64,000 nt of DNA from positions 1-64,000 of the forward strand of contig CANPUE010000001.1 in assembly GCA_947577185.1 (NCBI GenBank). The letters run 5' to 3'. This document shows positions 1 through 64,000 of this stretch, piece after piece. Source of the stretch: an uncultured Lachnospiraceae bacterium. Its GTDB lineage: Bacteria; Bacillota; Clostridia; Lachnospirales; Lachnospiraceae. A program made the translations under genes and the position numbers. Position 1 is the first letter of the stretch, and the number at the start of each line of letters is the position of its first letter. The notes beneath the pieces are model-generated. The model was not told the origin of the DNA and ran no database searches. It was given only the letters and a program-made list of their open reading frames with translations.

Positions 1-558
1 CCCGACTTCTTGAAGTTGGTTTTCCCGACCTCTTGAAGTCAGATTTTCCGACCTGCTGAAATCGGTTTTTCCGACCTCTTGAAGTCGGTTTTCCTGACTT
101 CTTGAAGTCTGCTTTTCCGACCTCTTGAAGTCGGTTTTTCCGACTTCTGTGGAAACATCAGCATTTAAAGGCTCTTTCCTGCCCTCATCTTGTATAACAA
201 AATTTTTCACATAAATAATATCCGGTTTGCCAAGCCCCCGGCGTATCTTCTCAATAAGCCCTATTCCTTTGCTTGCATCCAGTTCCGCAAGGACTTTTAC
301 AGCCTTCTCTTTGCTGCATCCTAAATCTTCCCTGATATTGTCTATTGTGTATATGATATATGCCCGGTTTTCATCATCCAGCCACCCATTTTTCATAGAC
401 ATTGACATCCTGTCAAGCATCAGCCCATACAGGAGCTTAGCATCGCTGCTAAGCCCCTTGAAACGCTCGTCCTTTATCAGCAGGCGGGGAACACGGTAAA
501 AAGAAAACTGCTCTGCTTCTACGCCATAGTAATAGTCAAACTTCAATGGCTCTCCCAT
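1..558 (-). CDS. repA: RepA_N-type replication initiator (partial, 3' end outside window)
   Basis: Initiates replication of a plasmid or integrative element. The frame runs from ATG at 558 to the window edge without a stop (186 residues seen). The N-terminus (FDYYYGVEAEQFSFYRVP, then LLYGLMLDRM and NGWLDD) matches the winged-helix domain of RepA_N initiators from low-GC Gram-positive elements. From about residue 139 the protein enters a repetitive linker encoded by 23-bp iterons. A clear AGGAGG lies 8-13 bases before the ATG, inside the end of parB; the gap to the parB stop is 13 bases, so it is the last seen gene of a leftward operon. Family call is by eye but strong; the C-terminal domain is not visible. 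Confidence 0.88.
   Translation of the reverse strand, partial: MGEPLKFDYYYGVEAEQFSFYRVPRLLIKDERFKGLSSDAKLLYGLMLDRMSMSMKNGWLDDENRAYIIYTIDNIREDLGCSKEKAVKVLAELDASKGIGLIEKIRRGLGKPDIIYVKNFVIQDEGRKEPLNADVSTEVGKTDFKRSEKQTSRSQENRLQEVGKTDFSRSENLTSRGRENQLQEVG
2..144. repeat. Seven 23-bp iterons inside repA
   Basis: The core (C)CGAC recurs at 2, 25, 48, 71, 94, 117 and 140, exactly 23 bp apart, with consensus TTTTCCGACCTCTTGAAG plus TCGG. The array continues beyond the window. In RepA_N replicons the origin is known to lie inside the rep gene between its two domains, so these are probably initiator binding sites. As 23 is not a multiple of three, successive copies are translated in three frames. Confidence 0.85.
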
Positions 559-571
559 CTTGCCGCCTCCT

Positions 572-1453
572 TTACTGCCTGCCCTGCCATTCCTCCAAAA
601 GCTGGATGATGATGCCCTCTATATCGTCATTGGAATATTCCTCCGGAAAATACCTGCTGATCTTATCGCCCTTGATCGTTACCTTCCTTTCCTTCGGCTT
701 ATCCTCCGCTAGTATCAGCCTGGCCATCGCAGGCGTAAGCTCGCCACTTTTTCCATACTCTTTCAGCTTCGCCGCCTGTGAGCTGGAAACCGACACGCCC
801 GTTTCCTGGAGGACGGCTGTCACATACTCCTGCTGTGCCTCTGACAGGAAAGAAATGTCCACGCCCTGCGATATCCCTATCTTCTTTGCGTCCACCATGC
901 CAAGCAGCTCATCAGAGAGCCTTGCAAGCCACACATACCTCTGCACCGTCTTTCCGCTCTCCCCAGCAGCTTCCCCTACTTCGTCAAGGGTACTGCCGCC
1001 CTTGCTGCCCTGGTGTTTCATCGCTTCATATTTCATGGCATAAGCCTTTGCTTTTTCGCTCGGCAAAATATCCTCACGCTGGATATTGGAATCCACCATG
1101 ATTATCGTAGCTTCATCGTCCGTATAATCCCTGACAATGACGGGCATCGTATCAAGTCCTGCCCTTTCAGAACCCCGTTTCCTCCGGTGTCCGGCTATCA
1201 TCTCATAGCCGCCCCCTGTCCTCGGCCTGACAATTCCGGGCACAAGCACTCCATATTTACCGATGCTCTCCGTGGTCTCCTCCATTTTTTCATCATCAAG
1301 GACACGGAACGGGTGTCCTTTGAATGTATGCAGATCGGCCAGCTTCGCATGGATGATCTGCTCCCCCGCCGTATTTTCTGCGCCGCCAAATAAATCATCA
1401 AAGCTGTTCAGCCTGACTTTTGATGCGCTCCCTGCCTTACTGCCCACTGCCAA
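572..1453 (-). CDS. parB: ParB-like partition protein
   Basis: Centromere-binding partner of ParA, 293 residues. The N-terminal ParB/Srx-like domain shows GHPFRV at residues 46-51, the IAGHRRKR box at 86-93 and NIQRE at 123-127; a central helical DNA-binding region follows (the STLDEVGEAAGESGKTVQRY stretch looks like a helix-turn-helix) and the C-terminus is acidic. The start overlaps the end of parA by 17 bases, so the two are probably translationally coupled; repA follows 13 bases downstream. The gene set repA-parB-parA points to a low-copy plasmid or an ICE that replicates as a circle. Confidence 0.9.
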   Translation of the reverse strand: MAVGSKAGSASKVRLNSFDDLFGGAENTAGEQIIHAKLADLHTFKGHPFRVLDDEKMEETTESIGKYGVLVPGIVRPRTGGGYEMIAGHRRKRGSERAGLDTMPVIVRDYTDDEATIIMVDSNIQREDILPSEKAKAYAMKYEAMKHQGSKGGSTLDEVGEAAGESGKTVQRYVWLARLSDELLGMVDAKKIGISQGVDISFLSEAQQEYVTAVLQETGVSVSSSQAAKLKEYGKSGELTPAMARLILAEDKPKERKVTIKGDKISRYFPEEYSNDDIEGIIIQLLEEWQGRQ

Positions 1454-2222
1454 GCACCTCCTCCGTCAAAGACTGGTATGCCCCCGCAACCCTGCCTTTC
1501 GGGTCATGCTGGTAGATGCTGACGCCCTCTGCAGACGTTTCCGCAGCCCTTACAGACATGGGTATGCTGTTTTCAAATATCCGTACCCTACTCCCATAAG
1601 TTTCGATAAGCAGCGCCGTTATATCCCTTGCGTAGTTAGTGCGGTTGTCCACCATTGTCAGCAGAATGCCCTCGATCTCCAGTTTCGGGTTGATCTGCCG
1701 CTTTACCTTGCCTATGGTCTTGATAAGCTGCTCCAAGCCTTTCACGGGCAGGTATGCCGCCTGCACCGGAATGAGTATGCTGTCGGCACAGGCAAAGGCA
1801 TTTATGGTTATCATACCAAGTGAGGGCATACAGTCGATCAGGATATAATCATATCTATCCTTTACCATATCCACATAGGTACGCATCATAACTTCCCTGC
1901 TCATCACATTCACTAGGGAAACCTCCAGACCGGACAGCTCAATATTCCCCGGCATCAGGTCAATTCCCTCATCATGTTTCAGGATACCGTAACCCGGTTC
2001 TATTTCTTCATCATTGATGACCTTTTCCATTACATTCGCAAGGGTAACTTCCAGCTTGTCCGGCTCCGTGAAGCCAAGACTTGCGGTCAGGCTGCCCTGT
2101 GCATCCGCATCAATGGCCAGGACTTTCTTTCCCTGTTTTGCCAGCCCGATTCCTAAATTGCTCGTTGTGGTGGTCTTGCCCACTCCGCCTTTCTGGTTTG
2201 CGATTGCTATAACTTTACACAT
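1437..2222 (-). CDS. parA: ParA-family partition ATPase
   Basis: Walker-type ATPase that positions DNA together with ParB, 261 residues, the normal length for small ParA/Soj proteins. The deviant Walker A motif KGGVGKTT is at residues 11-18, followed by LAIDADAQGSLT (Walker A') and YDYILIDCMPS (Walker B). There is no N-terminal DNA-binding extension, so it is a chromosomal/ICE-type (Ib-like or Soj-like) ParA that would not repress its own promoter directly. It lies 17 bases after the DUF3970 gene and overlaps parB. Confidence 0.94.
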   Translation of the reverse strand: MCKVIAIANQKGGVGKTTTTSNLGIGLAKQGKKVLAIDADAQGSLTASLGFTEPDKLEVTLANVMEKVINDEEIEPGYGILKHDEGIDLMPGNIELSGLEVSLVNVMSREVMMRTYVDMVKDRYDYILIDCMPSLGMITINAFACADSILIPVQAAYLPVKGLEQLIKTIGKVKRQINPKLEIEGILLTMVDNRTNYARDITALLIETYGSRVRIFENSIPMSVRAAETSAEGVSIYQHDPKGRVAGAYQSLTEEVLGSGQ

Positions 2223-2239
2223 GGTTTTATTCCTCCGTA

Positions 2240-2422
2240 TTAGTCAGATTTTTCTTTGATGTTGGCTTTCTGCACTTCCACATAAGCCCGGTAATACCTG
2301 TTTGTACCTTTGTTCCGGTACAGTTCCGAAACTTCCGTCACAGCCACTTTGGGCTGTCTTTTCAAAATCTTCTCGAACCACTTAATATCATTCTTCGTTC
2401 CCATCAGTCGAATTTTCAGCAC
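2240..2422 (-). CDS. Small DUF3970-like protein
   Basis: Protein of 60 residues, start chosen at GTG 2422, giving VLKIRLMGTKNDIKWF at the N-terminus; GGAGAGG lies a few bases upstream. An ATG six codons further in (2404) is possible. The KIRLMGT start, a basic middle and RYYRAYVEV near the end resemble the DUF3970 family found in Firmicutes mobile elements; no function is known. It overlaps the 3' end of the DUF6075 gene by 35 bases in another frame and lies 17 bases before parA, so it belongs to the same operon. Confidence 0.7.
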   Translation of the reverse strand: MLKIRLMGTKNDIKWFEKILKRQPKVAVTEVSELYRNKGTNRYYRAYVEVQKANIKEKSD

Positions 2423-2906
2423 GTTTCCTCTCCATTTCTGCAAGGATTTCCTCAACAGACCGCTGTTTCTGGCAGTATTCCGGGTAACGGAGCTTGATGC
2501 CCTGCCAGAAGTACATCGCATAGCCGCAGCAGAAAATATCACTTACCGAATACTCCCTGCACTCTCTGATCTGCTCGTCCTTGCGCTTATAATCGTCAAC
2601 ACTCGGAGTACCATCTGTGTAAAGGTTAAAAGCAAGCCTTACCACCCGGACACTGCCGCTTGTCTGCCAGCCCTGATGCAGGCACTCCGGCTTGATGAAC
2701 CCGGACTTAATATCATAAATCTGGCTGAAATGGTTCCTCGTCTCCTCTGAAATACCGAGAATGTAGATCAAAGCCTTGTGATAGCAGTCCTGATACCTCG
2801 CCTGTTCCAATTTCTCATAATAAAACTTCTCATGTTCCTCGTTTGCAAAAACCATGTGTGTGTTGTTGGCGCTCTGCGCCTCTGCTCTTAACGCTGTGTT
2901 GTTCAT
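2388..2906 (-). CDS. DUF6075-like protein of the mobile element
   Basis: Protein of 172 residues starting MNNTALRAEAQ. The ATG at 2906 is chosen because GGAGG sits seven bases upstream; a longer frame to 2984 lacks support. Visible features are HMVFANEEHEKFYYEKL near the N-terminus, a central stretch with aromatic residues (FCCGYAMYFWQGI) and a highly charged tail. It resembles DUF6075 proteins that accompany conjugative elements in Lachnospiraceae; function unknown. It is the first visible gene of the leftward element operon (then DUF3970, parA, parB, repA). Confidence 0.72.
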   Translation of the reverse strand: MNNTALRAEAQSANNTHMVFANEEHEKFYYEKLEQARYQDCYHKALIYILGISEETRNHFSQIYDIKSGFIKPECLHQGWQTSGSVRVVRLAFNLYTDGTPSVDDYKRKDEQIRECREYSVSDIFCCGYAMYFWQGIKLRYPEYCQKQRSVEEILAEMERKRAENSTDGNEE

Positions 2907-2985
2907 ACATGAACCTCCTTCATTAAAGATATTGAATAAAAAAAGGGAACAAACCCCGAAATAGGGTCTATTCCCAAACATCAAA

Positions 2986-3012
2986 CAAGGGAAAGCATTT
3001 TGCTTTCCCTTG
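2986..3012. repeat. Perfect 12-bp inverted repeat near the element end
   Basis: CAAGGGAAAGCA, a 3-base TTT loop, then its exact complement. There is no T-tract on either side, so it is not a textbook terminator. It lies 80 bases upstream of the DUF6075 start, between the element genes and ppdK, and may be a recombinase or regulator site. Confidence 0.6.
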
Positions 3013-3154
3013 CAGAACTTATATATAGACTTTTACCACAATATCCTTAAATCTGTTAGCCTTTGTGTACTCTGGACGTGCAGCCATAAATGCTCTTACA
3101 TCCTCTCTCGACACCGTTAAGGTACAGAAGTAAATATAGGGTTGTCTAATTCCT
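3013..3154. other. Junction region between element and chromosome
   Basis: About 140 bases with no gene I can support. A leftward frame runs out of the ppdK region and ends at 3019 with a protein-like tail (REDVRAFMAARPEY, DIVVKVYI), but its upstream part is only ppdK read in another frame. No terminator follows the ppdK stop codon, which suggests that foreign DNA begins within this stretch. The exact att site cannot be placed from one window. Confidence 0.5.
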
Positions 3155-5773
3155 CTAGTTGTTAATAGCCGCCTGCGCCGCCGCCAATCTCGCGATCGGA
3201 ACTCTGAACGGTGAGCAGGATACATACGTCAGTCCTACTTTATGGCAGAATTCTACGGAAGAAGGATCTCCGCCATGCTCGCCGCAGATGCCGAGTTTGA
3301 TATCCGGTCTGGTCGCACGGCCTTTTTCTGCCGCCATCTGCACTAACTGTCCGACACCGCTCTGATCCAATCTTGCAAACGGGTCTGACTCATAAATCTT
3401 ATTCTTATAGTAATCTCCTAAGAACTTCCCGGCGTCATCGCGGGAGAAGCCGAAGGTCATCTGTGTCAGATCGTTTGTTCCGAAGGAGAAAAACTCTGCT
3501 TCTTCAGCAATCTCATTTGCCAAAAGCGCCGCTCTCGGAATCTCGATCATTGTCCCGACATGGTATTTGATATCGGAATTTTTCTCTTTCTTTACCTGTT
3601 CAGCCACTTCCACTACGACTTCTTTGACAAATTTGAGCTCTTTCTTTTCGCCAACAAGCGGAATCATGATCTCAGGAACGATATCGAAGCCTTTTTCATT
3701 CTTAACTTCGATCGCTGCTTCCATGACTGCTCTCGTCTGCATCTTCGCAATCTCCGGATAAGTAACGGCAAGACGGCATCCACGATGTCCCATCATCGGA
3801 TTGAACTCATGGAGGGAATCACAGATTTCCTGCACTTCCTCAGCTGTCATCATCATTTCTACTGCCAGATCATCAATGTCATTCTGTTCTGTCGGTACGA
3901 ACTCATGAAGCGGCGGATCTAAGAAGCGGATCGTGACCGGTCTTCCTTCCATTACTTCGTAGAGTGCCTTGAAGTCGCCTTTCTGGAAAGGAATCAGGGC
4001 ATTGAGCGCTTTTTCTCTCTGCTCAACGGTTCTTGCCAGGATCATCTGGCGGATCTTCGGAATTCTGTCAGGCTCGAAGAACATATGCTCTGTACGGCAC
4101 AGTCCGATGCCTTCCGCACCATATTTTACAGCATTTGCAGCGTCTGCCGGCGTATCTGCATTTGTGCGTACCTGCAGTTTACGGTACTGGTCTGCCCATC
4201 CCATGATGCGTCCGAAGTTACCGCTTACCGAAGCTTCAACTGTCTTAATATCGCCTTTATAAATCTTACCGGTAGAACCGTCTAAGGAAATGTAATCTCC
4301 TTCATGGAAGACTTCTCCACCGAGTGAAAATACTTTTTCTACTTCATTGATCGCGATCTCACCGCATCCTGATACGCAGGCTGTTCCCATGCCGCGCGCC
4401 ACAACGGCTGCATGGCTTGTCATACCGCCGCGCACAGTCAGAATGCCTTCTGCAGCATGCATACCCTCAATGTCTTCGGGTGAAGTCTCCAGACGGACAA
4501 GAATCACTCTTTCTCCTTTTTCATGCGCCGCCTTCGCTTCTTCTGCTGTGAAGTAAACTTTACCTGCCGCCGCTCCGGGTGATGCCGGAAGCGCCTGTCC
4601 GATCACCTGTCCTGCCTTGAGGGCATCCAGGTCGAATGTAGGATGTAATAACTGGTCTAAGGACTTCGCTTCAATTCTGCAGACTGCCTCTTCCGGAGTA
4701 ATCATGCCTTCATCTACAAGGTCACATGCGATCTGGATCGCTGCGGGAGCGGTTCTCTTACCGTTACGGGTCTGTAAGAAAAACAGTCTTCCGTTTTCGA
4801 TCGTGAACTCCATATCCTGCATATCACGATAATGATCTTCAAGTTTGTTGGCGATTTCTATGAACTGTTTATAGCATTCCGGCAGATCCTGCTCAAGTTT
4901 GGTAATCGGCTGCGGTGTACGAATACCGGCTACCACGTCCTCTCCCTGTGCGTTGATCAAATACTCGCCGTAAATACCTTTTGCACCGGTAGACGGATTT
5001 CTGGTAAAGGCAACGCCTGTACCGGATGTATTGCCCATATTTCCAAATACCATAGCCTGCACGTTGACTGCGGTGCCCCAGTCACCCGGAATGTCATTCA
5101 TTCTCCTGTATACAATCGCTCTTTCGTTATCCCATGAACGAAATACTGCTTTTACTGCTTCCATCAGCTGTACTTTTGGTTCCTGCGGAAAATCTTCTCC
5201 TTTATTTTCTTTATAAATCTGTTTAAATCTGACGATAATCTCTTTCATATCGTCTGCAGTCAGATCTGTATCGTATTTAACGCCTTTGGATTCTTTAATT
5301 TCATCAAGAATTCTTTCAAAATATGATTTGGGAATCTCCATAACGACATCTGAAAACATTTGAATAAATCTTCTGTAAGAATCGTATGCAAATCGTGGAT
5401 TTCCAGTCTTTTTGGCAAAGCCTTCCACCGCAATATCTGTCAGACCAAGATTCAGAATTGTGTCCATCATGCCCGGCATGGATGCTCTTGCACCTGAACG
5501 GACAGATACCAGTAACGGATTTTCCGTATCGCCGAACTTCTTATCCTGTTTTTTCTCCAGGAGTTCAAGCGCATCAAAAATCTGCTTCTGGATCTCTTCA
5601 GAAATCATTTTCCCGTTGTTGTAATAATCCGTACATGCTTCCGTTGTAACGGTAAAGCCCTGCGGAATCGGCAGACCAAGATTGGTCATTTCTGCAAGAT
5701 TTGCACCTTTTCCGCCCAAAAGGTTACGCATATCCGCATTTCCTTCTTCAAATAAGTACACCCATTTCGCCAT
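3155..5773 (-). CDS. ppdK: Pyruvate, phosphate dikinase
   Basis: Interconverts pyruvate, ATP and phosphate with PEP, AMP and pyrophosphate in glycolysis or gluconeogenesis; cytosolic. The 872 residues match the Clostridium symbiosum enzyme in length. An N-terminal ATP-grasp domain (KGANLAEM, TRNPSTGAKGIYGEYL) is followed by the swivelling phosphohistidine domain GGMTSHAAVVARGMG near residue 450 and the C-terminal PEP/pyruvate barrel ending in GICGEHGGDPSS, which carries the catalytic cysteine near 830. AAGGAG precedes the ATG. The gene is monocistronic by spacing, and the mobile element abuts its 3' end without damaging the reading frame. Confidence 0.98.
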   Translation of the reverse strand: MAKWVYLFEEGNADMRNLLGGKGANLAEMTNLGLPIPQGFTVTTEACTDYYNNGKMISEEIQKQIFDALELLEKKQDKKFGDTENPLLVSVRSGARASMPGMMDTILNLGLTDIAVEGFAKKTGNPRFAYDSYRRFIQMFSDVVMEIPKSYFERILDEIKESKGVKYDTDLTADDMKEIIVRFKQIYKENKGEDFPQEPKVQLMEAVKAVFRSWDNERAIVYRRMNDIPGDWGTAVNVQAMVFGNMGNTSGTGVAFTRNPSTGAKGIYGEYLINAQGEDVVAGIRTPQPITKLEQDLPECYKQFIEIANKLEDHYRDMQDMEFTIENGRLFFLQTRNGKRTAPAAIQIACDLVDEGMITPEEAVCRIEAKSLDQLLHPTFDLDALKAGQVIGQALPASPGAAAGKVYFTAEEAKAAHEKGERVILVRLETSPEDIEGMHAAEGILTVRGGMTSHAAVVARGMGTACVSGCGEIAINEVEKVFSLGGEVFHEGDYISLDGSTGKIYKGDIKTVEASVSGNFGRIMGWADQYRKLQVRTNADTPADAANAVKYGAEGIGLCRTEHMFFEPDRIPKIRQMILARTVEQREKALNALIPFQKGDFKALYEVMEGRPVTIRFLDPPLHEFVPTEQNDIDDLAVEMMMTAEEVQEICDSLHEFNPMMGHRGCRLAVTYPEIAKMQTRAVMEAAIEVKNEKGFDIVPEIMIPLVGEKKELKFVKEVVVEVAEQVKKEKNSDIKYHVGTMIEIPRAALLANEIAEEAEFFSFGTNDLTQMTFGFSRDDAGKFLGDYYKNKIYESDPFARLDQSGVGQLVQMAAEKGRATRPDIKLGICGEHGGDPSSVEFCHKVGLTYVSCSPFRVPIARLAAAQAAINN

Positions 5774-5821
5774 CGTTTTTTCTCCTTCTTTTCTACGTCA
5801 TTCGATATTGATGCCAAAAAC

Positions 5822-5847
5822 ACCATGAGAAACTGCCCGCTCATGGT
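5822..5847 (-). terminator. Rho-independent terminator after the glycerophosphodiesterase gene
   Basis: Stem ACCATGAG / CTCATGGT with a 10-base loop, followed on the minus strand by GTTTTTGG. It lies about 55 bases after the stop of the gene at 5902 and upstream of ppdK. Confidence 0.7.
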
Positions 5848-5901
5848 ATTGACGCACGACTGTGCGCTTTTCTAAATAACATAATAACATATTTTGTCCG
5901 G

Positions 5902-6789
5902 TCACGCACCAATTTTTTCGTTATTTTTCACAGAAAAATTTTTCACGGGAGTTTTTGTACCATTCGGAATAAAACTGTCGAAAATGAACAGATCAAAATC
6001 TTTCTGAAGCTTTTCTAACTGTTCCTGACTTTTTACGGTCCATGCTACTGCCAGGTTTTTGTATAGTTTCCGGCAGATCCGCAGGCCCGGTTCCTCTTTA
6101 AACCGGCAATTGTAAGCAATAAAATCCGGTCTGGTCACGCAGTTAAAGAGCAGATGCGTCAGCATGAAATGCAATAAATTACTCTTTTCACCTTCTTTTC
6201 TGAAATTCGTAGACAGCTGTCCGCGCATGACATCCTTATGATACCTCCGATACCAAAACAGGGCGAGCGGATTAAAAGACTCAATACAGTAGACACCCTG
6301 ATAGCCTGCGAGCATGTCCTGTACAACGGGACACAGTGCAAGATCCGTCCACTCTATCTTCAATTCCACGATCAAAGGAACCCGGCCGGCCACCATGGCG
6401 AGAAACTGCTCCAGCGCCGGTATCTTTTCCTGCGTCTGTAACAGGGTCAGTTCCTGCAGTTGTTCATAAGTGAGCTCATCGACTCTGCCGGACACTCCGC
6501 ACATACGGTCTAACGTGAAATCATGAAAGATAACCGGAATCCCGTCCTTTGTAAGCTGCACGTCCAGTTCGATCCCATACCCGGCTTCCACTGCCTTTCG
6601 AAACGCCGCCATAGAATTTTCCGGTGCATCTGTTTCGTTATCATGCAGTCCTCTGTGCGCGTACAAGACCCCCATGTGGGGATCCTTTTTCGGCTTTCCC
6701 AAAAGGCGGGGCATGATCAGCGCCAGATAAAGTCCCGACGAAATCATCCCAAATGCTGCTGCCTTCCTCATCGCTTTGTAAGTTGTCAT
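5902..6789 (-). CDS. Glycerophosphodiester phosphodiesterase family protein
   Basis: Hydrolyses glycerophosphodiesters to glycerol-3-phosphate and an alcohol, by family. 295 residues; a hydrophobic N-terminal segment (about 10-30) suggests membrane anchoring. GDPD motifs are in order: AHRGLHDN at 44-51, APENS at 56-60, IELDVQ at 73-78 and IFHDF at 87-91, covering the metal and catalytic residues. It stands alone, transcribed away from the ABC-F gene, with its own terminator. Substrate is not predictable; it may recycle membrane lipid headgroups. Confidence 0.92.
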   Translation of the reverse strand: MTTYKAMRKAAAFGMISSGLYLALIMPRLLGKPKKDPHMGVLYAHRGLHDNETDAPENSMAAFRKAVEAGYGIELDVQLTKDGIPVIFHDFTLDRMCGVSGRVDELTYEQLQELTLLQTQEKIPALEQFLAMVAGRVPLIVELKIEWTDLALCPVVQDMLAGYQGVYCIESFNPLALFWYRRYHKDVMRGQLSTNFRKEGEKSNLLHFMLTHLLFNCVTRPDFIAYNCRFKEEPGLRICRKLYKNLAVAWTVKSQEQLEKLQKDFDLFIFDSFIPNGTKTPVKNFSVKNNEKIGA

Positions 6790-6869
6790 AAATCGTTTTT
6801 CTCCTTATCGCACTTTCTTCTTTAAATTATAGTACCAAAACAAAAAACTGCAAGTAGTTTCCTTTTTAC

Positions 6870-6897
6870 TTGAAATAATACTTATTTTATGTATAAT
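6870..6897 (+). promoter_or_regulatory. Sigma-A-type promoter for the ABC-F gene
   Basis: TTGAAA (6870-6875), 16-base spacer, perfect TATAAT (6892-6897), 65 bases before the ATG at 6962. Confidence 0.75.
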
Positions 6898-6961
6898 AGT
6901 TACCGTGATGCTTTTTCGGTAACTATTAACTTTGCAGACTATATAATAAAAGAGGTTTCAT

Positions 6962-8596
6962 ATGATCAGTGCAAACAACGTAACTTACAGAGTGGGCAAA
7001 AAAGCCCTGTTTGAAGACGTGAACATTAAATTTACAGAAGGAAACTGCTATGGCCTGATCGGGGCAAACGGCGCCGGAAAGTCCACTTTCTTAAAGATAC
7101 TCTCCGGAGCTCTGGATACGACAAACGGTGATATCGCCATTACGCCCGGCCAGCGGCTTTCGGTGTTAGAACAGGATCACTTCAAATATGACGCTTATCC
7201 GGTTATGGATGTTGTCATTATGGGAAATGAGCGGCTCTATCAGATCATGAAAGAAAAAGATGCGATCTATGCCAAAGAAGACTTTACCGACGAGGACGGC
7301 ATCCGCGCCAGCGAACTGGAAGCAGAGTTTGCAGAAATGGACGGCTGGGATGCAGAGACAAATGCCGCCATGCTCTTAAACGGGCTGGGCATTGATACGG
7401 AACTGCATTATAGTACCATGGGCGATCTAAACGGCAATGAAAAAGTAAAGGTACTGCTTGCCAAAGCTTTATTCGGCAGTCCCGACATTCTGCTTTTAGA
7501 CGAGCCGACCAACCATCTGGACCTGGACGCAATCGCATGGCTGGAAGAATTTCTGATCAATTTTGAAAATACGGTCATCGTCGTCTCTCATGACCGTTAT
7601 TTCTTAAATAAAGTATGTACGCACACAGCGGATATCGACTATGGCAAGATACAATTGTATGCCGGCAACTATGATTTCTGGTATGAATCCAGCCAGTTGA
7701 TCATCAAACAGCGCAAAGAGGCCAACAAGAAGAAGGAGGAACAGATCAAAGAACTTCAGGAGTTCATCTCCCGTTTCTCCGCCAACGCATCCAAATCCAA
7801 ACAGGCCACATCCAGAAAACGTGCGCTGGAAAAAATTGAGCTGGACGATATCAAGCCGTCGAGCAGAAAATATCCTTATATCGACTTTCGTCCGGAACGT
7901 GAAATCGGCAACGAAGTGCTGACCGTGGAAGGGATCACCAAGACGATCAACGGCGAAAAAGTACTGAACAACATTTCCTTTATCGCAGGACATGACGATA
8001 AAATCGCTTTTGTCGGCGGCAACGAACTCGCCAAGACGACTTTATTTAAGATCCTGATGGGTGAGATGGAGCCGGACGAGGGGACTTACAAATGGGGCGT
8101 CACAACCTCTCAGGCGTATTTTCCGAAAGACTGCACGTCTGAATTTGACAATGACTATACGATCACAGACTGGCTGATGGGCTATTCCCCGGTCAAAGAT
8201 GTCACCTATGTGCGCGGCTTTTTGGGGCGTATGCTTTTTGCCGGGGAAGACGGCGTAAAAAAAGTCAAAGTGCTCTCCGGAGGAGAAAAAGTCCGCTGTC
8301 TGCTCTCTAAAATGATGATCAGCGGCGCAAACTGTCTGCTCTTTGACGAACCGACCAACCATCTGGATATGGAGGCCATAACCGCACTCAATGAAGGAAT
8401 GATCAAATTTAAAGGGGTGGAGCTTTTTTCCTGTCATGACCATCAGGTCGTACAGACAACCGCCAACCGCATCATGGAGATCCTGCCGGACGGAACGATG
8501 ATCGACAAGATTACAACTTACGACGAATACCTTGAAAGCGACGAAATGGCCAGAAAGCGTACGATCTACACCAGTACCGCCACAGACGAAGACTGA
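6962..8596 (+). CDS. ABC-F family ATPase (YkpA/YbiT type)
   Basis: Soluble ribosome-associated ABC protein with two nucleotide-binding domains and no membrane domain; 544 residues. Domain 1 has Walker A GANGAGKST at 34-42, a degenerate signature (GDLNGNEKVKVLL) and Walker B LLLDEPTNHLD near 177. A charged linker (about 240-290) joins domain 2, whose Walker A is the unusual GGNELAKTT near 353, with LSGGEK near 437 and LLFDEPTNHLD near 459. The odd first signature and second Walker A are usual for the YkpA/YbiT branch. Such proteins act on translation; an antibiotic-resistance role is not indicated. Confidence 0.93.
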   Translation: MISANNVTYRVGKKALFEDVNIKFTEGNCYGLIGANGAGKSTFLKILSGALDTTNGDIAITPGQRLSVLEQDHFKYDAYPVMDVVIMGNERLYQIMKEKDAIYAKEDFTDEDGIRASELEAEFAEMDGWDAETNAAMLLNGLGIDTELHYSTMGDLNGNEKVKVLLAKALFGSPDILLLDEPTNHLDLDAIAWLEEFLINFENTVIVVSHDRYFLNKVCTHTADIDYGKIQLYAGNYDFWYESSQLIIKQRKEANKKKEEQIKELQEFISRFSANASKSKQATSRKRALEKIELDDIKPSSRKYPYIDFRPEREIGNEVLTVEGITKTINGEKVLNNISFIAGHDDKIAFVGGNELAKTTLFKILMGEMEPDEGTYKWGVTTSQAYFPKDCTSEFDNDYTITDWLMGYSPVKDVTYVRGFLGRMLFAGEDGVKKVKVLSGGEKVRCLLSKMMISGANCLLFDEPTNHLDMEAITALNEGMIKFKGVELFSCHDHQVVQTTANRIMEILPDGTMIDKITTYDEYLESDEMARKRTIYTSTATDED

Positions 8597-8645
8597 TGCT
8601 TTCTATTGGAAACCATTTGATGAAAATTTCCGCGGGAGGTTTTTT

Positions 8646-9494
8646 ATGAGACAGGTTGACCTGCACGTACATTCCAATAAATCTGACGGCACGTTCTCAC
8701 CAAAAGAACTGGTAGATTATGCCCTGCAAAAAAACATTCCCGCCTTTGCCCTGACAGACCATGACACAGTCGACGGACTGTCAGAGGCTGTCACCTACGC
8801 GGAGGACAAACCCGTTGAAGTAATACCGGGGATTGAATTTTCGACCGAGTATGAAGGAAAAGACGTTCACATTGTCGGGCTTTATATTCAGTATGAATCC
8901 CCCTCTTTTCAGACACAGTTGCAGGCTTTTGTCGACTCCCGCATTCGGCGCAATATCAAAATGTGCAGGAATCTGCAGGAAGCCGGCATTGATATCACCT
9001 TCGACAAACTCCGCGCGGAAAATCCCGGCGCCGTGATCACGAGGGCGCACTATGCCGCCTATCTGTTAGAACATGGTTACGTAAAAGAGCGGGCGGAAGC
9101 TTTTTCAAAATACGTCGGTGATACGTGCAAATATTTCGTACCGCGGGAAAAAATTACGCCCATTCAGGCGGTAGAACTGATCTTACAGGCACACGGTGTC
9201 CCTTTTTTGGCACATCCTCCTCTTTATCATCTGGAAAATGATCGGCTGGAAACGCTGGTGAAAACGCTGAAAGAAGCAGGACTGCTGGGGATCGAAACGC
9301 TTTACAGCACTTATAACGGACAGGAAGAACGCGATATGTTTCGCCTGGCAAAAAAATATGACCTTCTGCCCGGCGGCGGTTCCGACTTCCACGGGGAAAA
9401 CAAACCGGGACTGGACCTCGCCACAGGATATGGGAAACTGTTCGTACCGGAGGATATGTGGCAGGCCATCAAAGAAAAAGCGAAAGGACAATAA
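8646..9494 (+). CDS. PHP-domain phosphoesterase
   Basis: Metal-dependent phosphoesterase of the PHP family (TrpH/YciV type), 282 residues. The ATG at 8646 is preceded by GGGAGG. Metal-binding motifs DLHVHSNKSDG (5-15), TDHD (37-40), PGIEFS, FLAHPP and GGGSDFHG (near 242-249) are all present. Relatives are 3',5'-nucleotide bisphosphate or 5' RNA phosphatases; which applies cannot be told from sequence alone. It sits 49 bases after the ABC-F gene and 5 bases before the HAD gene, so the three probably share a transcript. Confidence 0.9.
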   Translation: MRQVDLHVHSNKSDGTFSPKELVDYALQKNIPAFALTDHDTVDGLSEAVTYAEDKPVEVIPGIEFSTEYEGKDVHIVGLYIQYESPSFQTQLQAFVDSRIRRNIKMCRNLQEAGIDITFDKLRAENPGAVITRAHYAAYLLEHGYVKERAEAFSKYVGDTCKYFVPREKITPIQAVELILQAHGVPFLAHPPLYHLENDRLETLVKTLKEAGLLGIETLYSTYNGQEERDMFRLAKKYDLLPGGGSDFHGENKPGLDLATGYGKLFVPEDMWQAIKEKAKGQ

Positions 9495-9499
9495 CCCCC

Positions 9500-10306
9500 A
9501 TGAAACTATTATTCACAGATCTTGACGGAACTTTACTAAATAGAGCGAGCCGGGTTTCGGCAGGGACGAAGGCTTTTTTAGACGGGTTCACACAAGCGGG
9601 GAATAAGCTGATCTTCTCATCGGGAAGGCCGCTGCAGAGCATCCTGGAAGTGAAGGAACAGGCGGGCCTTAACTATCCCGGCGTCATGGTGATCGCAAGC
9701 AACGGTACGCTTGTCTATGACTGCGACAGTGGGAAAAATATCCTGGAAAGAAGAATGCCGTTTTCTTATGTGGCATATCTTCAGAAACAGGCTGACGCAC
9801 TGAACCTTCATATTCAGACTTATACGGAGAATGAGGTAGTCACTGCAAGAGACGACGAAGAGATCCGCTTTTACCGCGAGAGGATCCATCTGCCGCTGCT
9901 TCTCGCGGATGACTATGTTTCTTTTTTGAAAAAGGAACCGTTTAAAATGCTGGCGATTGATTTACATAACCGCAGCAGACTGGACACATTCTGCGAAGCG
10001 ATCAACGACTGGGCCAAAGATAAAATCCAGTATATTTTTTCTAACGGCATGTATCTGGAACTGTTTGTCAAAGAGGCGGGGAAGGGAAATGCAGTCCGCT
10101 ATGTATGCGACTATTTCGGCGTTCCCCTATCGGATGCCTACGCCGCCGGAGATGCCGACAATGATATCTCCATGCTGGAAGCCGCAGGATGCGGTATCGC
10201 CATGCAGAATGCTTCTCCCATCGTAAAAGAAGCCGCCGATGCCATTACCGAATACGATAACGACAACGACGGGCTCGCTCTGTTTATGCAGTCCATTCTG
10301 GGTTGA
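9500..10306 (+). CDS. Cof-type HAD-IIB hydrolase
   Basis: Haloacid dehalogenase-like phosphatase of 268 residues. Motif I TDLDGTLL has both aspartates (D7, D9); motif II is SSGRP; motif IV is AAGDADNDISML near 215-226; the C2B cap lies between. Cof-type enzymes dephosphorylate small sugar phosphates or cofactors with broad range. Start at ATG 9500, five bases after the PHP stop; AAAGGA lies about 11 bases upstream. Confidence 0.92.
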   Translation: MKLLFTDLDGTLLNRASRVSAGTKAFLDGFTQAGNKLIFSSGRPLQSILEVKEQAGLNYPGVMVIASNGTLVYDCDSGKNILERRMPFSYVAYLQKQADALNLHIQTYTENEVVTARDDEEIRFYRERIHLPLLLADDYVSFLKKEPFKMLAIDLHNRSRLDTFCEAINDWAKDKIQYIFSNGMYLELFVKEAGKGNAVRYVCDYFGVPLSDAYAAGDADNDISMLEAAGCGIAMQNASPIVKEAADAITEYDNDNDGLALFMQSILG

Positions 10307-10326
10307 AAATCAAAGGCTTTTCAACC
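10301..10326. terminator. Hairpin between converging genes
   Basis: GGTTGAAAA / TTTTCAACC with an 8-base loop overlaps the 3' ends of both converging genes. There is no T-tract. The same hairpin type ends the dispersed repeats at 15024-15187. Confidence 0.45.
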
Positions 10327-10578
10327 CTCCACGATCAGATATCTTCCGTCCCCAATCTCAAAGACCTCATCCGCTTCCAAAATTTCTTCCTCATCTGCGC
10401 CTTCCATATCCACGCCCTGTTCATCAAAATAGTCCCACACCTCTTTGACGGAATTCACTACAACTGCCATACATTCCTCTAAGAAACTATCTGCCTCTTC
10501 CAGATTCTCCGCCACTCTCTCCGGGAACAGCTGTTCCTGTTTCTTCAGAAAACATTGTAATACCGCATCATCAAACAT
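10321..10578 (-). CDS. Small acidic protein of unknown function
   Basis: 85 residues, very acidic (MFDDAVLQCFLKKQEQL at the start; DMEGADEEEILEAD in the C-terminal half; ends GDGRYLIVEG). The start has AAGGGGGT upstream. I recognise the look of a conserved Lachnospiraceae protein but no characterised domain. No signal peptide or membrane segment. It lies downstream of maf on the same strand, 67 bases apart, possibly the last gene of the ppx-ppk-maf transcript. Confidence 0.75.
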   Translation of the reverse strand: MFDDAVLQCFLKKQEQLFPERVAENLEEADSFLEECMAVVVNSVKEVWDYFDEQGVDMEGADEEEILEADEVFEIGDGRYLIVEG

Positions 10579-10645
10579 AAATTTTACCCCCTTGTAATCT
10601 TTTTGTGTTTGTTGTTTTATCTTCTTTCAATGACTGTCACTTTCA

Positions 10646-11236
10646 CTACAGCAGTTCCCGCTGTTTCATTTCCTGATAAAGCCTGCCGACCGGCAGCCCC
10701 ACCACATTGGCATAATCACCGCAGACCCCCTGAATATACGCCGCGAACCGCCCCTGAATCGCATAGGCTCCGGCCTTATCCATCGGCTCTCCGGAATCAA
10801 TATACTGTCCGATCTCTTCCTCCGTCATGGGAAAGACCGTGACATCCGTACATTCGTGAAAGGTGTGGAACATTGCCGGCATATCCTGATATTTCCAGGC
10901 AAGCGTGACGCCGGTATAGACCTGATGGCTCTTGCCCTGCAGTTCCCACAGCATATCAAACGCCGCTTCCTTATCCTTTGGTTTCCCCATGATCTTATTC
11001 CAGCAGGACACGACCGTGTCTGCACCGATCACGACAAAATCTTCTTTCATCGTATCGGCCAGCTGTCCGCAGATATCGACCGCTTTTTGATAAGAGAGCT
11101 GCTCCACGATCTTTTCCGGCGCTTCTTCCACGATCTCCTCCTCTTTTAAACTGGGCATCGTCTTAAAACTAAGCCCGATCTGACGCATCAGTTCTTTCCT
11201 CCGCGGTGAAGCGGATGCTAAAATAATCTTCATCAT
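10646..11236 (-). CDS. maf: Maf-family nucleoside triphosphate pyrophosphatase
   Basis: Hydrolyses non-canonical or modified NTPs to the monophosphate; 196 residues, usual length. ASASPRRKEL at 7-16 is the Maf phosphate-binding signature; GADTVV (71-76), MGKPKD (83-88), YTGVTL and the GEPMDKAGAYAIQG block with GDYANVVGLP complete the family pattern. Two adjacent ATGs occur; the second, 11233, has the better distance to AAAGGA. Ten bases after ppk, so in the same operon. Confidence 0.94.
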   Translation of the reverse strand: MMKIILASASPRRKELMRQIGLSFKTMPSLKEEEIVEEAPEKIVEQLSYQKAVDICGQLADTMKEDFVVIGADTVVSCWNKIMGKPKDKEAAFDMLWELQGKSHQVYTGVTLAWKYQDMPAMFHTFHECTDVTVFPMTEEEIGQYIDSGEPMDKAGAYAIQGRFAAYIQGVCGDYANVVGLPVGRLYQEMKQRELL

Positions 11237-11246
11237 ACTTCCTTTC

Positions 11247-13394
11247 TTATGTTATGTTATGCCGCATCTCCGGAATAAAGACACGCCTTTGTGCGCCGCC
11301 TTCCTCCCGTTTGGCCGTCCGTTTTGCTTCCATACAAAATTCCAGCTGGGAATTGAAATTTTCATCCTCCTGATTCCCCACTTTCTCATAAGTGCCGTCA
11401 GGGCGCAGTAAATGTGCTTTCGCCGTATCGTTTCGCTGCATTTCCAGAATATGCAGGATCTTTTTTTGCAGTTCCGGTTTCTCGACCGGGAACATGATCT
11501 CCACACGCCTTTCAAGATTTCTCGGCATCCAGTCCGCACTGGCACAGTAATATTCCGGCCGGCCCCCGTTTTCAAAATAGAAGATGCGCGCGTGTTCCAG
11601 ATAATATCCTACGATTGAGCGGACGCTTATCCTGTCGCCGATACCGGGCAGCCCTGTTTTCAGGCAGCAGATCCCGCGGATGATCAGATCGATCTGGACG
11701 CCTGCCGCGGCGGCCTCATAAAGCGCGCAGATAATATCCTTATCGCAGAGAGAATTCATCTTGGCGATGATATGTGCCTGTTTCCCCTGCAGAGCATGTT
11801 CCTTCTCTCTGTTAATCAGATACAGGAACCTGTTTTTTAACCACAGCGGCGCCAGAGAGAGCTTATTCCAGGAACGCGGCTCCGAATAACCCGAAAGCAT
11901 ATTAAAGACTGCCGTGGCATCTTCCCCGATCGTCTCGGAGCAGGTCAGAAGGCCCAGATCCGTATAAAGCTTGGCCGTAGAATCGTTATAGTTTCCGGTC
12001 CCCAGATGAACATATCTGCGGATCCCGTTTTCTTCCCGCCTGACGACCAGTGTGATCTTACTGTGGGTCTTTAGTCCTACCAACCCGTAAATTACATGAC
12101 ATCCCGCCTTTTCCAGCCTTCTCGCCCATACAATATTGTTTTCCTCGTCGAACCTTGCCTTTAATTCCACCAGCACGGAAACCTGCTTTCCGTTATCGGC
12201 CGCCTGCTCAAGCGCCGCAATGATCGGCGAATTACCGCTGACTCTGTAAAGCGTCTGCTTGATGGCAAGCACATCCGGGTCTTTTGCCGCCTGTCTGATA
12301 AACCGCACAACCGGCTCGAACGTCTGATAGGGATGATACATCAAAATATCACCTTCCCGTATGCAGGCAAACACATCGGCATCCTCCGGCAGTTCCGGTA
12401 TCGGCTGCGGTCTGGCATAGCGGTGTTCTTTCAAGTGATGAAAGCCGTCCAGATCATACATTTTCATCAAAAAAGTCATATCGAGCGGTCCGTTAATCGG
12501 ATAGATATCTTCTTTTCCGATATACAGATCATCCTGAATGATCTTTAAGAGCCGTTCATCCATCCCCTCTTCCACTTCCAGCCGGATGGCCTGGCCCCAC
12601 TGTCTTTTCTTGAGCTGTTTTTCGATCTCTTTGAGCAGATCCGCCGTCTCTTCTTCTTCGATAAGCAGGTCGGCATTGCGCATGATCCGAAACGGATACG
12701 AGCATACAATGTCATAATTTAAAAACAGCTTATGGATATTGCGCTCGATCACCTCTTCTAAGAGGATCACTTTTTTTCCTTCCTGTGAGGGGATCTGCAC
12801 GATCCTTGAGAGCACGCCCGGCACCTGAACCGTTGCAAACTCCAGCTCTTCCTCTCCGCTTTTTTTCTTTACAAGCGCCCCGATATTCAGGGTTTTATTG
12901 CGTATGAGCGGAAACGGTCTGGAGGAATCCACCGCCATGGGGGTCAGTACCGGATAGACCTCATTTTCAAAGTAATGATCCACATATACGGCCTCCTCCT
13001 TTGACAGATTCTCATGATGATGAATGATACGAAGTCCGTTTTCCATTAGCTGCGGCCTTAACGCATCATTATATGTAGCATACTGCTCCCGTACCAGCGC
13101 ATGCGTTTCCTGATTGACAAACGAAAGCTGCTGCTGCGGTGTCAGTCCTGCGATATCTTTTTTGGTATAAGCAGCATTCACCATATCCTTTAAGGACGCC
13201 ACCCTGACCATAAAAAATTCATCCAGATTCGAGGCAGAGATTCCTAAAAATTTTAATCGTTCAAACAAAGGCTGCCGCTCGTCCTGTGCCTCACTCAGAA
13301 CCCTTTTATCAAAAAGAAGCCAGCTTAACTCCCTGTTCGTATAATTTTCAGATTGAAAATATTTTGATTTGGAAAATTCTGATTTTTCCGCCAT
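11247..13394 (-). CDS. ppk1: Polyphosphate kinase 1
   Basis: Makes polyphosphate from ATP, reversibly; 715 residues as in PPK1. N-terminal domain begins NRELSWLLFDKRVL, then the head domain with SNLDEFFMVRV; the two phospholipase-D-like catalytic domains carry the autophosphorylated histidine in VHLGTGNYND (near 461) and the second histidine in LEHARIFYF (near 598). Located 46 bases after ppx on the same strand and 10 bases before maf. Synthesis and breakdown enzymes in one operon suggest joint control of the polyphosphate pool. Confidence 0.97.
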   Translation of the reverse strand: MAEKSEFSKSKYFQSENYTNRELSWLLFDKRVLSEAQDERQPLFERLKFLGISASNLDEFFMVRVASLKDMVNAAYTKKDIAGLTPQQQLSFVNQETHALVREQYATYNDALRPQLMENGLRIIHHHENLSKEEAVYVDHYFENEVYPVLTPMAVDSSRPFPLIRNKTLNIGALVKKKSGEEELEFATVQVPGVLSRIVQIPSQEGKKVILLEEVIERNIHKLFLNYDIVCSYPFRIMRNADLLIEEEETADLLKEIEKQLKKRQWGQAIRLEVEEGMDERLLKIIQDDLYIGKEDIYPINGPLDMTFLMKMYDLDGFHHLKEHRYARPQPIPELPEDADVFACIREGDILMYHPYQTFEPVVRFIRQAAKDPDVLAIKQTLYRVSGNSPIIAALEQAADNGKQVSVLVELKARFDEENNIVWARRLEKAGCHVIYGLVGLKTHSKITLVVRREENGIRRYVHLGTGNYNDSTAKLYTDLGLLTCSETIGEDATAVFNMLSGYSEPRSWNKLSLAPLWLKNRFLYLINREKEHALQGKQAHIIAKMNSLCDKDIICALYEAAAAGVQIDLIIRGICCLKTGLPGIGDRISVRSIVGYYLEHARIFYFENGGRPEYYCASADWMPRNLERRVEIMFPVEKPELQKKILHILEMQRNDTAKAHLLRPDGTYEKVGNQEDENFNSQLEFCMEAKRTAKREEGGAQRRVFIPEMRHNIT

Positions 13395-13440
13395 AACGTT
13401 TTGTCCTGTCCTTTCCGGTTTTTCTTTCCTTCAGGGCAAA

Positions 13441-14973
13441 TCATTCCCTCTTTTGCCGGATCACCGGCTTCACACTGTAAACCTCTTCAAAGAAATCCGC
13501 CCTTTTATAAAACAACCCCTTTTCCAGCGTAATATCAACAGATGTATCGATCGTAATGATCAGTTTTTCGTCCTGCAAAGAGGTCTTGATATCTTTAAAC
13601 TTCTGTTTATGGCTCCTGTCAAGCCCATTGGCGACTTTAAGAATCGCCGTCAGCTTCGCGATCTTCAAATAGGCCGCACGATCTAAATTAATATGCTGCC
13701 CTATCATTTCATAATAGTCAAAATCCATATGATTATACTTGACAGTATTTGCTACGATCTCCCGCTCGATATGGGAAAGACCGATGATTTCGGTTGACAT
13801 AATAATATTATAAGAGCATTCGCCCAGATTCACCAGACTGATATATTTCCCACAGTCATGCAGGATCGTGGCCAGTTGTAAAAGCAGCCGCTCCCGCTTC
13901 CCCAGGCCGTGAACTTTTTTCATGCTGTCAAAAATCGTCACTGCGATCTTTTCCAGCGTCTCGCTCCGGCGCCTGCTTCCCATATACCGTTTGCTGATAT
14001 TCTGGGCACAGGCGATGATATCCTGCTCAAAATTATGACTTTCCCGGATGATCTTATTCTTTTCCCCATACTCATAGGCGATACCGTCACACAAAGTCAC
14101 GCCGGGCACCCAGATCGACTGCGCCCCCATGACTTTTACAACCCGGTTCAGCAATACGCTGGAAATATATAACAAAGGAATATTCTCTTCCGGCATATCC
14201 AGTATCCTTGCCGCCTCCATAACAGATTTTTCCCTGATCTTTGCCAGATACAGATCCATCTCGGAAGCTTCCACGCACTCATCTGCCAGCCGTTTCATCC
14301 GATGCTCTACGACCGTCGAAATATAATCGTCGACCACAATGATATTTTCGATCTTTCTGTCTTTCAGATACAGTTTCTTAAAGACCGCAAGCTGGGAACT
14401 GATAAATTCATCTATGATATTTTCATACTGACTCGGTTTCAGATTCAAATGACTCATGCTGTCCTGCAGCCGCAGAATGCCCAGCCTCATATTCTGTGTT
14501 GTGACAAGCGAATCCTTCACAAAAAGGGAAATCTGGATGCTGCCGCCGCCGATATCCAGAATCGCAGTCTCTTTTTCAATGACTTTATTAAAAATCTTTC
14601 CCTTGGATGCGATGGATTTATAATCCAGAAATCTCTGTTCGGAGTTGCTCAAAACTTCAATCCTGATACCGGTTCTCTGTTCGATCTGGTCTAATATGAT
14701 GATGGCGTTATCCGTCTCACGGATCGCGCTGGTTCCGTACGCCCGATAATCGTCTACATGATAGCCCGCCATGATCTCCCGGTATTCCCGCAGGACACGG
14801 CACAGTTCATTCACTCTGTCATAACTGATCTTTCCGGTGGCATACGTGTCTGTTCCCAGGTCGATACGATGTATGATGCAATCAATCTCTTTGAGACCGT
14901 TTTGCCTCGAGATCTCAAATATTTTCAAGGATAACTCATACGATCCGACATCGATCGCCGCAAATGTTTTCAT
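13441..14973 (-). CDS. ppx: Ppx/GppA exopolyphosphatase with HD domain
   Basis: Removes terminal phosphate from polyphosphate (or from pppGpp). Start at ATG 14973 after a GGGGGG-rich ribosome site, giving 510 residues; a longer frame to 15033 is less likely. The N-terminal actin-like domain has AAIDVGSYEL, YGTSAIRET and the nucleotide loop DIGGGSIQ near 140. The C-terminal HD-type domain shows LHDCGKY near 370 and NTVKYNH. Upstream of ppk. The dispersed repeat at 15024-15187 lies directly before it. Confidence 0.93.
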   Translation of the reverse strand: MKTFAAIDVGSYELSLKIFEISRQNGLKEIDCIIHRIDLGTDTYATGKISYDRVNELCRVLREYREIMAGYHVDDYRAYGTSAIRETDNAIIILDQIEQRTGIRIEVLSNSEQRFLDYKSIASKGKIFNKVIEKETAILDIGGGSIQISLFVKDSLVTTQNMRLGILRLQDSMSHLNLKPSQYENIIDEFISSQLAVFKKLYLKDRKIENIIVVDDYISTVVEHRMKRLADECVEASEMDLYLAKIREKSVMEAARILDMPEENIPLLYISSVLLNRVVKVMGAQSIWVPGVTLCDGIAYEYGEKNKIIRESHNFEQDIIACAQNISKRYMGSRRRSETLEKIAVTIFDSMKKVHGLGKRERLLLQLATILHDCGKYISLVNLGECSYNIIMSTEIIGLSHIEREIVANTVKYNHMDFDYYEMIGQHINLDRAAYLKIAKLTAILKVANGLDRSHKQKFKDIKTSLQDEKLIITIDTSVDITLEKGLFYKRADFFEEVYSVKPVIRQKRE

Positions 14974-15023
14974 GAAAAATCCCCCCTGTTCTTTTCTGCC
15001 TGTCTTGCGGCTGCACAAATTCG

Positions 15024-15187
15024 AGGTTGACAAATCTCTGATTTTTCAACCCATTCCTCATGTCAGAGCAGTTTACTGCGATGACAGTGCGATGAGAAAT
15101 TCGCGCAAGTGATTTCTCATCTGCATTCACGGCACATTTGAGACTCTGACTCAAATTGCCGGTTGAAAAATCTCTGATTTTTCAACC
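15024..15187. repeat. Dispersed intergenic repeat, copy A
   Basis: Core 15061-15187 shares several blocks with 37299-37425: TGTCAGAGCAGTT and ACTGCGATGACA at one end, GGCACATT, CTCTGA and TCAAATTGCC, then a hairpin. Copy A is flanked on both sides by a GGTTGAAAAA-type hairpin (15024-15052 and 15161-15187). The block at 15061-15086 is itself an interrupted palindrome. No reading frame; probably a REP/MITE-like element or a structured leader of ppx. Confidence 0.7.
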
Positions 15188-16458
15188 TATTGACCCAGCA
15201 AATAGTCTATAAACTGCTGTGCCGTCCTGCCAGAGAGTCCTCCATGGGACAGCTCCCATTTGTTGGCTTCCAAAAGAAGTTCGTCCTCCTCCATGGCGAC
15301 CCCGCAGCGTCCGGCAAGTGTCTTTACGATCTGCTGGAACTGCTTTTTGTCCGGTGAGCCGAAATAAATCGTCACACCGAAACGCGCCGCCAGCGACAGC
15401 TTCTCCTGCACGGTATCCCCCGCATGCAGATCATCCCGTCTGTCCTCCTTATCGCTGAATTTCTCGCGAATCAGATGCCTGCGGTTAGAGGTTGCATAGA
15501 TAAGCACATTATTCGGCTTCTTTTCAAGACCGCCCTCGATCACCGCTTTCAAATACTTATATTCCGTTTCAAAATCCTCAAAGCTCAGATCGTCCATATA
15601 AATAATAAACTTATAGTTGCGGTTTTTGATCTGGGAGATCACGTCGTTTAAATCCTGAAACTGATGCTTATAAATCTCAATGATACGCACTCCCTGGTCA
15701 TAATATTCATTGGCAATCGCTTTAATGCTGGAAGATTTTCCGGTACCGGCATCCCCAAACAAAAGACAGTTATTGGCCCGTCTGCCATTGACAAACGCCT
15801 CCGTGTTATTGATCAGCTTCTTCTTTGGGATCTCATATCCCACCAGATCGTCAAGATGAACATGCGCAATATTGAGGATCGGTTCGATGACGGCGCCTTC
15901 TTTTTCATGGCGCACGCGGAATGCCTTATGTAAACCAAAACGTCCGACACCGTAATCCTGATAAAACGCCGTCAGTGTCTCCTTCATTTCCTCCGCCGTA
16001 TCATCCTCTCTGAACTGGATTGCCAGATGGCAGATCCTGTCCCGGATCCTCGCATTGTAGACTCTGCTTTCCTCCAGACTGCTCTGATAGGATAACAGCG
16101 ACGTAAATTCCGGGATCTGCAAAACCACTGTCAGGTCCGTAAAATCATAATCATAAAGTTCCTTGAAAATCCGGATGTCATGAAGCGCGAACTCGTTGAT
16201 CGTTCCCTTCACGTTTCCTCTGATCTCACAGGCCATGCTGTAGCTGTTCTCATGATTGACGAGCAGATTCGTCAGATAACAATGCCAGAGATTGCCATAA
16301 AAACCATGCGACGATGCCGTTTCCAACAGCCTGTGCATACAGTCATAGCAAAACGCCCGATCCCGCTCCTCCTTATAATGCTTCATCAGATGCACCATAT
16401 CATAAAGCAGTTCTCCCTGCCCGAACTCTTTATATAAAATCAATTCTTCTACTCTCAT
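15187..16458 (-). CDS. DUF815-type AAA+ ATPase
   Basis: Predicted cytosolic AAA+ ATPase of 423 residues (from ATG 16458; the ATG at 16467 lies too close to AAAGGA). The helical N-terminal half has no known motif. Walker A GDAGTGKSSS is near 235 and Walker B FIIYMDDLSFE near 283, followed by sensor-like YATSNRRHLI and the family-typical FSDKEDRRDDLHAGDTVQEK stretch. DUF815 proteins are widespread in Clostridia; their substrate is unknown. It lies 25 bases after pheA on the same strand. Confidence 0.88.
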   Translation of the reverse strand: MRVEELILYKEFGQGELLYDMVHLMKHYKEERDRAFCYDCMHRLLETASSHGFYGNLWHCYLTNLLVNHENSYSMACEIRGNVKGTINEFALHDIRIFKELYDYDFTDLTVVLQIPEFTSLLSYQSSLEESRVYNARIRDRICHLAIQFREDDTAEEMKETLTAFYQDYGVGRFGLHKAFRVRHEKEGAVIEPILNIAHVHLDDLVGYEIPKKKLINNTEAFVNGRRANNCLLFGDAGTGKSSSIKAIANEYYDQGVRIIEIYKHQFQDLNDVISQIKNRNYKFIIYMDDLSFEDFETEYKYLKAVIEGGLEKKPNNVLIYATSNRRHLIREKFSDKEDRRDDLHAGDTVQEKLSLAARFGVTIYFGSPDKKQFQQIVKTLAGRCGVAMEEDELLLEANKWELSHGGLSGRTAQQFIDYLLGQ

Positions 16459-16483
16459 ATGTCTCATTCCTTTCGGCCGTCTC

Positions 16484-17611
16484 TCAGTAATTCCCCAGAA
16501 TCCTCAGATTCCTCGCTTCTTCCCGCAGTCCCCGCAGTGCATTTTTGACCGCACTGTCCGCAAGGTTTCCGTCGAAATCTATAAAAAACCGATATTCCCA
16601 GTTGCGGTCTTCCAACGGTCTGCTCTCGATTCTGGTCATATTCAGATGATTATAGATAAAATGAGAAAGCATGTGATACAAAGAACCGCTCTCGTGCGGA
16701 ACCTCAAAACAGATGCTGACCTTATTTGCATTTTTTAAAAAAATCTTCTGATTCGTGACAACAACAAATCGTGTGGAGTTTGTCTGTGAATGGTTAACGC
16801 CGCGTTCTAAAATTTCCAGTCCGTAAATTTCTGCCGCATTTTCACTCGCGATCGCCGCCTGCGTCCTGTCTTTGTCTTCTTTGACTTTTCTCGCCGCAAA
16901 CGCATTATTCTGCATACTGATCTGCTTCCATGAAGAATGCATATCCAGATATCTGGAACTCTGCATCAGAGACTGCGGATGAGAGAATACTGTACGGATC
17001 TCTTCTTTCGCCGTACCGGGCAGCGCCATGAGGCAGTGCTCAACGCGGATGATCTGTTCTCCTACGATATAATTCTCAAACTCCACAAAAAGATCATAGA
17101 TTTCATTGACAATGCCGGCGGTGGAATTTTCGATAGGCAAAACGGCATAGTCTGCGCTCCCTTCCTCGATCGCGCACATGGCATCCCGGAAGGTATCTAC
17201 ATGAAACGCATTCACATGCGCTCCGAAAAAAGCCTGCATCGCCATCTGGGAATAAGAACCTTCCGCCCCCTGGAAAACCACGCGCGCGTTTTCCTGATCC
17301 AGCGAATCCACACCGATAAACGGCAGTCTGCCAGCGCTTCCCTTCTCCCCAAGCTTTTTGTACTGTAACTTCCTGCTCATCGACATGATCTGTTCAAACA
17401 GTTCCTCAACACCCATGCCGTTAAACGCATTATGTGTCAGGGATTTTACTTTGCGCAGTTTCTCAATCTCCCGTTCCCGGTCAAACACCTTTTTCCCTGT
17501 CTCTATTTTATAGTCCGCCACCTGTGAACAGACGTCCATCCGCTTCTCATACAGCTGTACGATCTGCCCGTCAATCTCATCAATCTGCTGTCTTAAAACT
17601 GCTAAATCCAT
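16484..17611 (-). CDS. pheA: Bifunctional chorismate mutase / prephenate dehydratase (P-protein)
   Basis: Converts chorismate via prephenate to phenylpyruvate for phenylalanine synthesis; 375 residues. AroQ-type chorismate mutase covers residues 1-85 (IDEIDGQIVQLYEKRM, VFDREREIEKLR), the dehydratase about 105-285 (FQGAEGSYSQMA, ENSTAGIVNEIYD, HSQTNSTRFVVV with the catalytic TRF), and a regulatory ACT domain the rest, with the phenylalanine-sensing ESRP near 326. Feedback inhibition by phenylalanine is expected. The promoter at 17654-17682 precedes it; the DUF815 gene follows closely. Confidence 0.96.
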   Translation of the reverse strand: MDLAVLRQQIDEIDGQIVQLYEKRMDVCSQVADYKIETGKKVFDREREIEKLRKVKSLTHNAFNGMGVEELFEQIMSMSRKLQYKKLGEKGSAGRLPFIGVDSLDQENARVVFQGAEGSYSQMAMQAFFGAHVNAFHVDTFRDAMCAIEEGSADYAVLPIENSTAGIVNEIYDLFVEFENYIVGEQIIRVEHCLMALPGTAKEEIRTVFSHPQSLMQSSRYLDMHSSWKQISMQNNAFAARKVKEDKDRTQAAIASENAAEIYGLEILERGVNHSQTNSTRFVVVTNQKIFLKNANKVSICFEVPHESGSLYHMLSHFIYNHLNMTRIESRPLEDRNWEYRFFIDFDGNLADSAVKNALRGLREEARNLRILGNY

Positions 17612-17653
17612 TGTACCTTCATACCTTTCTTATGCTGTTCTCACACTAGCATA

Positions 17654-17682
17654 ATAATATAACAAAACACACTTGATAGCAA
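17654..17682 (-). promoter_or_regulatory. Promoter for pheA
   Basis: On the minus strand TTGCTA (17682-17677), 17-base spacer, TATTAT (17659-17654), 42 bases before the pheA ATG. It overlaps the divergent promoter at 17673-17701. Confidence 0.6.
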
Positions 17683-17701
17683 GCGGGTTTGCGACTATAC
17701 T
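17673..17701 (+). promoter_or_regulatory. Promoter for the DUF5050 protein gene
   Basis: TTGATA (17673-17678), 17-base spacer, TATACT (17696-17701), about 50 bases before the ATG at 17753. It shares bases with the pheA promoter on the other strand, so the two may compete. Confidence 0.65.
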
Positions 17702-17752
17702 ATAGATAAATTAACAGAAAAAATACAGTACTTTCTAAAAGGAGACTTGCAC

Positions 17753-18784
17753 ATGTCAAACACACAAAAAACAGTTATCATTGTTGGCAGTATCCTCGCA
17801 ATTCTGATCGTTTTTTCCGTGATAAGCGTGGTGGCGGGCAGAGTCCCTGAGAATGGGGAAGCCACAACCGGAAATACGGCCGGAAATTTGAATAACGGAG
17901 GTTATTTTTGCGAATCAGACGGCGTCGTGTATTTTGCAAACGCATATGACGGCGGTGCGCTCTATTCCATGAATGCGAACGAAACCGAACTGAAAAAGTT
18001 AAACGGCAACTCTGTCGCTTCTATCAATGCCGGTGGAAATTTTCTCTATTATTATATGGAGAGCGGTAAGGACGGCGGCACAGGACTCGGTTATATGGGA
18101 CGCACCGCCGGAATCTACCGGAGTAAGAAAAACGGCAAAAACACCACCTGTCTGAATCGGGCCTATGCTGTCACAATGCAGTTATGCGGAAATTATCTCT
18201 ATTATCAGGACTACAACAAAAAGACCGGCACACAGCTTGCCAAGATCAAAATCGATAAATCCGAACAGGAAATCGTCGCTGATTATGTGATCAACCCGGC
18301 TTCTTATGTTAACGGCACCATCTATTTTAACGGCACACAGGACGATCACGCGCTCTATGCCCTTAATACCATCAACGATTCGATCTCTCCCGTCTGGCAG
18401 GGAAACATCTGGAATCCGGTCTATGCAGACGGCTATGTTTACTATATGGACGTAGCCAATGATTACCGTCTCTGCCGCTACTCCATGACGGAGGATGTCA
18501 TCGAAGTATTGACAAACGATCGTGTTGACTTCTTTAATGTATACAATAATTACATCTATTATCAAAAGAGTTCACAGACGGAACCTGCCTTAAAAAGAAT
18601 GTCTATCGACGGCAGCAGTCCGGAGACTGTAGCAGACGGGGTTTATGAGAATATCAATATTACCTCTCAGTATGTATATTTTAACAGTTTTAAAGAATCG
18701 GTGCCTGTTTATAAGACCCCCACATTTGGCAGTGTAAATGTGACAACATTTGATGCGGCAAGAGACGCCGCGGCAGCAAACTGA
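17753..18784 (+). CDS. Membrane-anchored DUF5050 (beta-propeller-like) protein
   Basis: 343 residues. One N-terminal membrane segment (about 8-28, rich in I and V), then an extracytoplasmic domain of repeated short strands with tyrosine-rich units such as GNFLYYYME, GNYLYYQD, DGYVYYMD and NNYIYYQK. This repeated YxYY pattern is typical of DUF5050/YncE-like propellers. The ATG at 17753 has AAGGAG eight bases upstream. Own promoter and terminator. Function unknown; possibly a surface binding domain. Confidence 0.8.
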   Translation: MSNTQKTVIIVGSILAILIVFSVISVVAGRVPENGEATTGNTAGNLNNGGYFCESDGVVYFANAYDGGALYSMNANETELKKLNGNSVASINAGGNFLYYYMESGKDGGTGLGYMGRTAGIYRSKKNGKNTTCLNRAYAVTMQLCGNYLYYQDYNKKTGTQLAKIKIDKSEQEIVADYVINPASYVNGTIYFNGTQDDHALYALNTINDSISPVWQGNIWNPVYADGYVYYMDVANDYRLCRYSMTEDVIEVLTNDRVDFFNVYNNYIYYQKSSQTEPALKRMSIDGSSPETVADGVYENINITSQYVYFNSFKESVPVYKTPTFGSVNVTTFDAARDAAAAN

Positions 18785-18785
18785 T

Positions 18786-18817
18786 AAAAGCGCAGGCTGA
18801 AACGGCCTGCGCTTTTT
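18786..18817 (+). terminator. Rho-independent terminator
   Basis: AAAAGCGCAGGC, a 7-base loop, GCCTGCGCTTTT and then C; it starts two bases after the DUF5050 gene stop. The following 170 bases up to 18990 hold nothing recognisable. Confidence 0.9.
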
Positions 18818-18990
18818 CATCATAGAGAGTTCTCTTCATTCTCACTTTCATTTCCGTAACATTTGATTCTCAATTGTACGGCATTTTTCTCCTGAATATA
18901 ACACACGTTTGTCATTTCCAGTCAATCATCAAAAAATCAATTCAAAATTTAACATTTTTCGCCATGTAGAAAATACCTGCTGTTTTCGCA

Positions 18991-19581
18991 TTACCGGAGT
19001 CGGAACATCTCCTGATAAACTTTCTCCGGAAGCATCTTGCGATAGATGGAAGAAATCTTCTCTCCCAGCTGTTCTCCGGCATCCGGCGCACCGAGCGGCA
19101 GTACCATCAGCCTGTAATCCACTCCAAAAACACAGCTTCTGTACCCGGTCATGAGAACGCCGTTTCTCTCATAAAAATTAATTCTTCTTTTACGGATCTG
19201 TCTTTCTTCCTCTGAACAGACAGATTCGTCATCTTCCACTTCAAAGATTATGCCGTCCCATTCTCTGCAGTGTTCTTTCAGAAGAGAAAGCGCCTCTGTA
19301 CCATAGCCTTCTCCCCGGTTCTCCTCACAGACTGCAAAGTAATCCAAAAGGAGCATTTGAAGATCTCCATCAGCCATCGTCAGGGCATAGGCGCGCAGCA
19401 CATGATCTTCCTTTGTATAAAAACCATAGCCTTTGTAACACCCGTTATTCCATAATCTCTCAATTGTGGAAAATGATTTCAGTTCATCCGGCGGAAAATC
19501 CAGATGCGCACGGCTGATATAGACTGTCCTGATTTCTTCTAACGATAACGTCCTACTGTAAATACTGCTGGTCAATGACAT
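18991..19581 (-). CDS. GNAT-family N-acetyltransferase
   Basis: Acetyl-CoA-dependent acetyltransferase, 196 residues. The acetyl-CoA loop is CEENRGEGYGTEAL (RxxGxG pattern) near 87-100, preceded by the strand LLLDYFAV and followed by INFYERNGV. Substrate unknown. The ATG overlaps the 3' end of folBK by 29 bases and has AGGAGA upstream, so it is the last gene of the folate operon, though a folate role is not implied by the fold. Confidence 0.88.
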   Translation of the reverse strand: MSLTSSIYSRTLSLEEIRTVYISRAHLDFPPDELKSFSTIERLWNNGCYKGYGFYTKEDHVLRAYALTMADGDLQMLLLDYFAVCEENRGEGYGTEALSLLKEHCREWDGIIFEVEDDESVCSEEERQIRKRRINFYERNGVLMTGYRSCVFGVDYRLMVLPLGAPDAGEQLGEKISSIYRKMLPEKVYQEMFRLR

Positions 19582-20407
19582 GTTTCTCTCCTGATTTCTG
19601 TACTTCTTCGTAAAGCTGTATCACTGTCTTATGCAACACAGGATGCATCTGATAGGGCGCGATCTGCGAGAGCGGCTCTAACACGAAATCTCTGTTCTGC
19701 ATATCCACATGCGGGATCTGCAGACTGTCTGTATACAATACCAGATCATCATAAAAGATGATGTCCAGATCAAGCGTCCTCGGCCCCCAGCGCTGATTTC
19801 TCTCCCTGCCTGCCGCGTTTTCGAGTTCATGGATCCGGTCAAGAAGTTCCTCCGGGGTATACAAAGTCTCCAGCACAAGCGCACCATTAAGGAAATCATC
19901 CTGCTTCACATCCCCGTAGGCCGTCGTCTGTACAAGTTCGGATTCTTTTACTCTTCTGAAATGATCATCCCGCAGGATTTCCTTCACTGCATCTTCTATG
20001 TATTGCTTCCTGTCACCGATATTCGAACCGACAGAAAGAGAAACTTTGTGCCACATACGGGTGATTTTCACGGAAACAGACGAAAAGTCCAGATCGATCG
20101 GAGCCTCCGGTTTACGGATTTCCAGCGTAATGCCTTCTAAGAGCGGAAATTCCGATAAAACTGCCTTAGCAGTTGTCTCCGCCACAGTCTCGATCAGGTT
20201 AAATCCATTCTCACCAATGAATTTATGCATAAAATAACATACGTCTCCATAACTGGTCGTCAGTTCCCGATTATCTTCTTTGCCTGCTTTCCTCAGATCC
20301 GCATACAGAACAGCGTTGACATAGAAGTTCTGCCCTTTCTCTTTTTCTTCCTGATAAACTCCATGATAAGCATATACCTGCAGATCATCTATTCTGATCT
20401 CATCCAT
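19553..20407 (-). CDS. folK: Fused dihydroneopterin aldolase / HPPK (FolB-FolK)
   Basis: Two consecutive folate steps in one protein of 284 residues: dihydroneopterin aldolase (residues 1-117; IDDLQVYAYHGVYQEEK, NLIETVAETTAKAVL) and 6-hydroxymethyl-dihydropterin pyrophosphokinase (from about 120; LSVGSNIGDRKQYI, RWGPRTLDLDIIFYDD). Start at ATG 20407, with AAAGGAG upstream. This FolB-FolK fusion is common in Clostridia. It follows folP by 54 bases and precedes the GNAT gene. Confidence 0.95.
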   Translation of the reverse strand: MDEIRIDDLQVYAYHGVYQEEKEKGQNFYVNAVLYADLRKAGKEDNRELTTSYGDVCYFMHKFIGENGFNLIETVAETTAKAVLSEFPLLEGITLEIRKPEAPIDLDFSSVSVKITRMWHKVSLSVGSNIGDRKQYIEDAVKEILRDDHFRRVKESELVQTTAYGDVKQDDFLNGALVLETLYTPEELLDRIHELENAAGRERNQRWGPRTLDLDIIFYDDLVLYTDSLQIPHVDMQNRDFVLEPLSQIAPYQMHPVLHKTVIQLYEEVQKSGEKHVIDQQYLQ

Positions 20408-20461
20408 GGCCCGGCTCCTTTCCTGCTCCTTTGATTTATACAATTGTCTGTTCCCTCTGTC

Positions 20462-21268
20462 TTATTTTTGTAAAATAGCTTCTGTCATTTTAATTGTTCT
20501 GACATTTTCCTTCACATCATGTACCCGCACGAACATTGCCCCCTTCTTAACGGCAAAGACTGTCGTCGCAAGCGTTCCCTCCAGTCTTTCCGAAGCAGGC
20601 AGATCAAGCGCCGTACCGATCACAGACTTTCTGCTCGCACCAAGCATCAGCGGGTAGCCGAAGCTGTGCAGAACTTCCAGGCGCCTGATCACTTCAAGAT
20701 TATTCTCATAGGTCTTTCCAAAGCCAATCCCCGGATCCAGAATGATCTTTTCATCCGCGATCCCTGCCTGACGGGCAATCTGTATCGTCTCCGCGAGATC
20801 CTTTAAAATGTCCTGCATATAGTCCCTGGAATCAGTATCCTGACGGTTATGCATCAATATGCAGGGAATTCCTGCATCCACAACCAATTTTGCAAGATTT
20901 CCATCATCCTTAAATCCCCAAATGTCATTGATCATATCGATTCCGGCGGCAATTCCTTCTTTGGCGACGCCGCTCTTATAGGTATCCAGCGAAAGCGGTA
21001 TGTCAAATCTGGATTTAATTTGTTCAATTACCGGAATAACTCTTTCGATCTCCTCTGCGTCGGATATTCTCTCATATCCCGGCCGCGTTGACTCGCCGCC
21101 AATGTCGATCACATCCACACCCTCATTGATCATCTCTTCCACGTGAAAAAGAGCGGCATCTACCTGCTGATACCGGCCGCCGTCCGAAAAGGAGTCCGGC
21201 GTCACATTCAAAATTCCCATAACATGTGTGTGTCCCTTAATTGCAAATTCCCTGTTTCCAATTTTCAT
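20462..21268 (-). CDS. folP: Dihydropteroate synthase
   Basis: Condenses dihydropterin pyrophosphate with p-aminobenzoate; the sulfonamide target. 268 residues from ATG 21268; a start at 21298 is possible but would add a basic tail not usual in the family. NVTPDSFSDGG at 21-31 and DIGGESTRPG are the two signature blocks; DINDIWGF-like MINDIWGF, ILDPGIGFGKT and LGASRKSVIG complete the TIM-barrel set. Between folE and folBK. Confidence 0.96.
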   Translation of the reverse strand: MKIGNREFAIKGHTHVMGILNVTPDSFSDGGRYQQVDAALFHVEEMINEGVDVIDIGGESTRPGYERISDAEEIERVIPVIEQIKSRFDIPLSLDTYKSGVAKEGIAAGIDMINDIWGFKDDGNLAKLVVDAGIPCILMHNRQDTDSRDYMQDILKDLAETIQIARQAGIADEKIILDPGIGFGKTYENNLEVIRRLEVLHSFGYPLMLGASRKSVIGTALDLPASERLEGTLATTVFAVKKGAMFVRVHDVKENVRTIKMTEAILQK

Positions 21269-21294
21269 TTTACAAACTCTCTCCCTTCTTACTC

Positions 21295-21864
21295 TCATTC
21301 TGTTTTTGTTTCTTTTATCATCTGAAAGAAGTTATTCTGCAAGACCGTATCCTCCTCAAAACAACCTCTTTTAGCCACCGTTAAAGTCGTGCTGCCCGGT
21401 TTTTTGACGCCCCGCATGGTCATGCACATATGCTCTGCCTCCACCATGACCATAACCCCCTGCGGCTTTAAATAACGCATGACTGCATCCGCAATCTGCC
21501 CCGTCATCTGTTCCTGTATCTGCGGCCTTCTCGCATAGACCTCCACTGTCCGGGCCAGTTTGCTCAGTCCCGCCACCCTGCCGTCCGGCACATAGGCAAT
21601 ATGTGCTTTTCCATAAAAAGGCAGAAAGTGATGTTCGCAGACAGAATAAAATACAATCTCTTTTTCCAGAACCATCTCATTGCGGTCAACGGAAAAGGTC
21701 TTCTGTAAATGTACGGACGCATCTTCTTCCATCCCCGAAAACAATTCCGTACACATGCGCGCAATCCGCTCCGGGGTTTCCCTAAGTCCTTCCCTGGCCG
21801 GATCTTCCCCGATTCCTTCCAAAAATAATGTCACTGCTTCCTCAATTTTCTTCTGATTTACCAT
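21295..21864 (-). CDS. folE: GTP cyclohydrolase I
   Basis: First step of folate synthesis, GTP to dihydroneopterin triphosphate; zinc enzyme, 189 residues. Zinc ligands are C76 and H79 in VCEHHFLPF and C147 in [29 protein letters not shown] is the core family signature region (about 99-117). Start overlaps folC by 23 bases and the stop lies 26 bases before folP. Confidence 0.97.
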
Positions 21865-23173
21865 GAGAATCTCTCCTGATCCTGTCTCTGTGTTCTATGA
21901 TCCTGATCAGCCCGCCCGCGATCGTAAGGGACCCAAATGCTATAACAACTGTATTTTTTTCTTTTCCTGCAAGCAGACAGGCCATTTCCACCGCTTCCTG
22001 CAGGCTGTCTGCCACAGTCACACGCCCGTGAACGGCTCCCGCCGCCTGCGCCAGCTCGTACGCGCCAAGCGCACGTGTCTGCTCCGGCGGAGTGACTGTG
22101 ATAATATGTTCCGCATAGGGTGCCGTCAGCTGAAGCACTTTATCATACTCTTTGTCTCTCAACATCCCTATTATATAGATTATTCTTTTATTTGTAAAAT
22201 AAAACTGTATGGATTCTGTCAGTTTTAATGCAGCGTCTTCATTATGCGCCCCGTCCACAACAAAAACCGGATTCTTTCCGATCACACTGAAACGCCCCGG
22301 CCATTTTGTCTGCACAAGTCCGCGCCTGAGCCGGGCCTCCGATACGGCAAACCCCGCTTCCCGCAGAGAATCGACCACCGTTACCGCCAAAACCGCATTT
22401 TCGATCTGGCAGCATCCGGCCAGTGAGATCTCCAGATCACGGTATGCGCCAAAGTGAAATCGCTGCTTTGTCAATCCATAGCGGATTCGGGATGCCTGTG
22501 CCGCCCCGGCAGTCCTTACCCTGCACCCGCACGCTGCCGCTTTCTCTTCGATTACCTGCATCGCCTCCGGTTTCTGCACACAGGATACGACGGTACAGTT
22601 CTCCTTAATGATCCCTGCCTTTTGCCCGGCGATCTCTTCTAATGTATCGCCAAGCAGGGCCATGTGATCCCTGCTGATCGAAGTAAATACCGCGCACAGC
22701 GTCGTACGGATGACATTCGTAGCATCCATACTGCCGCCAAGCCCGGTTTCCAGCACGACAATATCACACTTTTCGTCCAGAAAATAAAGAAATGCGATCG
22801 CCGTCTCAATCTCGAACATCGTAGGATGCGGCATTCCCTCGTTCTCCATCCGGTCTGCCATCGCTGCCGCTTTCTCCAGATACCTGCAAAAAGCAGACTG
22901 CGTCATCCACTTTCCTCCTGTCTGAAACCGTTCCCTGTAATCAAAAATAACAGGTGATATATAACGTCCCACACGATATCCCGCCGTCTGCAATATGGTC
23001 GAAACATAGGCCGATACAGAGCCTTTGCCATTTGTTCCCGCTATGTGCACAAATCTGAGCTGATCCTGCGGATCTCCGAGCAGCTGACACAGCCTGCGCA
23101 TGCCCGCCAGTCCATACACACTGCCCTTTTTCTGCAGTCCCTCCACATACTCCATTGCTTCTTTATAATTCAT
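21842..23173 (-). CDS. folC: Folylpolyglutamate synthase / dihydrofolate synthase
   Basis: Adds glutamate to dihydropteroate and folates; Mur-ligase superfamily, 443 residues from ATG 23173 (AGGAG upstream). P-loop GTNGKGSV at 46-53, [13 protein letters not shown], then the glycine-rich [13 protein letters not shown] and [21 protein letters not shown]-terminal domain with DGAHNEDAA. It heads the order folC-folE-folP-folBK-GNAT. A THF riboswitch was looked for upstream and not seen. Confidence 0.95.
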
Positions 23174-23239
23174 CGTCCGCTCCTGTACAATTCCACTGCT
23201 TCCCTGTATATTTTTCTGTTTCCCGGGCAGACTATTGTC

Positions 23240-23656
23240 ATGAAAAATTTTGTCCATAACTTTATCCACTGCGGGCTGCTTGGCTGGTGTCTGGAAATCC
23301 TCTTCACCGCCTTTCATGCCTTCCGGAGAAGGGAAATGAAACTGCCCGGCATCACGTCGATCTGGATGTTTCCCATCTACGGAATGGCCGCTTTCTTAGC
23401 GCCCGTAAGCCGCCTCTTAAAAGGCAGAAATTTCATATTCCGCGGTTTCGTCTACACCGGCATCATCTTTTTCGGTGAATTTGTGTCCGGAACTGTGCTG
23501 GACCGAAAAGGCCTCTGTCCCTGGAACTATGAAAGTTCCAGATGGAATATCCGCAAAGTGATCCGGCTCGACTACGCTCCCTGCTGGTTTCTCTCCGGTC
23601 TTTTGTTTGAACGGCTTCTAACAGAAAGCGACCGGCTCGCGCAGGAAAAATCCTGA
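23240..23656 (+). CDS. CmpB-like small membrane protein
   Basis: 138 residues, divergent from folC. Several membrane segments (FIHCGLLGWCLEILFTAF, GITSIWMFPIYGMAAFL, GFVYTGIIFFGEFVSG) and the motif LCPWNYESSRWNI with WNY resemble the ABC_trans_CmpB family (putative permease; PF06541-like). The ATG at 23240 is chosen by homology-like length; the ribosome site is weak (GGGCAG). Function not established. Confidence 0.75.
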   Translation: MKNFVHNFIHCGLLGWCLEILFTAFHAFRRREMKLPGITSIWMFPIYGMAAFLAPVSRLLKGRNFIFRGFVYTGIIFFGEFVSGTVLDRKGLCPWNYESSRWNIRKVIRLDYAPCWFLSGLLFERLLTESDRLAQEKS

Positions 23657-23694
23657 TCTCCGGGCCGGCATCACAGGCCGTCAATGTCCTGTGG

Positions 23695-24066
23695 TTATTC
23701 CATGTCATCGATATCCGCACAATCAGAGCCAATGTCCAGGGTATTCAGGGTGCGGCGTTTTCTCCGCGCCTCCTCTGATTCTTTCAGAATAAAGTTTTTC
23801 ACATCTCTCGCATTTTTGATATGTTCTAGGAGAAGTCTCGGATGCGTGGTATCTCCGGTATAACAGACAACTGTGCCCAGTCCGAAAATACGCTCCATGA
23901 AGCTTACCTCCAGTTCCACATCCTGTACTTTATACATATAACAGTCGTTTTCCTTTGTGTTTAAGAAACCACTGTTGATCGTGATAACCTCCTCCTCAAT
24001 CGTATACTTCGTAAATGTAAACGGAAGTGCAAAAAATGTCCACCGCTTTCTCTCCAGATACGCCAT
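23695..24066 (-). CDS. PH-like domain protein
   Basis: 123 residues; the alternating strands ([50 protein letters not shown]) and final helix fit the bacterial PH domain of YdbS/DUF304 type but without membrane segments. The tail is charged ([10 protein letters not shown]). Own promoter at 24102-24130. Function unknown. Confidence 0.78.
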
Positions 24067-24101
24067 ATGATATCCCTGCTTTCTTTTGCTCTTTTTTATT
24101 T

Positions 24102-24130
24102 AATATATCATATTATCGCGTATTCTACAA
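24102..24130 (-). promoter_or_regulatory. Promoter for the PH-like gene
   Basis: Minus strand TTGTAG (24130-24125), 17-base spacer, TATATT (24107-24102), 35 bases before the ATG. Confidence 0.5.
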
Positions 24131-24131
24131 C

Positions 24132-24659
24132 TTACGATTTTTCCGCCTTCCCGCTGCGGATTCCTGCTATGATACCGATCACAAAGATTCCCGCCGCCAG
24201 CAGGACAATCACCCCGATCCAGATTTTAGAGCGGCGCGCGTCCTCTCTGTACTTTTCAACCGATTCTACGACAAACTTTGCCTCCTGCTGTGTTTCTTCC
24301 ATTTCCTCATCCAGCTCCTCTACATTCATCTCCAACGGGCAAAGCGATGCCTTCGGCACATACCCCTCCTCATCCTGATAAATGACCAGATACCATCCCT
24401 CTCCGGTTTCTCTGGCGGCAAAAACAGGCACATCCTTTTCATAGGTCCAGAGCGTCTCCGCGCCCGCATCCGGTTCTGCTTTCACATCGACATCCTCTGT
24501 AGTCTTCATCAGACTGCCTGACTGAGCTGACGCATCATCCGCCATATCAACTGCCGCAGCCTCTGTCTCCAATCCATACGCCGGCCTTCCCGCCAGTATG
24601 CAGAAAACCCCCATCCCCGCTAACATGATCGTTAACGCTTTCATTCCTTTTTTCTTCAT
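24132..24659 (-). CDS. Secreted/membrane SH3-domain protein
   Basis: 175 residues: signal peptide about 1-29, a spacer, an SH3b-like domain about 65-108 (VPVFAARETGEGWYLV, EGYVPKASL), an acidic predicted coiled coil about 110-142, one membrane segment about 146-166 and a short basic tail. Topology puts the SH3 domain outside. Its start overlaps the flippase stop by 4 bases (ATGA), so it is the last gene of glycan operon 1 and may bind wall or help anchor the assembly machinery. Confidence 0.82.
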   Translation of the reverse strand: MKKKGMKALTIMLAGMGVFCILAGRPAYGLETEAAAVDMADDASAQSGSLMKTTEDVDVKAEPDAGAETLWTYEKDVPVFAARETGEGWYLVIYQDEEGYVPKASLCPLEMNVEELDEEMEETQQEAKFVVESVEKYREDARRSKIWIGVIVLLAAGIFVIGIIAGIRSGKAEKS

Positions 24660-26194
24660 CGTTTTGCATTCTCCTTTTTCGTTCTGACCAATGACAGAAA
24701 ATCCTGGTCTTTTCTATTTGCAATCGCTAACACGATATTGCACATGGTAACTAAGAGCACCACCTGGCCGATTAGTTCCTGCAGACTTGCCGCATGAAAA
24801 AGTCCGCTCGTCTTTACGAGCACACACAGAAAAAAAACAGCACAGGAAAACTTTATGTAAACCGCCCAATAAGCACGAAGCGGCTCCTCAAACTCATATC
24901 GATACAGCAAATAAGGTTCTCTCCACCAGACTGTAAACAGCGTAGAGACTGCCGTACCCAGAATAACACCTGATATACCCAGATTTTTCACCAGCAAAAC
25001 AGATAAGACGAGATTCACGGCCGCCTCGATCAGCGGACGCACCAAATCCCTGTTAAACAGACCGCTGGCATTAATATAAGAAATATTGACGAATCTCGCC
25101 GTTCCCAGAAAGAAATTCAACACCAAGACAGGCCGCAGGGAAGTGCCGCACAGTATATTCTGCCCCTGCCACAGCACGATGGCGTCATCAAGCAGCGCAT
25201 ACAGGCATACCGATACGACTGACACGATCCATAAATTAATAAGGTGCAGCTTCCGGTAAAGCCGGTACCGCTCCTTTTTTGGCAGCACGGCATGCGCATT
25301 TCCAATACTTCCATTAAAATTTCCCAACACTTTTCCAAGCATGGACTGTATCGAACCGGTCACCAGTGAATAATCCGCATAATGTCCCAGCCTTCCAAGT
25401 CCTGTGTGTGCCGCCAATATGAGATTGTCCGTACTGTTGACCACCGTTGCGCCGATCCGGTGAAAAAGCATTGCACCGACATCTCTCCAGACAGCCTTTA
25501 ACCGACTGTACGGCGTTTTGCACGGATATTCAAACACCGGCCGATAGCGCCTTGCGATTCCCGCGTTCAGGAGCGCATTGTATAACACGCCAATCACCAC
25601 CGCACCGGCCATCATCGCCGTATAATCCCGTGTCCGGATCAGAATCATGCACTGGCCCAGATACTGGAGCAGCATCCTGACGCATAGACAGACCGCCAGC
25701 GCCCCGCCTCTCTGATCTGCCGCCAGAAGCGTCTGCCTGTCAGAAAACAGATAACCGGAAACACACTGGATCAAAAACAACAGGTAGATCGCTTTCATCT
25801 GAATGTCTCCCGGTAATTCGGCACGGTCTTTCAGAAAAAAAGTAAGGCAGTTGAAAAACAGAAGACCGGATACTGCGATCACACAGGCGATGGCACGGTA
25901 CAGTACTCTATAGAGTTTCATCCATTCCGCGACGCTTTTGATATCATGATTTTTGATCGGCTCATACAAATACCAGGCGATGAGGTTACCGATCCCAAGT
26001 TCCGCAAAGGACAGGATCTGCATCACATTGCCGAACAGTCCTTCTATCCCCAGATATTCCCGCGAAAGGATCCTGACAAAAACCGTCCTGTAAATAAAAA
26101 CAGCGGCCGTACTGACCACATAAGAAACCGCATATCCCCAAAAAGTCTTTTTTATATTCTGCGTCCTGTCTGAGCCGTTAAAGACCGTATCCAT
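24656..26194 (-). CDS. Polysaccharide flippase (Wzx-like), operon 1
   Basis: Predicted to flip lipid-linked glycan units across the membrane. 512 residues from ATG 26194, about 12-14 membrane segments; the N-terminus (WGYAVSYVVSTAAVFIYR, LSREYLGIEGLFGNV) and the amphipathic LGRLGHYADYSLVTGSI are typical of the MOP/PST family. It follows the GT4 gene by 66 bases and overlaps the SH3 gene. Operon 2 has its own unrelated-looking flippase. Confidence 0.9.
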   Translation of the reverse strand: MDTVFNGSDRTQNIKKTFWGYAVSYVVSTAAVFIYRTVFVRILSREYLGIEGLFGNVMQILSFAELGIGNLIAWYLYEPIKNHDIKSVAEWMKLYRVLYRAIACVIAVSGLLFFNCLTFFLKDRAELPGDIQMKAIYLLFLIQCVSGYLFSDRQTLLAADQRGGALAVCLCVRMLLQYLGQCMILIRTRDYTAMMAGAVVIGVLYNALLNAGIARRYRPVFEYPCKTPYSRLKAVWRDVGAMLFHRIGATVVNSTDNLILAAHTGLGRLGHYADYSLVTGSIQSMLGKVLGNFNGSIGNAHAVLPKKERYRLYRKLHLINLWIVSVVSVCLYALLDDAIVLWQGQNILCGTSLRPVLVLNFFLGTARFVNISYINASGLFNRDLVRPLIEAAVNLVLSVLLVKNLGISGVILGTAVSTLFTVWWREPYLLYRYEFEEPLRAYWAVYIKFSCAVFFLCVLVKTSGLFHAASLQELIGQVVLLVTMCNIVLAIANRKDQDFLSLVRTKKENAKR

Positions 26195-26260
26195 CCGAAA
26201 TAACCTCTCAACCGTTTCTCCCTGAAATTTTATCCTGCGGATTATCATAACGAATGTGAT

Positions 26261-27349
26261 TTATTCTTCCTGCATGATCTTTCCAAGAAGTGTCTCCCAC
26301 TGACCGGCCGCCCTCTCCCACGTATATTTTTCCAGTACGCCGGCCGGCTCTTTTGTCAGTTTCTCTAAAAGAACCGCATTCAGATCATCCGACGGCTCGT
26401 ACGGATCAATATAGTGAACCGTATCCCCGTAAATCTCTCTGAGCACAGGGATGTCTGAGGCAATCACCGGTGTCCCCAGCGCCAGCGCCTCCAGCGGCGG
26501 AATTCCAAAGCCTTCCTCCAGCGACGGAAACAGCAGCGCTTTCGCTCCCCGCAACAAAAACTTCATGTAACCGTCTGTGATCTGTCCAAGCCAGATTACA
26601 TTATCCGGTATGCACATTTTCACACCCGCATAATCGTCACGCACCTTCCCTGCCGCCACAAACAGTTCTCCCGGCATGTTTCCTGCTGTCTGAAAGATCC
26701 AGTCTATGTTTTTATGCGCATTGACATTCCCTATGAAAAGAAAATATTCTCCGCACCGGATCCTGCCGTCCCTGCGTTCATCCGTCTCTTCGATCTGCAT
26801 CATATGTTCCCAGCCGTTCCCGATCACCACGATCTTTTCTTCCGCAATCCCAAAACGCCTGATGATGCATTGTCTGGAGTATTCCGAAACCGTAACGATA
26901 CACCGTTCTTTCCTTTTTTTCCAAAACACATTTTCACAAAACAACAGCTTTGCCTTCCAGTGTTCATACCAGAGCCGGGCCCGCGCACGGGGCAGAAAAT
27001 GCATAGACTCCCCGGCGCTCCTTAACGGTATCAGATCGTGTATCATGGAAACGGAACCTGCTATCAGACTGCATCTGTTTTCAAAATTCACATAACATGC
27101 GTTTTTTTCTTTTACATATTGTTTCATGAGCACTCTCGTCCACAGGATCCGCCTTTTATAACTCCTTTTTGCCCTGATCACTTCGATATTGTTCAGTCTG
27201 GGAACGGTACGTGCCTCTTGCGGAACGATCAGCATAATCTTTCCTTTCGGAAAACGATTGTCTAATCTTTTGACAATTTCTGCCGCATAGCGTGGAATCC
27301 CGTTTATCGGTTCCACGACAAAATGTCCGTCTATCACTATTTTGTTCAT
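26261..27349 (-). CDS. GT4-family glycosyltransferase
   Basis: Retaining GT-B glycosyltransferase, 362 residues. The C-terminal donor domain shows FIGNVNAHKNIDWIF (about 227) and PSLEEGFGIPPLEAL (about 274-288, E-x7-E pattern) followed by GTPVIASD. The acceptor domain has HDLIPL and VSEYSRQ. The gene overlaps the end of the upstream GT32 frame by 194 bases, which is odd (see findings). Probably adds a sugar to the operon 1 repeat unit. Confidence 0.9.
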   Translation of the reverse strand: MNKIVIDGHFVVEPINGIPRYAAEIVKRLDNRFPKGKIMLIVPQEARTVPRLNNIEVIRAKRSYKRRILWTRVLMKQYVKEKNACYVNFENRCSLIAGSVSMIHDLIPLRSAGESMHFLPRARARLWYEHWKAKLLFCENVFWKKRKERCIVTVSEYSRQCIIRRFGIAEEKIVVIGNGWEHMMQIEETDERRDGRIRCGEYFLFIGNVNAHKNIDWIFQTAGNMPGELFVAAGKVRDDYAGVKMCIPDNVIWLGQITDGYMKFLLRGAKALLFPSLEEGFGIPPLEALALGTPVIASDIPVLREIYGDTVHYIDPYEPSDDLNAVLLEKLTKEPAGVLEKYTWERAAGQWETLLGKIMQEE

Positions 27350-28145
27350 ATTTCCGCCTCACCCTTATGCTCTCTGTTCTGACCCGCCACTGGTTTAAGA
27401 AAGAACAGACGCCGTCTTTTTTCAAAGTCATAATCCCATAATACAGCAGACTGACCAGTTCCCCATATTTCTCTGCGATCCTGTGTTTTTTTCCGATTAA
27501 CGTCTTTTGCGCCTCATCCATCCAGGCGCCATAAAACATATGCTGTGCATGGGTATTTTCTGTATAGCAGTCCTCATAATGTCCCCCATATGGGATCACG
27601 GGACAAAACCATGTTCTTGGATACACTGTGATCCAGTCCAGTTCCTGATAGGCTCCATTTAAGCGCAGTCCATGCCTGATTAAAATATTGGTCAATGGCC
27701 TTACGTTCGGCGTCAGGTCTGGCGAGCCATCTGCCAGGAGAAACGCCTTCTGTTCATAATATGCCAAAAACTCCCCGAACAGCGGATTGCCTTTTTCACT
27801 GGCCATCAGCCAGGCCGCCACAGCCCCCTCGTGCTCAAAACCCGTGAACGCCTTCGCATGCAGAAGCGCATCAAACTTTTGAAACACCTTTATGTCACAG
27901 TCCAGGTAAATTCCCCCAAAATGATACAGCGCATACAGCCTGATATAATCACTTGCAAACGCATATTTCTTCTGCTCGTATGCCTGCCTGACATAGAGAC
28001 TGGAATGGATTTCGAATCGGTCCGCGTCCCATAAAACCAGTTCGTAATCCGGCATGACTTCCTCCCATGTCCTGATGCAGTCCCTGACCGCTTGTGGAAA
28101 CGGTTCTCCGCTGAGCCAGCAATAATGTATGATCTTTGGTATCAA
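27156..28145 (-). CDS. GT32-like glycosyltransferase with abnormal C-terminus
   Basis: Family with the DXD sugar-binding site of capsular/OCH1-type transferases. Start IPKIIHYCWLSGEPFP at residue 2, YAFASDYIRLYALYHFGG then IYLDCDIKV (DxD near 80), ending about residue 255 in a normal looking domain. After that the frame reads a basic, Arg/Cys-rich tail of about 65 residues that is only the GT4 gene in another frame. A stop in either other frame lies at the GT4 start, so an indel near 27370-27400 is suspected; the true protein would then be about 262 residues. Confidence 0.82.
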   Translation of the reverse strand: MIPKIIHYCWLSGEPFPQAVRDCIRTWEEVMPDYELVLWDADRFEIHSSLYVRQAYEQKKYAFASDYIRLYALYHFGGIYLDCDIKVFQKFDALLHAKAFTGFEHEGAVAAWLMASEKGNPLFGEFLAYYEQKAFLLADGSPDLTPNVRPLTNILIRHGLRLNGAYQELDWITVYPRTWFCPVIPYGGHYEDCYTENTHAQHMFYGAWMDEAQKTLIGKKHRIAEKYGELVSLLYYGIMTLKKDGVCSFLNQWRVRTESIRVRRKYEQNSDRRTFCRGTDKRDSTLCGRNCQKIRQSFSERKDYADRSARGTYRSQTEQYRSDQGKKEL

Positions 28146-28161
28146 TCTTTTACCCTCCGCC

Positions 28162-29220
28162 TCAGAGCAGATTACCGCAACGGCATCTGTTAAGAAGTCT
28201 GCATTCCGCCTGCTTTATTTTTTGACCGCGCTGTGCGGCTCTTCTCAAAAAAGCAGGTGAAAGATAAGCTAACGCGGCCAGCCCTCTGATCCCGATATCA
28301 CCCTTTGTATTTCGCAGGACGGCGTTTCGGTATTTTTTAATCTCTGCTTCCAGAAACGCCCTTTCTCCCTGATATCTCCTTTTTTCCCCTCCCATCTGTG
28401 CGTAAACATCCATGAGGGCAAAGAAATAACGAAACACCGCGGCCTGATACAGGACCGCATCCTCTCTTACCTCGTCCACAATGCGCTTCACAAAAGAAAC
28501 CTGATCCATTCTGTGGTGCACATTACCGTCTCTGACAATACTGCCCATGCGCTGTCGGTAATAATACAGCGGACGCTTTATGTAGGCGATGCTGTCCGCC
28601 TGCTTCAAAACCTGCCATGTCGTCGGAATATCTTCAAAAAATTTTCCGATCGGGAACCGAATCTTTTCAAACAGTCTGCTTCGGTACAGCCTGCCGTGGG
28701 CATACATTGTGATCCTGCGATACATCATCTGCTCCGCTGTCTCCCGCGCGGTATAAAGAACCGGACCTTCCTCTGCCGCGTCAGTTTTGTCCATGCACGG
28801 CTCCGTCCCGTCGGGGAACTTCACAGATCCGCTAATGACAAGATCCAAATCCCCGGACACGGCACATGCCGTCAGGATCTCGACATATTTTCGGTTTACA
28901 TAATCATCCGAATCGATAAATGTAACATATTCCCCGCTCATCATTTCCAGACCGGCATTTCTTGCGGCCGACAGACCGCCGTTTTCCTGATGCAGTACTT
29001 TGATCCGCCCGTCCCGCGCCGCAAAAGCATCACAGATTTCCCCGGAATCATCTGTTGAACCGTCATCGACCAATATAATTTCCATGTTGCGGTAAGTCTG
29101 CGACAACACGCTGTCCAGACACCGCCACAGGCAGGAACTGACATTATAAACAGGAATGATGACACTGACTGTCGGCGCGTCTGTCCCCCTGCCCTTTTCT
29201 CTTTCCAAAAATGCTTTCAT
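28162..29220 (-). CDS. GT2-family glycosyltransferase
   Basis: GT-A inverting glycosyltransferase of 352 residues from ATG 29220 (AGGAG 7 bases upstream). VSVIIPVYNVSSCLWRCL, LVDDGSTDDSG, NGGLSAARNAGLE and the metal site IDSDDYV near 100 are intact. No membrane segments. It is placed 16 bases before the GT32 gene and 40 bases after FkbM in operon 1. Confidence 0.92.
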   Translation of the reverse strand: MKAFLEREKGRGTDAPTVSVIIPVYNVSSCLWRCLDSVLSQTYRNMEIILVDDGSTDDSGEICDAFAARDGRIKVLHQENGGLSAARNAGLEMMSGEYVTFIDSDDYVNRKYVEILTACAVSGDLDLVISGSVKFPDGTEPCMDKTDAAEEGPVLYTARETAEQMMYRRITMYAHGRLYRSRLFEKIRFPIGKFFEDIPTTWQVLKQADSIAYIKRPLYYYRQRMGSIVRDGNVHHRMDQVSFVKRIVDEVREDAVLYQAAVFRYFFALMDVYAQMGGEKRRYQGERAFLEAEIKKYRNAVLRNTKGDIGIRGLAALAYLSPAFLRRAAQRGQKIKQAECRLLNRCRCGNLL

Positions 29221-29260
29221 ACAAAAACTCCTGTCCGATCCGTTATCCGCAAAACGAAAC

Positions 29261-30160
29261 TCATAAAACAGCATACAGGACTGTCTCACCAATTGAATTA
29301 CTGTGCTGGCGCACAAATAAACGGTATTCCGGCACCAGTTCATGGACAAGTTCGATCAGCCTGAGCATATCTTCGTCAGAATGATAAATACAGACCGCCA
29401 GCTTAGGCTTATTGGAGCGGATTATATTCTGTGCCCCCAGCAGTGCATTGTATTCAGAGCCCTCGACATCCAATTTGATAAACGTTGCTTTCTTACATTC
29501 TTCCATGTCATCCATGCGGATTACAGGCACTTTAATAACCTCTCCATGGTGCAGTTCGATCGTTTTTCCACCATCTAAAAAGCTGGAACCGGAACCGCCC
29601 TTTTCAAATAACAGCATCCCGTTTTTGTCCCAGACACCCGCCCTGACTGCTGTGATATCCGGATGACTGCGCACCAGACGTCGATAATTCGACGGATCCG
29701 GCTCGAAGGCAGTGATTTTACCCCCCCCCGATTTTATTTTCCTCATATGCTTCTTAAAAGCACGGACGGAATCGCCGTCATAGGCGCCGCAGTCAATATA
29801 CATTTCGTTCTCCTGATCGTGAAAAAAGGAATTGACAAAGTATTGGCTTCTCATGGAATTGTGCGGCAGGTCTCTATAATTGCTATAACAGCGGAAACGG
29901 ATCATTTTCGTTAACACCTCTTTTGATTCCCTGTCTGCGAGCAAAGAAAGAACTGCCTGTACCCTTTCCCTGTTTTCTGTAAAAAACTTCGCGCTGTTTT
30001 TCATGCGGATATTGGGCCGTCGTGCATCATAAGAAGCAGAACGCCAGTTGCTAAAACGCCCGAGCGCAATTCTGATTCCGAGATCGTCCAGAAGGTTAAA
30101 CAGCGCATTCCCGCCTTTGGTGTTTTTCATTTTTCTCGATACTGTATAAAGCCATCCCAT
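29261..30160 (-). CDS. FkbM-family methyltransferase with in-frame G9 tract
   Basis: SAM-dependent O-methyltransferase of 299 residues, probably acting on a sugar of the operon 1 glycan. SAM motif YIDCGAYDGDSV near 119, acidic loop ITAFEPDPSNY near 149, and FIKLDVEGSEYN near 228. The codons for Gly144-Gly146 lie in a run of nine G at 29721-29729; any gain or loss of one G would destroy the SAM-binding domain. ATG with GGAG upstream. Confidence 0.9.
   Translation of the reverse strand: MGWLYTVSRKMKNTKGGNALFNLLDDLGIRIALGRFSNWRSASYDARRPNIRMKNSAKFFTENRERVQAVLSLLADRESKEVLTKMIRFRCYSNYRDLPHNSMRSQYFVNSFFHDQENEMYIDCGAYDGDSVRAFKKHMRKIKSGGGKITAFEPDPSNYRRLVRSHPDITAVRAGVWDKNGMLLFEKGGSGSSFLDGGKTIELHHGEVIKVPVIRMDDMEECKKATFIKLDVEGSEYNALLGAQNIIRSNKPKLAVCIYHSDEDMLRLIELVHELVPEYRLFVRQHSNSIGETVLYAVL
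29721..29729. repeat. Homopolymer of nine C (G9 in the coding strand)
   Basis: In FkbM, reads Ser-Gly-Gly-Gly in frame. With the G8 run at 31390 it is one of the only two runs of seven or more C/G that I found. Confidence 0.9.
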
Positions 30161-30229
30161 ATCTGCATCTCCTTTTTTCCTGTAAATTCCAAAACGCCTT
30201 TCCGTATTCTCACGCCATCCAATAGCAGG

Positions 30230-31397
30230 TCAGTGTGCATGATAAGACGAATAGATTTCTGCTAACTGCAATCCATCTGCTCCCTGAATGCAAAAAATAA
30301 CAGTTCCGGCTCTTTTCACCTTATAATCTGCGATGATCATTCTGTTCTCGTACCTGATATGAACAATCTCTATGTGATCGCTTTCTGTCTCCAGCACTGC
30401 CTGTTTCAGATGATTTCCGGTAATCATCAGTCTTTTGTCTCCCTGTGTTTCCACAGCGTGAAAAGCTTCTTCCTGCCCTTCTTCTATTGAAAACGGCGCT
30501 GTACCTGACGCCTCCTTCACCGGCAGGTAATCCGTTCTGTTGCCGTTCCTTTTCACTGTGACCCCGGAATAACAAATGCTCTGATCACTCTGATTCCGTA
30601 CCCGAATGGTAATCGGATCCTCCAAAATGCTATGGATAAACGGAACGCCATTTTGTGTTCCGTCCCCGGTCACTCTCCCTTCCGGATCCGGAAGTTCAAG
30701 TTCCAGATAAGCGCTGTCCGTGCTTGCTGTGAACAGGCCCGGCATAGCAGGCTGACAACGATATTCCACTTCCCCGCCGGGAAACAGCGTGATCCCCTCT
30801 GTTCCAATCCTGTAATGATGTCCTGTTATAATGGCGTCTTTGTCCAGCACAAGCGGACGGAACATGAGGTCAAAATCGTATTCCCAGATCTCAAAATGTT
30901 CTGTCTGTCTGACTGCTGACGGTTCTCCATAGGTATCCGTCAGCATCCGGGGAGAAAAACCTGCATAATATGCGCCTTCGTCAAGTTCCGGCTGTTTCCT
31001 GACCACTGCATGATAAATTCCCGCGTTTTCCATCACTTCATTCACCTGATACTGAAACAGCGGCCGCCAGGTATCCTCCCCCGCATATACATTACAGCTC
31101 ATCAACTGCATTCGAGTGTCATCGTTTCGCGTGCACAAACTTGAAGTGCAGGAATAGTCATAAGCTGACAGAGCATAGGATACATCCATACGCGCAAGCG
31201 CATCTGCCATTTCAGTATAAACATTCTCTTCTATCCTGAGCGGATACGGATGACAGGAAAACAAAATCCCCAGAGCCAGTAGAAAGATCACGGCATCGTT
31301 TAGGAACACTTTTATTTTCCCTGCCCGAAAGAATAACCTGTCTGTGCCTGTTTCGGATAACCGTATGGCAATATCCGAACAGGCAAATACCCCCCCC
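30230..31397 (-). CDS. 3' reading frame of the split GT-C-like gene
   Basis: Begins inside the G8 tract; has no credible start of its own (the upstream part of this frame is Cys/Arg/His-rich noise). Contains one membrane helix about 40 residues in and then some 320 residues of predicted outside domain (YALSAYDYSCTSSLC, AYYAGFSPRMLTDTYGE, C-terminal beta-rich part). Translated only if the tract has 9 (or 6) G, or by ribosomal slippage. Confidence 0.65.
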
Positions 31398-32499
31398 AGA
31401 CAATAACCGCATTCATATAATGTACATGTCCTTCCGAAGCGGCCGCATCGGTAATGATCCATGTGAGCGAAACACTCAGGACGGAAAGCGCAGAAAACAC
31501 GCTGAGCTGATACTTCCATTTCCGTCTGCGTTCTCTCTCGTTTGGATCATGCTTTTTTGGATCATATGCTGTCCAATCGATCAATACCTTTATCATCCTG
31601 CAAACAGTACAGAAAATAATGAATGCCCGGAAAAACCGTATGCCTCCCGCAAAAGAATTCACTTTCATGCCCGTGTAGTCCGCGTCAAAAAGACTTAACA
31701 CGCCTGTAAAATACAAATTCAGTTTCTCCCACAGTCTGTCAGGGACTATGAAGCTTGTGCCAAGATAACCGGGGTTACTCATATCCTGCTCTGTCTTAAC
31801 ACAGTGAAAAACAAAGATACCGGCCATAAGGAAAAAAAGGTTGCACAACAGAATAAACGCCGCACGCTTTTTTTCCTGAGGCAGTTCACTTTCTAAGGCC
31901 GTCCGGCTAAAAAACAAAAGCAGAGGAACGATAAAAACCGCAAAATAGAGATTATCAAACGGAAAACACGACCAGATGGTAAAAATAACGGAATATATCA
32001 AATATTTTAAAGCTCCCGTATGAAAATACCGCGATGAGAGTGAAAACCCGATCATTGAAAAAATAATAACGCTGGTATGCGTTTTCAGATAAAAGGCGGT
32101 CGCCGGCGAAATCAAAACCATCACCAGAATAAAACTCTCAAGCACTATGATTCTTTCTTTCAGGCTGTTGTCCAAAACCGCCGCCCTGACCATACTGTAG
32201 GAAAGGACGATTATGGTGAATATGCAGAAGGCGATCGGCAAATACACGCTTTCTATCCGCCAGCCCGTCAGAAAATAAAACAGCACGCCTGCAATTCTGA
32301 TCCAATGAAACTGCCACGTCGGAATCCATTCTCCATAATCCACCGCCCGGTTGATCCACGCTATGGCGGCAGTCTCATCCTCATGCGGCAGATTTTGAAT
32401 ACAAACGCTGTAAATATACAAAAACACCAGACCCCAAACAGCTGTGTATCCGGCCATTAATAAAATTTTTTTCCTGTTATGTATCCTGCTTTCCTTCAA
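31312..32499 (-). CDS. 5' reading frame of the split GT-C-like gene
   Basis: As read without slippage: 395 residues with about nine membrane segments (ILLMAGYTAVWGLVFLYIY, GVLFYFLTGW, YLPIAFCIFTIIVLSYSM, FILVMVLISPATAFYL) ending in an unnatural tail after WGG. The early HEDETAAIAW after the first helix recalls the acidic loop of GT-C glycosyltransferases. It lies 7 bases after the paralogue at 32507. Confidence 0.75.
   Translation of the reverse strand: MKESRIHNRKKILLMAGYTAVWGLVFLYIYSVCIQNLPHEDETAAIAWINRAVDYGEWIPTWQFHWIRIAGVLFYFLTGWRIESVYLPIAFCIFTIIVLSYSMVRAAVLDNSLKERIIVLESFILVMVLISPATAFYLKTHTSVIIFSMIGFSLSSRYFHTGALKYLIYSVIFTIWSCFPFDNLYFAVFIVPLLLFFSRTALESELPQEKKRAAFILLCNLFFLMAGIFVFHCVKTEQDMSNPGYLGTSFIVPDRLWEKLNLYFTGVLSLFDADYTGMKVNSFAGGIRFFRAFIIFCTVCRMIKVLIDWTAYDPKKHDPNERERRRKWKYQLSVFSALSVLSVSLTWIITDAAASEGHVHYMNAVIVWGGYLPVRILPYGYPKQAQTGYSFGQGK
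31390..31397. repeat. Homopolymer of eight C (G8 in the coding strand)
   Basis: Located exactly at the point where the two reading frames of the GT-C-like gene meet. One extra G joins them. Confidence 0.9.
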
Positions 32500-32506
32500 T
32501 CTCTGC

Positions 32507-34468
32507 TTACCTCTTTATGTCTGCCTGATCTGAGTTGTCATCTTCAATGATCAATCGATAATAATAATACATTGCGTCGTTCTCCGAATGGTTAACAAGC
32601 GTAAACAGCCTGCCGTCAAATGCGCTGTCCAGTGTAAACGCCACGCTGTATTTCTGATCAGAATCCTCCGTCACCCTGCTGTCAGCCAACAGGTCAGGAT
32701 GAATCTGGATGGCGGTTTCCTTCAAATTTTCTCCCCCGACCGTCAACACATAGTTTCCGGGAATCAGATGAATCTGCTGTTCTTTGATGACCGAATCCGG
32801 AAGCATTCGATAATGCCCATACGCATCCATCTGGCAGTTTTGAATTCTTACACTGTTCTTCTTTTTGGCCCTTTCTTTCTCCAGATCAAACTGCAGATCA
32901 CTCAGGTTGTCATCTCCAAGCACCACCCGTGTGGAAATGTCATAATCATAAACATATATTTCATACTGATCAAATTGCAGAACCTGAGCAGGAATCCCGA
33001 ATTCTTTCGTTACCGTTTCCCGGGTAATCCCCCTGATTGGCGTTGTCGTGTCACACAGAATAAAATTAAAGTCATTGTGATGCCAGTTTTCCAGATTGGC
33101 AAACCATTCATAAAAGCCCTTGCCCTCCTCATAATTTACATCAATCAAATGCAGATTTCCCTCACTTACGGCATCCAGGTAAAACACCTGCCACAAATCT
33201 CCAAATCCGTTTATCAGATTGTTTTCCTGTAAAAAGGCCGCCAATTGATCTCTGATATCCCTTGCAGGCTGATCCGGTATTTTTTCCATTTTGAATGGCA
33301 GTAAAAACAGCATAAAAAGGATTCCGGCCAAAAATATCCGTCCTCTTTTAAACGATCGGTCTGATAAATAGATTTTTCTCTGTATCAGCACTACGATCCC
33401 CGAATAAATTCCGATTGCATATCTCCACGAGGTGTAATCTGTAGCGATCTCTGTCAGAGCATAGGCTAAAACGATCAGTACCGCGGAAACGGAAATGATA
33501 ACAGAAATGAAATCAAACCCGCTTCCCTTTTTGATATAATTCATCAAATCTGCGCAGTTTTTCAGGATCAGACAGATTCCCGCCAGGAGAATACAACAGT
33601 CGATAAACCAGAAAAACGTTTGAAACTGCAGTACATTTTCTCCCCAGAAATATCCGTCAAACATATGTAATAAAGCGTAGAAAAGATTTTTCAGATTCAA
33701 AGCGCTGTTCTCAATATCGGCAAACAGAATCGTATTGTAGTGCTCCCCGGCCTTCCTCTCACAGATCGGAAGAAGGTACTCCTTTATTGACTCGATCACA
33801 TTTCTCATGACCAATGAACATATCAATACACCATCAACCGCTAACAGTTTTCTTTCTTTTTCTTTATAAGCGATCACATTCAAAACGATCAGAAAAGGAA
33901 AAAAAGTGAGCAGATAAAAAATAAAATCAATTGACAGATTTCCCCATGTTAATAAGAAAAGCAAAAGCAGACAGGATGTTTTTTTAACAGTTTTCGTTTT
34001 CAGGATAGATTCCGTCACCAGATAGGAACCATAGGCCAATAGAATGATGTCGATATGTGCCTGAAAAATCAATACACCCTTTATGCTGACGCCAAACATG
34101 ATATAGGCGATCAGCCCGAGGCACCGGTAGTCTGCTTTCCGGTCGGACGGACGGGATATCATCATGACAGACAGCACCAGGAGCGCATAGAATATCGCAT
34201 AAACCATACGCGGCAGATCAAGGGAAATCCCTTTGATCTGATAGCAGATCAGTGATACAAGGGAAAAGAGCGACAGATTCAATCGGTAAATCGCTTTATT
34301 TCCGGCTTTTAACAGATGATACCAGTATACTCCCTGATAGGCATCGTCAGAGTGGAGTACCAGACTTCGGGACATATAATAATAATACACTGCAAATCCG
34401 ATACAGAGCATGTAGCAGATATCCATATAAATATATTTATTTTCCAGTACACTCTTTATTTTTTTCAT
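32507..34468 (-). CDS. GT-C-like multi-pass membrane protein
   Basis: 653 residues. About eleven membrane segments in the first two thirds; the first outer loop has HSDDAYQGVYW with paired Asp, as in GT-C glycosyltransferases using lipid-linked donors. The last helix (IFLAGILFMLFLLPF) near 380 leads to an outside domain of about 260 residues with a beta-rich end (GNYVLTVGGENLKE). It is a paralogue by layout of the split gene that follows 7 bases downstream. Probable role: polymerase or glycosyltransferase working on the outer face. The ribosome site is weak. Confidence 0.78.
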   Translation of the reverse strand: MKKIKSVLENKYIYMDICYMLCIGFAVYYYYMSRSLVLHSDDAYQGVYWYHLLKAGNKAIYRLNLSLFSLVSLICYQIKGISLDLPRMVYAIFYALLVLSVMMISRPSDRKADYRCLGLIAYIMFGVSIKGVLIFQAHIDIILLAYGSYLVTESILKTKTVKKTSCLLLLFLLTWGNLSIDFIFYLLTFFPFLIVLNVIAYKEKERKLLAVDGVLICSLVMRNVIESIKEYLLPICERKAGEHYNTILFADIENSALNLKNLFYALLHMFDGYFWGENVLQFQTFFWFIDCCILLAGICLILKNCADLMNYIKKGSGFDFISVIISVSAVLIVLAYALTEIATDYTSWRYAIGIYSGIVVLIQRKIYLSDRSFKRGRIFLAGILFMLFLLPFKMEKIPDQPARDIRDQLAAFLQENNLINGFGDLWQVFYLDAVSEGNLHLIDVNYEEGKGFYEWFANLENWHHNDFNFILCDTTTPIRGITRETVTKEFGIPAQVLQFDQYEIYVYDYDISTRVVLGDDNLSDLQFDLEKERAKKKNSVRIQNCQMDAYGHYRMLPDSVIKEQQIHLIPGNYVLTVGGENLKETAIQIHPDLLADSRVTEDSDQKYSVAFTLDSAFDGRLFTLVNHSENDAMYYYYRLIIEDDNSDQADIKR

Positions 34469-34493
34469 TCCATTTTCTCACTGTTTCGATCGT

Positions 34494-34520
34494 TTCTATT
34501 ACTTCTATTACTTCTAATAC
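34494..34520. repeat. Three 9-bp tandem repeats upstream of the GT-C gene
   Basis: TTCTATTAC, TTCTATTAC, TTCTAATAC on the plus strand. They cover the stop codon of the gene at 34514 and give several in-frame stops; they also lie 26 bases before the next ATG (34468). Confidence 0.7.
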
Positions 34521-35287
34521 TTCATCTTATATCCGATATTTAATTTTGCCTGAATGTCTGTGATCAGCGCCGGATTAATCTCCAGAACCGCCCCCTTGAG
34601 AGATTCCTTCGCCTTGCTCAGACTGCTGATCTGTTTTCTTTTCGGGACAATTCCGTTCGCTTCAAGCAGAGCGCACGCAAACTCTTCATAGCATCCCTTA
34701 TGCACCGCATCAATCATCGGCAAAATCCGATCCCGCGTGCACAAAACCCTCATGGGAATCTGACTGCTGAAGCTTTTTCCATATCGTTCCATCTCCCACA
34801 AATCCTTAAATTTATGGATAAATAAATTCAGATATTCCGTGTTCCACAATCCGCCTCTGGCAGAGATCCGATAGGCGCTCCCCGGTTTATATTCAAGCAG
34901 ACGCTCTGTTTTGGAAAACACAACTGCCGTTTTGGGGTCCTGCAATAATCTCAGATTTCCGCAATGATATTTTCGTGCGTACTGAATGCATCTGAGAATC
35001 TTTTCATTATCTACCTGATCAAACAGAAAATGGTCATCCTGCATCATAAGGACATAGGGTGTTTTAAATGTCACGTCCCTCATCCGCAAAAGATTTTCCT
35101 TATGATCTGAAATAATCACTTCATCGTAGTCTATCGCGTATTTTTTCACGGGCCGGTCAATATTTAAGTAAACCGGAAACGGGCAGTCCGACCAATATTT
35201 ACGAAAAAAAATCTCAAAATTGCGCAGTACATCTCTGTAAGCATAACAACTGGTCACCAAAATCGTACATTCCCTGTTTTTTTCCAT
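34514..35287 (-). CDS. Putative glycosyltransferase (DD-motif family), operon 1
   Basis: 257 residues from ATG 35287 (GAGGG upstream). No membrane segment. It resembles the operon 2 protein at 40161-40970 along its length: KYWSDCPFPVYL versus KYWPDCAYPVVL, and a central YVLMMQDDHFLF versus YVMLWMDDYLLC. The Asp-Asp motif after a hydrophobic strand suits the metal site of a GT-A fold. The family is not one I can name; glycosyltransferase is inferred from motif and context. Confidence 0.72.
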   Translation of the reverse strand: MEKNRECTILVTSCYAYRDVLRNFEIFFRKYWSDCPFPVYLNIDRPVKKYAIDYDEVIISDHKENLLRMRDVTFKTPYVLMMQDDHFLFDQVDNEKILRCIQYARKYHCGNLRLLQDPKTAVVFSKTERLLEYKPGSAYRISARGGLWNTEYLNLFIHKFKDLWEMERYGKSFSSQIPMRVLCTRDRILPMIDAVHKGCYEEFACALLEANGIVPKRKQISSLSKAKESLKGAVLEINPALITDIQAKLNIGYKMKY

Positions 35288-35333
35288 AACAGCCCTCACC
35301 CTTCTCTTCTAAAAAATTTTCAGGCAGAGGTTT

Positions 35334-37286
35334 CTACAGGCCGAACTCGCTCACCGTCCTGCGATATGCCTCCGCATTTCCCAGATCGTAGGATTTTCCG
35401 TCGGGCACAAAAGCCATCATTCCCTGCTTCGTGCACACATACGCCAGCGCATCGGTCAGCTCCACCTCTCCCTTTGCATTGACAAGTTCCTTTCTGACCG
35501 CCTCATCCAGTCTGTCAAAAACTGCTTTCGTGATCACATATGCGCCGAATGCGGCAAAATAATTTTCCGCATTCTTCTTTGTGGAAACCGCCAGAAAGTC
35601 CTTTGCCTTTTCACAGTCAGGCTTTTCCACGATCTGCGTCAGTTTTAAGACCGTCTCTTCTTTATTCTCCCACACGCCGCTGAAAATCCCGTAATGCGGT
35701 ACGTCCGCCAGCGGTATGCTCTGTACTGCTGCCATGTCCTGCCCGTACTGCTCATAAACATCCAAAAGCTGTTTTGTACACGGCACACTGCCGCTGCTCG
35801 CATAAATGGTATCGCCTAACAGCAATAATACCGGCTCTCCGTCTGCGAACTCCTTTGCCTGATATACGGCGTGTCCAAATCCTTTTTGCTCTTCCTGATA
35901 AACAAATTTCAGTTTCTTCGCGATATTACGTATCGTCGTTTCGTATTCTCTCATCTGACGGGACAGCTTACTGTAATGCGCCTCTGAGATCGGCTTAAAA
36001 AAGAAGTCTTCGTAACAGGCCCGTTCCTGTCTGCTCAGGATCAGGCAGATCTCTTCGATCTCGATCGCCTCCAGTTCCTCCAGGAGTATCAGGATTGCCG
36101 GTTTCACAAGTCCGTCTTTATCTACCACCGGGCAGAATTCCTTTTTTACGCCTCTCGTCTCAGGATACAGCCTGGTCCCAAATCCCGCTACGGGAATCAC
36201 GGCTTTTCGTACCTGTTTATTGGGTCTGAGCGTTAATGCATACGCCGTCATCCCCCGTTTCTTTTCAAGGTAATCTATCAGTTTCTTTTGTGTTTCCGAG
36301 TCCTTTGCCAGAAGCTGTACCGTACCGTCTCCCTGCGACCCAACCCCTTTTGCCCCGTATGTCAGTTTTTTTATGTATTGGTCATTTAATACAGAATGCA
36401 ATACGGGCGCGTTCAGTTCCTCCGGGCACATCGGCGCGACTTTCTCATCGAAGACTGTCTGCGCCCTGACCATCAGTTCCCCTAACTTTTGCGCGTCACC
36501 GGCCAGGATACAGGCAATCGCTTCCCCCGTGATTTCCTGATTATCCGGACCGAGCGCCTCGTGCAGCCTGTCCGCCTTTTCATCCCTTGCGAAAGGATAC
36601 GCGCTGTTTAGATCCGCGAGTATTTTTACGGTGTCTTTGGCTGACATCAGGTCGGCAAATACATAGTAGAGAGGCCTCTTTACAGTAATACGCCCGACAT
36701 CCAGTTCATTCCCGTCAAAGACCATCGACACCGGACTGACACCGAATGCACATGCCTGGTCCAGCCTCCCACAGCGCGAGGGGGTCCGCTGTTCTCCCCA
36801 GTATGCGATATTCATGATTCCAAGTGTGTTCAGATGCAGTCCATAAAGCATATTAAAGGCTTTCGCCACCATCACACAAATCGCCGCGGAAGACGATAAC
36901 CCGCTTTTCATCGGCAGATCCATCTTCGTAATCTCCAGATGCATGCCTCCGATGTGATACCACTCGCACATGTAGGAAGCCACACCCGCCACATAGGAAA
37001 AAAAGCCGCCCTGCCTTGCTGTTTCCCGCAGCTTCCCCATATCCATCTCACAGGAAAAAGAAGCTTCCTGACAGGCTTCCAGCGAACTTGTGACAGAAAA
37101 GAGTGTGCTCTTTTGGGCCCTTCCATAGATTCCCTGTTCGATGCCGGTCACGATCGCACGTCCCAGAACGATATCGGCATTTATCGTTTTATTCACTCCT
37201 GCCCAGTCGCTGTGTTCCCCGAAAAGGCATAAGCGTCCCGGAACAAACAACTCAATTGACGGCTCTTTTTGATTTTTCTCTTTCAT
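35334..37286 (-). CDS. Fused GHMP sugar kinase / sugar-1-phosphate nucleotidyltransferase
   Basis: 650 residues, two enzymes in one chain. Residues 1-340: GHMP kinase with GRLCLFGEHSDWAGV near 17, the P-loop-like SGLSSSAAICVM near 127, SRCGRLDQACAFG and GAKGVGSQGDG. Residues 360-650: GalU-type nucleotidyltransferase beginning AVIPVAGFGTRLYPETRGVKKE, with GFGHAVYQAKEF, LLLLGDTIY and IVEKPD. Together: free sugar + ATP to sugar-1-phosphate, then activation with NTP (UTP likely). First gene of operon 1, so it likely feeds the operon with one activated sugar. Kinase first, transferase second is opposite to the fucose enzyme Fkp. Sugar unknown. Confidence 0.87.
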   Translation of the reverse strand: MKEKNQKEPSIELFVPGRLCLFGEHSDWAGVNKTINADIVLGRAIVTGIEQGIYGRAQKSTLFSVTSSLEACQEASFSCEMDMGKLRETARQGGFFSYVAGVASYMCEWYHIGGMHLEITKMDLPMKSGLSSSAAICVMVAKAFNMLYGLHLNTLGIMNIAYWGEQRTPSRCGRLDQACAFGVSPVSMVFDGNELDVGRITVKRPLYYVFADLMSAKDTVKILADLNSAYPFARDEKADRLHEALGPDNQEITGEAIACILAGDAQKLGELMVRAQTVFDEKVAPMCPEELNAPVLHSVLNDQYIKKLTYGAKGVGSQGDGTVQLLAKDSETQKKLIDYLEKKRGMTAYALTLRPNKQVRKAVIPVAGFGTRLYPETRGVKKEFCPVVDKDGLVKPAILILLEELEAIEIEEICLILSRQERACYEDFFFKPISEAHYSKLSRQMREYETTIRNIAKKLKFVYQEEQKGFGHAVYQAKEFADGEPVLLLLGDTIYASSGSVPCTKQLLDVYEQYGQDMAAVQSIPLADVPHYGIFSGVWENKEETVLKLTQIVEKPDCEKAKDFLAVSTKKNAENYFAAFGAYVITKAVFDRLDEAVRKELVNAKGEVELTDALAYVCTKQGMMAFVPDGKSYDLGNAEAYRRTVSEFGL

Positions 37287-37298
37287 GCTGATCCTCCT

Positions 37299-37425
37299 TG
37301 TCAGAGCAGTTCACTGCGATGACACGCGTCGGAAAACTCATATTTTGACTGCAATCATGGCACATTCCCATCTCTGAATCAAATTGCCAATTGAAAAATC
37401 ACTGCATCAGCATGATTTTTCAATT
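37299..37425. repeat. Dispersed intergenic repeat, copy B
   Basis: Matches copy A (15061-15187): TGTCAGAGCAGTT, ACTGCGATGACA, GGCACATT, CTCTGA, TCAAATTGCC, then a hairpin AATTGAAAAATCA / TGATTTTTCAATT (37389-37425). It ends 13 bases before the ATG of the kinase/transferase gene, so on the minus strand it forms its leader right up to the ribosome site. Confidence 0.7.
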
Positions 37426-37430
37426 ATAAA

Positions 37431-37478
37431 CTCCCGGCATAAGACCATTACTTATCTTACACCGGGAGCCTGAACGTT
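37431..37478 (-). terminator. Terminator-like hairpin after the Rpn-tail ORF
   Basis: Outer stem CTCCCGG / CCGGGAG with an inner ATAAG / CTTAT stem, followed on the minus strand by TTTATAATTG; about 50 bases after the stop at 37526. Confidence 0.55.
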
Positions 37479-37525
37479 CCTTGATTCTGTTTATTCGTAT
37501 ATGCCTGACGGATCCTCTGATCTGC

Positions 37526-37759
37526 TTACCAATACAGTTTCATGTCCTTCTCTACCTCCGCATCTGTGAGCAAAAAACTCTCCCGCAGTCTTTGCGCCGT
37601 TTTATCAAAGGACTCTCCTAAATCACGGCAGGCCGCAATTAATATCCTGATTCCCTCGGCTTTTCCTTCTGCTTTTCCTTCTACTCTGCCCTCAGCTTTT
37701 CCCTCTTCCCGTCCCTGTTCGATCCCCTTATCCCAGGCTTCTCCGATCCAGTCTCTCAT
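37526..37759 (-). CDS. Small stand-alone ORF resembling the C-terminus of Rpn/PD-(D/E)XK transposase-like proteins
   Basis: 77 residues from ATG 37759, which has a strong AAGGAG eight bases upstream. Sequence: MRDWIGEAWDKGIEQG, then EGKAEG-type repeats, then LGESFDKTAQRLRE and a final MKLYW. Full-length Rpn-type proteins end in just such EGxxEG repeats and a K-x-Y-W tail, but here no nuclease domain precedes it. So it is either a remnant or an internal-start product now acting alone. A promoter-like sequence is at 37966-37994. Confidence 0.6.
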   Translation of the reverse strand: MRDWIGEAWDKGIEQGREEGKAEGRVEGKAEGKAEGIRILIAACRDLGESFDKTAQRLRESFLLTDAEVEKDMKLYW

Positions 37760-37965
37760 TGTACATTCTCCTTTCGCATTTTCGGTCATTGTTTTGGATG
37801 CGCCGGCTCCCTGTATTCCTTTCTCCGGGCCATACAAAATGAAAGCCGGACAGCTGTCTTTGCCACTATTCTTTTTAAAAGTTGAATCTGTGGCGAACTG
37901 CCGGAAAAAACACTTTGAACGCAGAATTTGCGGTGTGCTGACTGATTCTTCTTTTCGATGCTTCT

Positions 37966-37994
37966 ACTATAGCATGAAAAGAAAAAATGTGCAA
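37966..37994 (-). promoter_or_regulatory. Promoter upstream of the Rpn-tail ORF
   Basis: Minus strand TTGCAC (37994-37989), 17-base spacer, TATAGT (37971-37966). It may also supply operon 1 by read-through. Apart from this, 37760-38083 shows no gene. Confidence 0.55.
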
Positions 37995-38083
37995 GCTTCA
38001 TTCAATGTTTTTACAATACATTTTTAACGATGTAAGATATGTAATTGTCAAGGTGCGAAGCTCCTATTTTCCCCTTTTATCTT

Positions 38084-39124
38084 TCACTGCTTCCAGTTTT
38101 CCCGGCTTGCCTGTTCCTTTTTGAAAAATCCGCTGATCACCCCACAGCCGTATACCCAGAGCGTGATGAGGCAGGCCGCCGGATGACAGGCCCACGCCTG
38201 TAAGTCGCGCTTTCGGGAATAGCCGATACATGCCTGCAATAACAGCGGGATCACTGTGATACAGCATATGACAAACAAAGCGATCCTTCCCTTTCCCACC
38301 TGATTCCACGGATACTTTCTGATTCCCCCGCCCTGATTGTTAAAGTAAAGAAAATCCCTGATGCGCCTGTTCTGCTTTCTGTAAAATGTCCTCATGTCGG
38401 AGCAGAAAAGATGTACGATCCCTGTTTTCACCTTTGCCACACGCAGTCCGGGATTTTTCTGAAACAGCTCCCACAACACATCAATGTCAAAAAGGTAATC
38501 TCCTTCAAAATGGTCCAGCAGCTCCCGCCTTCGCATCAAAAAACCGTTGGCGCCGATCGTCGGGATCATATTTTCACGGAATCTGACGGACAAATATCCG
38601 CCCCTGTCAGTCTCTTCCCGCTCTACCTCGGTCCATTTGCCTGTAACCGTACAATATCTGTCATAATTTCCTGTGAACATACACAGCGGATCGTTCATCC
38701 CGATCAGCGCGCAGTAACGGTTGATCACATGATCCGTTTTCCGGTAAGTGTATTTGATTGGTTCACAGGCGACAATGTCCGGTTCCTGAAAAGGCCTGAT
38801 CATTTTTGCGAGCCAGCGGCTGTCCGGCATGATATTATCCGAATCCAGCAGACAGATCACATCTCCCTTTGCCTGCCGGACACCGACAGCCTTTCCTGCC
38901 TCCGCTGTTTTCAATGGATTTTCATACAAGCGTATCGCAATATCACTGTTTTTCCTGTATCGTTTAATGCTTTCCCGTGTGCCGTCTGTCGAACCGCCAT
39001 CCGCAAAGATCAGTTCGATCCTGTCATGCGGATAATCCTGCGCCAAAACGGCCTCCATATATTCCTCCAGCGTCCGCATGGAATTGAATGTGGGAGTAAT
39101 GATCGATAGTTGCATCGTCTTCAT
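38084..39124 (-). CDS. GT2-family glycosyltransferase with C-terminal membrane segments
   Basis: 346 residues from ATG 39124, whose ATGA overlaps the stop of the upstream gene. LSIITPTFNSMRTLEEYM, FADGGSTDGT and LLDSDNIMP give the GT-A donor and metal sites; the C-terminal 80 residues contain two membrane helices (IALFVICCITVIPLLLQ, PAACLITLWVYGCGVI). Similar to processive or lipid-linked GT2 enzymes. Last gene of glycan operon 2; no clear terminator was seen after it. Confidence 0.9.
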   Translation of the reverse strand: MKTMQLSIITPTFNSMRTLEEYMEAVLAQDYPHDRIELIFADGGSTDGTRESIKRYRKNSDIAIRLYENPLKTAEAGKAVGVRQAKGDVICLLDSDNIMPDSRWLAKMIRPFQEPDIVACEPIKYTYRKTDHVINRYCALIGMNDPLCMFTGNYDRYCTVTGKWTEVEREETDRGGYLSVRFRENMIPTIGANGFLMRRRELLDHFEGDYLFDIDVLWELFQKNPGLRVAKVKTGIVHLFCSDMRTFYRKQNRRIRDFLYFNNQGGGIRKYPWNQVGKGRIALFVICCITVIPLLLQACIGYSRKRDLQAWACHPAACLITLWVYGCGVISGFFKKEQASRENWKQ

Positions 39125-40113
39125 GATCTGCCTTTCTTTTTGCCTTCTTTTAACTTTCCTTTGCTTTTTTCTGCCCCTGGTGACGGATACCGTTTTGGGC
39201 CTGATGTCTCCATGATTATTTTCCCCCATGCAAGCATCTTCTGATAAAGAACCATCACGATCCGTTTCCGGAACAATGGATGGCCGAATAGTTTCTGCAT
39301 TTTTAAATGCATGGAATGATTCTCGAAAGAAATCGCTCCATACCGTCTGGAAAGATATGCCAGGTCTTTCCCGCTGACGCCTTTGGGATAAAATATCGTG
39401 CCTTCTCTGAGAGAATTCCATTTTCGTATCCGATAAGAATCCGGATGGTATTTTTCCACATAAGTACCATAGGTCTCAAATTCGCTGAAGCCCGAATCCG
39501 GCAGTTGTTTACGGTCAATCGCAAAGAGTATTTTTTCCCAGAAACTGCTTCCGGGGATCTCATCATTTTGTTCTATTGCAGCGATCAGTTCCCGCATGAT
39601 CTGCCTGTCAATCAGCATATGCTCCGCTATGAACGTATAGCCGTTTTTCTTACACAGTTCCGGCAACAACTGCTGCATCGTATCAAAGTATGCTTTATGA
39701 TATCCCGTTTTCACATCAAAATAACTGCCGCCGCCTGGCGGATGCATCGTCATATTCCGTGTCGGTATCGTGTCCGCATCCCACAAAAGATATTCCTTTT
39801 CCTGCGTCATAGTACTGTAGGCCATTTTTAAAAACTGTTGAAAATACCATCCTGCCCGTTTAACCGCCCTGCCGTCGTCTGATGTTCTGTCGGCAATGAC
39901 CGCCTTTATTTTGCGCAGTGTCATTCCCGGAAAAACCGTATCCTCATCCACAAACGTGACCGGAAGCGGAAACCGCTCCACACAACGCCTTGCTTTTTGG
40001 TTCGTAATGAAAATGATTTCTTTTGGCTGTAAATATTGATTCAGCCAAAAGCAGGTTTCCCCGGCTTTTTGGACTTCGCTGTATTTACAGACGATCACAA
40101 CAGTTTCTTCCAT
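39121..40113 (-). CDS. DUF6492-like glycosyltransferase
   Basis: 330 residues from ATG 40113. VVIVCKYSEVQKAGE at the N-terminus, GWYFQQFLKMAYST and the metal site LLWDADTIP (DxD) followed by HPPGGGSYF and IAEHMLIDRQIM; this order fits DUF6492, a GT-A family found in polysaccharide loci. Basic tail. Overlaps the next GT2 by ATGA; 47 bases after the DD-motif protein. Confidence 0.85.
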   Translation of the reverse strand: MEETVVIVCKYSEVQKAGETCFWLNQYLQPKEIIFITNQKARRCVERFPLPVTFVDEDTVFPGMTLRKIKAVIADRTSDDGRAVKRAGWYFQQFLKMAYSTMTQEKEYLLWDADTIPTRNMTMHPPGGGSYFDVKTGYHKAYFDTMQQLLPELCKKNGYTFIAEHMLIDRQIMRELIAAIEQNDEIPGSSFWEKILFAIDRKQLPDSGFSEFETYGTYVEKYHPDSYRIRKWNSLREGTIFYPKGVSGKDLAYLSRRYGAISFENHSMHLKMQKLFGHPLFRKRIVMVLYQKMLAWGKIIMETSGPKRYPSPGAEKSKGKLKEGKKKGRS

Positions 40114-40160
40114 TCGTATCCCCTTTTCTGTGCGCCTGGGCACACATCCGACAACAGGAT

Positions 40161-40970
40161 TCATCCATGTTTTTTTCTGATTCGGCTTCTTAATCCATTC
40201 ACGCAATTTTGTATCCGCACAATGAGAGTGGGATTGCACTCCAATATCCCCCGCTTCACATAAATCCATGCCATCTGGAAACCATTCAGCCGCTTTCTCT
40301 TTCGAAAATCCAGATCGATGCGGTTCCGGTAACAGACTTTCACGCCGCCATCCATCCATTTTCCTCTGCGGACACCTTCTTCGTAAGGGAGGCAGTAATG
40401 TTTCACGATCAGGATTGGCTGCACTTCCTCCCGTATTTGCAAAGACCCTATTCTCTCAAAGTCCCAGACACTCCATTGTGGCGCGATGTACTTTCTCAGA
40501 AAGCATACATCCCAGATGCCCGGCTGTGTCGAGATCGCGTACGCCGTACCGGGCTTACAGCGGTAAAAATCCCCGTCCTGATCAAACCGTTCCATCGATG
40601 CGAATATATTATTTTTATCCAGACAGATATTGGCCGCATGATATTTTTTTGCTTTTTCCAGCAAAAGCGCGATCTCCTGACTCCGCACATAATCGCACAG
40701 CAGATAGTCGTCCATCCAGAGCATCACATATTCCGTTTTGACACGATCCAGACCGGCAAACAGCATATCATGCCAGTTCCCGGCAAGCACCACCACATCG
40801 TCAAATCCTTCCGCAGTCTGTGCATTCTTTATCTGGTCTGTCAAAAGCACGACCGGGTAAGCGCAGTCCGGCCAGTATTTTTTTAACAGCGTGATAAAAA
40901 TACGCCACATGTCGGCATTTTTCCAGCAGGAATACACAATAATTGATAAGTCATTTCTCTCACTTTTCAT
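40161..40970 (-). CDS. Putative glycosyltransferase (DD-motif family), operon 2
   Basis: 269 residues from ATG 40970 (start overlaps the stop of the GT-C gene by 11 bases). Paralogue of 34514-35287: LSIIVYSCWKNADMW start, KYWPDCAYPVVLLTDQ, then YVMLWMDDYLL and CKPGTAYAISTQPGIW (other copy: YKPGSAYRISARGGLW). These conserved blocks point to one enzyme family with a twin Asp active site. Soluble. Donor and acceptor unknown. Confidence 0.75.
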   Translation of the reverse strand: MKSERNDLSIIVYSCWKNADMWRIFITLLKKYWPDCAYPVVLLTDQIKNAQTAEGFDDVVVLAGNWHDMLFAGLDRVKTEYVMLWMDDYLLCDYVRSQEIALLLEKAKKYHAANICLDKNNIFASMERFDQDGDFYRCKPGTAYAISTQPGIWDVCFLRKYIAPQWSVWDFERIGSLQIREEVQPILIVKHYCLPYEEGVRRGKWMDGGVKVCYRNRIDLDFRKRKRLNGFQMAWIYVKRGILECNPTLIVRIQNCVNGLRSRIRKKHG

Positions 40971-42768
40971 TTCCAAGTTCCAGACTTTCCTGTTTCATAC
41001 GATTCCAGATTTCCGCACCGTATCTGTTTCTTAATCGTTCCGTATAATCCCAAAGCGGGTAAAAGAATTGTTTCCCGGATTCCGAGACCAGGGCAGGCTC
41101 TCCCAGCAGTCTGTCGAGTTTTGTCCTGATCTGCTCAAATTCTGATTCCCCGTATCCGTTTTCGTCCAGCCATATGCCCGCAAAACCTGCCGCACTCACC
41201 TGTTCCAGCATCTCCTCCGTCTCCATGTTCCGCAGGCATTCTTTCCATCTCTTATTTTTTACCCCGACGGCTTTTGAAGTGCTCCAGCGCAGCGTATCCG
41301 AATAGAGGGCCGGCCATTGCTGTTCATAATTCCGCATCTGATATGCATAAAAACCGTCCGTTAAGATCGGCAGCATAAAGATCATGCTATCCTCGGGAAC
41401 ACACGCCTGTATCTGTTGGACCAGACCTCGCGTATTTGAGTCGTATCTTAGATTTTCCTGATATCTGCGCGAATCAAACGGAGGTGTCTGATCCAGCAGG
41501 CCAAAGACCAGTAAGAAAGATAACAGGATGAAAAAAGCTGTCTGACTCTTCTTTCCCTTCTTTTCCGCTTTTTTATAAAGGTTTTGTAAAACCAGCGCCG
41601 CCGTCATAGTCGAAAAAGCTGCAATGAACACACTCAGCCTGTTATAAGCCCGGATCACCGTAGAAAAGATCATCCCGACAAAAATGTTAAATCCGCCGAT
41701 TGTTCCAAGCAGTACACATACAAGATTCAAAAGTCCCAGCTGTCGGAGCTGTTCGTCCATTTTCGTTTTTCCCTGAATCAGAAAGCAATACACGAGCGAA
41801 ATATAAAAACCAATGGACATGATCAGTCCTAATGTAGCCATTTTCGTCTCATTATCCGGTATCGAACGATCATATTCCGCTCTGATCCGCGCCAGAGCGG
41901 ATATCCTGTGATTCTGGACCGGCAGCAGTAACTGTGCGATCCTCATACCATACATTTCGAACTCGTTGATCCCTCTGGCGGCCACGGTTTCTTCAATCTG
42001 TGAACCGTCAGCCATTGCCGGTATGTTTACGACAAGTGATGGCAGACACATGACAAAACACAGCAAAAGAGCCATTTTAACGGAAGAAAGATCTTTCTTC
42101 TTCACCGATCCCGCCAGCCCGGAAAACAGAAGCAGGATACAGGAAAACACAATATAATAAATGTCCAAAAGACCCGCTGTAAATGCAGCCACACACGCTG
42201 CCGCAATCAGTTTTTTTTCCGCTCTGCCGCAATCCGGTCCCAGCCGGAGCTTTCCTTCCATGATCCACAACACGAGCAGGCAGATGAACGGCACCATATA
42301 GTACATGCCCAGGGACAGATGGCATTCCCCGCGGTAATAATGATAGGGAAGGAATGCGAACAAAATACAAAGCGCGGCGGCCGCCGCATTATGGATTCTC
42401 ATCATTTTCAGCGCAGCATACATACACACTGCCGCCAGTAGATAGCCGGTCAGATATAATATGTTTCCAGCCGTTCCAAAAGAATCACAACATATCGTAA
42501 GCAGCTTTAGAAACAGAGAAGTGAGTACAGAGTTTACGATTGTCTCCCTGTTTCCTTCCTCGTACGGCATCCCATATAGTTCCTCCCGCTCAATCCCGGA
42601 AACATCATTCTGTGCCTGTGTCGCCAGCCCGATGGCATCTTCCCTGTTTTCCAGCAGAACCGTGAAATCACATTCCCAGATATGAAAGAGCAGCAAAAAG
42701 CTGACTGTGACAGCCAGAATGATCTCTATGACCCATACGGTCTGCTTTTTCATCGTATTTTTATCCAA
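40960..42768 (-). CDS. GT-C-like polytopic membrane protein
   Basis: 602 residues if translation starts at TTG 42768, which has GGGGAGG six bases upstream, inside the end of the radical SAM gene; ATG 42753 is the alternative but lacks a ribosome site. About eleven membrane helices, first loop with ENREDAIGL, then GECHLSLGMYYM; a soluble C-terminal domain follows the last helix (about 415 onward). Fits YfhO/GT-C-type transferases that decorate glycans outside the membrane. Confidence 0.8.
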   Translation of the reverse strand: MDKNTMKKQTVWVIEIILAVTVSFLLLFHIWECDFTVLLENREDAIGLATQAQNDVSGIEREELYGMPYEEGNRETIVNSVLTSLFLKLLTICCDSFGTAGNILYLTGYLLAAVCMYAALKMMRIHNAAAAALCILFAFLPYHYYRGECHLSLGMYYMVPFICLLVLWIMEGKLRLGPDCGRAEKKLIAAACVAAFTAGLLDIYYIVFSCILLLFSGLAGSVKKKDLSSVKMALLLCFVMCLPSLVVNIPAMADGSQIEETVAARGINEFEMYGMRIAQLLLPVQNHRISALARIRAEYDRSIPDNETKMATLGLIMSIGFYISLVYCFLIQGKTKMDEQLRQLGLLNLVCVLLGTIGGFNIFVGMIFSTVIRAYNRLSVFIAAFSTMTAALVLQNLYKKAEKKGKKSQTAFFILLSFLLVFGLLDQTPPFDSRRYQENLRYDSNTRGLVQQIQACVPEDSMIFMLPILTDGFYAYQMRNYEQQWPALYSDTLRWSTSKAVGVKNKRWKECLRNMETEEMLEQVSAAGFAGIWLDENGYGESEFEQIRTKLDRLLGEPALVSESGKQFFYPLWDYTERLRNRYGAEIWNRMKQESLELGNEK

Positions 42769-44236
42769 TGGTTTCCTCCCCAAAATCAAGCAAATGTCCC
42801 AGCACCTTTCCTGCTGCCCGGAACAGAAACTTCACATCCTCTATACTGCGCACCCCGAAAATCCGCCTCGCGAGAAATTCCGGGTGAAAGGAAACTTTAT
42901 AGACCGCCTGCACCGCCTCTTTGATCTTTTCATTTCCGACCGGCGTCTTCATGACCGGCATGCGCTGATCATAATCCTCATAGTTTTCTGTCAGCAGCCA
43001 TCCCTTCTTCTTACATTCTTCATGCAGGGGCGTTCCCGGATAGGGAATCAGCACGGTAGCCTGCAGTGTATGCGCCCAGCCTTTGATCAGCAGTTTACGG
43101 CCCAGCCTTACGGTATTGGCGACCATCGTTTCATCTTCCCACGGATAGCCGAACATCAGGGTGATGTGCGGAGACAGCCCTGCCTTCTTCGCCTGCTTGC
43201 AGCTTTCTATCATTTCGTTTATTTTTTCGCACTTCTGTATTCGGTCAAGTGTCTCCTGGTTGGCGCTCTCCATCCCGAACAGGACAAAGCGGAACCCCGC
43301 CTCACGCATCAGTTTATAATCATCCGGGCTTACCGCGCCGAAACGCATATTGCAGTCCATGATCACTTTTTTGTGATAACCGCGTTTGATCATGCCGTGG
43401 CAGAAGGTTCTTAACCACGCCCCGGCCGGAAAGGCGCCGGAATCGTCCATAATCTCCTTCACCCCGTATTTTTCGATCAACACGCCGATCTCATCCAGCA
43501 AAAGCTCCGGGCTGCGTACCAGATATTCCGGGTAAAGAGTCGTCCAGCTGCAAAAGGTACACTTATGGTGCCAGCAGTCTCTGGCCGCCATCGTATAGGT
43601 TCCCGGCAGTCTGCTGTAGTTGCCGTTTTTTTCGCTGTACAGCCGCCACTTCGTCAGTTCCCTGTCGATCATTGGCAGGCTGTTCAGATCCTGATTCAGT
43701 TCAAACGGGCCTGTATTTTTGACGGTTCCCTCCGATCGGTACCAGATTCCTTTATCCAGCGTTTCCGGCGATAAAACGCCGTGTCTGTCCCGCAGATGAT
43801 CGCACAGGGCGGTGAGCAGAAAATCATAATTGCCTCCGGTCAGAATATAATCGACGGGACAGGCGTTCATAGACTCTTCCGGGAACGCGGTGACGTGATC
43901 TCCAACGAGCACGATCAGCGTATCCGGATTTAACTTTTTCAGTTCCTTTATGATTTCCCAGTGCATCGTTACGACAGGGGTCTTTGTCTCGATCATGACA
44001 AGGTCGAGTCCGGATTTTTGGTAAAAAGCAAGATATTTCCGGTAAGACCATCCTTCTGCGATGGCATCGTTCCATATGACCTGATGTCCTTTGCTCTTTA
44101 AATAGGTGGCCGCATACGCGGGCACCATGGGGTAGATGTATGTCGGACTGTGAAACCACTGGAACTGTCTGTTCTGCCCCAAAAGCGGGACCCCTTTATT
44201 ATTTTCAAGCGGCGGATAGGAAATTGCTACTTTCAT
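42761..44236 (-). CDS. B12-binding-domain radical SAM protein with Cx4Cx2C cluster motif
   Basis: 491 residues. The N-terminal part (VAISYPPLENNKGVP, YLKSKGHQVIWNDAIAEG, LIVLVGDHVTAFPEE) is the cobalamin-binding-like Rossmann domain; the radical SAM core has C-WHHK-C-TF-C near 220-228, four residues between the first cysteines where three are usual, then FGMESANQETLDRIQK and LMFGYPWEDE. Such enzymes often methylate or rearrange unactivated carbons; here inside a glycan operon, an unusual sugar or lipid-carrier modification is possible. Last residues overlap the next gene's start. Confidence 0.88.
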   Translation of the reverse strand: MKVAISYPPLENNKGVPLLGQNRQFQWFHSPTYIYPMVPAYAATYLKSKGHQVIWNDAIAEGWSYRKYLAFYQKSGLDLVMIETKTPVVTMHWEIIKELKKLNPDTLIVLVGDHVTAFPEESMNACPVDYILTGGNYDFLLTALCDHLRDRHGVLSPETLDKGIWYRSEGTVKNTGPFELNQDLNSLPMIDRELTKWRLYSEKNGNYSRLPGTYTMAARDCWHHKCTFCSWTTLYPEYLVRSPELLLDEIGVLIEKYGVKEIMDDSGAFPAGAWLRTFCHGMIKRGYHKKVIMDCNMRFGAVSPDDYKLMREAGFRFVLFGMESANQETLDRIQKCEKINEMIESCKQAKKAGLSPHITLMFGYPWEDETMVANTVRLGRKLLIKGWAHTLQATVLIPYPGTPLHEECKKKGWLLTENYEDYDQRMPVMKTPVGNEKIKEAVQAVYKVSFHPEFLARRIFGVRSIEDVKFLFRAAGKVLGHLLDFGEETIG

Positions 44237-44293
44237 AAAACAGATTTCTCCTTATATTGTTCTGCTCCGGATCTTACCGGATGAAAATGAAGC

Positions 44294-45253
44294 TTACCGG
44301 AGCAGTCTTCTGGCCAGCAGACCCCGCACAAAAAACAGGCCGTAACCGATATGGGTCGCGAAGATGCCTGTCAGGGAGAGAACGAACAGCCGCAGGTTAT
44401 GACAATCTCTTAAACTGTAAGCCGCAAGGCCGAAATAAACGGCCAGAACTGTCCCATACACCCACCAAAGCGGCGCACAAAGCAGGCAGACGGCCGGGCC
44501 AAAAAGTACGCCTGCCGCAAAGAGACTGGGGATAAAATACACAGGGCGCAGACTGGTCTGCGGCAGTTTTTTAGCAAAATATCCTCTATGCTTCGCATAG
44601 TTCGTGACCTGTTTTAAATGTGGTCTGAACAAAGGCCGTCTGTGATGATAGACCAAAACATCCGGGCTGTAGATCAGTTTTTTCCCTGTATTGACAATAT
44701 CCATGCACAGTTTGGTATCTTCCCCCGGATAAAAAGAGGAATCAAATCCGTGAACCTGTTCAAACACTTCACGCTTCACGATAAGATTCACACTCGGCAA
44801 ATCGTCGTCCTCACAGCGTTTCCCCGGCAGATAACGGTATGTATACTTACCGCTGCACAGGAAACTTTCATAGACTTTGCCGCCCGCAAGCTGGCGCAGC
44901 GTATCATTAGGGGCCGTTACGGCCGGCCCGCCCACGGCTCCGACTGCCGGATCTTCCAGCTGCGCAGCTGCATTTTTTAACCAGTCCTTTTCCGGCCAGG
45001 CATCATCATCTGTGAAGGCAAAAATATCGCCGGATGCATACTGTAAGGCAAGGTCTCTTTTCTGTGCAGGCCCGGTCTTCCCGCTGGGAATGATCTTTAC
45101 GGCAGGATCGGAAAACACTTCTTCCCCCGGCTCGTCCGGGAAGATCAGCACCTCAAAATCAGGATAATCCAGCTCCATATGGCGGGGAACCGCTTCCCGC
45201 ACATAATCATTGATTTCCCGTACGGGAATGATGATCGATATTTTTTTGGTCAT
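44294..45253 (-). CDS. GT2-family glycosyltransferase with C-terminal membrane helices
   Basis: 319 residues from ATG 45253 (ATGA overlap with the flippase; GGAG upstream). ISIIIPVREINDYVREAV, FTDDDAWPEKDW metal site near 85 and VNLIVKREVFEQVHGFD with FYPGEDTKLCM; then three or so C-terminal membrane helices (PSLFAAGVLFGPAVCLLC, GTVLAVYFGLAAYSL). Probably a priming or chain-extending enzyme on a lipid carrier. Confidence 0.92.
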   Translation of the reverse strand: MTKKISIIIPVREINDYVREAVPRHMELDYPDFEVLIFPDEPGEEVFSDPAVKIIPSGKTGPAQKRDLALQYASGDIFAFTDDDAWPEKDWLKNAAAQLEDPAVGAVGGPAVTAPNDTLRQLAGGKVYESFLCSGKYTYRYLPGKRCEDDDLPSVNLIVKREVFEQVHGFDSSFYPGEDTKLCMDIVNTGKKLIYSPDVLVYHHRRPLFRPHLKQVTNYAKHRGYFAKKLPQTSLRPVYFIPSLFAAGVLFGPAVCLLCAPLWWVYGTVLAVYFGLAAYSLRDCHNLRLFVLSLTGIFATHIGYGLFFVRGLLARRLLR

Positions 45254-46530
45254 ATACGCTCTCCCGCCTCCCTTTTTGCTCTGCCAGACAATAATAAGAT
45301 CAGATGAAACAGGAAAATGCACCAGAGAACCGCACCGCATATTCCCATGACGCCTTCTATGGTTTCATGATAACAGGCAGTCAGTACCAGGCAGGCGGCC
45401 AGTCCCAGAAACATCGTTGCCGCAAATGTCCTCACCAGGCTGCGCGCCAGAAAATAATTCATGAGCATCGTCACAAACGTTAACGGCGCCACAAAGAAAC
45501 AGACCGCCGGAAGATAGCGAATCGATTCCACATATTTTTGTCCAAACAGCAGGCCGATGACCTCTCTGCCAAACAGGAGCATGCCTGCCTGACAGGCCAG
45601 ACACGCGCCGCCTCCGTACAAAAATGCTTTCGCCAGGACTTTTGTGCTGTCCTCTCCTCCTGTTTCCATCTCAACGACAGCGGGAAAGAGCGCGGCCGCA
45701 GCCGCGGAAGAAACATACATTGCGATCTTGCCGATCACCATCGCACAAGAGTAGATTCCGGCTTCCGTATCGGAAAAGTAATATTTCATCAAAAGCATGT
45801 CCCCGTTTGTAAACATCACCATACAGCACTGTATCACGACAGCGCCTGTCACATATTTCCCGATCCCCATATCCTGAAAATCCGGCCGGCCGACCTGCAA
45901 AAAGGCTTCCTTCACATAGCGCCGGATCGGTTTCATGCCATATATGACAGCCGCAGCCGTTCCCAGCAAAATACCGGTCAGAACACCGTATACATTCCAT
46001 CCTGCCAGAATCAGCCCGCATCCGATCACCAGCTTGCCAAGTGTCAGCAGAAGACTCTGCATGCCCATTCTGGCAAATTCCTGCATCCCCTGCAGAATGC
46101 TGTAGACACTCTGGTGCAGGAGGGAAGCCGCCGCCAGCAGGAACAGAAAAATGAGATAACGCGCATCCTCTATGCCAAAGAAGGCACTGACCCACTCCGC
46201 TCCCAAAAGCCCCGCGGACAGCAAGAGCACCGTTATAACAAACAGAAAGCGGCTAAGAAGCCTGATCACCGCCGCCATCCCGATACGGCCTGTTCCAAGG
46301 CTTGCACGGGACGCATAATTGACCGCAATCAGTGACAAAACGGAGCCCGGCATACAACAGAGCGTCAGCAGGGAAAGCAGGGTGTTTTCCAACGCATACG
46401 CTTCTACGGAAAGCAGGCGTCCCGTTATCATCTGAAAAAAATAATTGCAGATATTTGTAAGCATCATCAGCACGAATAAAATAAAGCTGTTTTTCTCAAA
46501 TGTATTCCGACTTTGGTTTAATGCTTTCAA
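45250..46530 (-). CDS. Polysaccharide flippase (Wzx-like), operon 2
   Basis: 426 residues with about twelve membrane helices (FILFVLMMLTNICNYFFQ, FLFVITVLLLSAGLLG, MLLMKYYFSDTEAGIYS, FVAPLTFVTMLMNYFLA). The stretch TNGDMLLMKYYFSDTEAGIY is typical of PST flippases (LVGxxFSxxEaGxY type). The start codon is TTG at 46530, inside the end of the GT2 gene. Exports lipid-linked product of operon 2. Confidence 0.9.
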   Translation of the reverse strand: MKALNQSRNTFEKNSFILFVLMMLTNICNYFFQMITGRLLSVEAYALENTLLSLLTLCCMPGSVLSLIAVNYASRASLGTGRIGMAAVIRLLSRFLFVITVLLLSAGLLGAEWVSAFFGIEDARYLIFLFLLAAASLLHQSVYSILQGMQEFARMGMQSLLLTLGKLVIGCGLILAGWNVYGVLTGILLGTAAAVIYGMKPIRRYVKEAFLQVGRPDFQDMGIGKYVTGAVVIQCCMVMFTNGDMLLMKYYFSDTEAGIYSCAMVIGKIAMYVSSAAAAALFPAVVEMETGGEDSTKVLAKAFLYGGGACLACQAGMLLFGREVIGLLFGQKYVESIRYLPAVCFFVAPLTFVTMLMNYFLARSLVRTFAATMFLGLAACLVLTACYHETIEGVMGICGAVLWCIFLFHLILLLSGRAKREAGERI

Positions 46531-47293
46531 GTTTCTTTCCCATTCGTTTTAATTTGTGTACATTCCGGTAAATGCGCAGGGTGTCCCGTGCCACCATGAG
46601 GATATCTGACATTTTGATCCTGCCCCATCTGCTCTCTCTTTTAAAGACGAGCCTGACCGGCATCTCTTCGATCTTTCCCCCGCAGCGCCGCAGCAGCGCC
46701 AGTACTTCGATATCATATGCAAATCCGTCTGTGCCGACATCCTGTATCACCTGATTTAACGCCCTGGCCTCAAATAATTTGATTCCTGTCTGCGTATCCT
46801 TTATGTTCAGGCGAAACAAGACTTTGAGCATCACATAATAGCCAAGGCTCATGATCTTTCTTGGCAGAGGATACTCCACCTGTGAGTCTTTGTGCATTTT
46901 GGAACCGATCACGGCACAGGCTCCCGTCTGGCTCATTTTTTTGAGGAACGCTCTCAGGTGCATCGGAGACAGGTCAAGATCCGCATCGAGAAATGCAATA
47001 TAATCACCGGACGCATAGGCAGTCCCTTCTTTGACCGCCGCGCCTTTTCCCCTGTTTTGCACATAGCCGGCCGCGGTAATATTGTCAGTTTCCTCTGCCG
47101 CCCGCCGGATCTGCTCTTTCGTGTCATCCAGGCTCCCGTCATCTACCACAATCAACTCAAAATCTGTGCAGAACGAACCGATCAGCTTTTCCATTTCCAG
47201 CAGATTGTGATAAATGGTTTTTCCCTCGTTGTAAGCGGGAACGATCACTGACAGTTTCTTATTAAAAATATCCTCCGCATATCGATCTTCCAT
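46496..47293 (-). CDS. GT2 dolichyl-phosphate sugar synthase-like protein
   Basis: 265 residues from ATG 47293 (GGGGGAG nine bases upstream); a GTG at 47359 would overlap the upstream gene. LSVIVPAYNEGKTIYHNL, VVDDGSLDDTKE, NRGKGAAVKEG, LDADLDLSP and DTQTGIKLF are the pattern of polyprenyl-phosphate glucosyl/mannosyl synthases. Product may be the lipid-linked sugar donor for the GT-C enzymes of the same operon. Confidence 0.92.
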   Translation of the reverse strand: MEDRYAEDIFNKKLSVIVPAYNEGKTIYHNLLEMEKLIGSFCTDFELIVVDDGSLDDTKEQIRRAAEETDNITAAGYVQNRGKGAAVKEGTAYASGDYIAFLDADLDLSPMHLRAFLKKMSQTGACAVIGSKMHKDSQVEYPLPRKIMSLGYYVMLKVLFRLNIKDTQTGIKLFEARALNQVIQDVGTDGFAYDIEVLALLRRCGGKIEEMPVRLVFKRESRWGRIKMSDILMVARDTLRIYRNVHKLKRMGKKLESIKPKSEYI

Positions 47294-47351
47294 TTCCTTT
47301 TGCTCCCCCTCATTTCCCGGCATTTTCCACTCTGCAGTCTCCGCCTCTTTT

Positions 47352-48590
47352 TCATGCACCGCCTTCTGCCTTTTTCAGTTCTGCGATATAATTTCCGGCG
47401 ATCACGTCATAGTCGTATTGCCAAGCCGTTTTTTCCCCGTTATCTCTGATTTGTTCCCATAATACCTGATCAGATAACAGGCGGCTGATCTGCACTGTGA
47501 GCTGTGTGACATTCCTTTCCTCACACAGCAGGCCGTTAACACCGTCACTGATCACCTGGCCGATTCCCCCTGTACGGCTTGCCACGACCGGAACGCCCGA
47601 TGCCATCGCCTCTAAAAGCGTGACCGGCAGCCCTTCTTGATCCCCATCGGCCGCAGTGACCGAAGGAATCACGGCCACATCAGCCGAGGCATAAATCACC
47701 CGGAGCTCCTCATGCGTTTTTGCACCGAGAAAACGGATTTCACAGCTTTTTCCGGCGTCCAGTCTCTGTTCCCGCGCCAGACTCATCAATTCCTCCCGCA
47801 GCGGCCCATCCCCCGCAATCACAAGCATTGCATCCATACGGCGCATCGCTTCCGATCTCACGGCTTTTATCAGATAGCGGACTCCTTTTTTCTCCGCCAG
47901 TCTCCCGACAAAGAGAATGACCTTTCTCTCACCCTGCCCAAAATAATTTTCTATCCGGTATCGGCTTCCAAACTTTTCCCCGTCTACCCCCATCGGAATT
48001 ACAACCGGAACCGTATGTCCCATGGAAAGTCCGGCATAGAGTTCTTCCTCCATCACTTCTTTCAGGCAGTCCGAGACAGCCGTGACGCCAAAGGCTCTTT
48101 TCAGGCATCGCTGTTTTGCCTTTTTGCAGATCCCTGTATTGAAAGAGGTAACATCCCCGCCATGTCCTGTCACCAGATAGGGCTTTTTAAATAAGGACTG
48201 CACCACCCCCTGCGGGATGAGCCAATGCGCATGCACAAGATCATACGCAGGCAGTCTTCTTGCCAGCTGCCCGAAGAAAGCAAGAAACAAAAACGGAACC
48301 AACAGCGCACGAACCTTTTTCTCCCGGATTCTGGGCACGATCGCACCCGGATAACAGAGTGTCTCCCATCTGTGCAGAGGAAAGTAATGATACCGGATCA
48401 CCTTTACGCCCTCCATAACTTCTTCCTCTCTGGCGCCGGGCGCTGCAGGAACCAACACCGTAATGTCAAACGCTCCTGTCATATGGGCGGCCAGATCCAG
48501 AATAAACCCCGGTTCCGTATCGCCCTTCCATCTTGGAAAAGTGGAAGCTGTCACCAGCAGCTTTTTCTTCTCTGAAGCGTCCTGTTCCAT
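47352..48590 (-). CDS. GT4-family glycosyltransferase
   Basis: 412 residues, GT-B fold. HAHWLIPQG, GHGGDVTSF in the acceptor domain; FVGRLAEKKGVRYLI near 230, GDGPLREEL, and the E-x7-E site GDQEGLPVTLLEAMA near 325 with SGVPVVASRTGG. Soluble. Its first 125 bases overlap the GT2 frame upstream; the ATG 48590 has GGAG upstream. Confidence 0.94.
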   Translation of the reverse strand: MEQDASEKKKLLVTASTFPRWKGDTEPGFILDLAAHMTGAFDITVLVPAAPGAREEEVMEGVKVIRYHYFPLHRWETLCYPGAIVPRIREKKVRALLVPFLFLAFFGQLARRLPAYDLVHAHWLIPQGVVQSLFKKPYLVTGHGGDVTSFNTGICKKAKQRCLKRAFGVTAVSDCLKEVMEEELYAGLSMGHTVPVVIPMGVDGEKFGSRYRIENYFGQGERKVILFVGRLAEKKGVRYLIKAVRSEAMRRMDAMLVIAGDGPLREELMSLAREQRLDAGKSCEIRFLGAKTHEELRVIYASADVAVIPSVTAADGDQEGLPVTLLEAMASGVPVVASRTGGIGQVISDGVNGLLCEERNVTQLTVQISRLLSDQVLWEQIRDNGEKTAWQYDYDVIAGNYIAELKKAEGGA

Positions 48591-49605
48591 TTCCGTCTCC
48601 TTCCTGCCCCGTCTCTTTTATCCTGCTTATGGAGTCATACTCCGCACGTCTGGCATGATACTGTGCGTCCTGCAAGATCTTTCTGTTGGCCGCCAGCACA
48701 TCTGCCAAAAGTCCGATCACCAGTGTCAGAAAACCTATGATAATGAGCGTACAGCCAAGAATCAGCGACTGCACATGGCCGCCTGCCGTCCCCGCCGCGA
48801 TCAGATACAGATACCGGAATCCGATGAGCAGTCCGGCCGCTGTGGGAACAGCCGCCAGAAAAGAAAAACATTTGAGCGGTCTGTACATCATATAAGCCCG
48901 CAGAATCGTCAGCATGCTCTTTTTGACATATTCCCATGTATTGGAAAACAGTCTCGATGGGCGAAGCGCCCCGTTTGTATGTACGGGTACACTGGTGATT
49001 GCCATCCGTTCCCTCCCGGCCTGCACGATCGTCTCCAACGTGTAGGTATAATCGTTGATCACATTGATCCGCATAGCGGCCTCCCTGCTGAATGCACGAA
49101 AACCGCTGGGCGCATCCGGAATGTCCGTGTTAGAAGCCCGGCGCACGACGAAACTCCCAAAATGCTGCAGCTTCTTTTTCAAAAAAGAAAAATGTTCCGT
49201 ATCATCGATTGGCCGCGCGCCGATCACGATATCCGCTCTTCCTTCCAGGATCGGCCCGATCAGGCCTCTGATGTCTTCCGCGCAGTACTGGTTATCCGCA
49301 TCGGTGTTGACAATGATATCCGCACCGTTTCGCAGACAGCCGTCCAGTCCCGCCATGAAGCCTCTGGCGAGACCTTTATTGCATTTTTGAGAAACAATAT
49401 GGTGCACGCCGCAGTTTCTGGCAACCTGTACGGTATCATCATTACTGCCGTCATCGACAATGAGATATTCGATCTCATCGATCATGTTTCTCCCATCCGC
49501 AACGCTTTCATCCAGCATCCCGTCTAATTGTCCATGCAGGGCATTCAGCGTGATCTCCAGCGTTTCCGCCTCGTTATAACAGGGAATTTGAATCATCAGC
49601 TTCAT
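48466..49605 (-). CDS. GT2-family glycosyltransferase, membrane anchored
   Basis: 379 residues: catalytic domain with MIQIPCYNEAETLEITL, VDDGSNDDT, NTDADNQYCAEDI and the DAPSGFRAFSREAA block, then two membrane helices (VPTAAGLLIGFRYLYLI, LILGCTLIIIGFLTLVIG). The pattern is that of DPM1/DPG-synthase-like enzymes acting on polyprenyl phosphate. The last 41 residues are translated from a frame that overlaps the next gene by 125 bases and look low-complexity (GDGNGTGRF), so the natural C-terminus may be shorter. Confidence 0.9.
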   Translation of the reverse strand: MKLMIQIPCYNEAETLEITLNALHGQLDGMLDESVADGRNMIDEIEYLIVDDGSNDDTVQVARNCGVHHIVSQKCNKGLARGFMAGLDGCLRNGADIIVNTDADNQYCAEDIRGLIGPILEGRADIVIGARPIDDTEHFSFLKKKLQHFGSFVVRRASNTDIPDAPSGFRAFSREAAMRINVINDYTYTLETIVQAGRERMAITSVPVHTNGALRPSRLFSNTWEYVKKSMLTILRAYMMYRPLKCFSFLAAVPTAAGLLIGFRYLYLIAAGTAGGHVQSLILGCTLIIIGFLTLVIGLLADVLAANRKILQDAQYHARRAEYDSISRIKETGQEGDGNGTGRFREEKAAGDSFHFSKMEGRYGTGVYSGSGRPYDRSV

Positions 49606-49623
49606 GCGCGCACCTCTTTTCCT

Positions 49624-51438
49624 TTAGTCAGACGATTGCGACACAAACAGGACAAACATACCGTTCTCCATACACTTTTCACAGCTGCGCCCGATCTCAT
49701 CAAGGTACGCACTCTGCGAACCGGCGATCAGAAATGCCTGTTTGGGCAGCTCCTTTTCCAGAAAGTTCTCATCCGTTCTTTTTTCCTGCGGCGCCGCAAT
49801 GATCTCGATCTTCTGATCCCTCATGGCAAATTGAATCAGGTTTACATAAGGGATTCCTCCCTCATGCAGATAAAAGACCGGCAGATCGTATTCCATGACA
49901 TATTCATAAATCTGCAGATTGTAATAATTCACATCATTGAAAAGCCACGTATATTTCTTTTGCAGGCAGAGGATCAGTACGATCTCCACTGCCACAACAA
50001 CCCCGAATGCGGACCGGCCTGCCAGACGGTTCCGGAACTTTTTTCCTGCGAACGCACAGCCCCATACGAATAGAATCAGACAGATGCCGAAGAAAAACGA
50101 TTTTGGAAATTCTTCTCTGATGTCATAATGCCAGTCGTCCGACAGATAGCTGATACCGGGTGCAAAATACCCCTGCATAACGGATAATCCGCTATGCAGG
50201 GCATTCAAAAATGTAATTCCGGATAACACTGCGGTAAAAACCACACTCACAACCACACTTTTCACAAATTCCCGCAATCGATATCCGTTCTTACAGAAAA
50301 CTGGCAGTCCCATGCCGAGAAACACTGGCAAAAGATACTCGTTATATCTGCCATAGACGATCCCGTCCAGTCTGCCCGGTTCGATCCCGTTTACGGCCGT
50401 GACCATAAACTGTCCTGTGAAAGAAAGCAGGAGGAATAAGGCAAAATATCTCCGCTTCCCCGCTTGCAATATTCCTTTGCCAAGACGGCAGAGCGCCGGA
50501 CAGATCAGCCCAAAAGAAGCCAATACAAGATAATAAAATTTCCCTGCACAACTCAAAAATAACTTTCCCATTCCCTGCATCGAAAAAAGCTTTTTGACTT
50601 TTTCCATCTGTCCGGTATAATCATTGACAGAAAGTATTCCGGGATCCGATGCCGCATACACTGTATCCATGATTCTTTCTTTTAAAAACAGACCGCACAA
50701 CACACCCGTAAAAAAGATCACCGCCATGGCAAACAGCATCTTCCGGCAGGAAGGCCGTCTGCGGACATACAAAAACAGTACCGCCGCGGCCGCAGACACA
50801 ACGCCCACCGTGCGCATGTGCACAAAATATAAATAAAGAAGCGACAGCGCGAGCATCACCGCGCCGCTCATCTTCGGTTTTTCCATCCACAAAATAAACT
50901 GATAGCAGATCAATACATACAGAAATGTCAAGAGTCCTTCCGCCAGCGTCGTCTGCGCATAAAAAGACCAGGCCGGATAAAAGACCGCACATCCCGTGGC
51001 AAATAAAACAGCAGACCTTTTTTCCGTCAGCGCTTCCTCTGACTGTTCCGGCGCACCGCCCGGATACCATCTTTGGAAGATGCCGCAAAGCAGGAACACT
51101 GACGCACATTGTAATATCATATTAATCGTTACCGCCGCGCGGTAAGCCGTTACACTATCCCGGCAGAGCATTAAGACAGGCAGCAGGATCAGACTGTAGC
51201 CAAAGGAATAATAAGAACCTAAGGAAGCCATCTGCGACCAGTCACAGCCTGCAGTCTGCGCGGCACATGCCCAGTAGCCAAACTCATCGGGATAAATGGA
51301 AAAGCCGTAAATTTTATGTATATTCAGACAAAAAATACAGAAAATAAACAGGATGAAGGATAACAGATACCGAGAGAAGAAGTTCCTTCCTCTCCCGGAT
51401 CCTGTGTATGATGTATCATCAATATCTGACGATCGCAT
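49624..51438 (-). CDS. GT-C-like polytopic membrane protein
   Basis: 604 residues from ATG 51438; TTG 51465 is an alternative. Starts with a helix (YLLSFILFIFCIFCLNI) and the loop IYPDEFGYWACAA, an Asp-Glu pair in the position of the GT-C catalytic acid; about twelve helices follow and a short outside domain (about 510 onward). Overlaps the end of the secreted protein gene by 20 bases, so it is coupled to it. Probable lipid-donor-dependent glycosyltransferase or polymerase. Confidence 0.82.
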   Translation of the reverse strand: MRSSDIDDTSYTGSGRGRNFFSRYLLSFILFIFCIFCLNIHKIYGFSIYPDEFGYWACAAQTAGCDWSQMASLGSYYSFGYSLILLPVLMLCRDSVTAYRAAVTINMILQCASVFLLCGIFQRWYPGGAPEQSEEALTEKRSAVLFATGCAVFYPAWSFYAQTTLAEGLLTFLYVLICYQFILWMEKPKMSGAVMLALSLLYLYFVHMRTVGVVSAAAAVLFLYVRRRPSCRKMLFAMAVIFFTGVLCGLFLKERIMDTVYAASDPGILSVNDYTGQMEKVKKLFSMQGMGKLFLSCAGKFYYLVLASFGLICPALCRLGKGILQAGKRRYFALFLLLSFTGQFMVTAVNGIEPGRLDGIVYGRYNEYLLPVFLGMGLPVFCKNGYRLREFVKSVVVSVVFTAVLSGITFLNALHSGLSVMQGYFAPGISYLSDDWHYDIREEFPKSFFFGICLILFVWGCAFAGKKFRNRLAGRSAFGVVVAVEIVLILCLQKKYTWLFNDVNYYNLQIYEYVMEYDLPVFYLHEGGIPYVNLIQFAMRDQKIEIIAAPQEKRTDENFLEKELPKQAFLIAGSQSAYLDEIGRSCEKCMENGMFVLFVSQSSD

Positions 51439-52147
51439 ATGCACCCTGTCCACCTGTTGTTTCAACCGTGACAGTATTCGGATCGGTATCCGTGTCTTTC
51501 AGAACAGATACTGCCCCGCCCGGACGCACGCATACAACGGCAAATGTCCTGTCATCCTGTGCGAATGATTTCGGAATGCCTATCTTCACAGCAATCTCCG
51601 CACCGTCTGATGAAAGCAGGCTGAACTTACCGCTGCTCTTTTTGCCGATCTCGATATTGATGCAGGGCCCTACCTCTGCGCCAAGAGACTCTGCCGCACT
51701 GTCAATGACAGCTTTGGCTGCCGTACTCTTGTCTGCATCCATGTTCGTAAACCGTGCGTAAGGAACTTCCCCTGAACCGAGTCCGTAACTGCCCGCAATG
51801 TTGGACAGTCCGCTTGTGATGGCAGTCCCATTGACGCTCGTCGCAAGATAAACGCCCTGTACCGTTGATTTTGCTCCCGCTACCGTACTGGTCGTCGGGA
51901 TGGCTGCGATACTGCTGACTGCTGCCGCATCGCCGGCGCTGACTGTTGTTTCAATGGATGCATTCACGATCGCAACAACTTCGTCCTCTACAGTGACAAC
52001 CGGCTCTTCCACACTTTCCTCCGGGATTACGACCGGCGCGCTGCTTCCGGCAGAGCTGCTGCTTGCAAATACACTCATGGACGGTGCGGCAATCAAGGCC
52101 GCCGTCAGGGCTCCCGCCATCATCTTCTGAATGAATTTCGCTTTCAT
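51419..52147 (-). CDS. Secreted protein of unknown function, first gene of operon 2
   Basis: 242 residues from ATG 52147 (AGGAGAGGAGA upstream). Signal peptide 1-26 (basic start, hydrophobic core, SVFA cut site), an acidic Val/Glu linker (VEEPVVTVEDEVV), then Ala/Ser/Thr-rich repetitive sequence and a beta-rich C-terminal half (CINIEIGKKSSGKFSLL, RTFAVVCVRPGGAVSVL). No sorting signal or membrane anchor. Placed between the inverted recombination sites and the glycan genes; I do not recognise the family. It could be a secreted partner of the glycan. Confidence 0.82.
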   Translation of the reverse strand: MKAKFIQKMMAGALTAALIAAPSMSVFASSSSAGSSAPVVIPEESVEEPVVTVEDEVVAIVNASIETTVSAGDAAAVSSIAAIPTTSTVAGAKSTVQGVYLATSVNGTAITSGLSNIAGSYGLGSGEVPYARFTNMDADKSTAAKAVIDSAAESLGAEVGPCINIEIGKKSSGKFSLLSSDGAEIAVKIGIPKSFAQDDRTFAVVCVRPGGAVSVLKDTDTDPNTVTVETTGGQGAYAIVRY

Positions 52148-52182
52148 TCTCCTCTCCTCCTTATAAAATGATTTATTTGCGC

Positions 52183-52203
52183 CGCGGGACGATGGCGCCC
52201 GCG
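52183..52203. other. Leader hairpin of the secreted protein gene
   Basis: CGCGGG (52183-52188) pairs with CCCGCG (52198-52203) in a very GC-rich patch within the 92-base leader. No promoter was seen between it and the left recombination site. Confidence 0.45.
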
Positions 52204-52236
52204 CGTACGCCGCATATGGAACAAAACATGTCATTT

Positions 52237-52267
52237 CATTTCGCAAAATAAAATATTTTGCGAAATG
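52237..52267. repeat. Left inverted recombination site
   Basis: Palindrome: arms CATTTCGCAAAATA and its complement (14 bp each) around a 3-bp AAA core. Bases 52240-52266 are identical to 53584-53610 read on the other strand. This layout (two inverted arms, short asymmetric core) is typical of tyrosine recombinase core sites. Confidence 0.9.
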
Positions 52268-52322
52268 CGGATTTCAGCGCATGCCCATGCTGTTTCAAAA
52301 GGCTGACCAGATTTTTGACGGT

Positions 52323-53444
52323 CTAAACGTCCGTCTCATTCAACCGTTCCATCAAAAGCCGTTTCTGTCTGAGCGAAGTATGCACATAAAGCTGTAATGT
52401 GATGCGGATGTCCGAATGCCCCATGATCTCACTTAAACTCTTAGCGTCGAATCCCAGTTCAATACAGCGGCTCGCAAAGCAGTGCCGCAGTGCATGAAAG
52501 TGAAACCCTTCCAGACCATTTCGATCCAAAAAACGTTCAAACCGGTACTGCAGCGTACGCGGCTCGCAGTATGCGGCACGTTTTCCCGGAATAACGTATT
52601 CCTCCGGCGCTCCTTTTTTCTCTTTCAAAAACTCCGAGAGTCTGCTGGGCAGCGGTATTTCTCTGACAGAGCTGTCACTTTTTGGTTTCATAATACAGAT
52701 TTCCGTCTCCATCCCTGTTCCCGCGTGTCTGTCCACATAGGTTTTGATCCGCTGCATCGTCTTATTGACATGAATCGTTCCCCGCTCCAGATCCACGTCC
52801 TGCCACTGCAGAGCGCAAAGTTCCCCAATCCGCACGCCGGAATTGATTGCGATCAGTATGCCTGCCTGTTCCGGTGTTTCATCCAGATACAGGATCTTCT
52901 CTATTTTGCTGATCATCTCCAACGGCGGAAGGTTTTTTTCGACAGATATCTCTTCGTTTTTTCCCGCAAGAGACAGTGACGGGATCCGGTAACGGACTGT
53001 TTCATGCTCGTTTTCATAATATTTAAGCGCCTGAATTAACAGCGCATATATCGTTTTGACATAACGATGATTTAGGCCGTCATTTTTTTTGGTCATGATG
53101 AATTTACGGATCTTTTCCGCGTCTAACGATTCCGGGTAGACATCCGCCCAATAAGAGAGTAAATGCTTCTCCACGATCCTCCGGTAACCTGCATATGTGG
53201 ACGCTTTGCACTCTTTCTTTTTCTGCTCCAGCCAACAAGTGAGAATGTATCCGATCGTCCTGCCGTCTCCTTTGAAGCTTCCATATTCTTCCAGATACCG
53301 CTGCATCTTCTTTTTTGTCTCGGTGTAGCTCGCGCCATATACGGAGCGGTATTTTCTTTTTCCGCTTCCGTCATATCCGGTTACGATCCGTCCCTCCCAT
53401 CTGCCGTCTTTTCTCTGATAAATGTTGCGTCCTTTTCTTGCCAT
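52323..53444 (-). CDS. Tyrosine recombinase (phage-integrase family), probable DNA invertase
   Basis: 373 residues. N-terminal arm-binding strands (GRNIYQRKDGRWEGRIV), a SAM-like core-binding domain about 60-150 (TYAGYRRIVEKHLL), and a catalytic domain with Arg in SGVRIGELCALQW near 203, HALRHCFASRC near 315, GHSDIRI near 340 and the nucleophile Tyr in LQLYVHTS near 352. All catalytic residues are intact. AAGGAGG before the ATG. It lies entirely between the inverted 27-bp sites; no excisionase, relaxase or phage genes are near, so a resident invertase is favoured over an integrated element. Confidence 0.93.
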   Translation of the reverse strand: MARKGRNIYQRKDGRWEGRIVTGYDGSGKRKYRSVYGASYTETKKKMQRYLEEYGSFKGDGRTIGYILTCWLEQKKKECKASTYAGYRRIVEKHLLSYWADVYPESLDAEKIRKFIMTKKNDGLNHRYVKTIYALLIQALKYYENEHETVRYRIPSLSLAGKNEEISVEKNLPPLEMISKIEKILYLDETPEQAGILIAINSGVRIGELCALQWQDVDLERGTIHVNKTMQRIKTYVDRHAGTGMETEICIMKPKSDSSVREIPLPSRLSEFLKEKKGAPEEYVIPGKRAAYCEPRTLQYRFERFLDRNGLEGFHFHALRHCFASRCIELGFDAKSLSEIMGHSDIRITLQLYVHTSLRQKRLLMERLNETDV

Positions 53445-53530
53445 AATGTGCCTCCTTTTTGTTTTTTATGTGGTTTTCTTTGTGTGGTTTATTTATTTCG
53501 CTGTATCTTCCATAATTTTTCCAAAAGGGA

Positions 53531-53558
53531 TTGACTAAAATAAAAAATGCGTTAAAAT
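53531..53558 (+). promoter_or_regulatory. Outward-facing promoter-like sequence at the right end of the invertible segment
   Basis: TTGACT (53531-53536), 16-base spacer, TAAAAT (53553-53558), 26 bases inside the right site. As oriented it points to a terminator at 53645; after inversion it would point into the leader of the secreted protein gene and operon 2. Confidence 0.6.
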
Positions 53559-53583
53559 AAAAAGGGATTAGACAAAAGTCATG

Positions 53584-53610
53584 ATTTCGCAAAATATTTT
53601 ATTTTGCGAA
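53584..53610. repeat. Right inverted recombination site
   Basis: Arms TTCGCAAAATA and its complement (11 bp) around a TTT core; exact inverse of 52240-52266. Confidence 0.9.
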
Positions 53611-53644
53611 TGCAACATGTTTTTATGAAGTTTATAAGCAAAAA

Positions 53645-53676
53645 AAGCATCTCTTATACTGAGATGCTTTTCTTAA
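53645..53676. terminator. Bidirectional terminator outside the right site
   Basis: AAGCATCTC / GAGATGCTT stem with a 7-base loop; followed by TTCTTAATTTT on the plus strand and by a run of seven T on the minus strand. It insulates the nitroreductase gene from transcription leaving the invertible segment. Confidence 0.8.
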
Positions 53677-53763
53677 TTTTATAGAAATCTTTCCACAACA
53701 AATAGTAGAAATACGGCACATTATACTACATTTTTGACACGTTTCCCGACAAAAAAGATTTTA

Positions 53764-53792
53764 TTGAAACCCGTCCTTCTTTATGGTATGAT
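53764..53792 (+). promoter_or_regulatory. Promoter for the nitroreductase gene
   Basis: TTGAAA (53764-53769), 17-base spacer, TATGAT (53787-53792), 64 bases before the ATG. Confidence 0.65.
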
Positions 53793-53856
53793 ATACAAAA
53801 TATTGAAAGCAGATACTATACATCAGAAGTACATCATATCCATAAGGAGGTATCTT

Positions 53857-54399
53857 ATGACAGCTACAGAATGTATCAAAGGGCGCAGAAGCATCCGCAG
53901 ATTCAAACCTGACAAAATCGAACCTGAAGTACTGGCTCAGATCGTGGAAACCGCATCCTATGCGCCGAGCTGGAAAAATACGCAGATTGCCCGTTATATC
54001 GCAGTGGAAGGCGAGCTGAAAGACCAGATTGCCGCACAGGGAACAGATCTTTTTCCAAACAACGGCAGAATCATCGAAAATTCACCTATGCTGATCGCTG
54101 TCACCGTGATCAAAAACAGATGCGGTTATGAGAGAGACGGTTCTTTTACGACTCCCAGAAAAGATACCTGGCAGATGTACGATGCCGGTATTGCATCCCA
54201 GACATTTTGTCTGGCGGCATATGAGAAAGGAATCGGCTCCGTTATCCTTGGTATCTTTGATCAGGAAAAGATCGAATCTCTGCTGCAGTTACCGGAAGAC
54301 AGAGAGCTTGTTGCTTTGATCCCCATCGGTTATCCGGATGAGGCGCCTGTGGCTCCCAAAAGAAAATCCGTGGAGGATTTATTATCGTTTCAATCATAA
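53857..54399 (+). CDS. Nitroreductase-family FMN oxidoreductase
   Basis: Short single-domain member, 180 residues from ATG 53857 (AAGGAGG seven bases upstream). IKGRRSIRRFKPDKIE near the N-terminus binds FMN phosphate; SYAPSWKNTQIARYIAV, DAGIASQTFCLAAYEKGIG and the C-terminal PIGYPDEAP are standard. Reduces unknown substrates with NAD(P)H. Stand-alone with own promoter and terminator. Confidence 0.93.
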   Translation: MTATECIKGRRSIRRFKPDKIEPEVLAQIVETASYAPSWKNTQIARYIAVEGELKDQIAAQGTDLFPNNGRIIENSPMLIAVTVIKNRCGYERDGSFTTPRKDTWQMYDAGIASQTFCLAAYEKGIGSVILGIFDQEKIESLLQLPEDRELVALIPIGYPDEAPVAPKRKSVEDLLSFQS

Positions 54400-54404
54400 A
54401 CAGT

Positions 54405-54438
54405 AAAATAGAAGGGATATCCTCTCTTCTATTTTTTT
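54405..54438 (+). terminator. Terminator between the nitroreductase gene and pyrB
   Basis: AAAATAGAAG pairs with CTTCTATTTT, followed by more T. It lies six bases after the nitroreductase stop codon, 33 bases before the pyrB ATG, and could also attenuate pyrB. Confidence 0.8.
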
Positions 54439-54470
54439 GAGTACATTCATTGAAAGGAGTATTATTGCCA

Positions 54471-55388
54471 ATGAGACATTTAATGAACCCGCTTGATTTC
54501 ACGGTCGAGGAACTGGAAACGCTCTTTGCCCTTGCAAACGACATTGAGGCGCATCCTGATAAATATGCACACGCCTGTGAGGGGAAAAAACTGGCCACCT
54601 GTTTCTACGAGCCGAGCACACGCACAAGACTGAGTTTTGAATCCGCCATGCTGGGATTGGGCGGACAGGTGCTGGGCTTCTCGGATGCCGGTTCCTCTTC
54701 CGCCTCGAAGGGAGAAAGCGTTTCCGATACAATCCGCGTCATCTCCTGCTTCGCTGATATCTGTGCCATGCGCCATCCCAAGGAAGGCGCACCGATGGTG
54801 GCCGCCGGCAGGTCTTCCATTCCGGTCATCAATGCGGGCGACGGCGGACACCAGCACCCGACACAGACATTGACCGATCTGCTCACGATCCGCTCTTTGA
54901 AGGGCCGTCTCGATCATTTCACGATCGGCTTATGCGGCGATCTGAAATTCGGCCGGACCGTGCATTCCCTGATCAATGCCCTGGTGCGCTATCCCGGCAT
55001 TCATTTTACGTTTATCTCTCCGCCGGAATTAAGGGTTCCCGACTATATCACAGACCTTCTGCGCGAAAAGAAAATTCCTTACAACGAAGTGATACGGCTC
55101 GAAGCCTGCCTGCCGGAACTGGATCTGCTTTACATGACCCGTGTCCAGAGAGAACGTTTCTTCAACGAAGAAGACTATGTACGCCTGAAAGATTTCTATA
55201 TTTTAGACAAAAACAAACTGTCGCTTGCCAGGAAAGATATGCTCATTCTGCATCCGCTGCCGCGTGTCAATGAAATTTCCGTGGAGGTGGATGATGACCC
55301 GCGCGCCGTTTATTTCAAGCAGGTGCAGTACGGTGTTTATGTCAGAATGGCCCTGATTCTGACGCTGTTGGATATTCATGTAGACTGA
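54471..55388 (+). CDS. pyrB: Aspartate carbamoyltransferase, catalytic subunit
   Basis: Carbamoyl phosphate + aspartate to carbamoyl aspartate, pyrimidine synthesis; 305 residues. Carbamoyl-phosphate site [14 protein letters not shown] near 50, HPKEGAP, the aspartate-domain [11 protein letters not shown] near 130 and [11 protein letters not shown] near 260. Start at ATG 54471, with AAAGGAG about 11 bases upstream. Followed by pyrI after 43 bases; the pair will form the regulated dodecamer. Confidence 0.97.
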
Positions 55389-55431
55389 TCAATTGTAAGG
55401 AAAACTGGAATAAGAAGGGAGTCCCATAGAC

Positions 55432-55863
55432 ATGTTAAATGTAGGAAAAATTGAAGAAGGTTTTGTTCTTGACCATATCGAGGCCGGCAAGAGTTTATCG
55501 ATCTATCATCATCTGCAGCTGGACAAGCTTGACTGCATGGTGGCGATCATCAAAAATGCCCGCAGCAACAAAATGGGGAAAAAAGATATCCTGAAAGTAG
55601 AATGTGATATTAATACACTGGATCTGGACGTATTGGCATTTATTGATCATAACATCACCGTGAACGTGATCAAGGACGGCGAACTGGTAGACAAAAAAGA
55701 ACTGACGCTTCCAAAAGAGATCAAAAATATCATCAAGTGCAGAAATCCCCGTTGTATTACTTCCATCGAACAGGAGCTTCCCCACATCTTCTTTCTGGCT
55801 GATGAAGATGCGGAAGTTTACCGCTGTAAATATTGTGAAGAAAAATACAATGATATTTTCTAA
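55432..55863 (+). CDS. pyrI: Aspartate carbamoyltransferase, regulatory subunit
   Basis: 143 residues. Allosteric nucleotide-binding domain (EGFVLDHIEAGKSLSIYHHL) and a zinc domain with Cys in KCRNPRCITS and YRCKYCEEKY (C-x4-C ... C-x2-C), complete as in E. coli PyrI. Binds CTP/ATP to control PyrB. Ends at a bidirectional terminator. Confidence 0.97.
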   Translation: MLNVGKIEEGFVLDHIEAGKSLSIYHHLQLDKLDCMVAIIKNARSNKMGKKDILKVECDINTLDLDVLAFIDHNITVNVIKDGELVDKKELTLPKEIKNIIKCRNPRCITSIEQELPHIFFLADEDAEVYRCKYCEEKYNDIF

Positions 55864-55892
55864 CTGCCCTGTGTCCCAATAAACTTAAAAAC

Positions 55893-55930
55893 AGCGGGAG
55901 GCCTGCTATTATCGGTCCTCCCGCTATTTT
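55893..55930. terminator. Bidirectional terminator between pyrI and the alarmone synthetase
   Basis: AGCGGGAGG / CCTCCCGCT, with ATTTTTAAG after it on the plus strand and GTTTTTAAG on the minus strand. Confidence 0.85.
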
Positions 55931-56610
55931 TAAGTTTTCTGATTCTGTTCAAACATGCTGATTTCTATCTTCTTTAGTTCTTCCGCATAGCTTTTGAGCG
56001 TCTCCCGCACTTCCGGCGTAACTTCCCTGTTCTTGCCGTTCTTATAACAGATCCTGTGTTCCATGCTTGCCCAGAAGTCCATGGAGATCGTTCGTATCTG
56101 TACTTCTACCGGATAATATTGTGTCTCATCCATCGTATAGACAGGCACGCCGACTACGATGTGATAGCTCTTGTATCCGTTTGCTTTCGGACTTTTCACA
56201 TAATCACGCTCTCTGATCATAAGGATGCCGGCCTGTTTGCGGATCGCGGAAGCCACGCTGTAAATATCATCCTCAAAGTAACAGATGACGCGGATCCCTG
56301 CAATATCCGTCAGTTCATCCCGCGCAATCTCAACCGAGACAGGAAGACTCTTCTTCTCCAGCTTTTTGATAATACTGTTCTTGCTCTTGATCCTCTGCTG
56401 GATGTTATGTATCGGATATTCCCTGCTTCTGCTTCTGTATTCTGAATTCAGGCTGTTCAAACGCACTTGAATGATCGTGAGCGCCTCCGAATATGGTTTG
56501 ATCAGTCCGTCGTATTCCTCCTGCGTGATTCCCGCCATTTTTGACCTGTTCCCTGCCAAATACTGCTGATTTTCGTTCTCTGCTTCCAAATCTATTCCCT
56601 CATCTATCAT
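55930..56610 (-). CDS. Small alarmone synthetase (RelQ/YjbM-like)
   Basis: 226 residues; makes (p)ppGpp from GTP/GDP and ATP, no hydrolase domain. RIKSKNSIIKKLEKK, DIAGIRVICYFEDDIY near 105, RERDYVKSPKANGYKSYH and VEVQIRTISMDFWASMEHR are the synthetase motifs. The C-terminal coiled region (ETLKSYAEELKKIEISMF) suits tetramer formation. The start is unsure: ATG 56610 lacks a ribosome site; ATG 56535 (MAGITQEEY) is the alternative. Confidence 0.9.
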   Translation of the reverse strand: MIDEGIDLEAENENQQYLAGNRSKMAGITQEEYDGLIKPYSEALTIIQVRLNSLNSEYRSRSREYPIHNIQQRIKSKNSIIKKLEKKSLPVSVEIARDELTDIAGIRVICYFEDDIYSVASAIRKQAGILMIRERDYVKSPKANGYKSYHIVVGVPVYTMDETQYYPVEVQIRTISMDFWASMEHRICYKNGKNREVTPEVRETLKSYAEELKKIEISMFEQNQKT

Positions 56611-56779
56611 TTTTTACTATTTTGTCTTTCTCTTTGTGTCTTTCCATTCCGGCCTGTATTCCTGTTTCTGCCGTCTGTATCAAGATACTCCAAACAGGTT
56701 CCTGTTGTCAATGGATTCTGCACTTATTTCATAGTTTTTTCATAGATTTTCCAGAGGTATTTCCAGCTGTCTGTCTGCG

Positions 56780-58261
56780 TTATATGTCTTCCTCTCCTGC
56801 CGCTTCTCTTCTGCCCGATTCCTCATGCAACAGACCCATCTTGAGTTCAAACATCGCCGGACTCATATCCAGATAATGTGTGTGGGAATTCTCAAAACGC
56901 TGTTCTTCCTCCCAGATCTCGTGGTCAAGCTGGAATCTCACATACTTTTTGATCTCCTCTAACGCCGGCAGCGCACAGACAAGCTCACCCTTTTGAATGA
57001 CCTGTTTTTGAAGCGGCTTGAATGTACAGTTAACAAAACATCTGTTCTTCCAATATTTTAATGGATCCACATAACGGACAGGCTGTGAAACGTCAATCTG
57101 CTCTCCTTTTACAGTCAGATAATCCGCCACCGCTTTGCCTGCCGCATCATATACTCTGTAGATCTCTTTGATCCCCGGATTCGTGATCTTCTCAAGTGTC
57201 TCGGAAATCTTGATCTTTGGTACAAATGTTCCTCCCTCTTCCACGGCGGCCAATTTATAGACGGCACCGAATACCGGCGCGGAAAAAGAAGTGATCAGCC
57301 GCTCACCGACCCCATAACTGTCAAGCATGGCACCCTGTCTGTTCAGCGAAGTGATCGTATACTCATCAAGACTGTTTGAGGCAACAATCCTGCAATCCGT
57401 AAGCCCGGCCGCATCCAGCATCTTCCTCGCCTCTTTCGACAAATAGGCAAGATCTCCCGAATCGAGACGGATTCCTTTCAATCGCTGTCCCATCGGTTCC
57501 AAAATTTCTCTGGCAATACGGATCGCATTAGGCACGCCGCTTTTTAATACGTCATACGTATCCACAAGAAAAACAGAAGCGTCCGGATAGGTTTCCGCGT
57601 ATGCCTTAAACGCCTCATATTCGCTCTCAAACGTCATGACCCAGCTATGTGCCATCGTGCCGGAAATCGGAATGCCGAACATTTTGCCGGCCAAAACCGT
57701 CGCTGTAGAAGACGCCCCGCCAATATAGGCCGCTCTTGCACCATACACAGCCGCGTCCACGTTATGCGCCCTTCTCGCTCCAAAATCGGAGACCGGCCTG
57801 CCGCCCGCCGCCTGAACGATCCGGTTCGTCTTTGTCGCAATCAACGACTGGTGGTTGATCTCCAGCAGGATGGCTGTCTCGATCAGCTGTGCGTCAATTA
57901 ACGGCGCCACGACTGTCATCACCGGCTCATTCGGATACATAACGGTTCCTTCCGGCATCGCATAGATATCACCACGGAACTTAAAATGCCGCAGATATTC
58001 CAAAAAAGCTTCCGTAAAAAGATTCTGACTGCGCAGATATTCGATATCCTCCTCACCGAAGTGCAGATTCTGAATATATTCCACAACCTGTTCTAACCCT
58101 GCAAAAATCGCAAAGCCCGCATTATCCGGATTGTTCCTGTAAAAAACATCAAATGCCGCGGTCGTATCCTGATATCCTCTGCGGAAATAACCATTCGCCA
58201 TGGTCAGTTCATACATATCCATGACCATAGAAATATTTCTTTTATCAAACTGTGTGCTCAT
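56780..58261 (-). CDS. pncB: Nicotinate phosphoribosyltransferase
   Basis: Nicotinate to nicotinate mononucleotide, NAD salvage; 493 residues. MDMYELTMANGYF, EINHQSLIATKTNRI, FGARRAHNVDAAV and the phosphoribosyl loop GIRLDSGDLAYLS with SNSLDEY are the NAPRTase set. It follows pncA by 7 bases, so nicotinamide deamidation and nicotinate use are expressed together. Confidence 0.96.
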   Translation of the reverse strand: MSTQFDKRNISMVMDMYELTMANGYFRRGYQDTTAAFDVFYRNNPDNAGFAIFAGLEQVVEYIQNLHFGEEDIEYLRSQNLFTEAFLEYLRHFKFRGDIYAMPEGTVMYPNEPVMTVVAPLIDAQLIETAILLEINHQSLIATKTNRIVQAAGGRPVSDFGARRAHNVDAAVYGARAAYIGGASSTATVLAGKMFGIPISGTMAHSWVMTFESEYEAFKAYAETYPDASVFLVDTYDVLKSGVPNAIRIAREILEPMGQRLKGIRLDSGDLAYLSKEARKMLDAAGLTDCRIVASNSLDEYTITSLNRQGAMLDSYGVGERLITSFSAPVFGAVYKLAAVEEGGTFVPKIKISETLEKITNPGIKEIYRVYDAAGKAVADYLTVKGEQIDVSQPVRYVDPLKYWKNRCFVNCTFKPLQKQVIQKGELVCALPALEEIKKYVRFQLDHEIWEEEQRFENSHTHYLDMSPAMFELKMGLLHEESGRREAAGEEDI

Positions 58262-58268
58262 TCTCTTC

Positions 58269-58805
58269 TTACCCTTCTTCGTTTTTGATCGTAATCTGGC
58301 ACATTTTCATAGCCGCAAGCGCGTTTTGATGGCTCTGCGGCGTAACACCCGCACAGCAGGCCGCGTCGACACAGATCGGAACTTCGGGCAGAAACGCTTT
58401 CAGCATAAGCGCATTGGAAATGACACAAATATCCGTGCACAGACCGCAAAGCTCGATCTCTTCAACAGGCTCTGTCTCCTCTGCCTTTTGTAAATCCCAG
58501 GCAAGTTCCACACTCCCGAAAGCCGGCTTGTAATAGATTCTGGCATCTTTCTCCTTCGCCAGTTTCTCCAGATCCGCAGAAAGCTTCCAGCCCGCTTCGC
58601 CCTCAATGCAATGTTTAACCGGCAGTTTCCTGCCTTCCTGCGTATTCAGGTAATCTTGCCTGTGCGTATCTTTTGTAAAGATCACGGTACCGCTGTAATC
58701 CTGCACTTTCTTGATCACGCCGGACAGAATCTGCTCCGCCTCTTTCGTGCCAAGACTTCCCGTAATAAAATCATTCTGCATATCTACAACAATCAGATAT
58801 TTCAT
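58269..58805 (-). CDS. pncA: Nicotinamidase / isochorismatase-family hydrolase
   Basis: 178 residues from ATG 58805 (GAGGGA upstream). VVDMQNDFITGSL near 7 holds the catalytic Asp, FTKDTHRQDYL the metal ligands, KPAFGSVEL the Lys, and LCGLCTDICVISNA the Cys nucleophile near 133. The adjacent pncB makes nicotinamidase much more likely than another isochorismatase-like role. Confidence 0.93.
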   Translation of the reverse strand: MKYLIVVDMQNDFITGSLGTKEAEQILSGVIKKVQDYSGTVIFTKDTHRQDYLNTQEGRKLPVKHCIEGEAGWKLSADLEKLAKEKDARIYYKPAFGSVELAWDLQKAEETEPVEEIELCGLCTDICVISNALMLKAFLPEVPICVDAACCAGVTPQSHQNALAAMKMCQITIKNEEG

Positions 58806-58956
58806 GCGCATTCCCTCTTTCATTTCCGCTTTTTATGCCCGCTTCATGTCATTTTTTTCAGTTTTGTTCCTGCAAATATAGTTTACCATGAATAAACGGG
58901 CACAACAACCTTATGTAATGTATCCAATTAAATACAATCTATTTGAGGCAAGACTA

Positions 58957-58984
58957 TAGACATTTTTAAAACATATGGTATGAT
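58957..58984 (+). promoter_or_regulatory. Promoter for grcA
   Basis: TAGACA (58957-58962), 16-base spacer, TATGAT (58979-58984), about 58 bases before the ATG. Confidence 0.55.
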
Positions 58985-59042
58985 ATAAATAGAAACAGTA
59001 ATAATTACTATTTTTAATTTAAAAATACAGGAGGGCAATGTT

Positions 59043-59288
59043 ATGGCACAAAACAACACAGCACAGGTAGACAATTTGGTATCTTTATTGGATGGTTACG
59101 CTACAAAGGGCGGTCATCATCTGAATGTCAACGTATTAAACCGCGATATGCTTCTGGATGCACAGAAACATCCTGAGAACTATCCGCAGTTAACAATCAG
59201 AGTATCCGGCTATGCTGTTAACTTCATCAAACTGACTCCAGAACAGCAGGCAGACGTTATCAGCCGTACCTTCCATGAAAGCATCTGA
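59043..59288 (+). CDS. grcA: Short autonomous glycyl radical protein (GrcA-like)
   Basis: 81 residues. The C-terminal half equals the end of pyruvate formate-lyase: [18 protein letters not shown] then [11 protein letters not shown] with the radical glycine at 56, and [10 protein letters not shown]. coli GrcA is about 127 residues, so this is a shorter form with only about 25 other residues. It can replace the damaged C-terminus of PFL after oxygen stress. GGAGG before the ATG; own promoter and terminator; no PFL gene in the window. Confidence 0.92.
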
Positions 59289-59311
59289 AAAAGAATACAC
59301 AAAAAGAAAAT

Positions 59312-59355
59312 AAACACAAAAGTCAGGCAACGATCCGGCCTGACTTTTTGTGTTT
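59312..59355 (+). terminator. Terminator after grcA
   Basis: Long stem AAACACAAAAGTCAGGC / GCCTGACTTTTTGTGTTT (one bulged T), 9-base loop. A second hairpin (59381-59410, GGAGAATACCC / GGGCATTCTCC) lies between it and the pnp stop and may serve pnp. Confidence 0.9.
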
Positions 59356-59421
59356 CAAGTGCGCTTTTTCATCAATTAAGGAGAATACCCTTCCTTTGGG
59401 CATTCTCCCTGATTTTTTGTC

Positions 59422-61512
59422 CTAAATTTGCGCTACATCTTTCATCGAGAAGCTGATGCGGCCCATCTTGTCCTTGCCAAGACATACGACCGTCACTTTG
59501 TCTCCGAGTGTCAGCACATCTTCTACATGGTTGATCCGCTCTCTCGCGATCTTGGAAATATGCACCATACCTTCTTTTCCGGGTGCAAACTCAATGAACG
59601 CGCCGAACTCTTTGATACTGACGACGGTTCCCTTAAAGATCTGTCCTTCCTCAAAATCAGTCGTTATGATCTTGATCATATCAACCGCTTTGTCCATCAT
59701 CTCTCTGTCTGTACCGCATACGGATACCTGTCCATCATCCGAGATGTCAATTTTAACACCCGTGCGGGCGATCAGTTCATTGATCGTCTTGCCGCGCTGT
59801 CCGACAACGTCGCCGATCTTCTCCGGATCAATCTGAATCGAAATGATCTTAGGCGCATATTTTCCGACTTCTTTTCTCGGAACCGCGATCGCGGGTGCCA
59901 TACAGTTTTCCATGATGAATTCTCTCGCCTCACGGCATCTTGCAATCGCACCTTCTACAATCGGTCTTGTCAGGCCGTGGATCTTGATATCCATCTGGAT
60001 CGCCGTGATTCCCTCATGCGTTCCTGTCACTTTAAAGTCCATATCGCCAAAGAAATCTTCGAGTCCCTGAATGTCAGTCAGAAGTACAAAATCCTCATCG
60101 GTATCTCCGGTTACCAGACCGCAGGAAATACCCGCTACCATTTTTTTAATCGGCACACCTGCCGCCATTAATGCCATACAGGATGCGCAGGTAGACGCCA
60201 TCGACGTTGAACCGTTTGATTCAAATGTCTCCGATACGGTACGGATCGCATAGGGAAATTCTTCTTCCGAAGGAAGCACCGGTATCAGCGCACGCTCTGC
60301 AAGCGCTCCGTGTCCGATCTCTCTTCGTCCCGGTCCACGGCTCACTTTTGTTTCCCCTACAGAATAAGAAGGGAAATTGTAATGATGCATATACCGTTTC
60401 GCCGTAATATTTTCATCCAGCCCGTCCACTCTCTGCACCTCGGATAACGGCGCCAGTGTACAAACATTACAGATCTGCGTCTGTCCACGGGTAAACATTG
60501 CGGAACCATGCACTCTCGGAATAATATCCACTTCTGCCGCAAGCGGACGGATCTGATTCAGTTCACGGCCGTCTGGACGCTTATGATCTTTTAAGATCAT
60601 CTTCCGCACTGTCTTTTTCTGATACTGATAAACAGCCTCGGAAAGAACTGCCAGATAGGCTTCGTTCTCCGCAAATGCTTCTTCCAGTTTTTCGGTGATC
60701 TGTCTGATGTTCTCTTCACGAACCTGCTTCTCGTCCGTAAAGACTGCTGTTTCCATCTCTTCCGGTGTTACAATCTTCTTGATCTCTTCGAACATCTCTT
60801 CCGGAATCGCACAGCTTTCATAGTCATGTTTCGGTCTGCCCACTTCCGCAACGATCTGGTTGATAAAAGCGATAATCGTCTGATTGATCTCATGCGCCTT
60901 GTAGATCGCCTCGATCATTTTTGCTTCCGGAATCTCATTCGCTCCGGCTTCGATCATGATCACCTTCTGCGCAGTGGAGGCAACCGTCATCTTCAGATCA
61001 CCCTTGTCCCACTGTTCCTGGGAAGGATTCACGATAAACTCTCCATCAACCATACCCATCTGTGTCATGGCGCACGGGCCGTCAAACGGAATGTCCGAAA
61101 TGCTGGTCGCGATCGCCGTACCAAGCATGGCCACCAGCTCCGGACGGCATGCCGGATCAACGCTCATAACCATATTGTTTAAAGTAACATCATTTCTGTA
61201 ATCTTTCGGGAACAGCGGACGCATCGGTCTGTCGATTACGCGGCTCGTAAGAACCGCATTCTCGGACGCCTTTCCCTCTCTCTTATTAAATCCGCCCGGA
61301 ATCTTCCCTACGGCGTATAATTTTTCTTCGTACTCAACACTGCATGGAAAAAAATCGATTCCCTCACGCGGTTTGTCCGATGCTGTTGCAGTGGATAACA
61401 CCGTAGTCTCTCCATACTGCATAAAGGCACAGCCATTTGCCTGCTTGCCTACTCTGCCGATATCGACGCGAAGGGTGCGCCCGGCCAGTTCTAATGTGTA
61501 GCTTTTATACAT
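59422..61512 (-). CDS. pnp: Polyribonucleotide nucleotidyltransferase
   Basis: 3'-5' phosphorolytic exoribonuclease, 696 residues from ATG 61512 (GGGAGAG upstream; ATG 61518 is too close). Two RNase PH domains (first FFPCSVEYEEKLYAVGKIPGG region; second HYNFPSYSVGETKVSRGPGR with GHGALAERAL), an alpha linker, a KH domain (KIGDVVGQRGKTINELI) and an S1 domain (GTVVSIKEFGAFIEF). Follows rpsO as in most bacteria, with a terminator between the two. Confidence 0.97.
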   Translation of the reverse strand: MYKSYTLELAGRTLRVDIGRVGKQANGCAFMQYGETTVLSTATASDKPREGIDFFPCSVEYEEKLYAVGKIPGGFNKREGKASENAVLTSRVIDRPMRPLFPKDYRNDVTLNNMVMSVDPACRPELVAMLGTAIATSISDIPFDGPCAMTQMGMVDGEFIVNPSQEQWDKGDLKMTVASTAQKVIMIEAGANEIPEAKMIEAIYKAHEINQTIIAFINQIVAEVGRPKHDYESCAIPEEMFEEIKKIVTPEEMETAVFTDEKQVREENIRQITEKLEEAFAENEAYLAVLSEAVYQYQKKTVRKMILKDHKRPDGRELNQIRPLAAEVDIIPRVHGSAMFTRGQTQICNVCTLAPLSEVQRVDGLDENITAKRYMHHYNFPSYSVGETKVSRGPGRREIGHGALAERALIPVLPSEEEFPYAIRTVSETFESNGSTSMASTCASCMALMAAGVPIKKMVAGISCGLVTGDTDEDFVLLTDIQGLEDFFGDMDFKVTGTHEGITAIQMDIKIHGLTRPIVEGAIARCREAREFIMENCMAPAIAVPRKEVGKYAPKIISIQIDPEKIGDVVGQRGKTINELIARTGVKIDISDDGQVSVCGTDREMMDKAVDMIKIITTDFEEGQIFKGTVVSIKEFGAFIEFAPGKEGMVHISKIARERINHVEDVLTLGDKVTVVCLGKDKMGRISFSMKDVAQI

Positions 61513-61584
61513 AGTCATCTCTCCCAGTATCCTCTTGATGCAGCCTGCCGGCCGCTCGGTTAATAATCATCTGATCCTATGGCA

Positions 61585-61643
61585 CAAAAAAAATGAAAAG
61601 CGGAAAAGCTGGTATGATCTTACCAGCCTTATACCCGCTTTTT
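61585..61643 (-). terminator. Terminator/attenuator between rpsO and pnp
   Basis: Minus strand outer stem AAAAGCGG / CCGCTTTT around an inner CTGGTA / TACCAG hairpin, then CATTTTTTTTG. Confidence 0.8.
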
Positions 61644-61646
61644 CCT

Positions 61647-61913
61647 TTATTTTCTGAGTCCTAATCTTTCAATCAATGCACGATATCTCTCGATATCCTT
61701 GTCTTTTAAATAAGCAAGCAGTCCACGTCTTTGTCCTACCATTTTCAAAAGACCTCTCCGGGAATGATGATCCTTCGGATTCTCTTTTAAATGCTCTGTC
61801 AGTTCCTGAATTCTCGCTGTCAGGATTGCAACCTGTACTTCCGGTGAGCCTGTGTCACCTTCTGTCCTTGCATATTCTTTGATGATCGCTGTTTTCTTTT
61901 CTTTGGAAATCAT
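61647..61913 (-). CDS. rpsO: 30S ribosomal protein S15
   Basis: 88 residues, the normal length, from ATG 61913 with GAGGAG upstream. [43 protein letters not shown] and the C-terminal [13 protein letters not shown] are the S15 rRNA-binding signatures. Confidence 0.98.
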
Positions 61914-62081
61914 AGTTTTTCTCCTCTCTTTTTCTGACCGCCGTATACCAGGAACGGGTTGGAGTCCTCCCGGTTCTGGGTACAGGCTGAAATTCATACC
62001 TGAATATTCTATCATATGAATGATCACTTGGCAAGATTTATTTTATTTAAAACTGATCCCGGAAAGCTTACCGCTCAAAGC

Positions 62082-63437
62082 CTAAGACTGCAAAAGACGC
62101 ACTACCTTGAGGGGTGTCCTGTAAGAAACATTGGAAATACGGATCCCCGTCTTAGGATTGCTGGCATGGATCACCTGGCCGCTTCCGATATAGATCGCCA
62201 CATGATCAATGGTCTTTCCTTTTCCATAGAACACCAGATCGCCCGGCTGTGCTTCCGAAAGACTGATCTTCGTACCACAGTTTGCCTGCGCCCTGGAAGA
62301 ATGCGGCAGGCTGACGCCGTATTTCTTAAAAATGCTCAGAACATATCCGGAACAGTCCGCTCCTTTTGTCAGGCTCGTTCCGCCCCACACATAAGGATTG
62401 CCCAGAAATTCCTTTGCATACTGGCACAGCTCGACACGCACATCCGAAACACCCTGACCATACAGAAGTTCTGTCAGTGTGATCGCTGTCTCCAGCTGTG
62501 CATCCACTTTCACATACTGCGCCGAAACAAATACTTCTTCGTCATCCAGAGAAACCCTGATCCAGTCACCTTCTGAGGCTACCACTTCCAGTTGCTCTCC
62601 GTTTGGCACCATCGTGATTACTTCGGAATCCGTGTTGGCTTCCGCCCGGACTTTCAGGCTGTCCGTTGTTACCGTCGCAATCGTTGTTACCAGTTCTTCC
62701 GCCCTGCGCTTTGCATGCAGGCCGGTCAGAAGATATTCACAGCTCACATAGCCTTCCACCTTACCCGATCTGATATGGGCCCATGTCCCGTCGGATGCAA
62801 GGATCTCACACGCCGCATTTCTGGGAAGCTTGCCAACCAGCTTCGCGTCTTCTCCTGCTGATGCGCGGATATTGAGGTTGTTATCCACATTGGCGATCCC
62901 CAGGTTCGTATAGCCCCAATTGGCATTCTGCGCGTCTTCATATGCTTTGGCGTAGACTTCACGGGGACTTCTCATCTCCACGACCGCAGCCGCGCCTACG
63001 GGATCCCCTAACGCCTCCCTGATATCGGACGCCTGCCCCTGCTCTTCCGGAGCAGCTTCTGTTTCTGCGGCATTCTCGTTCTCCCCGGATTCCGGATTGG
63101 ATTCTATGCCGGAACTGCTGCCAGTGATGTTTCTCGCATCGGCCACTTCATAACCGCCGCCGATCAGATCGGCCCCTGCGGAAAGTTCTCCCAGAAGAGA
63201 CTGTACCGTGTCTGTTTCCTGTATCTGCATCTCATCTGTCTGCGTTTCTTCTATTTGTGTTTCTTCTATCTGCGTTTTCTCTGTCTGTATCTCTTCCGTC
63301 CGCGCTTCTTCTGCCGCTTCGGCTTTTTCGTTTGTATCTGCTGCAGTCACATCGGTTGTATTTTCTACTGCAAAAATCTGTACCGGACGGCAAAGCATGA
63401 TCAGTGCCAGTACACAACATATGTTCTTTCGTTTCAT
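62082..63437 (-). CDS. NlpC/P60 peptidoglycan hydrolase with SH3b domains
   Basis: 451 residues, secreted. Signal peptide 1-24; a Glu/Thr/Gln-rich repeat (about 45-75, EETQIEETQTDE); a linker; two SH3b domains about 180-240 (LNIRASAGEDAKLVGKLP, EGYVSCEYLL) and 250-310 (LKVRAEANTDSEVITMVP); NlpC/P60 domain from about 330 with Cys in KGADCSGYVLSIF near 360, His in IDHVAIYIG near 409 and HASNPKTGI. A D,L-endopeptidase of wall turnover. Consensus promoter at 63518-63546. Confidence 0.94.
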   Translation of the reverse strand: MKRKNICCVLALIMLCRPVQIFAVENTTDVTAADTNEKAEAAEEARTEEIQTEKTQIEETQIEETQTDEMQIQETDTVQSLLGELSAGADLIGGGYEVADARNITGSSSGIESNPESGENENAAETEAAPEEQGQASDIREALGDPVGAAAVVEMRSPREVYAKAYEDAQNANWGYTNLGIANVDNNLNIRASAGEDAKLVGKLPRNAACEILASDGTWAHIRSGKVEGYVSCEYLLTGLHAKRRAEELVTTIATVTTDSLKVRAEANTDSEVITMVPNGEQLEVVASEGDWIRVSLDDEEVFVSAQYVKVDAQLETAITLTELLYGQGVSDVRVELCQYAKEFLGNPYVWGGTSLTKGADCSGYVLSIFKKYGVSLPHSSRAQANCGTKISLSEAQPGDLVFYGKGKTIDHVAIYIGSGQVIHASNPKTGIRISNVSYRTPLKVVRLLQS

Positions 63438-63517
63438 GTCTCAAACCCTTCCAATCATTTCAAGTAAATGAATCAATTGTTACAAACTTGTTACATTTAT
63501 TACGAATTTGTTTTTTT

Positions 63518-63546
63518 ATTATAACAATTTTGTATGGGTCTGTCAA
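63518..63546 (-). promoter_or_regulatory. Consensus promoter for the NlpC/P60 gene
   Basis: Minus strand TTGACA (63546-63541), 17-base spacer, TATAAT (63523-63518): perfect sigma-A consensus, 80 bases before the ATG. Confidence 0.85.
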
Positions 63547-63558
63547 CGGGTTTCTTTT

Positions 63559-64000
63559 TTATGTATCCGCTCCCATTGTTGCAAATGCGATATTTGTCGC
63601 ATGGTCAGCGACTCGTTCCAGGCCGGAGATGATGTCTGAGAACAATACACCTGCCTCCGGGGTACATTCATTCTTCGTGAGTCTGTCAAGATGCTTATGC
63701 TGTAACTCCCGCTCTTTTTCATCGATCGCCTCTTCGAGATGATTGATGTCTTCTTCATGTTCGTCCGAACTCTTGACAAACATTTCCAGGGAGAAGCGCA
63801 GCAATGTATTGACCATATCCAACATCATGCCCAGTTCCGCCTGTGCATCTTTGCTGAAATCCACGCCTGTGTCTATCCTGTTCTTTGCGGCATCCGCTAT
63901 ATTTTCCGCATGGTCGCCGATCCGCTCGATATCATTGACGACATGGAACAATGCGCCGATGCTCTTTAAGTCCTCGATCGGCAGGGTGGTCTGATTGATC
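63559..64000 (-). CDS. PhoU-like C-terminal part of a probable Na/Pi cotransporter (partial, 5' end outside window)
   Basis: The frame is open to the right edge (147 residues seen). LPIEDLKSIGALFHVVNDIERIGDHAENIAD and SGLERVADHATNIAF are the two PhoU metal-binding repeats (E/D-x-x-x-D signatures). In Firmicutes this tail, preceded by such a helical link, most often ends a NptA/YqeW-type sodium-phosphate cotransporter; a free PhoU is the alternative. The membrane part would lie beyond 64000. Confidence 0.82.
   Translation of the reverse strand, partial: INQTTLPIEDLKSIGALFHVVNDIERIGDHAENIADAAKNRIDTGVDFSKDAQAELGMMLDMVNTLLRFSLEMFVKSSDEHEEDINHLEEAIDEKERELQHKHLDRLTKNECTPEAGVLFSDIISGLERVADHATNIAFATMGADT

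Follow-up and report, generated by a model that had tools for sequence, protein, structure and literature searches.

The segment at positions 52237–53612 of the window (the whole stretch of 64,000 nucleotides of DNA from an uncultured Lachnospiraceae bacterium that was analysed) is very probably a self-contained promoter-inversion cassette, which would be OFF in the orientation of the assembly. In the mechanism proposed from the sequence, the recombinase encoded inside the segment would act on the two flanking sites, each of them predicted to have a 5-bp spacer flanked by half-sites in inverted orientation. As this spacer is oriented oppositely in the two sites, recombination would be expected to invert the segment and not to excise it. 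The promoter carried within the segment would always read away from the recombinase. As assembled, it would pass the right site, meet a terminator-like hairpin and leave the 12-gene operon OFF; once the segment is inverted, transcription would go through the left site and the leader and turn the operon ON. The parts and their arrangement are present in the window, and the conservation of a cassette family, private spacers that match within each locus and both orientations at other operons were observed among relatives.

The two arms at positions 52240–52266 and 53584–53610 (27 nt each) are 100% reverse complementary with 1317 nt between them, exactly as an earlier note on this DNA had claimed when it described two identical and opposed 27-bp sites lying 1.3 kb apart. 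On the operon side, the left recombination site (52237–52267, no strand) forms a palindrome of 14+3+14 with AAA at its centre, and its 25-bp core at 52240–52264 reads TTCGCAAAAT-AAAAT-ATTTTGCGAA. The right site (53584–53612, no strand) has its 25-bp core at 53586–53610, a palindrome of 11+3+11 centred on TTT, with the spacer opposite in orientation to that of the left site. The near-palindromic and directional character that had been attributed to the sites was retained, and only the length of the core, given earlier as 3 bp, was revised: family comparison defined the direction-giving spacer as 5 bp (AAAAT/ATTTT) with 10-bp half-sites on either side. The spacer AAAAT is common to the window and its four closest relatives (L036–L039). 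A search tolerating up to 3 mismatches located the pattern of the site at these two places only in the 2.49-Mb, 67%-complete assembly, where the reversed control pattern gave no match; the palindrome is not a common element of this assembly, which the note had proposed to check. At up to 2 mismatches the site was detected in 5 of 397 genomes including its own, the other four corresponding to L029–L032 and L034. No Rfam match was obtained for the region 51300–54600 up to E=1.

A family of related cassettes was collected from 77 genomes of the window's genus, from named genomes (best 80 of 549 confirmed loci), from viral contigs (best 80 of 126) and from plasmid and phage records (13 of the matches). 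Removal of near-identical loci reduced the collection from 170 to 159, which were divided into a family of 134 loci and a set of 25 integrases that are more distant. Both 450-bp flanks were available for 113 of the family loci, the other 21 being without a full flank. With this division made by identity and coverage, and chosen after the repeat scores had been seen, flanking inverted repeats with a score of 16 or more were found at 93/113 family loci, against 8/600 cross-locus pairs and 1/20 distant integrases, so that the flanking repeats are not explained by chance. The remaining 20/113 family loci have no inverted repeat at the cut of 16. The distant set includes L146–L151, which are of low coverage or borderline (five score 10 or less and one has a short flank), as well as L164 with a repeat score of 17. 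Statistics within the segment were obtained from 99 segments, i.e. the family loci with a repeat score of at least 16, some of them with shorter flanks.

Between the sites lies one intact gene for a tyrosine recombinase of 373 aa (52323–53444, minus strand; Pfam PF00589 and PF14659), and the enclosure of a single intact gene of this kind, as reported in the note, was confirmed. The match to PF00589 (phage integrase) assigns the protein to the tyrosine type and not to the serine recombinases, to which Hin belongs. An N-terminal strand-and-helix domain, a SAM-like domain and a catalytic domain were distinguished, the first one with three strands and a helix at residues 8–54 in an AlphaFold model of mean pLDDT 80.2. 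The closest solved structures are those of the Tn1549 integrase, both by sequence profile (6en0, E 1.2e-26) and by Foldseek (6emy, E 9.2e-13). Pfam AP2 matched weakly (E 0.0019) in 1 of 18 aligned family members.

A candidate arm-type motif, CCGTCAAAAATCTGGTCA, is located at positions 52301–52322 (minus strand), between the stop codon of the recombinase and the left site. Of the 99 segments, 44 have CCGTCA in the sense of the recombinase no more than 90 bp ahead of its start (expected 0.4) and 45 have it between the stop and the next site (expected 0.9), against 0 (expected 0.8) and 4 (expected 2.0) loci, respectively, for the antisense motif. Many members of the family therefore display same-sense repeat motifs near both ends, for which Tn916 offers a parallel. 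The window carries the downstream copy only; the upstream counterpart present in many relatives was not found there. By analogy with integrases, the N-terminal strand-and-helix domain may bind the arm motif. The promoter of the recombinase was not recognised, as inward consensus scores are at shuffle level in the 99 family segments.

The spacers were examined by locating the best site on each side independently of the other side, and at 54 of 126 loci both sides reached a half-site score of 16.5 or more. In all 54 loci the two 5-bp spacers are identical in inverted orientation, and in none of them as direct repeats, which favours inversion over excision. Between loci the spacers match in 0.7% of pairs, with 46 different spacers among the 54 loci. 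Within loci, spacers agree at 100% versus 95% for the half-sites. Such matching is expected if strands are exchanged between the two sites of a locus. At looser cuts the spacers match in 60/62 and 70/72 loci; the two with non-matching spacers at the cut of 16 (L046 and L245) were taken as wrong site picks, since each has another inverted repeat (the locus of L046 is L024). More than one locus was found in 14 genomes, seven of which have at least two readable cassettes, and all spacers differ within each of these seven.

The candidate promoter of the window is a sigma-70-type sequence, TTGACT-16-TAAAAT (53531–53558, plus strand; consensus 10/12), placed inside the segment between the start of the recombinase and the right site. 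It is divergent from the recombinase and reads outward across the right site. Jointly with one other it is the best of 8 promoter-like sites in the region, where shuffles give 5.3; it is a match by consensus only and would not stand out in the window alone. The case for it is made by the family: an outward promoter of at least 11/12 was detected in 55/99 segments and an inward one in 1/99, dinucleotide shuffles giving 1.0, and the best outward promoter stays below 11/12 in 44/99. Just outside the right site lies a terminator-like hairpin (53643–53671, plus strand). As the promoter faces this hairpin in the assembled orientation, the operon should be OFF, and in the inverted orientation the promoter would read into the operon. 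Among the 93 loci, 29 have such a hairpin no more than 250 bp past the promoter-side site (expected 2.6) and 64 have none there; past the other site it was found in 12 (expected 1.6). The earlier note mentioned neither the promoter nor the hairpin opposite it, and it was equally silent on the likely OFF state, on the wide family and its private spacers, and on paralogous operons that have a fixed promoter instead.

To the left of the segment, 12 genes on the same strand follow each other in a run (38084–52147, minus strand), in line with the 12-gene glycan operon described previously; of six of these genes run against Pfam, three are glycosyltransferases and three have no match. The leader and ribosome-binding region (52151–52218, minus strand) resemble the leader of operon copies that have no cassette. 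Gene 1 (51419–52147) encodes a secreted protein of 243 aa with no Pfam match, which is kept beside the cassette in relatives. It is followed by gene 2 (49624–51465), coding for a large membrane protein with no Pfam match that we take to be "PMT". According to Pfam, genes 3 and 5 (48466–49605 and 46496–47359) are family 2 glycosyltransferases and gene 4 (47352–48590) is a group 1 glycosyltransferase. Gene 6 (45250–46530) was judged by eye to encode a flippase-like membrane protein and has no Pfam match. Genes 7 to 12 (44294–45340, 42761–44236, 40960–42789, 40161–40976, 39121–40359 and 38084–39421), also on the minus strand, are defined as reading frames only. To the right of the segment lie a gene of the nitroreductase family (Pfam) and another gene, presumably pyrB.

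Operon copies that have no cassette were investigated in further loci around homologues of operon gene 3, with 20 taken of 62 places with a family 2 glycosyltransferase (GT2). The operon head (secreted protein, membrane protein and GT2) was recognised in 12 of these 20, and in none of the 12 was a recombinase of the cassette family found within the stretch taken. In 11 of the 12, the box CTTGAAAANATATT occurs 85–196 bp before the aligned start, in most cases followed by TAGCAT-type repeats; the box was not found within 400 bp of the window operon. The divergent gene is an HTH_3 regulator in both cassette-less loci examined for it (L277 and L283). One of the 12 loci comes from the window's own genome (G000:C3): this second copy of the operon has a fixed promoter and a divergent HTH regulator and no cassette. 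In a comparison of six sequences, the window operon and the cassette-less operons resemble each other in the ribosome-binding region and in part of the leader, and L036, a cassette operon, is without most of the leader. Related operons are thus headed by two alternative kinds of control module, one fixed and probably regulated, the other invertible. As one genome has both a fixed-promoter copy and a paralogue with the cassette, regulated control can be compared directly with random control on the same genes.

The genes next to the cassettes were inspected in the 99 segments with a simple reading-frame rule for assigning the target side. A head-to-tail gene is present on the 3' side of the recombinase only in 46 segments, on the promoter side only in 16, on both sides in 29 and on neither in 8. 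Twenty proteins beside cassettes, hand-chosen and mostly encoded by first genes, were compared with Pfam; they include Wzz-type chain-length proteins, a sugar transferase, a glycosyltransferase and a LytR-CpsA-Psr protein, and also leucine-rich surface proteins, LytTR response regulators, HTH and TetR regulators, a TadZ-like protein and a helicase. One of the 20 has no Pfam match and two have matches below the curated cut-off only. Surface and regulatory functions thus recur among the targets of cassettes and are not the sole ones. At locus L075 (9489–11081), the inverted repeat is some 180 bp long and extends into the 5' ends of two large genes that diverge. Their products, of 2079 and at least 912 aa, are similar at the N-terminus, as though the segment selected one of two alternative surface proteins. 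Relatives about 29–33% identical were found on seven Enterococcus plasmid records (L234–L240) with flanking inverted repeats scoring 17–26, and the neighbours on two annotated plasmids among them include genes for WxL-domain proteins and signal peptidase. One cassette is shared with its 1-kb flanks at 99.9–100% identity by records of Butyricicoccus pullicaecorum, Blautia glucerasea and Agathobaculum massiliense, and a faecal phage scaffold shares one of these flanks fully and the other at 87% over 528 bp. This cassette (L121, L124, L126 and L246) has recently moved horizontally.

Both orientations were observed in the family. One pair of orthologous loci only, L082 and L093, whose recombinases are 84.9% identical, has both flanks swapped around the segment; one of the exchanged genes is HTH-like (89.3% over 56 aa), the other encodes a large surface protein (66.9% over 172 aa). 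Other cross-flank pairs were left out for duplication within a locus or because only one flank was concerned (L061/L093, L066/L123, L075 with itself, L082, L091 and L093, and L082/L091). No near-identical pair in opposite orientation was found among the 110 loci compared by their flanks, i.e. those with a repeat score of at least 15, viral contigs and plasmids included. A second operon type in the window's genus has its target on the 3' side of the recombinase in L218, L220, L223 and L225 and on the promoter side in L227, L228, L230 and L231; these targets are 46–74% identical, and the other flanks there are not homologous. The target in question is TnpB-like, two of the eight having been run against Pfam and both matching Cas12f1-like_TNB, and its promoter is seen in both orientations. 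In the alignment of all eight, the RuvC catalytic residues, at what we take to be the motif positions, look substituted, so this target may be a nuclease-dead regulator.

At the operon type of the window itself, all nine distinct loci have the same OFF orientation, and L054 is a tenth by flank similarity only. This uniformity is the main result against an active switch at the window operon. The single orientation that the note had suggested looking for in all relatives was therefore encountered for this operon type and not in the family as a whole, where L082 and L093 differ. Its wider proposal, an invertible and directional segment heading a glycan operon as a likely phase switch, is mostly borne out by the parts and the family, the exception being that no opposite orientation was seen at this operon type.

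The 9/9 loci in OFF orientation, with recombinases ranging from 100 down to about 39% identity, would be expected if the cassette had once inverted and was now fixed OFF in the lineage. We regard such a fossil switch as unlikely, the recombinase being intact and the sites identical over 27 bp. Furthermore, consensus assemblies give the majority orientation only, hence a minority ON state would go unseen. Far less credit is given to the reading of the palindromes as transcription terminators or protein operators with no role in recombination, to which the length of each palindrome and its capacity to form a hairpin might point. This reading was rejected, since only two copies exist in the 67%-complete assembly and since the sites vary between loci and match within each locus, private spacers included; such repeats are also seen in only 1/20 of the more distant integrases.

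The segment might also be a small mobile element, its sites being ends for excision, integration or transposition and any control of the operon incidental. The Tn1549 transposon integrase as nearest solved structure is in favour of it, and so are the placement of cassettes before unrelated operons, the existence of the window's operon type without a cassette and the near-identical cassette found with its flanks in three named genomes and a phage scaffold. It is nevertheless very improbable: excision and integration are disfavoured by spacers that are inverted, not direct, in 54/54 loci, the recombinase is the sole gene of the segment, outward promoters are enriched, and the window cassette stays beside the same operon in relatives. 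The Tn1549/Tn916-type integrases supply the closest solved structures and share the N-terminal strand-and-helix domain seen in the model. Unlike these elements, the family displays inverted sites with identical spacers placed as promoter modules, and the window segment has no cargo and no sites arranged for excision.

The promoter-inversion cassettes as a whole are probably widespread and as yet unnamed portable phase-variation modules, although this generalisation is made with less confidence than the reading of the window segment. Such modules would combine an integrase-type recombinase, a divergent outward promoter and inverted sites with a private 5-bp address, and they would replace fixed regulated promoters before surface-glycan, surface-protein and signalling operons. 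If so, the spacers would insulate sister modules from each other, and one cell could therefore hold several independent switches. In gut Clostridia the family would bring many additional predicted switches, recognisable by the signature of recombinase, outward promoter and private spacer, and it would provide recombinases paired with their sites as a natural collection.

Bacteroides is the best-known case of phase variation in surface glycans. In a survey of a defined gut community, fewer invertons per genome were reported for Clostridia-like Firmicutes (PMC11892184). The same source links a clostridial inverton group (139) to a nearby tyrosine invertase group (35) and proposes a possible co-evolution of repeats and invertases. 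Like the window family, group 139 is clostridial and has a tyrosine-type recombinase near the inverton; unlike it, the two examples given with coordinates are about 255 bp long, too short to hold a recombinase, in a comparison made by description (PMC11892184). The RecV switches of Clostridioides difficile resemble the window in that a tyrosine recombinase inverts short segments upstream of surface operons, but there one recombinase serves several remote switches, whereas each segment of the window family has its own (PMC5903667). Closer in design are Hin of Salmonella and an 844-bp invertible segment of Providencia stuartii that encloses its recombinase; in both, as in the window, the recombinase lies inside the segment thought to be inverted and near genes for surface structures. 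The Providencia segment differs by its 14-bp imperfect repeats, and neither a family nor private spacers are described in the part of the article at hand (PMC5903667). The cassette family was not found described in the literature searched, which includes the accessible parts of PMC5903667, PMC11892184 and PMC8748976 and has preprints and most subscription papers outside its scope. The kind of switch is known; the variant, with its integrase-type recombinase, divergent promoter, private spacers and alternation with fixed promoters, appears to be new within this literature.

A second self-carried switch of another type was noticed in the window's own genome (L053, 8307–10615; G000:C2). Inside its segment, a sequence resembling the sigma-28 consensus (TAAA-N15-GCCGATA, 10541–10566) points away from flagellin; it is weak evidence, as the pattern has 3 matches in the genome versus 2 for the control. 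A 193-aa recombinase of the integrase family (9910–10491, plus strand) lies between exact inverted repeats of 31 bp (9819–9849 and 10585–10615), and the switch adjoins csrA and flagellin genes that read away from it.
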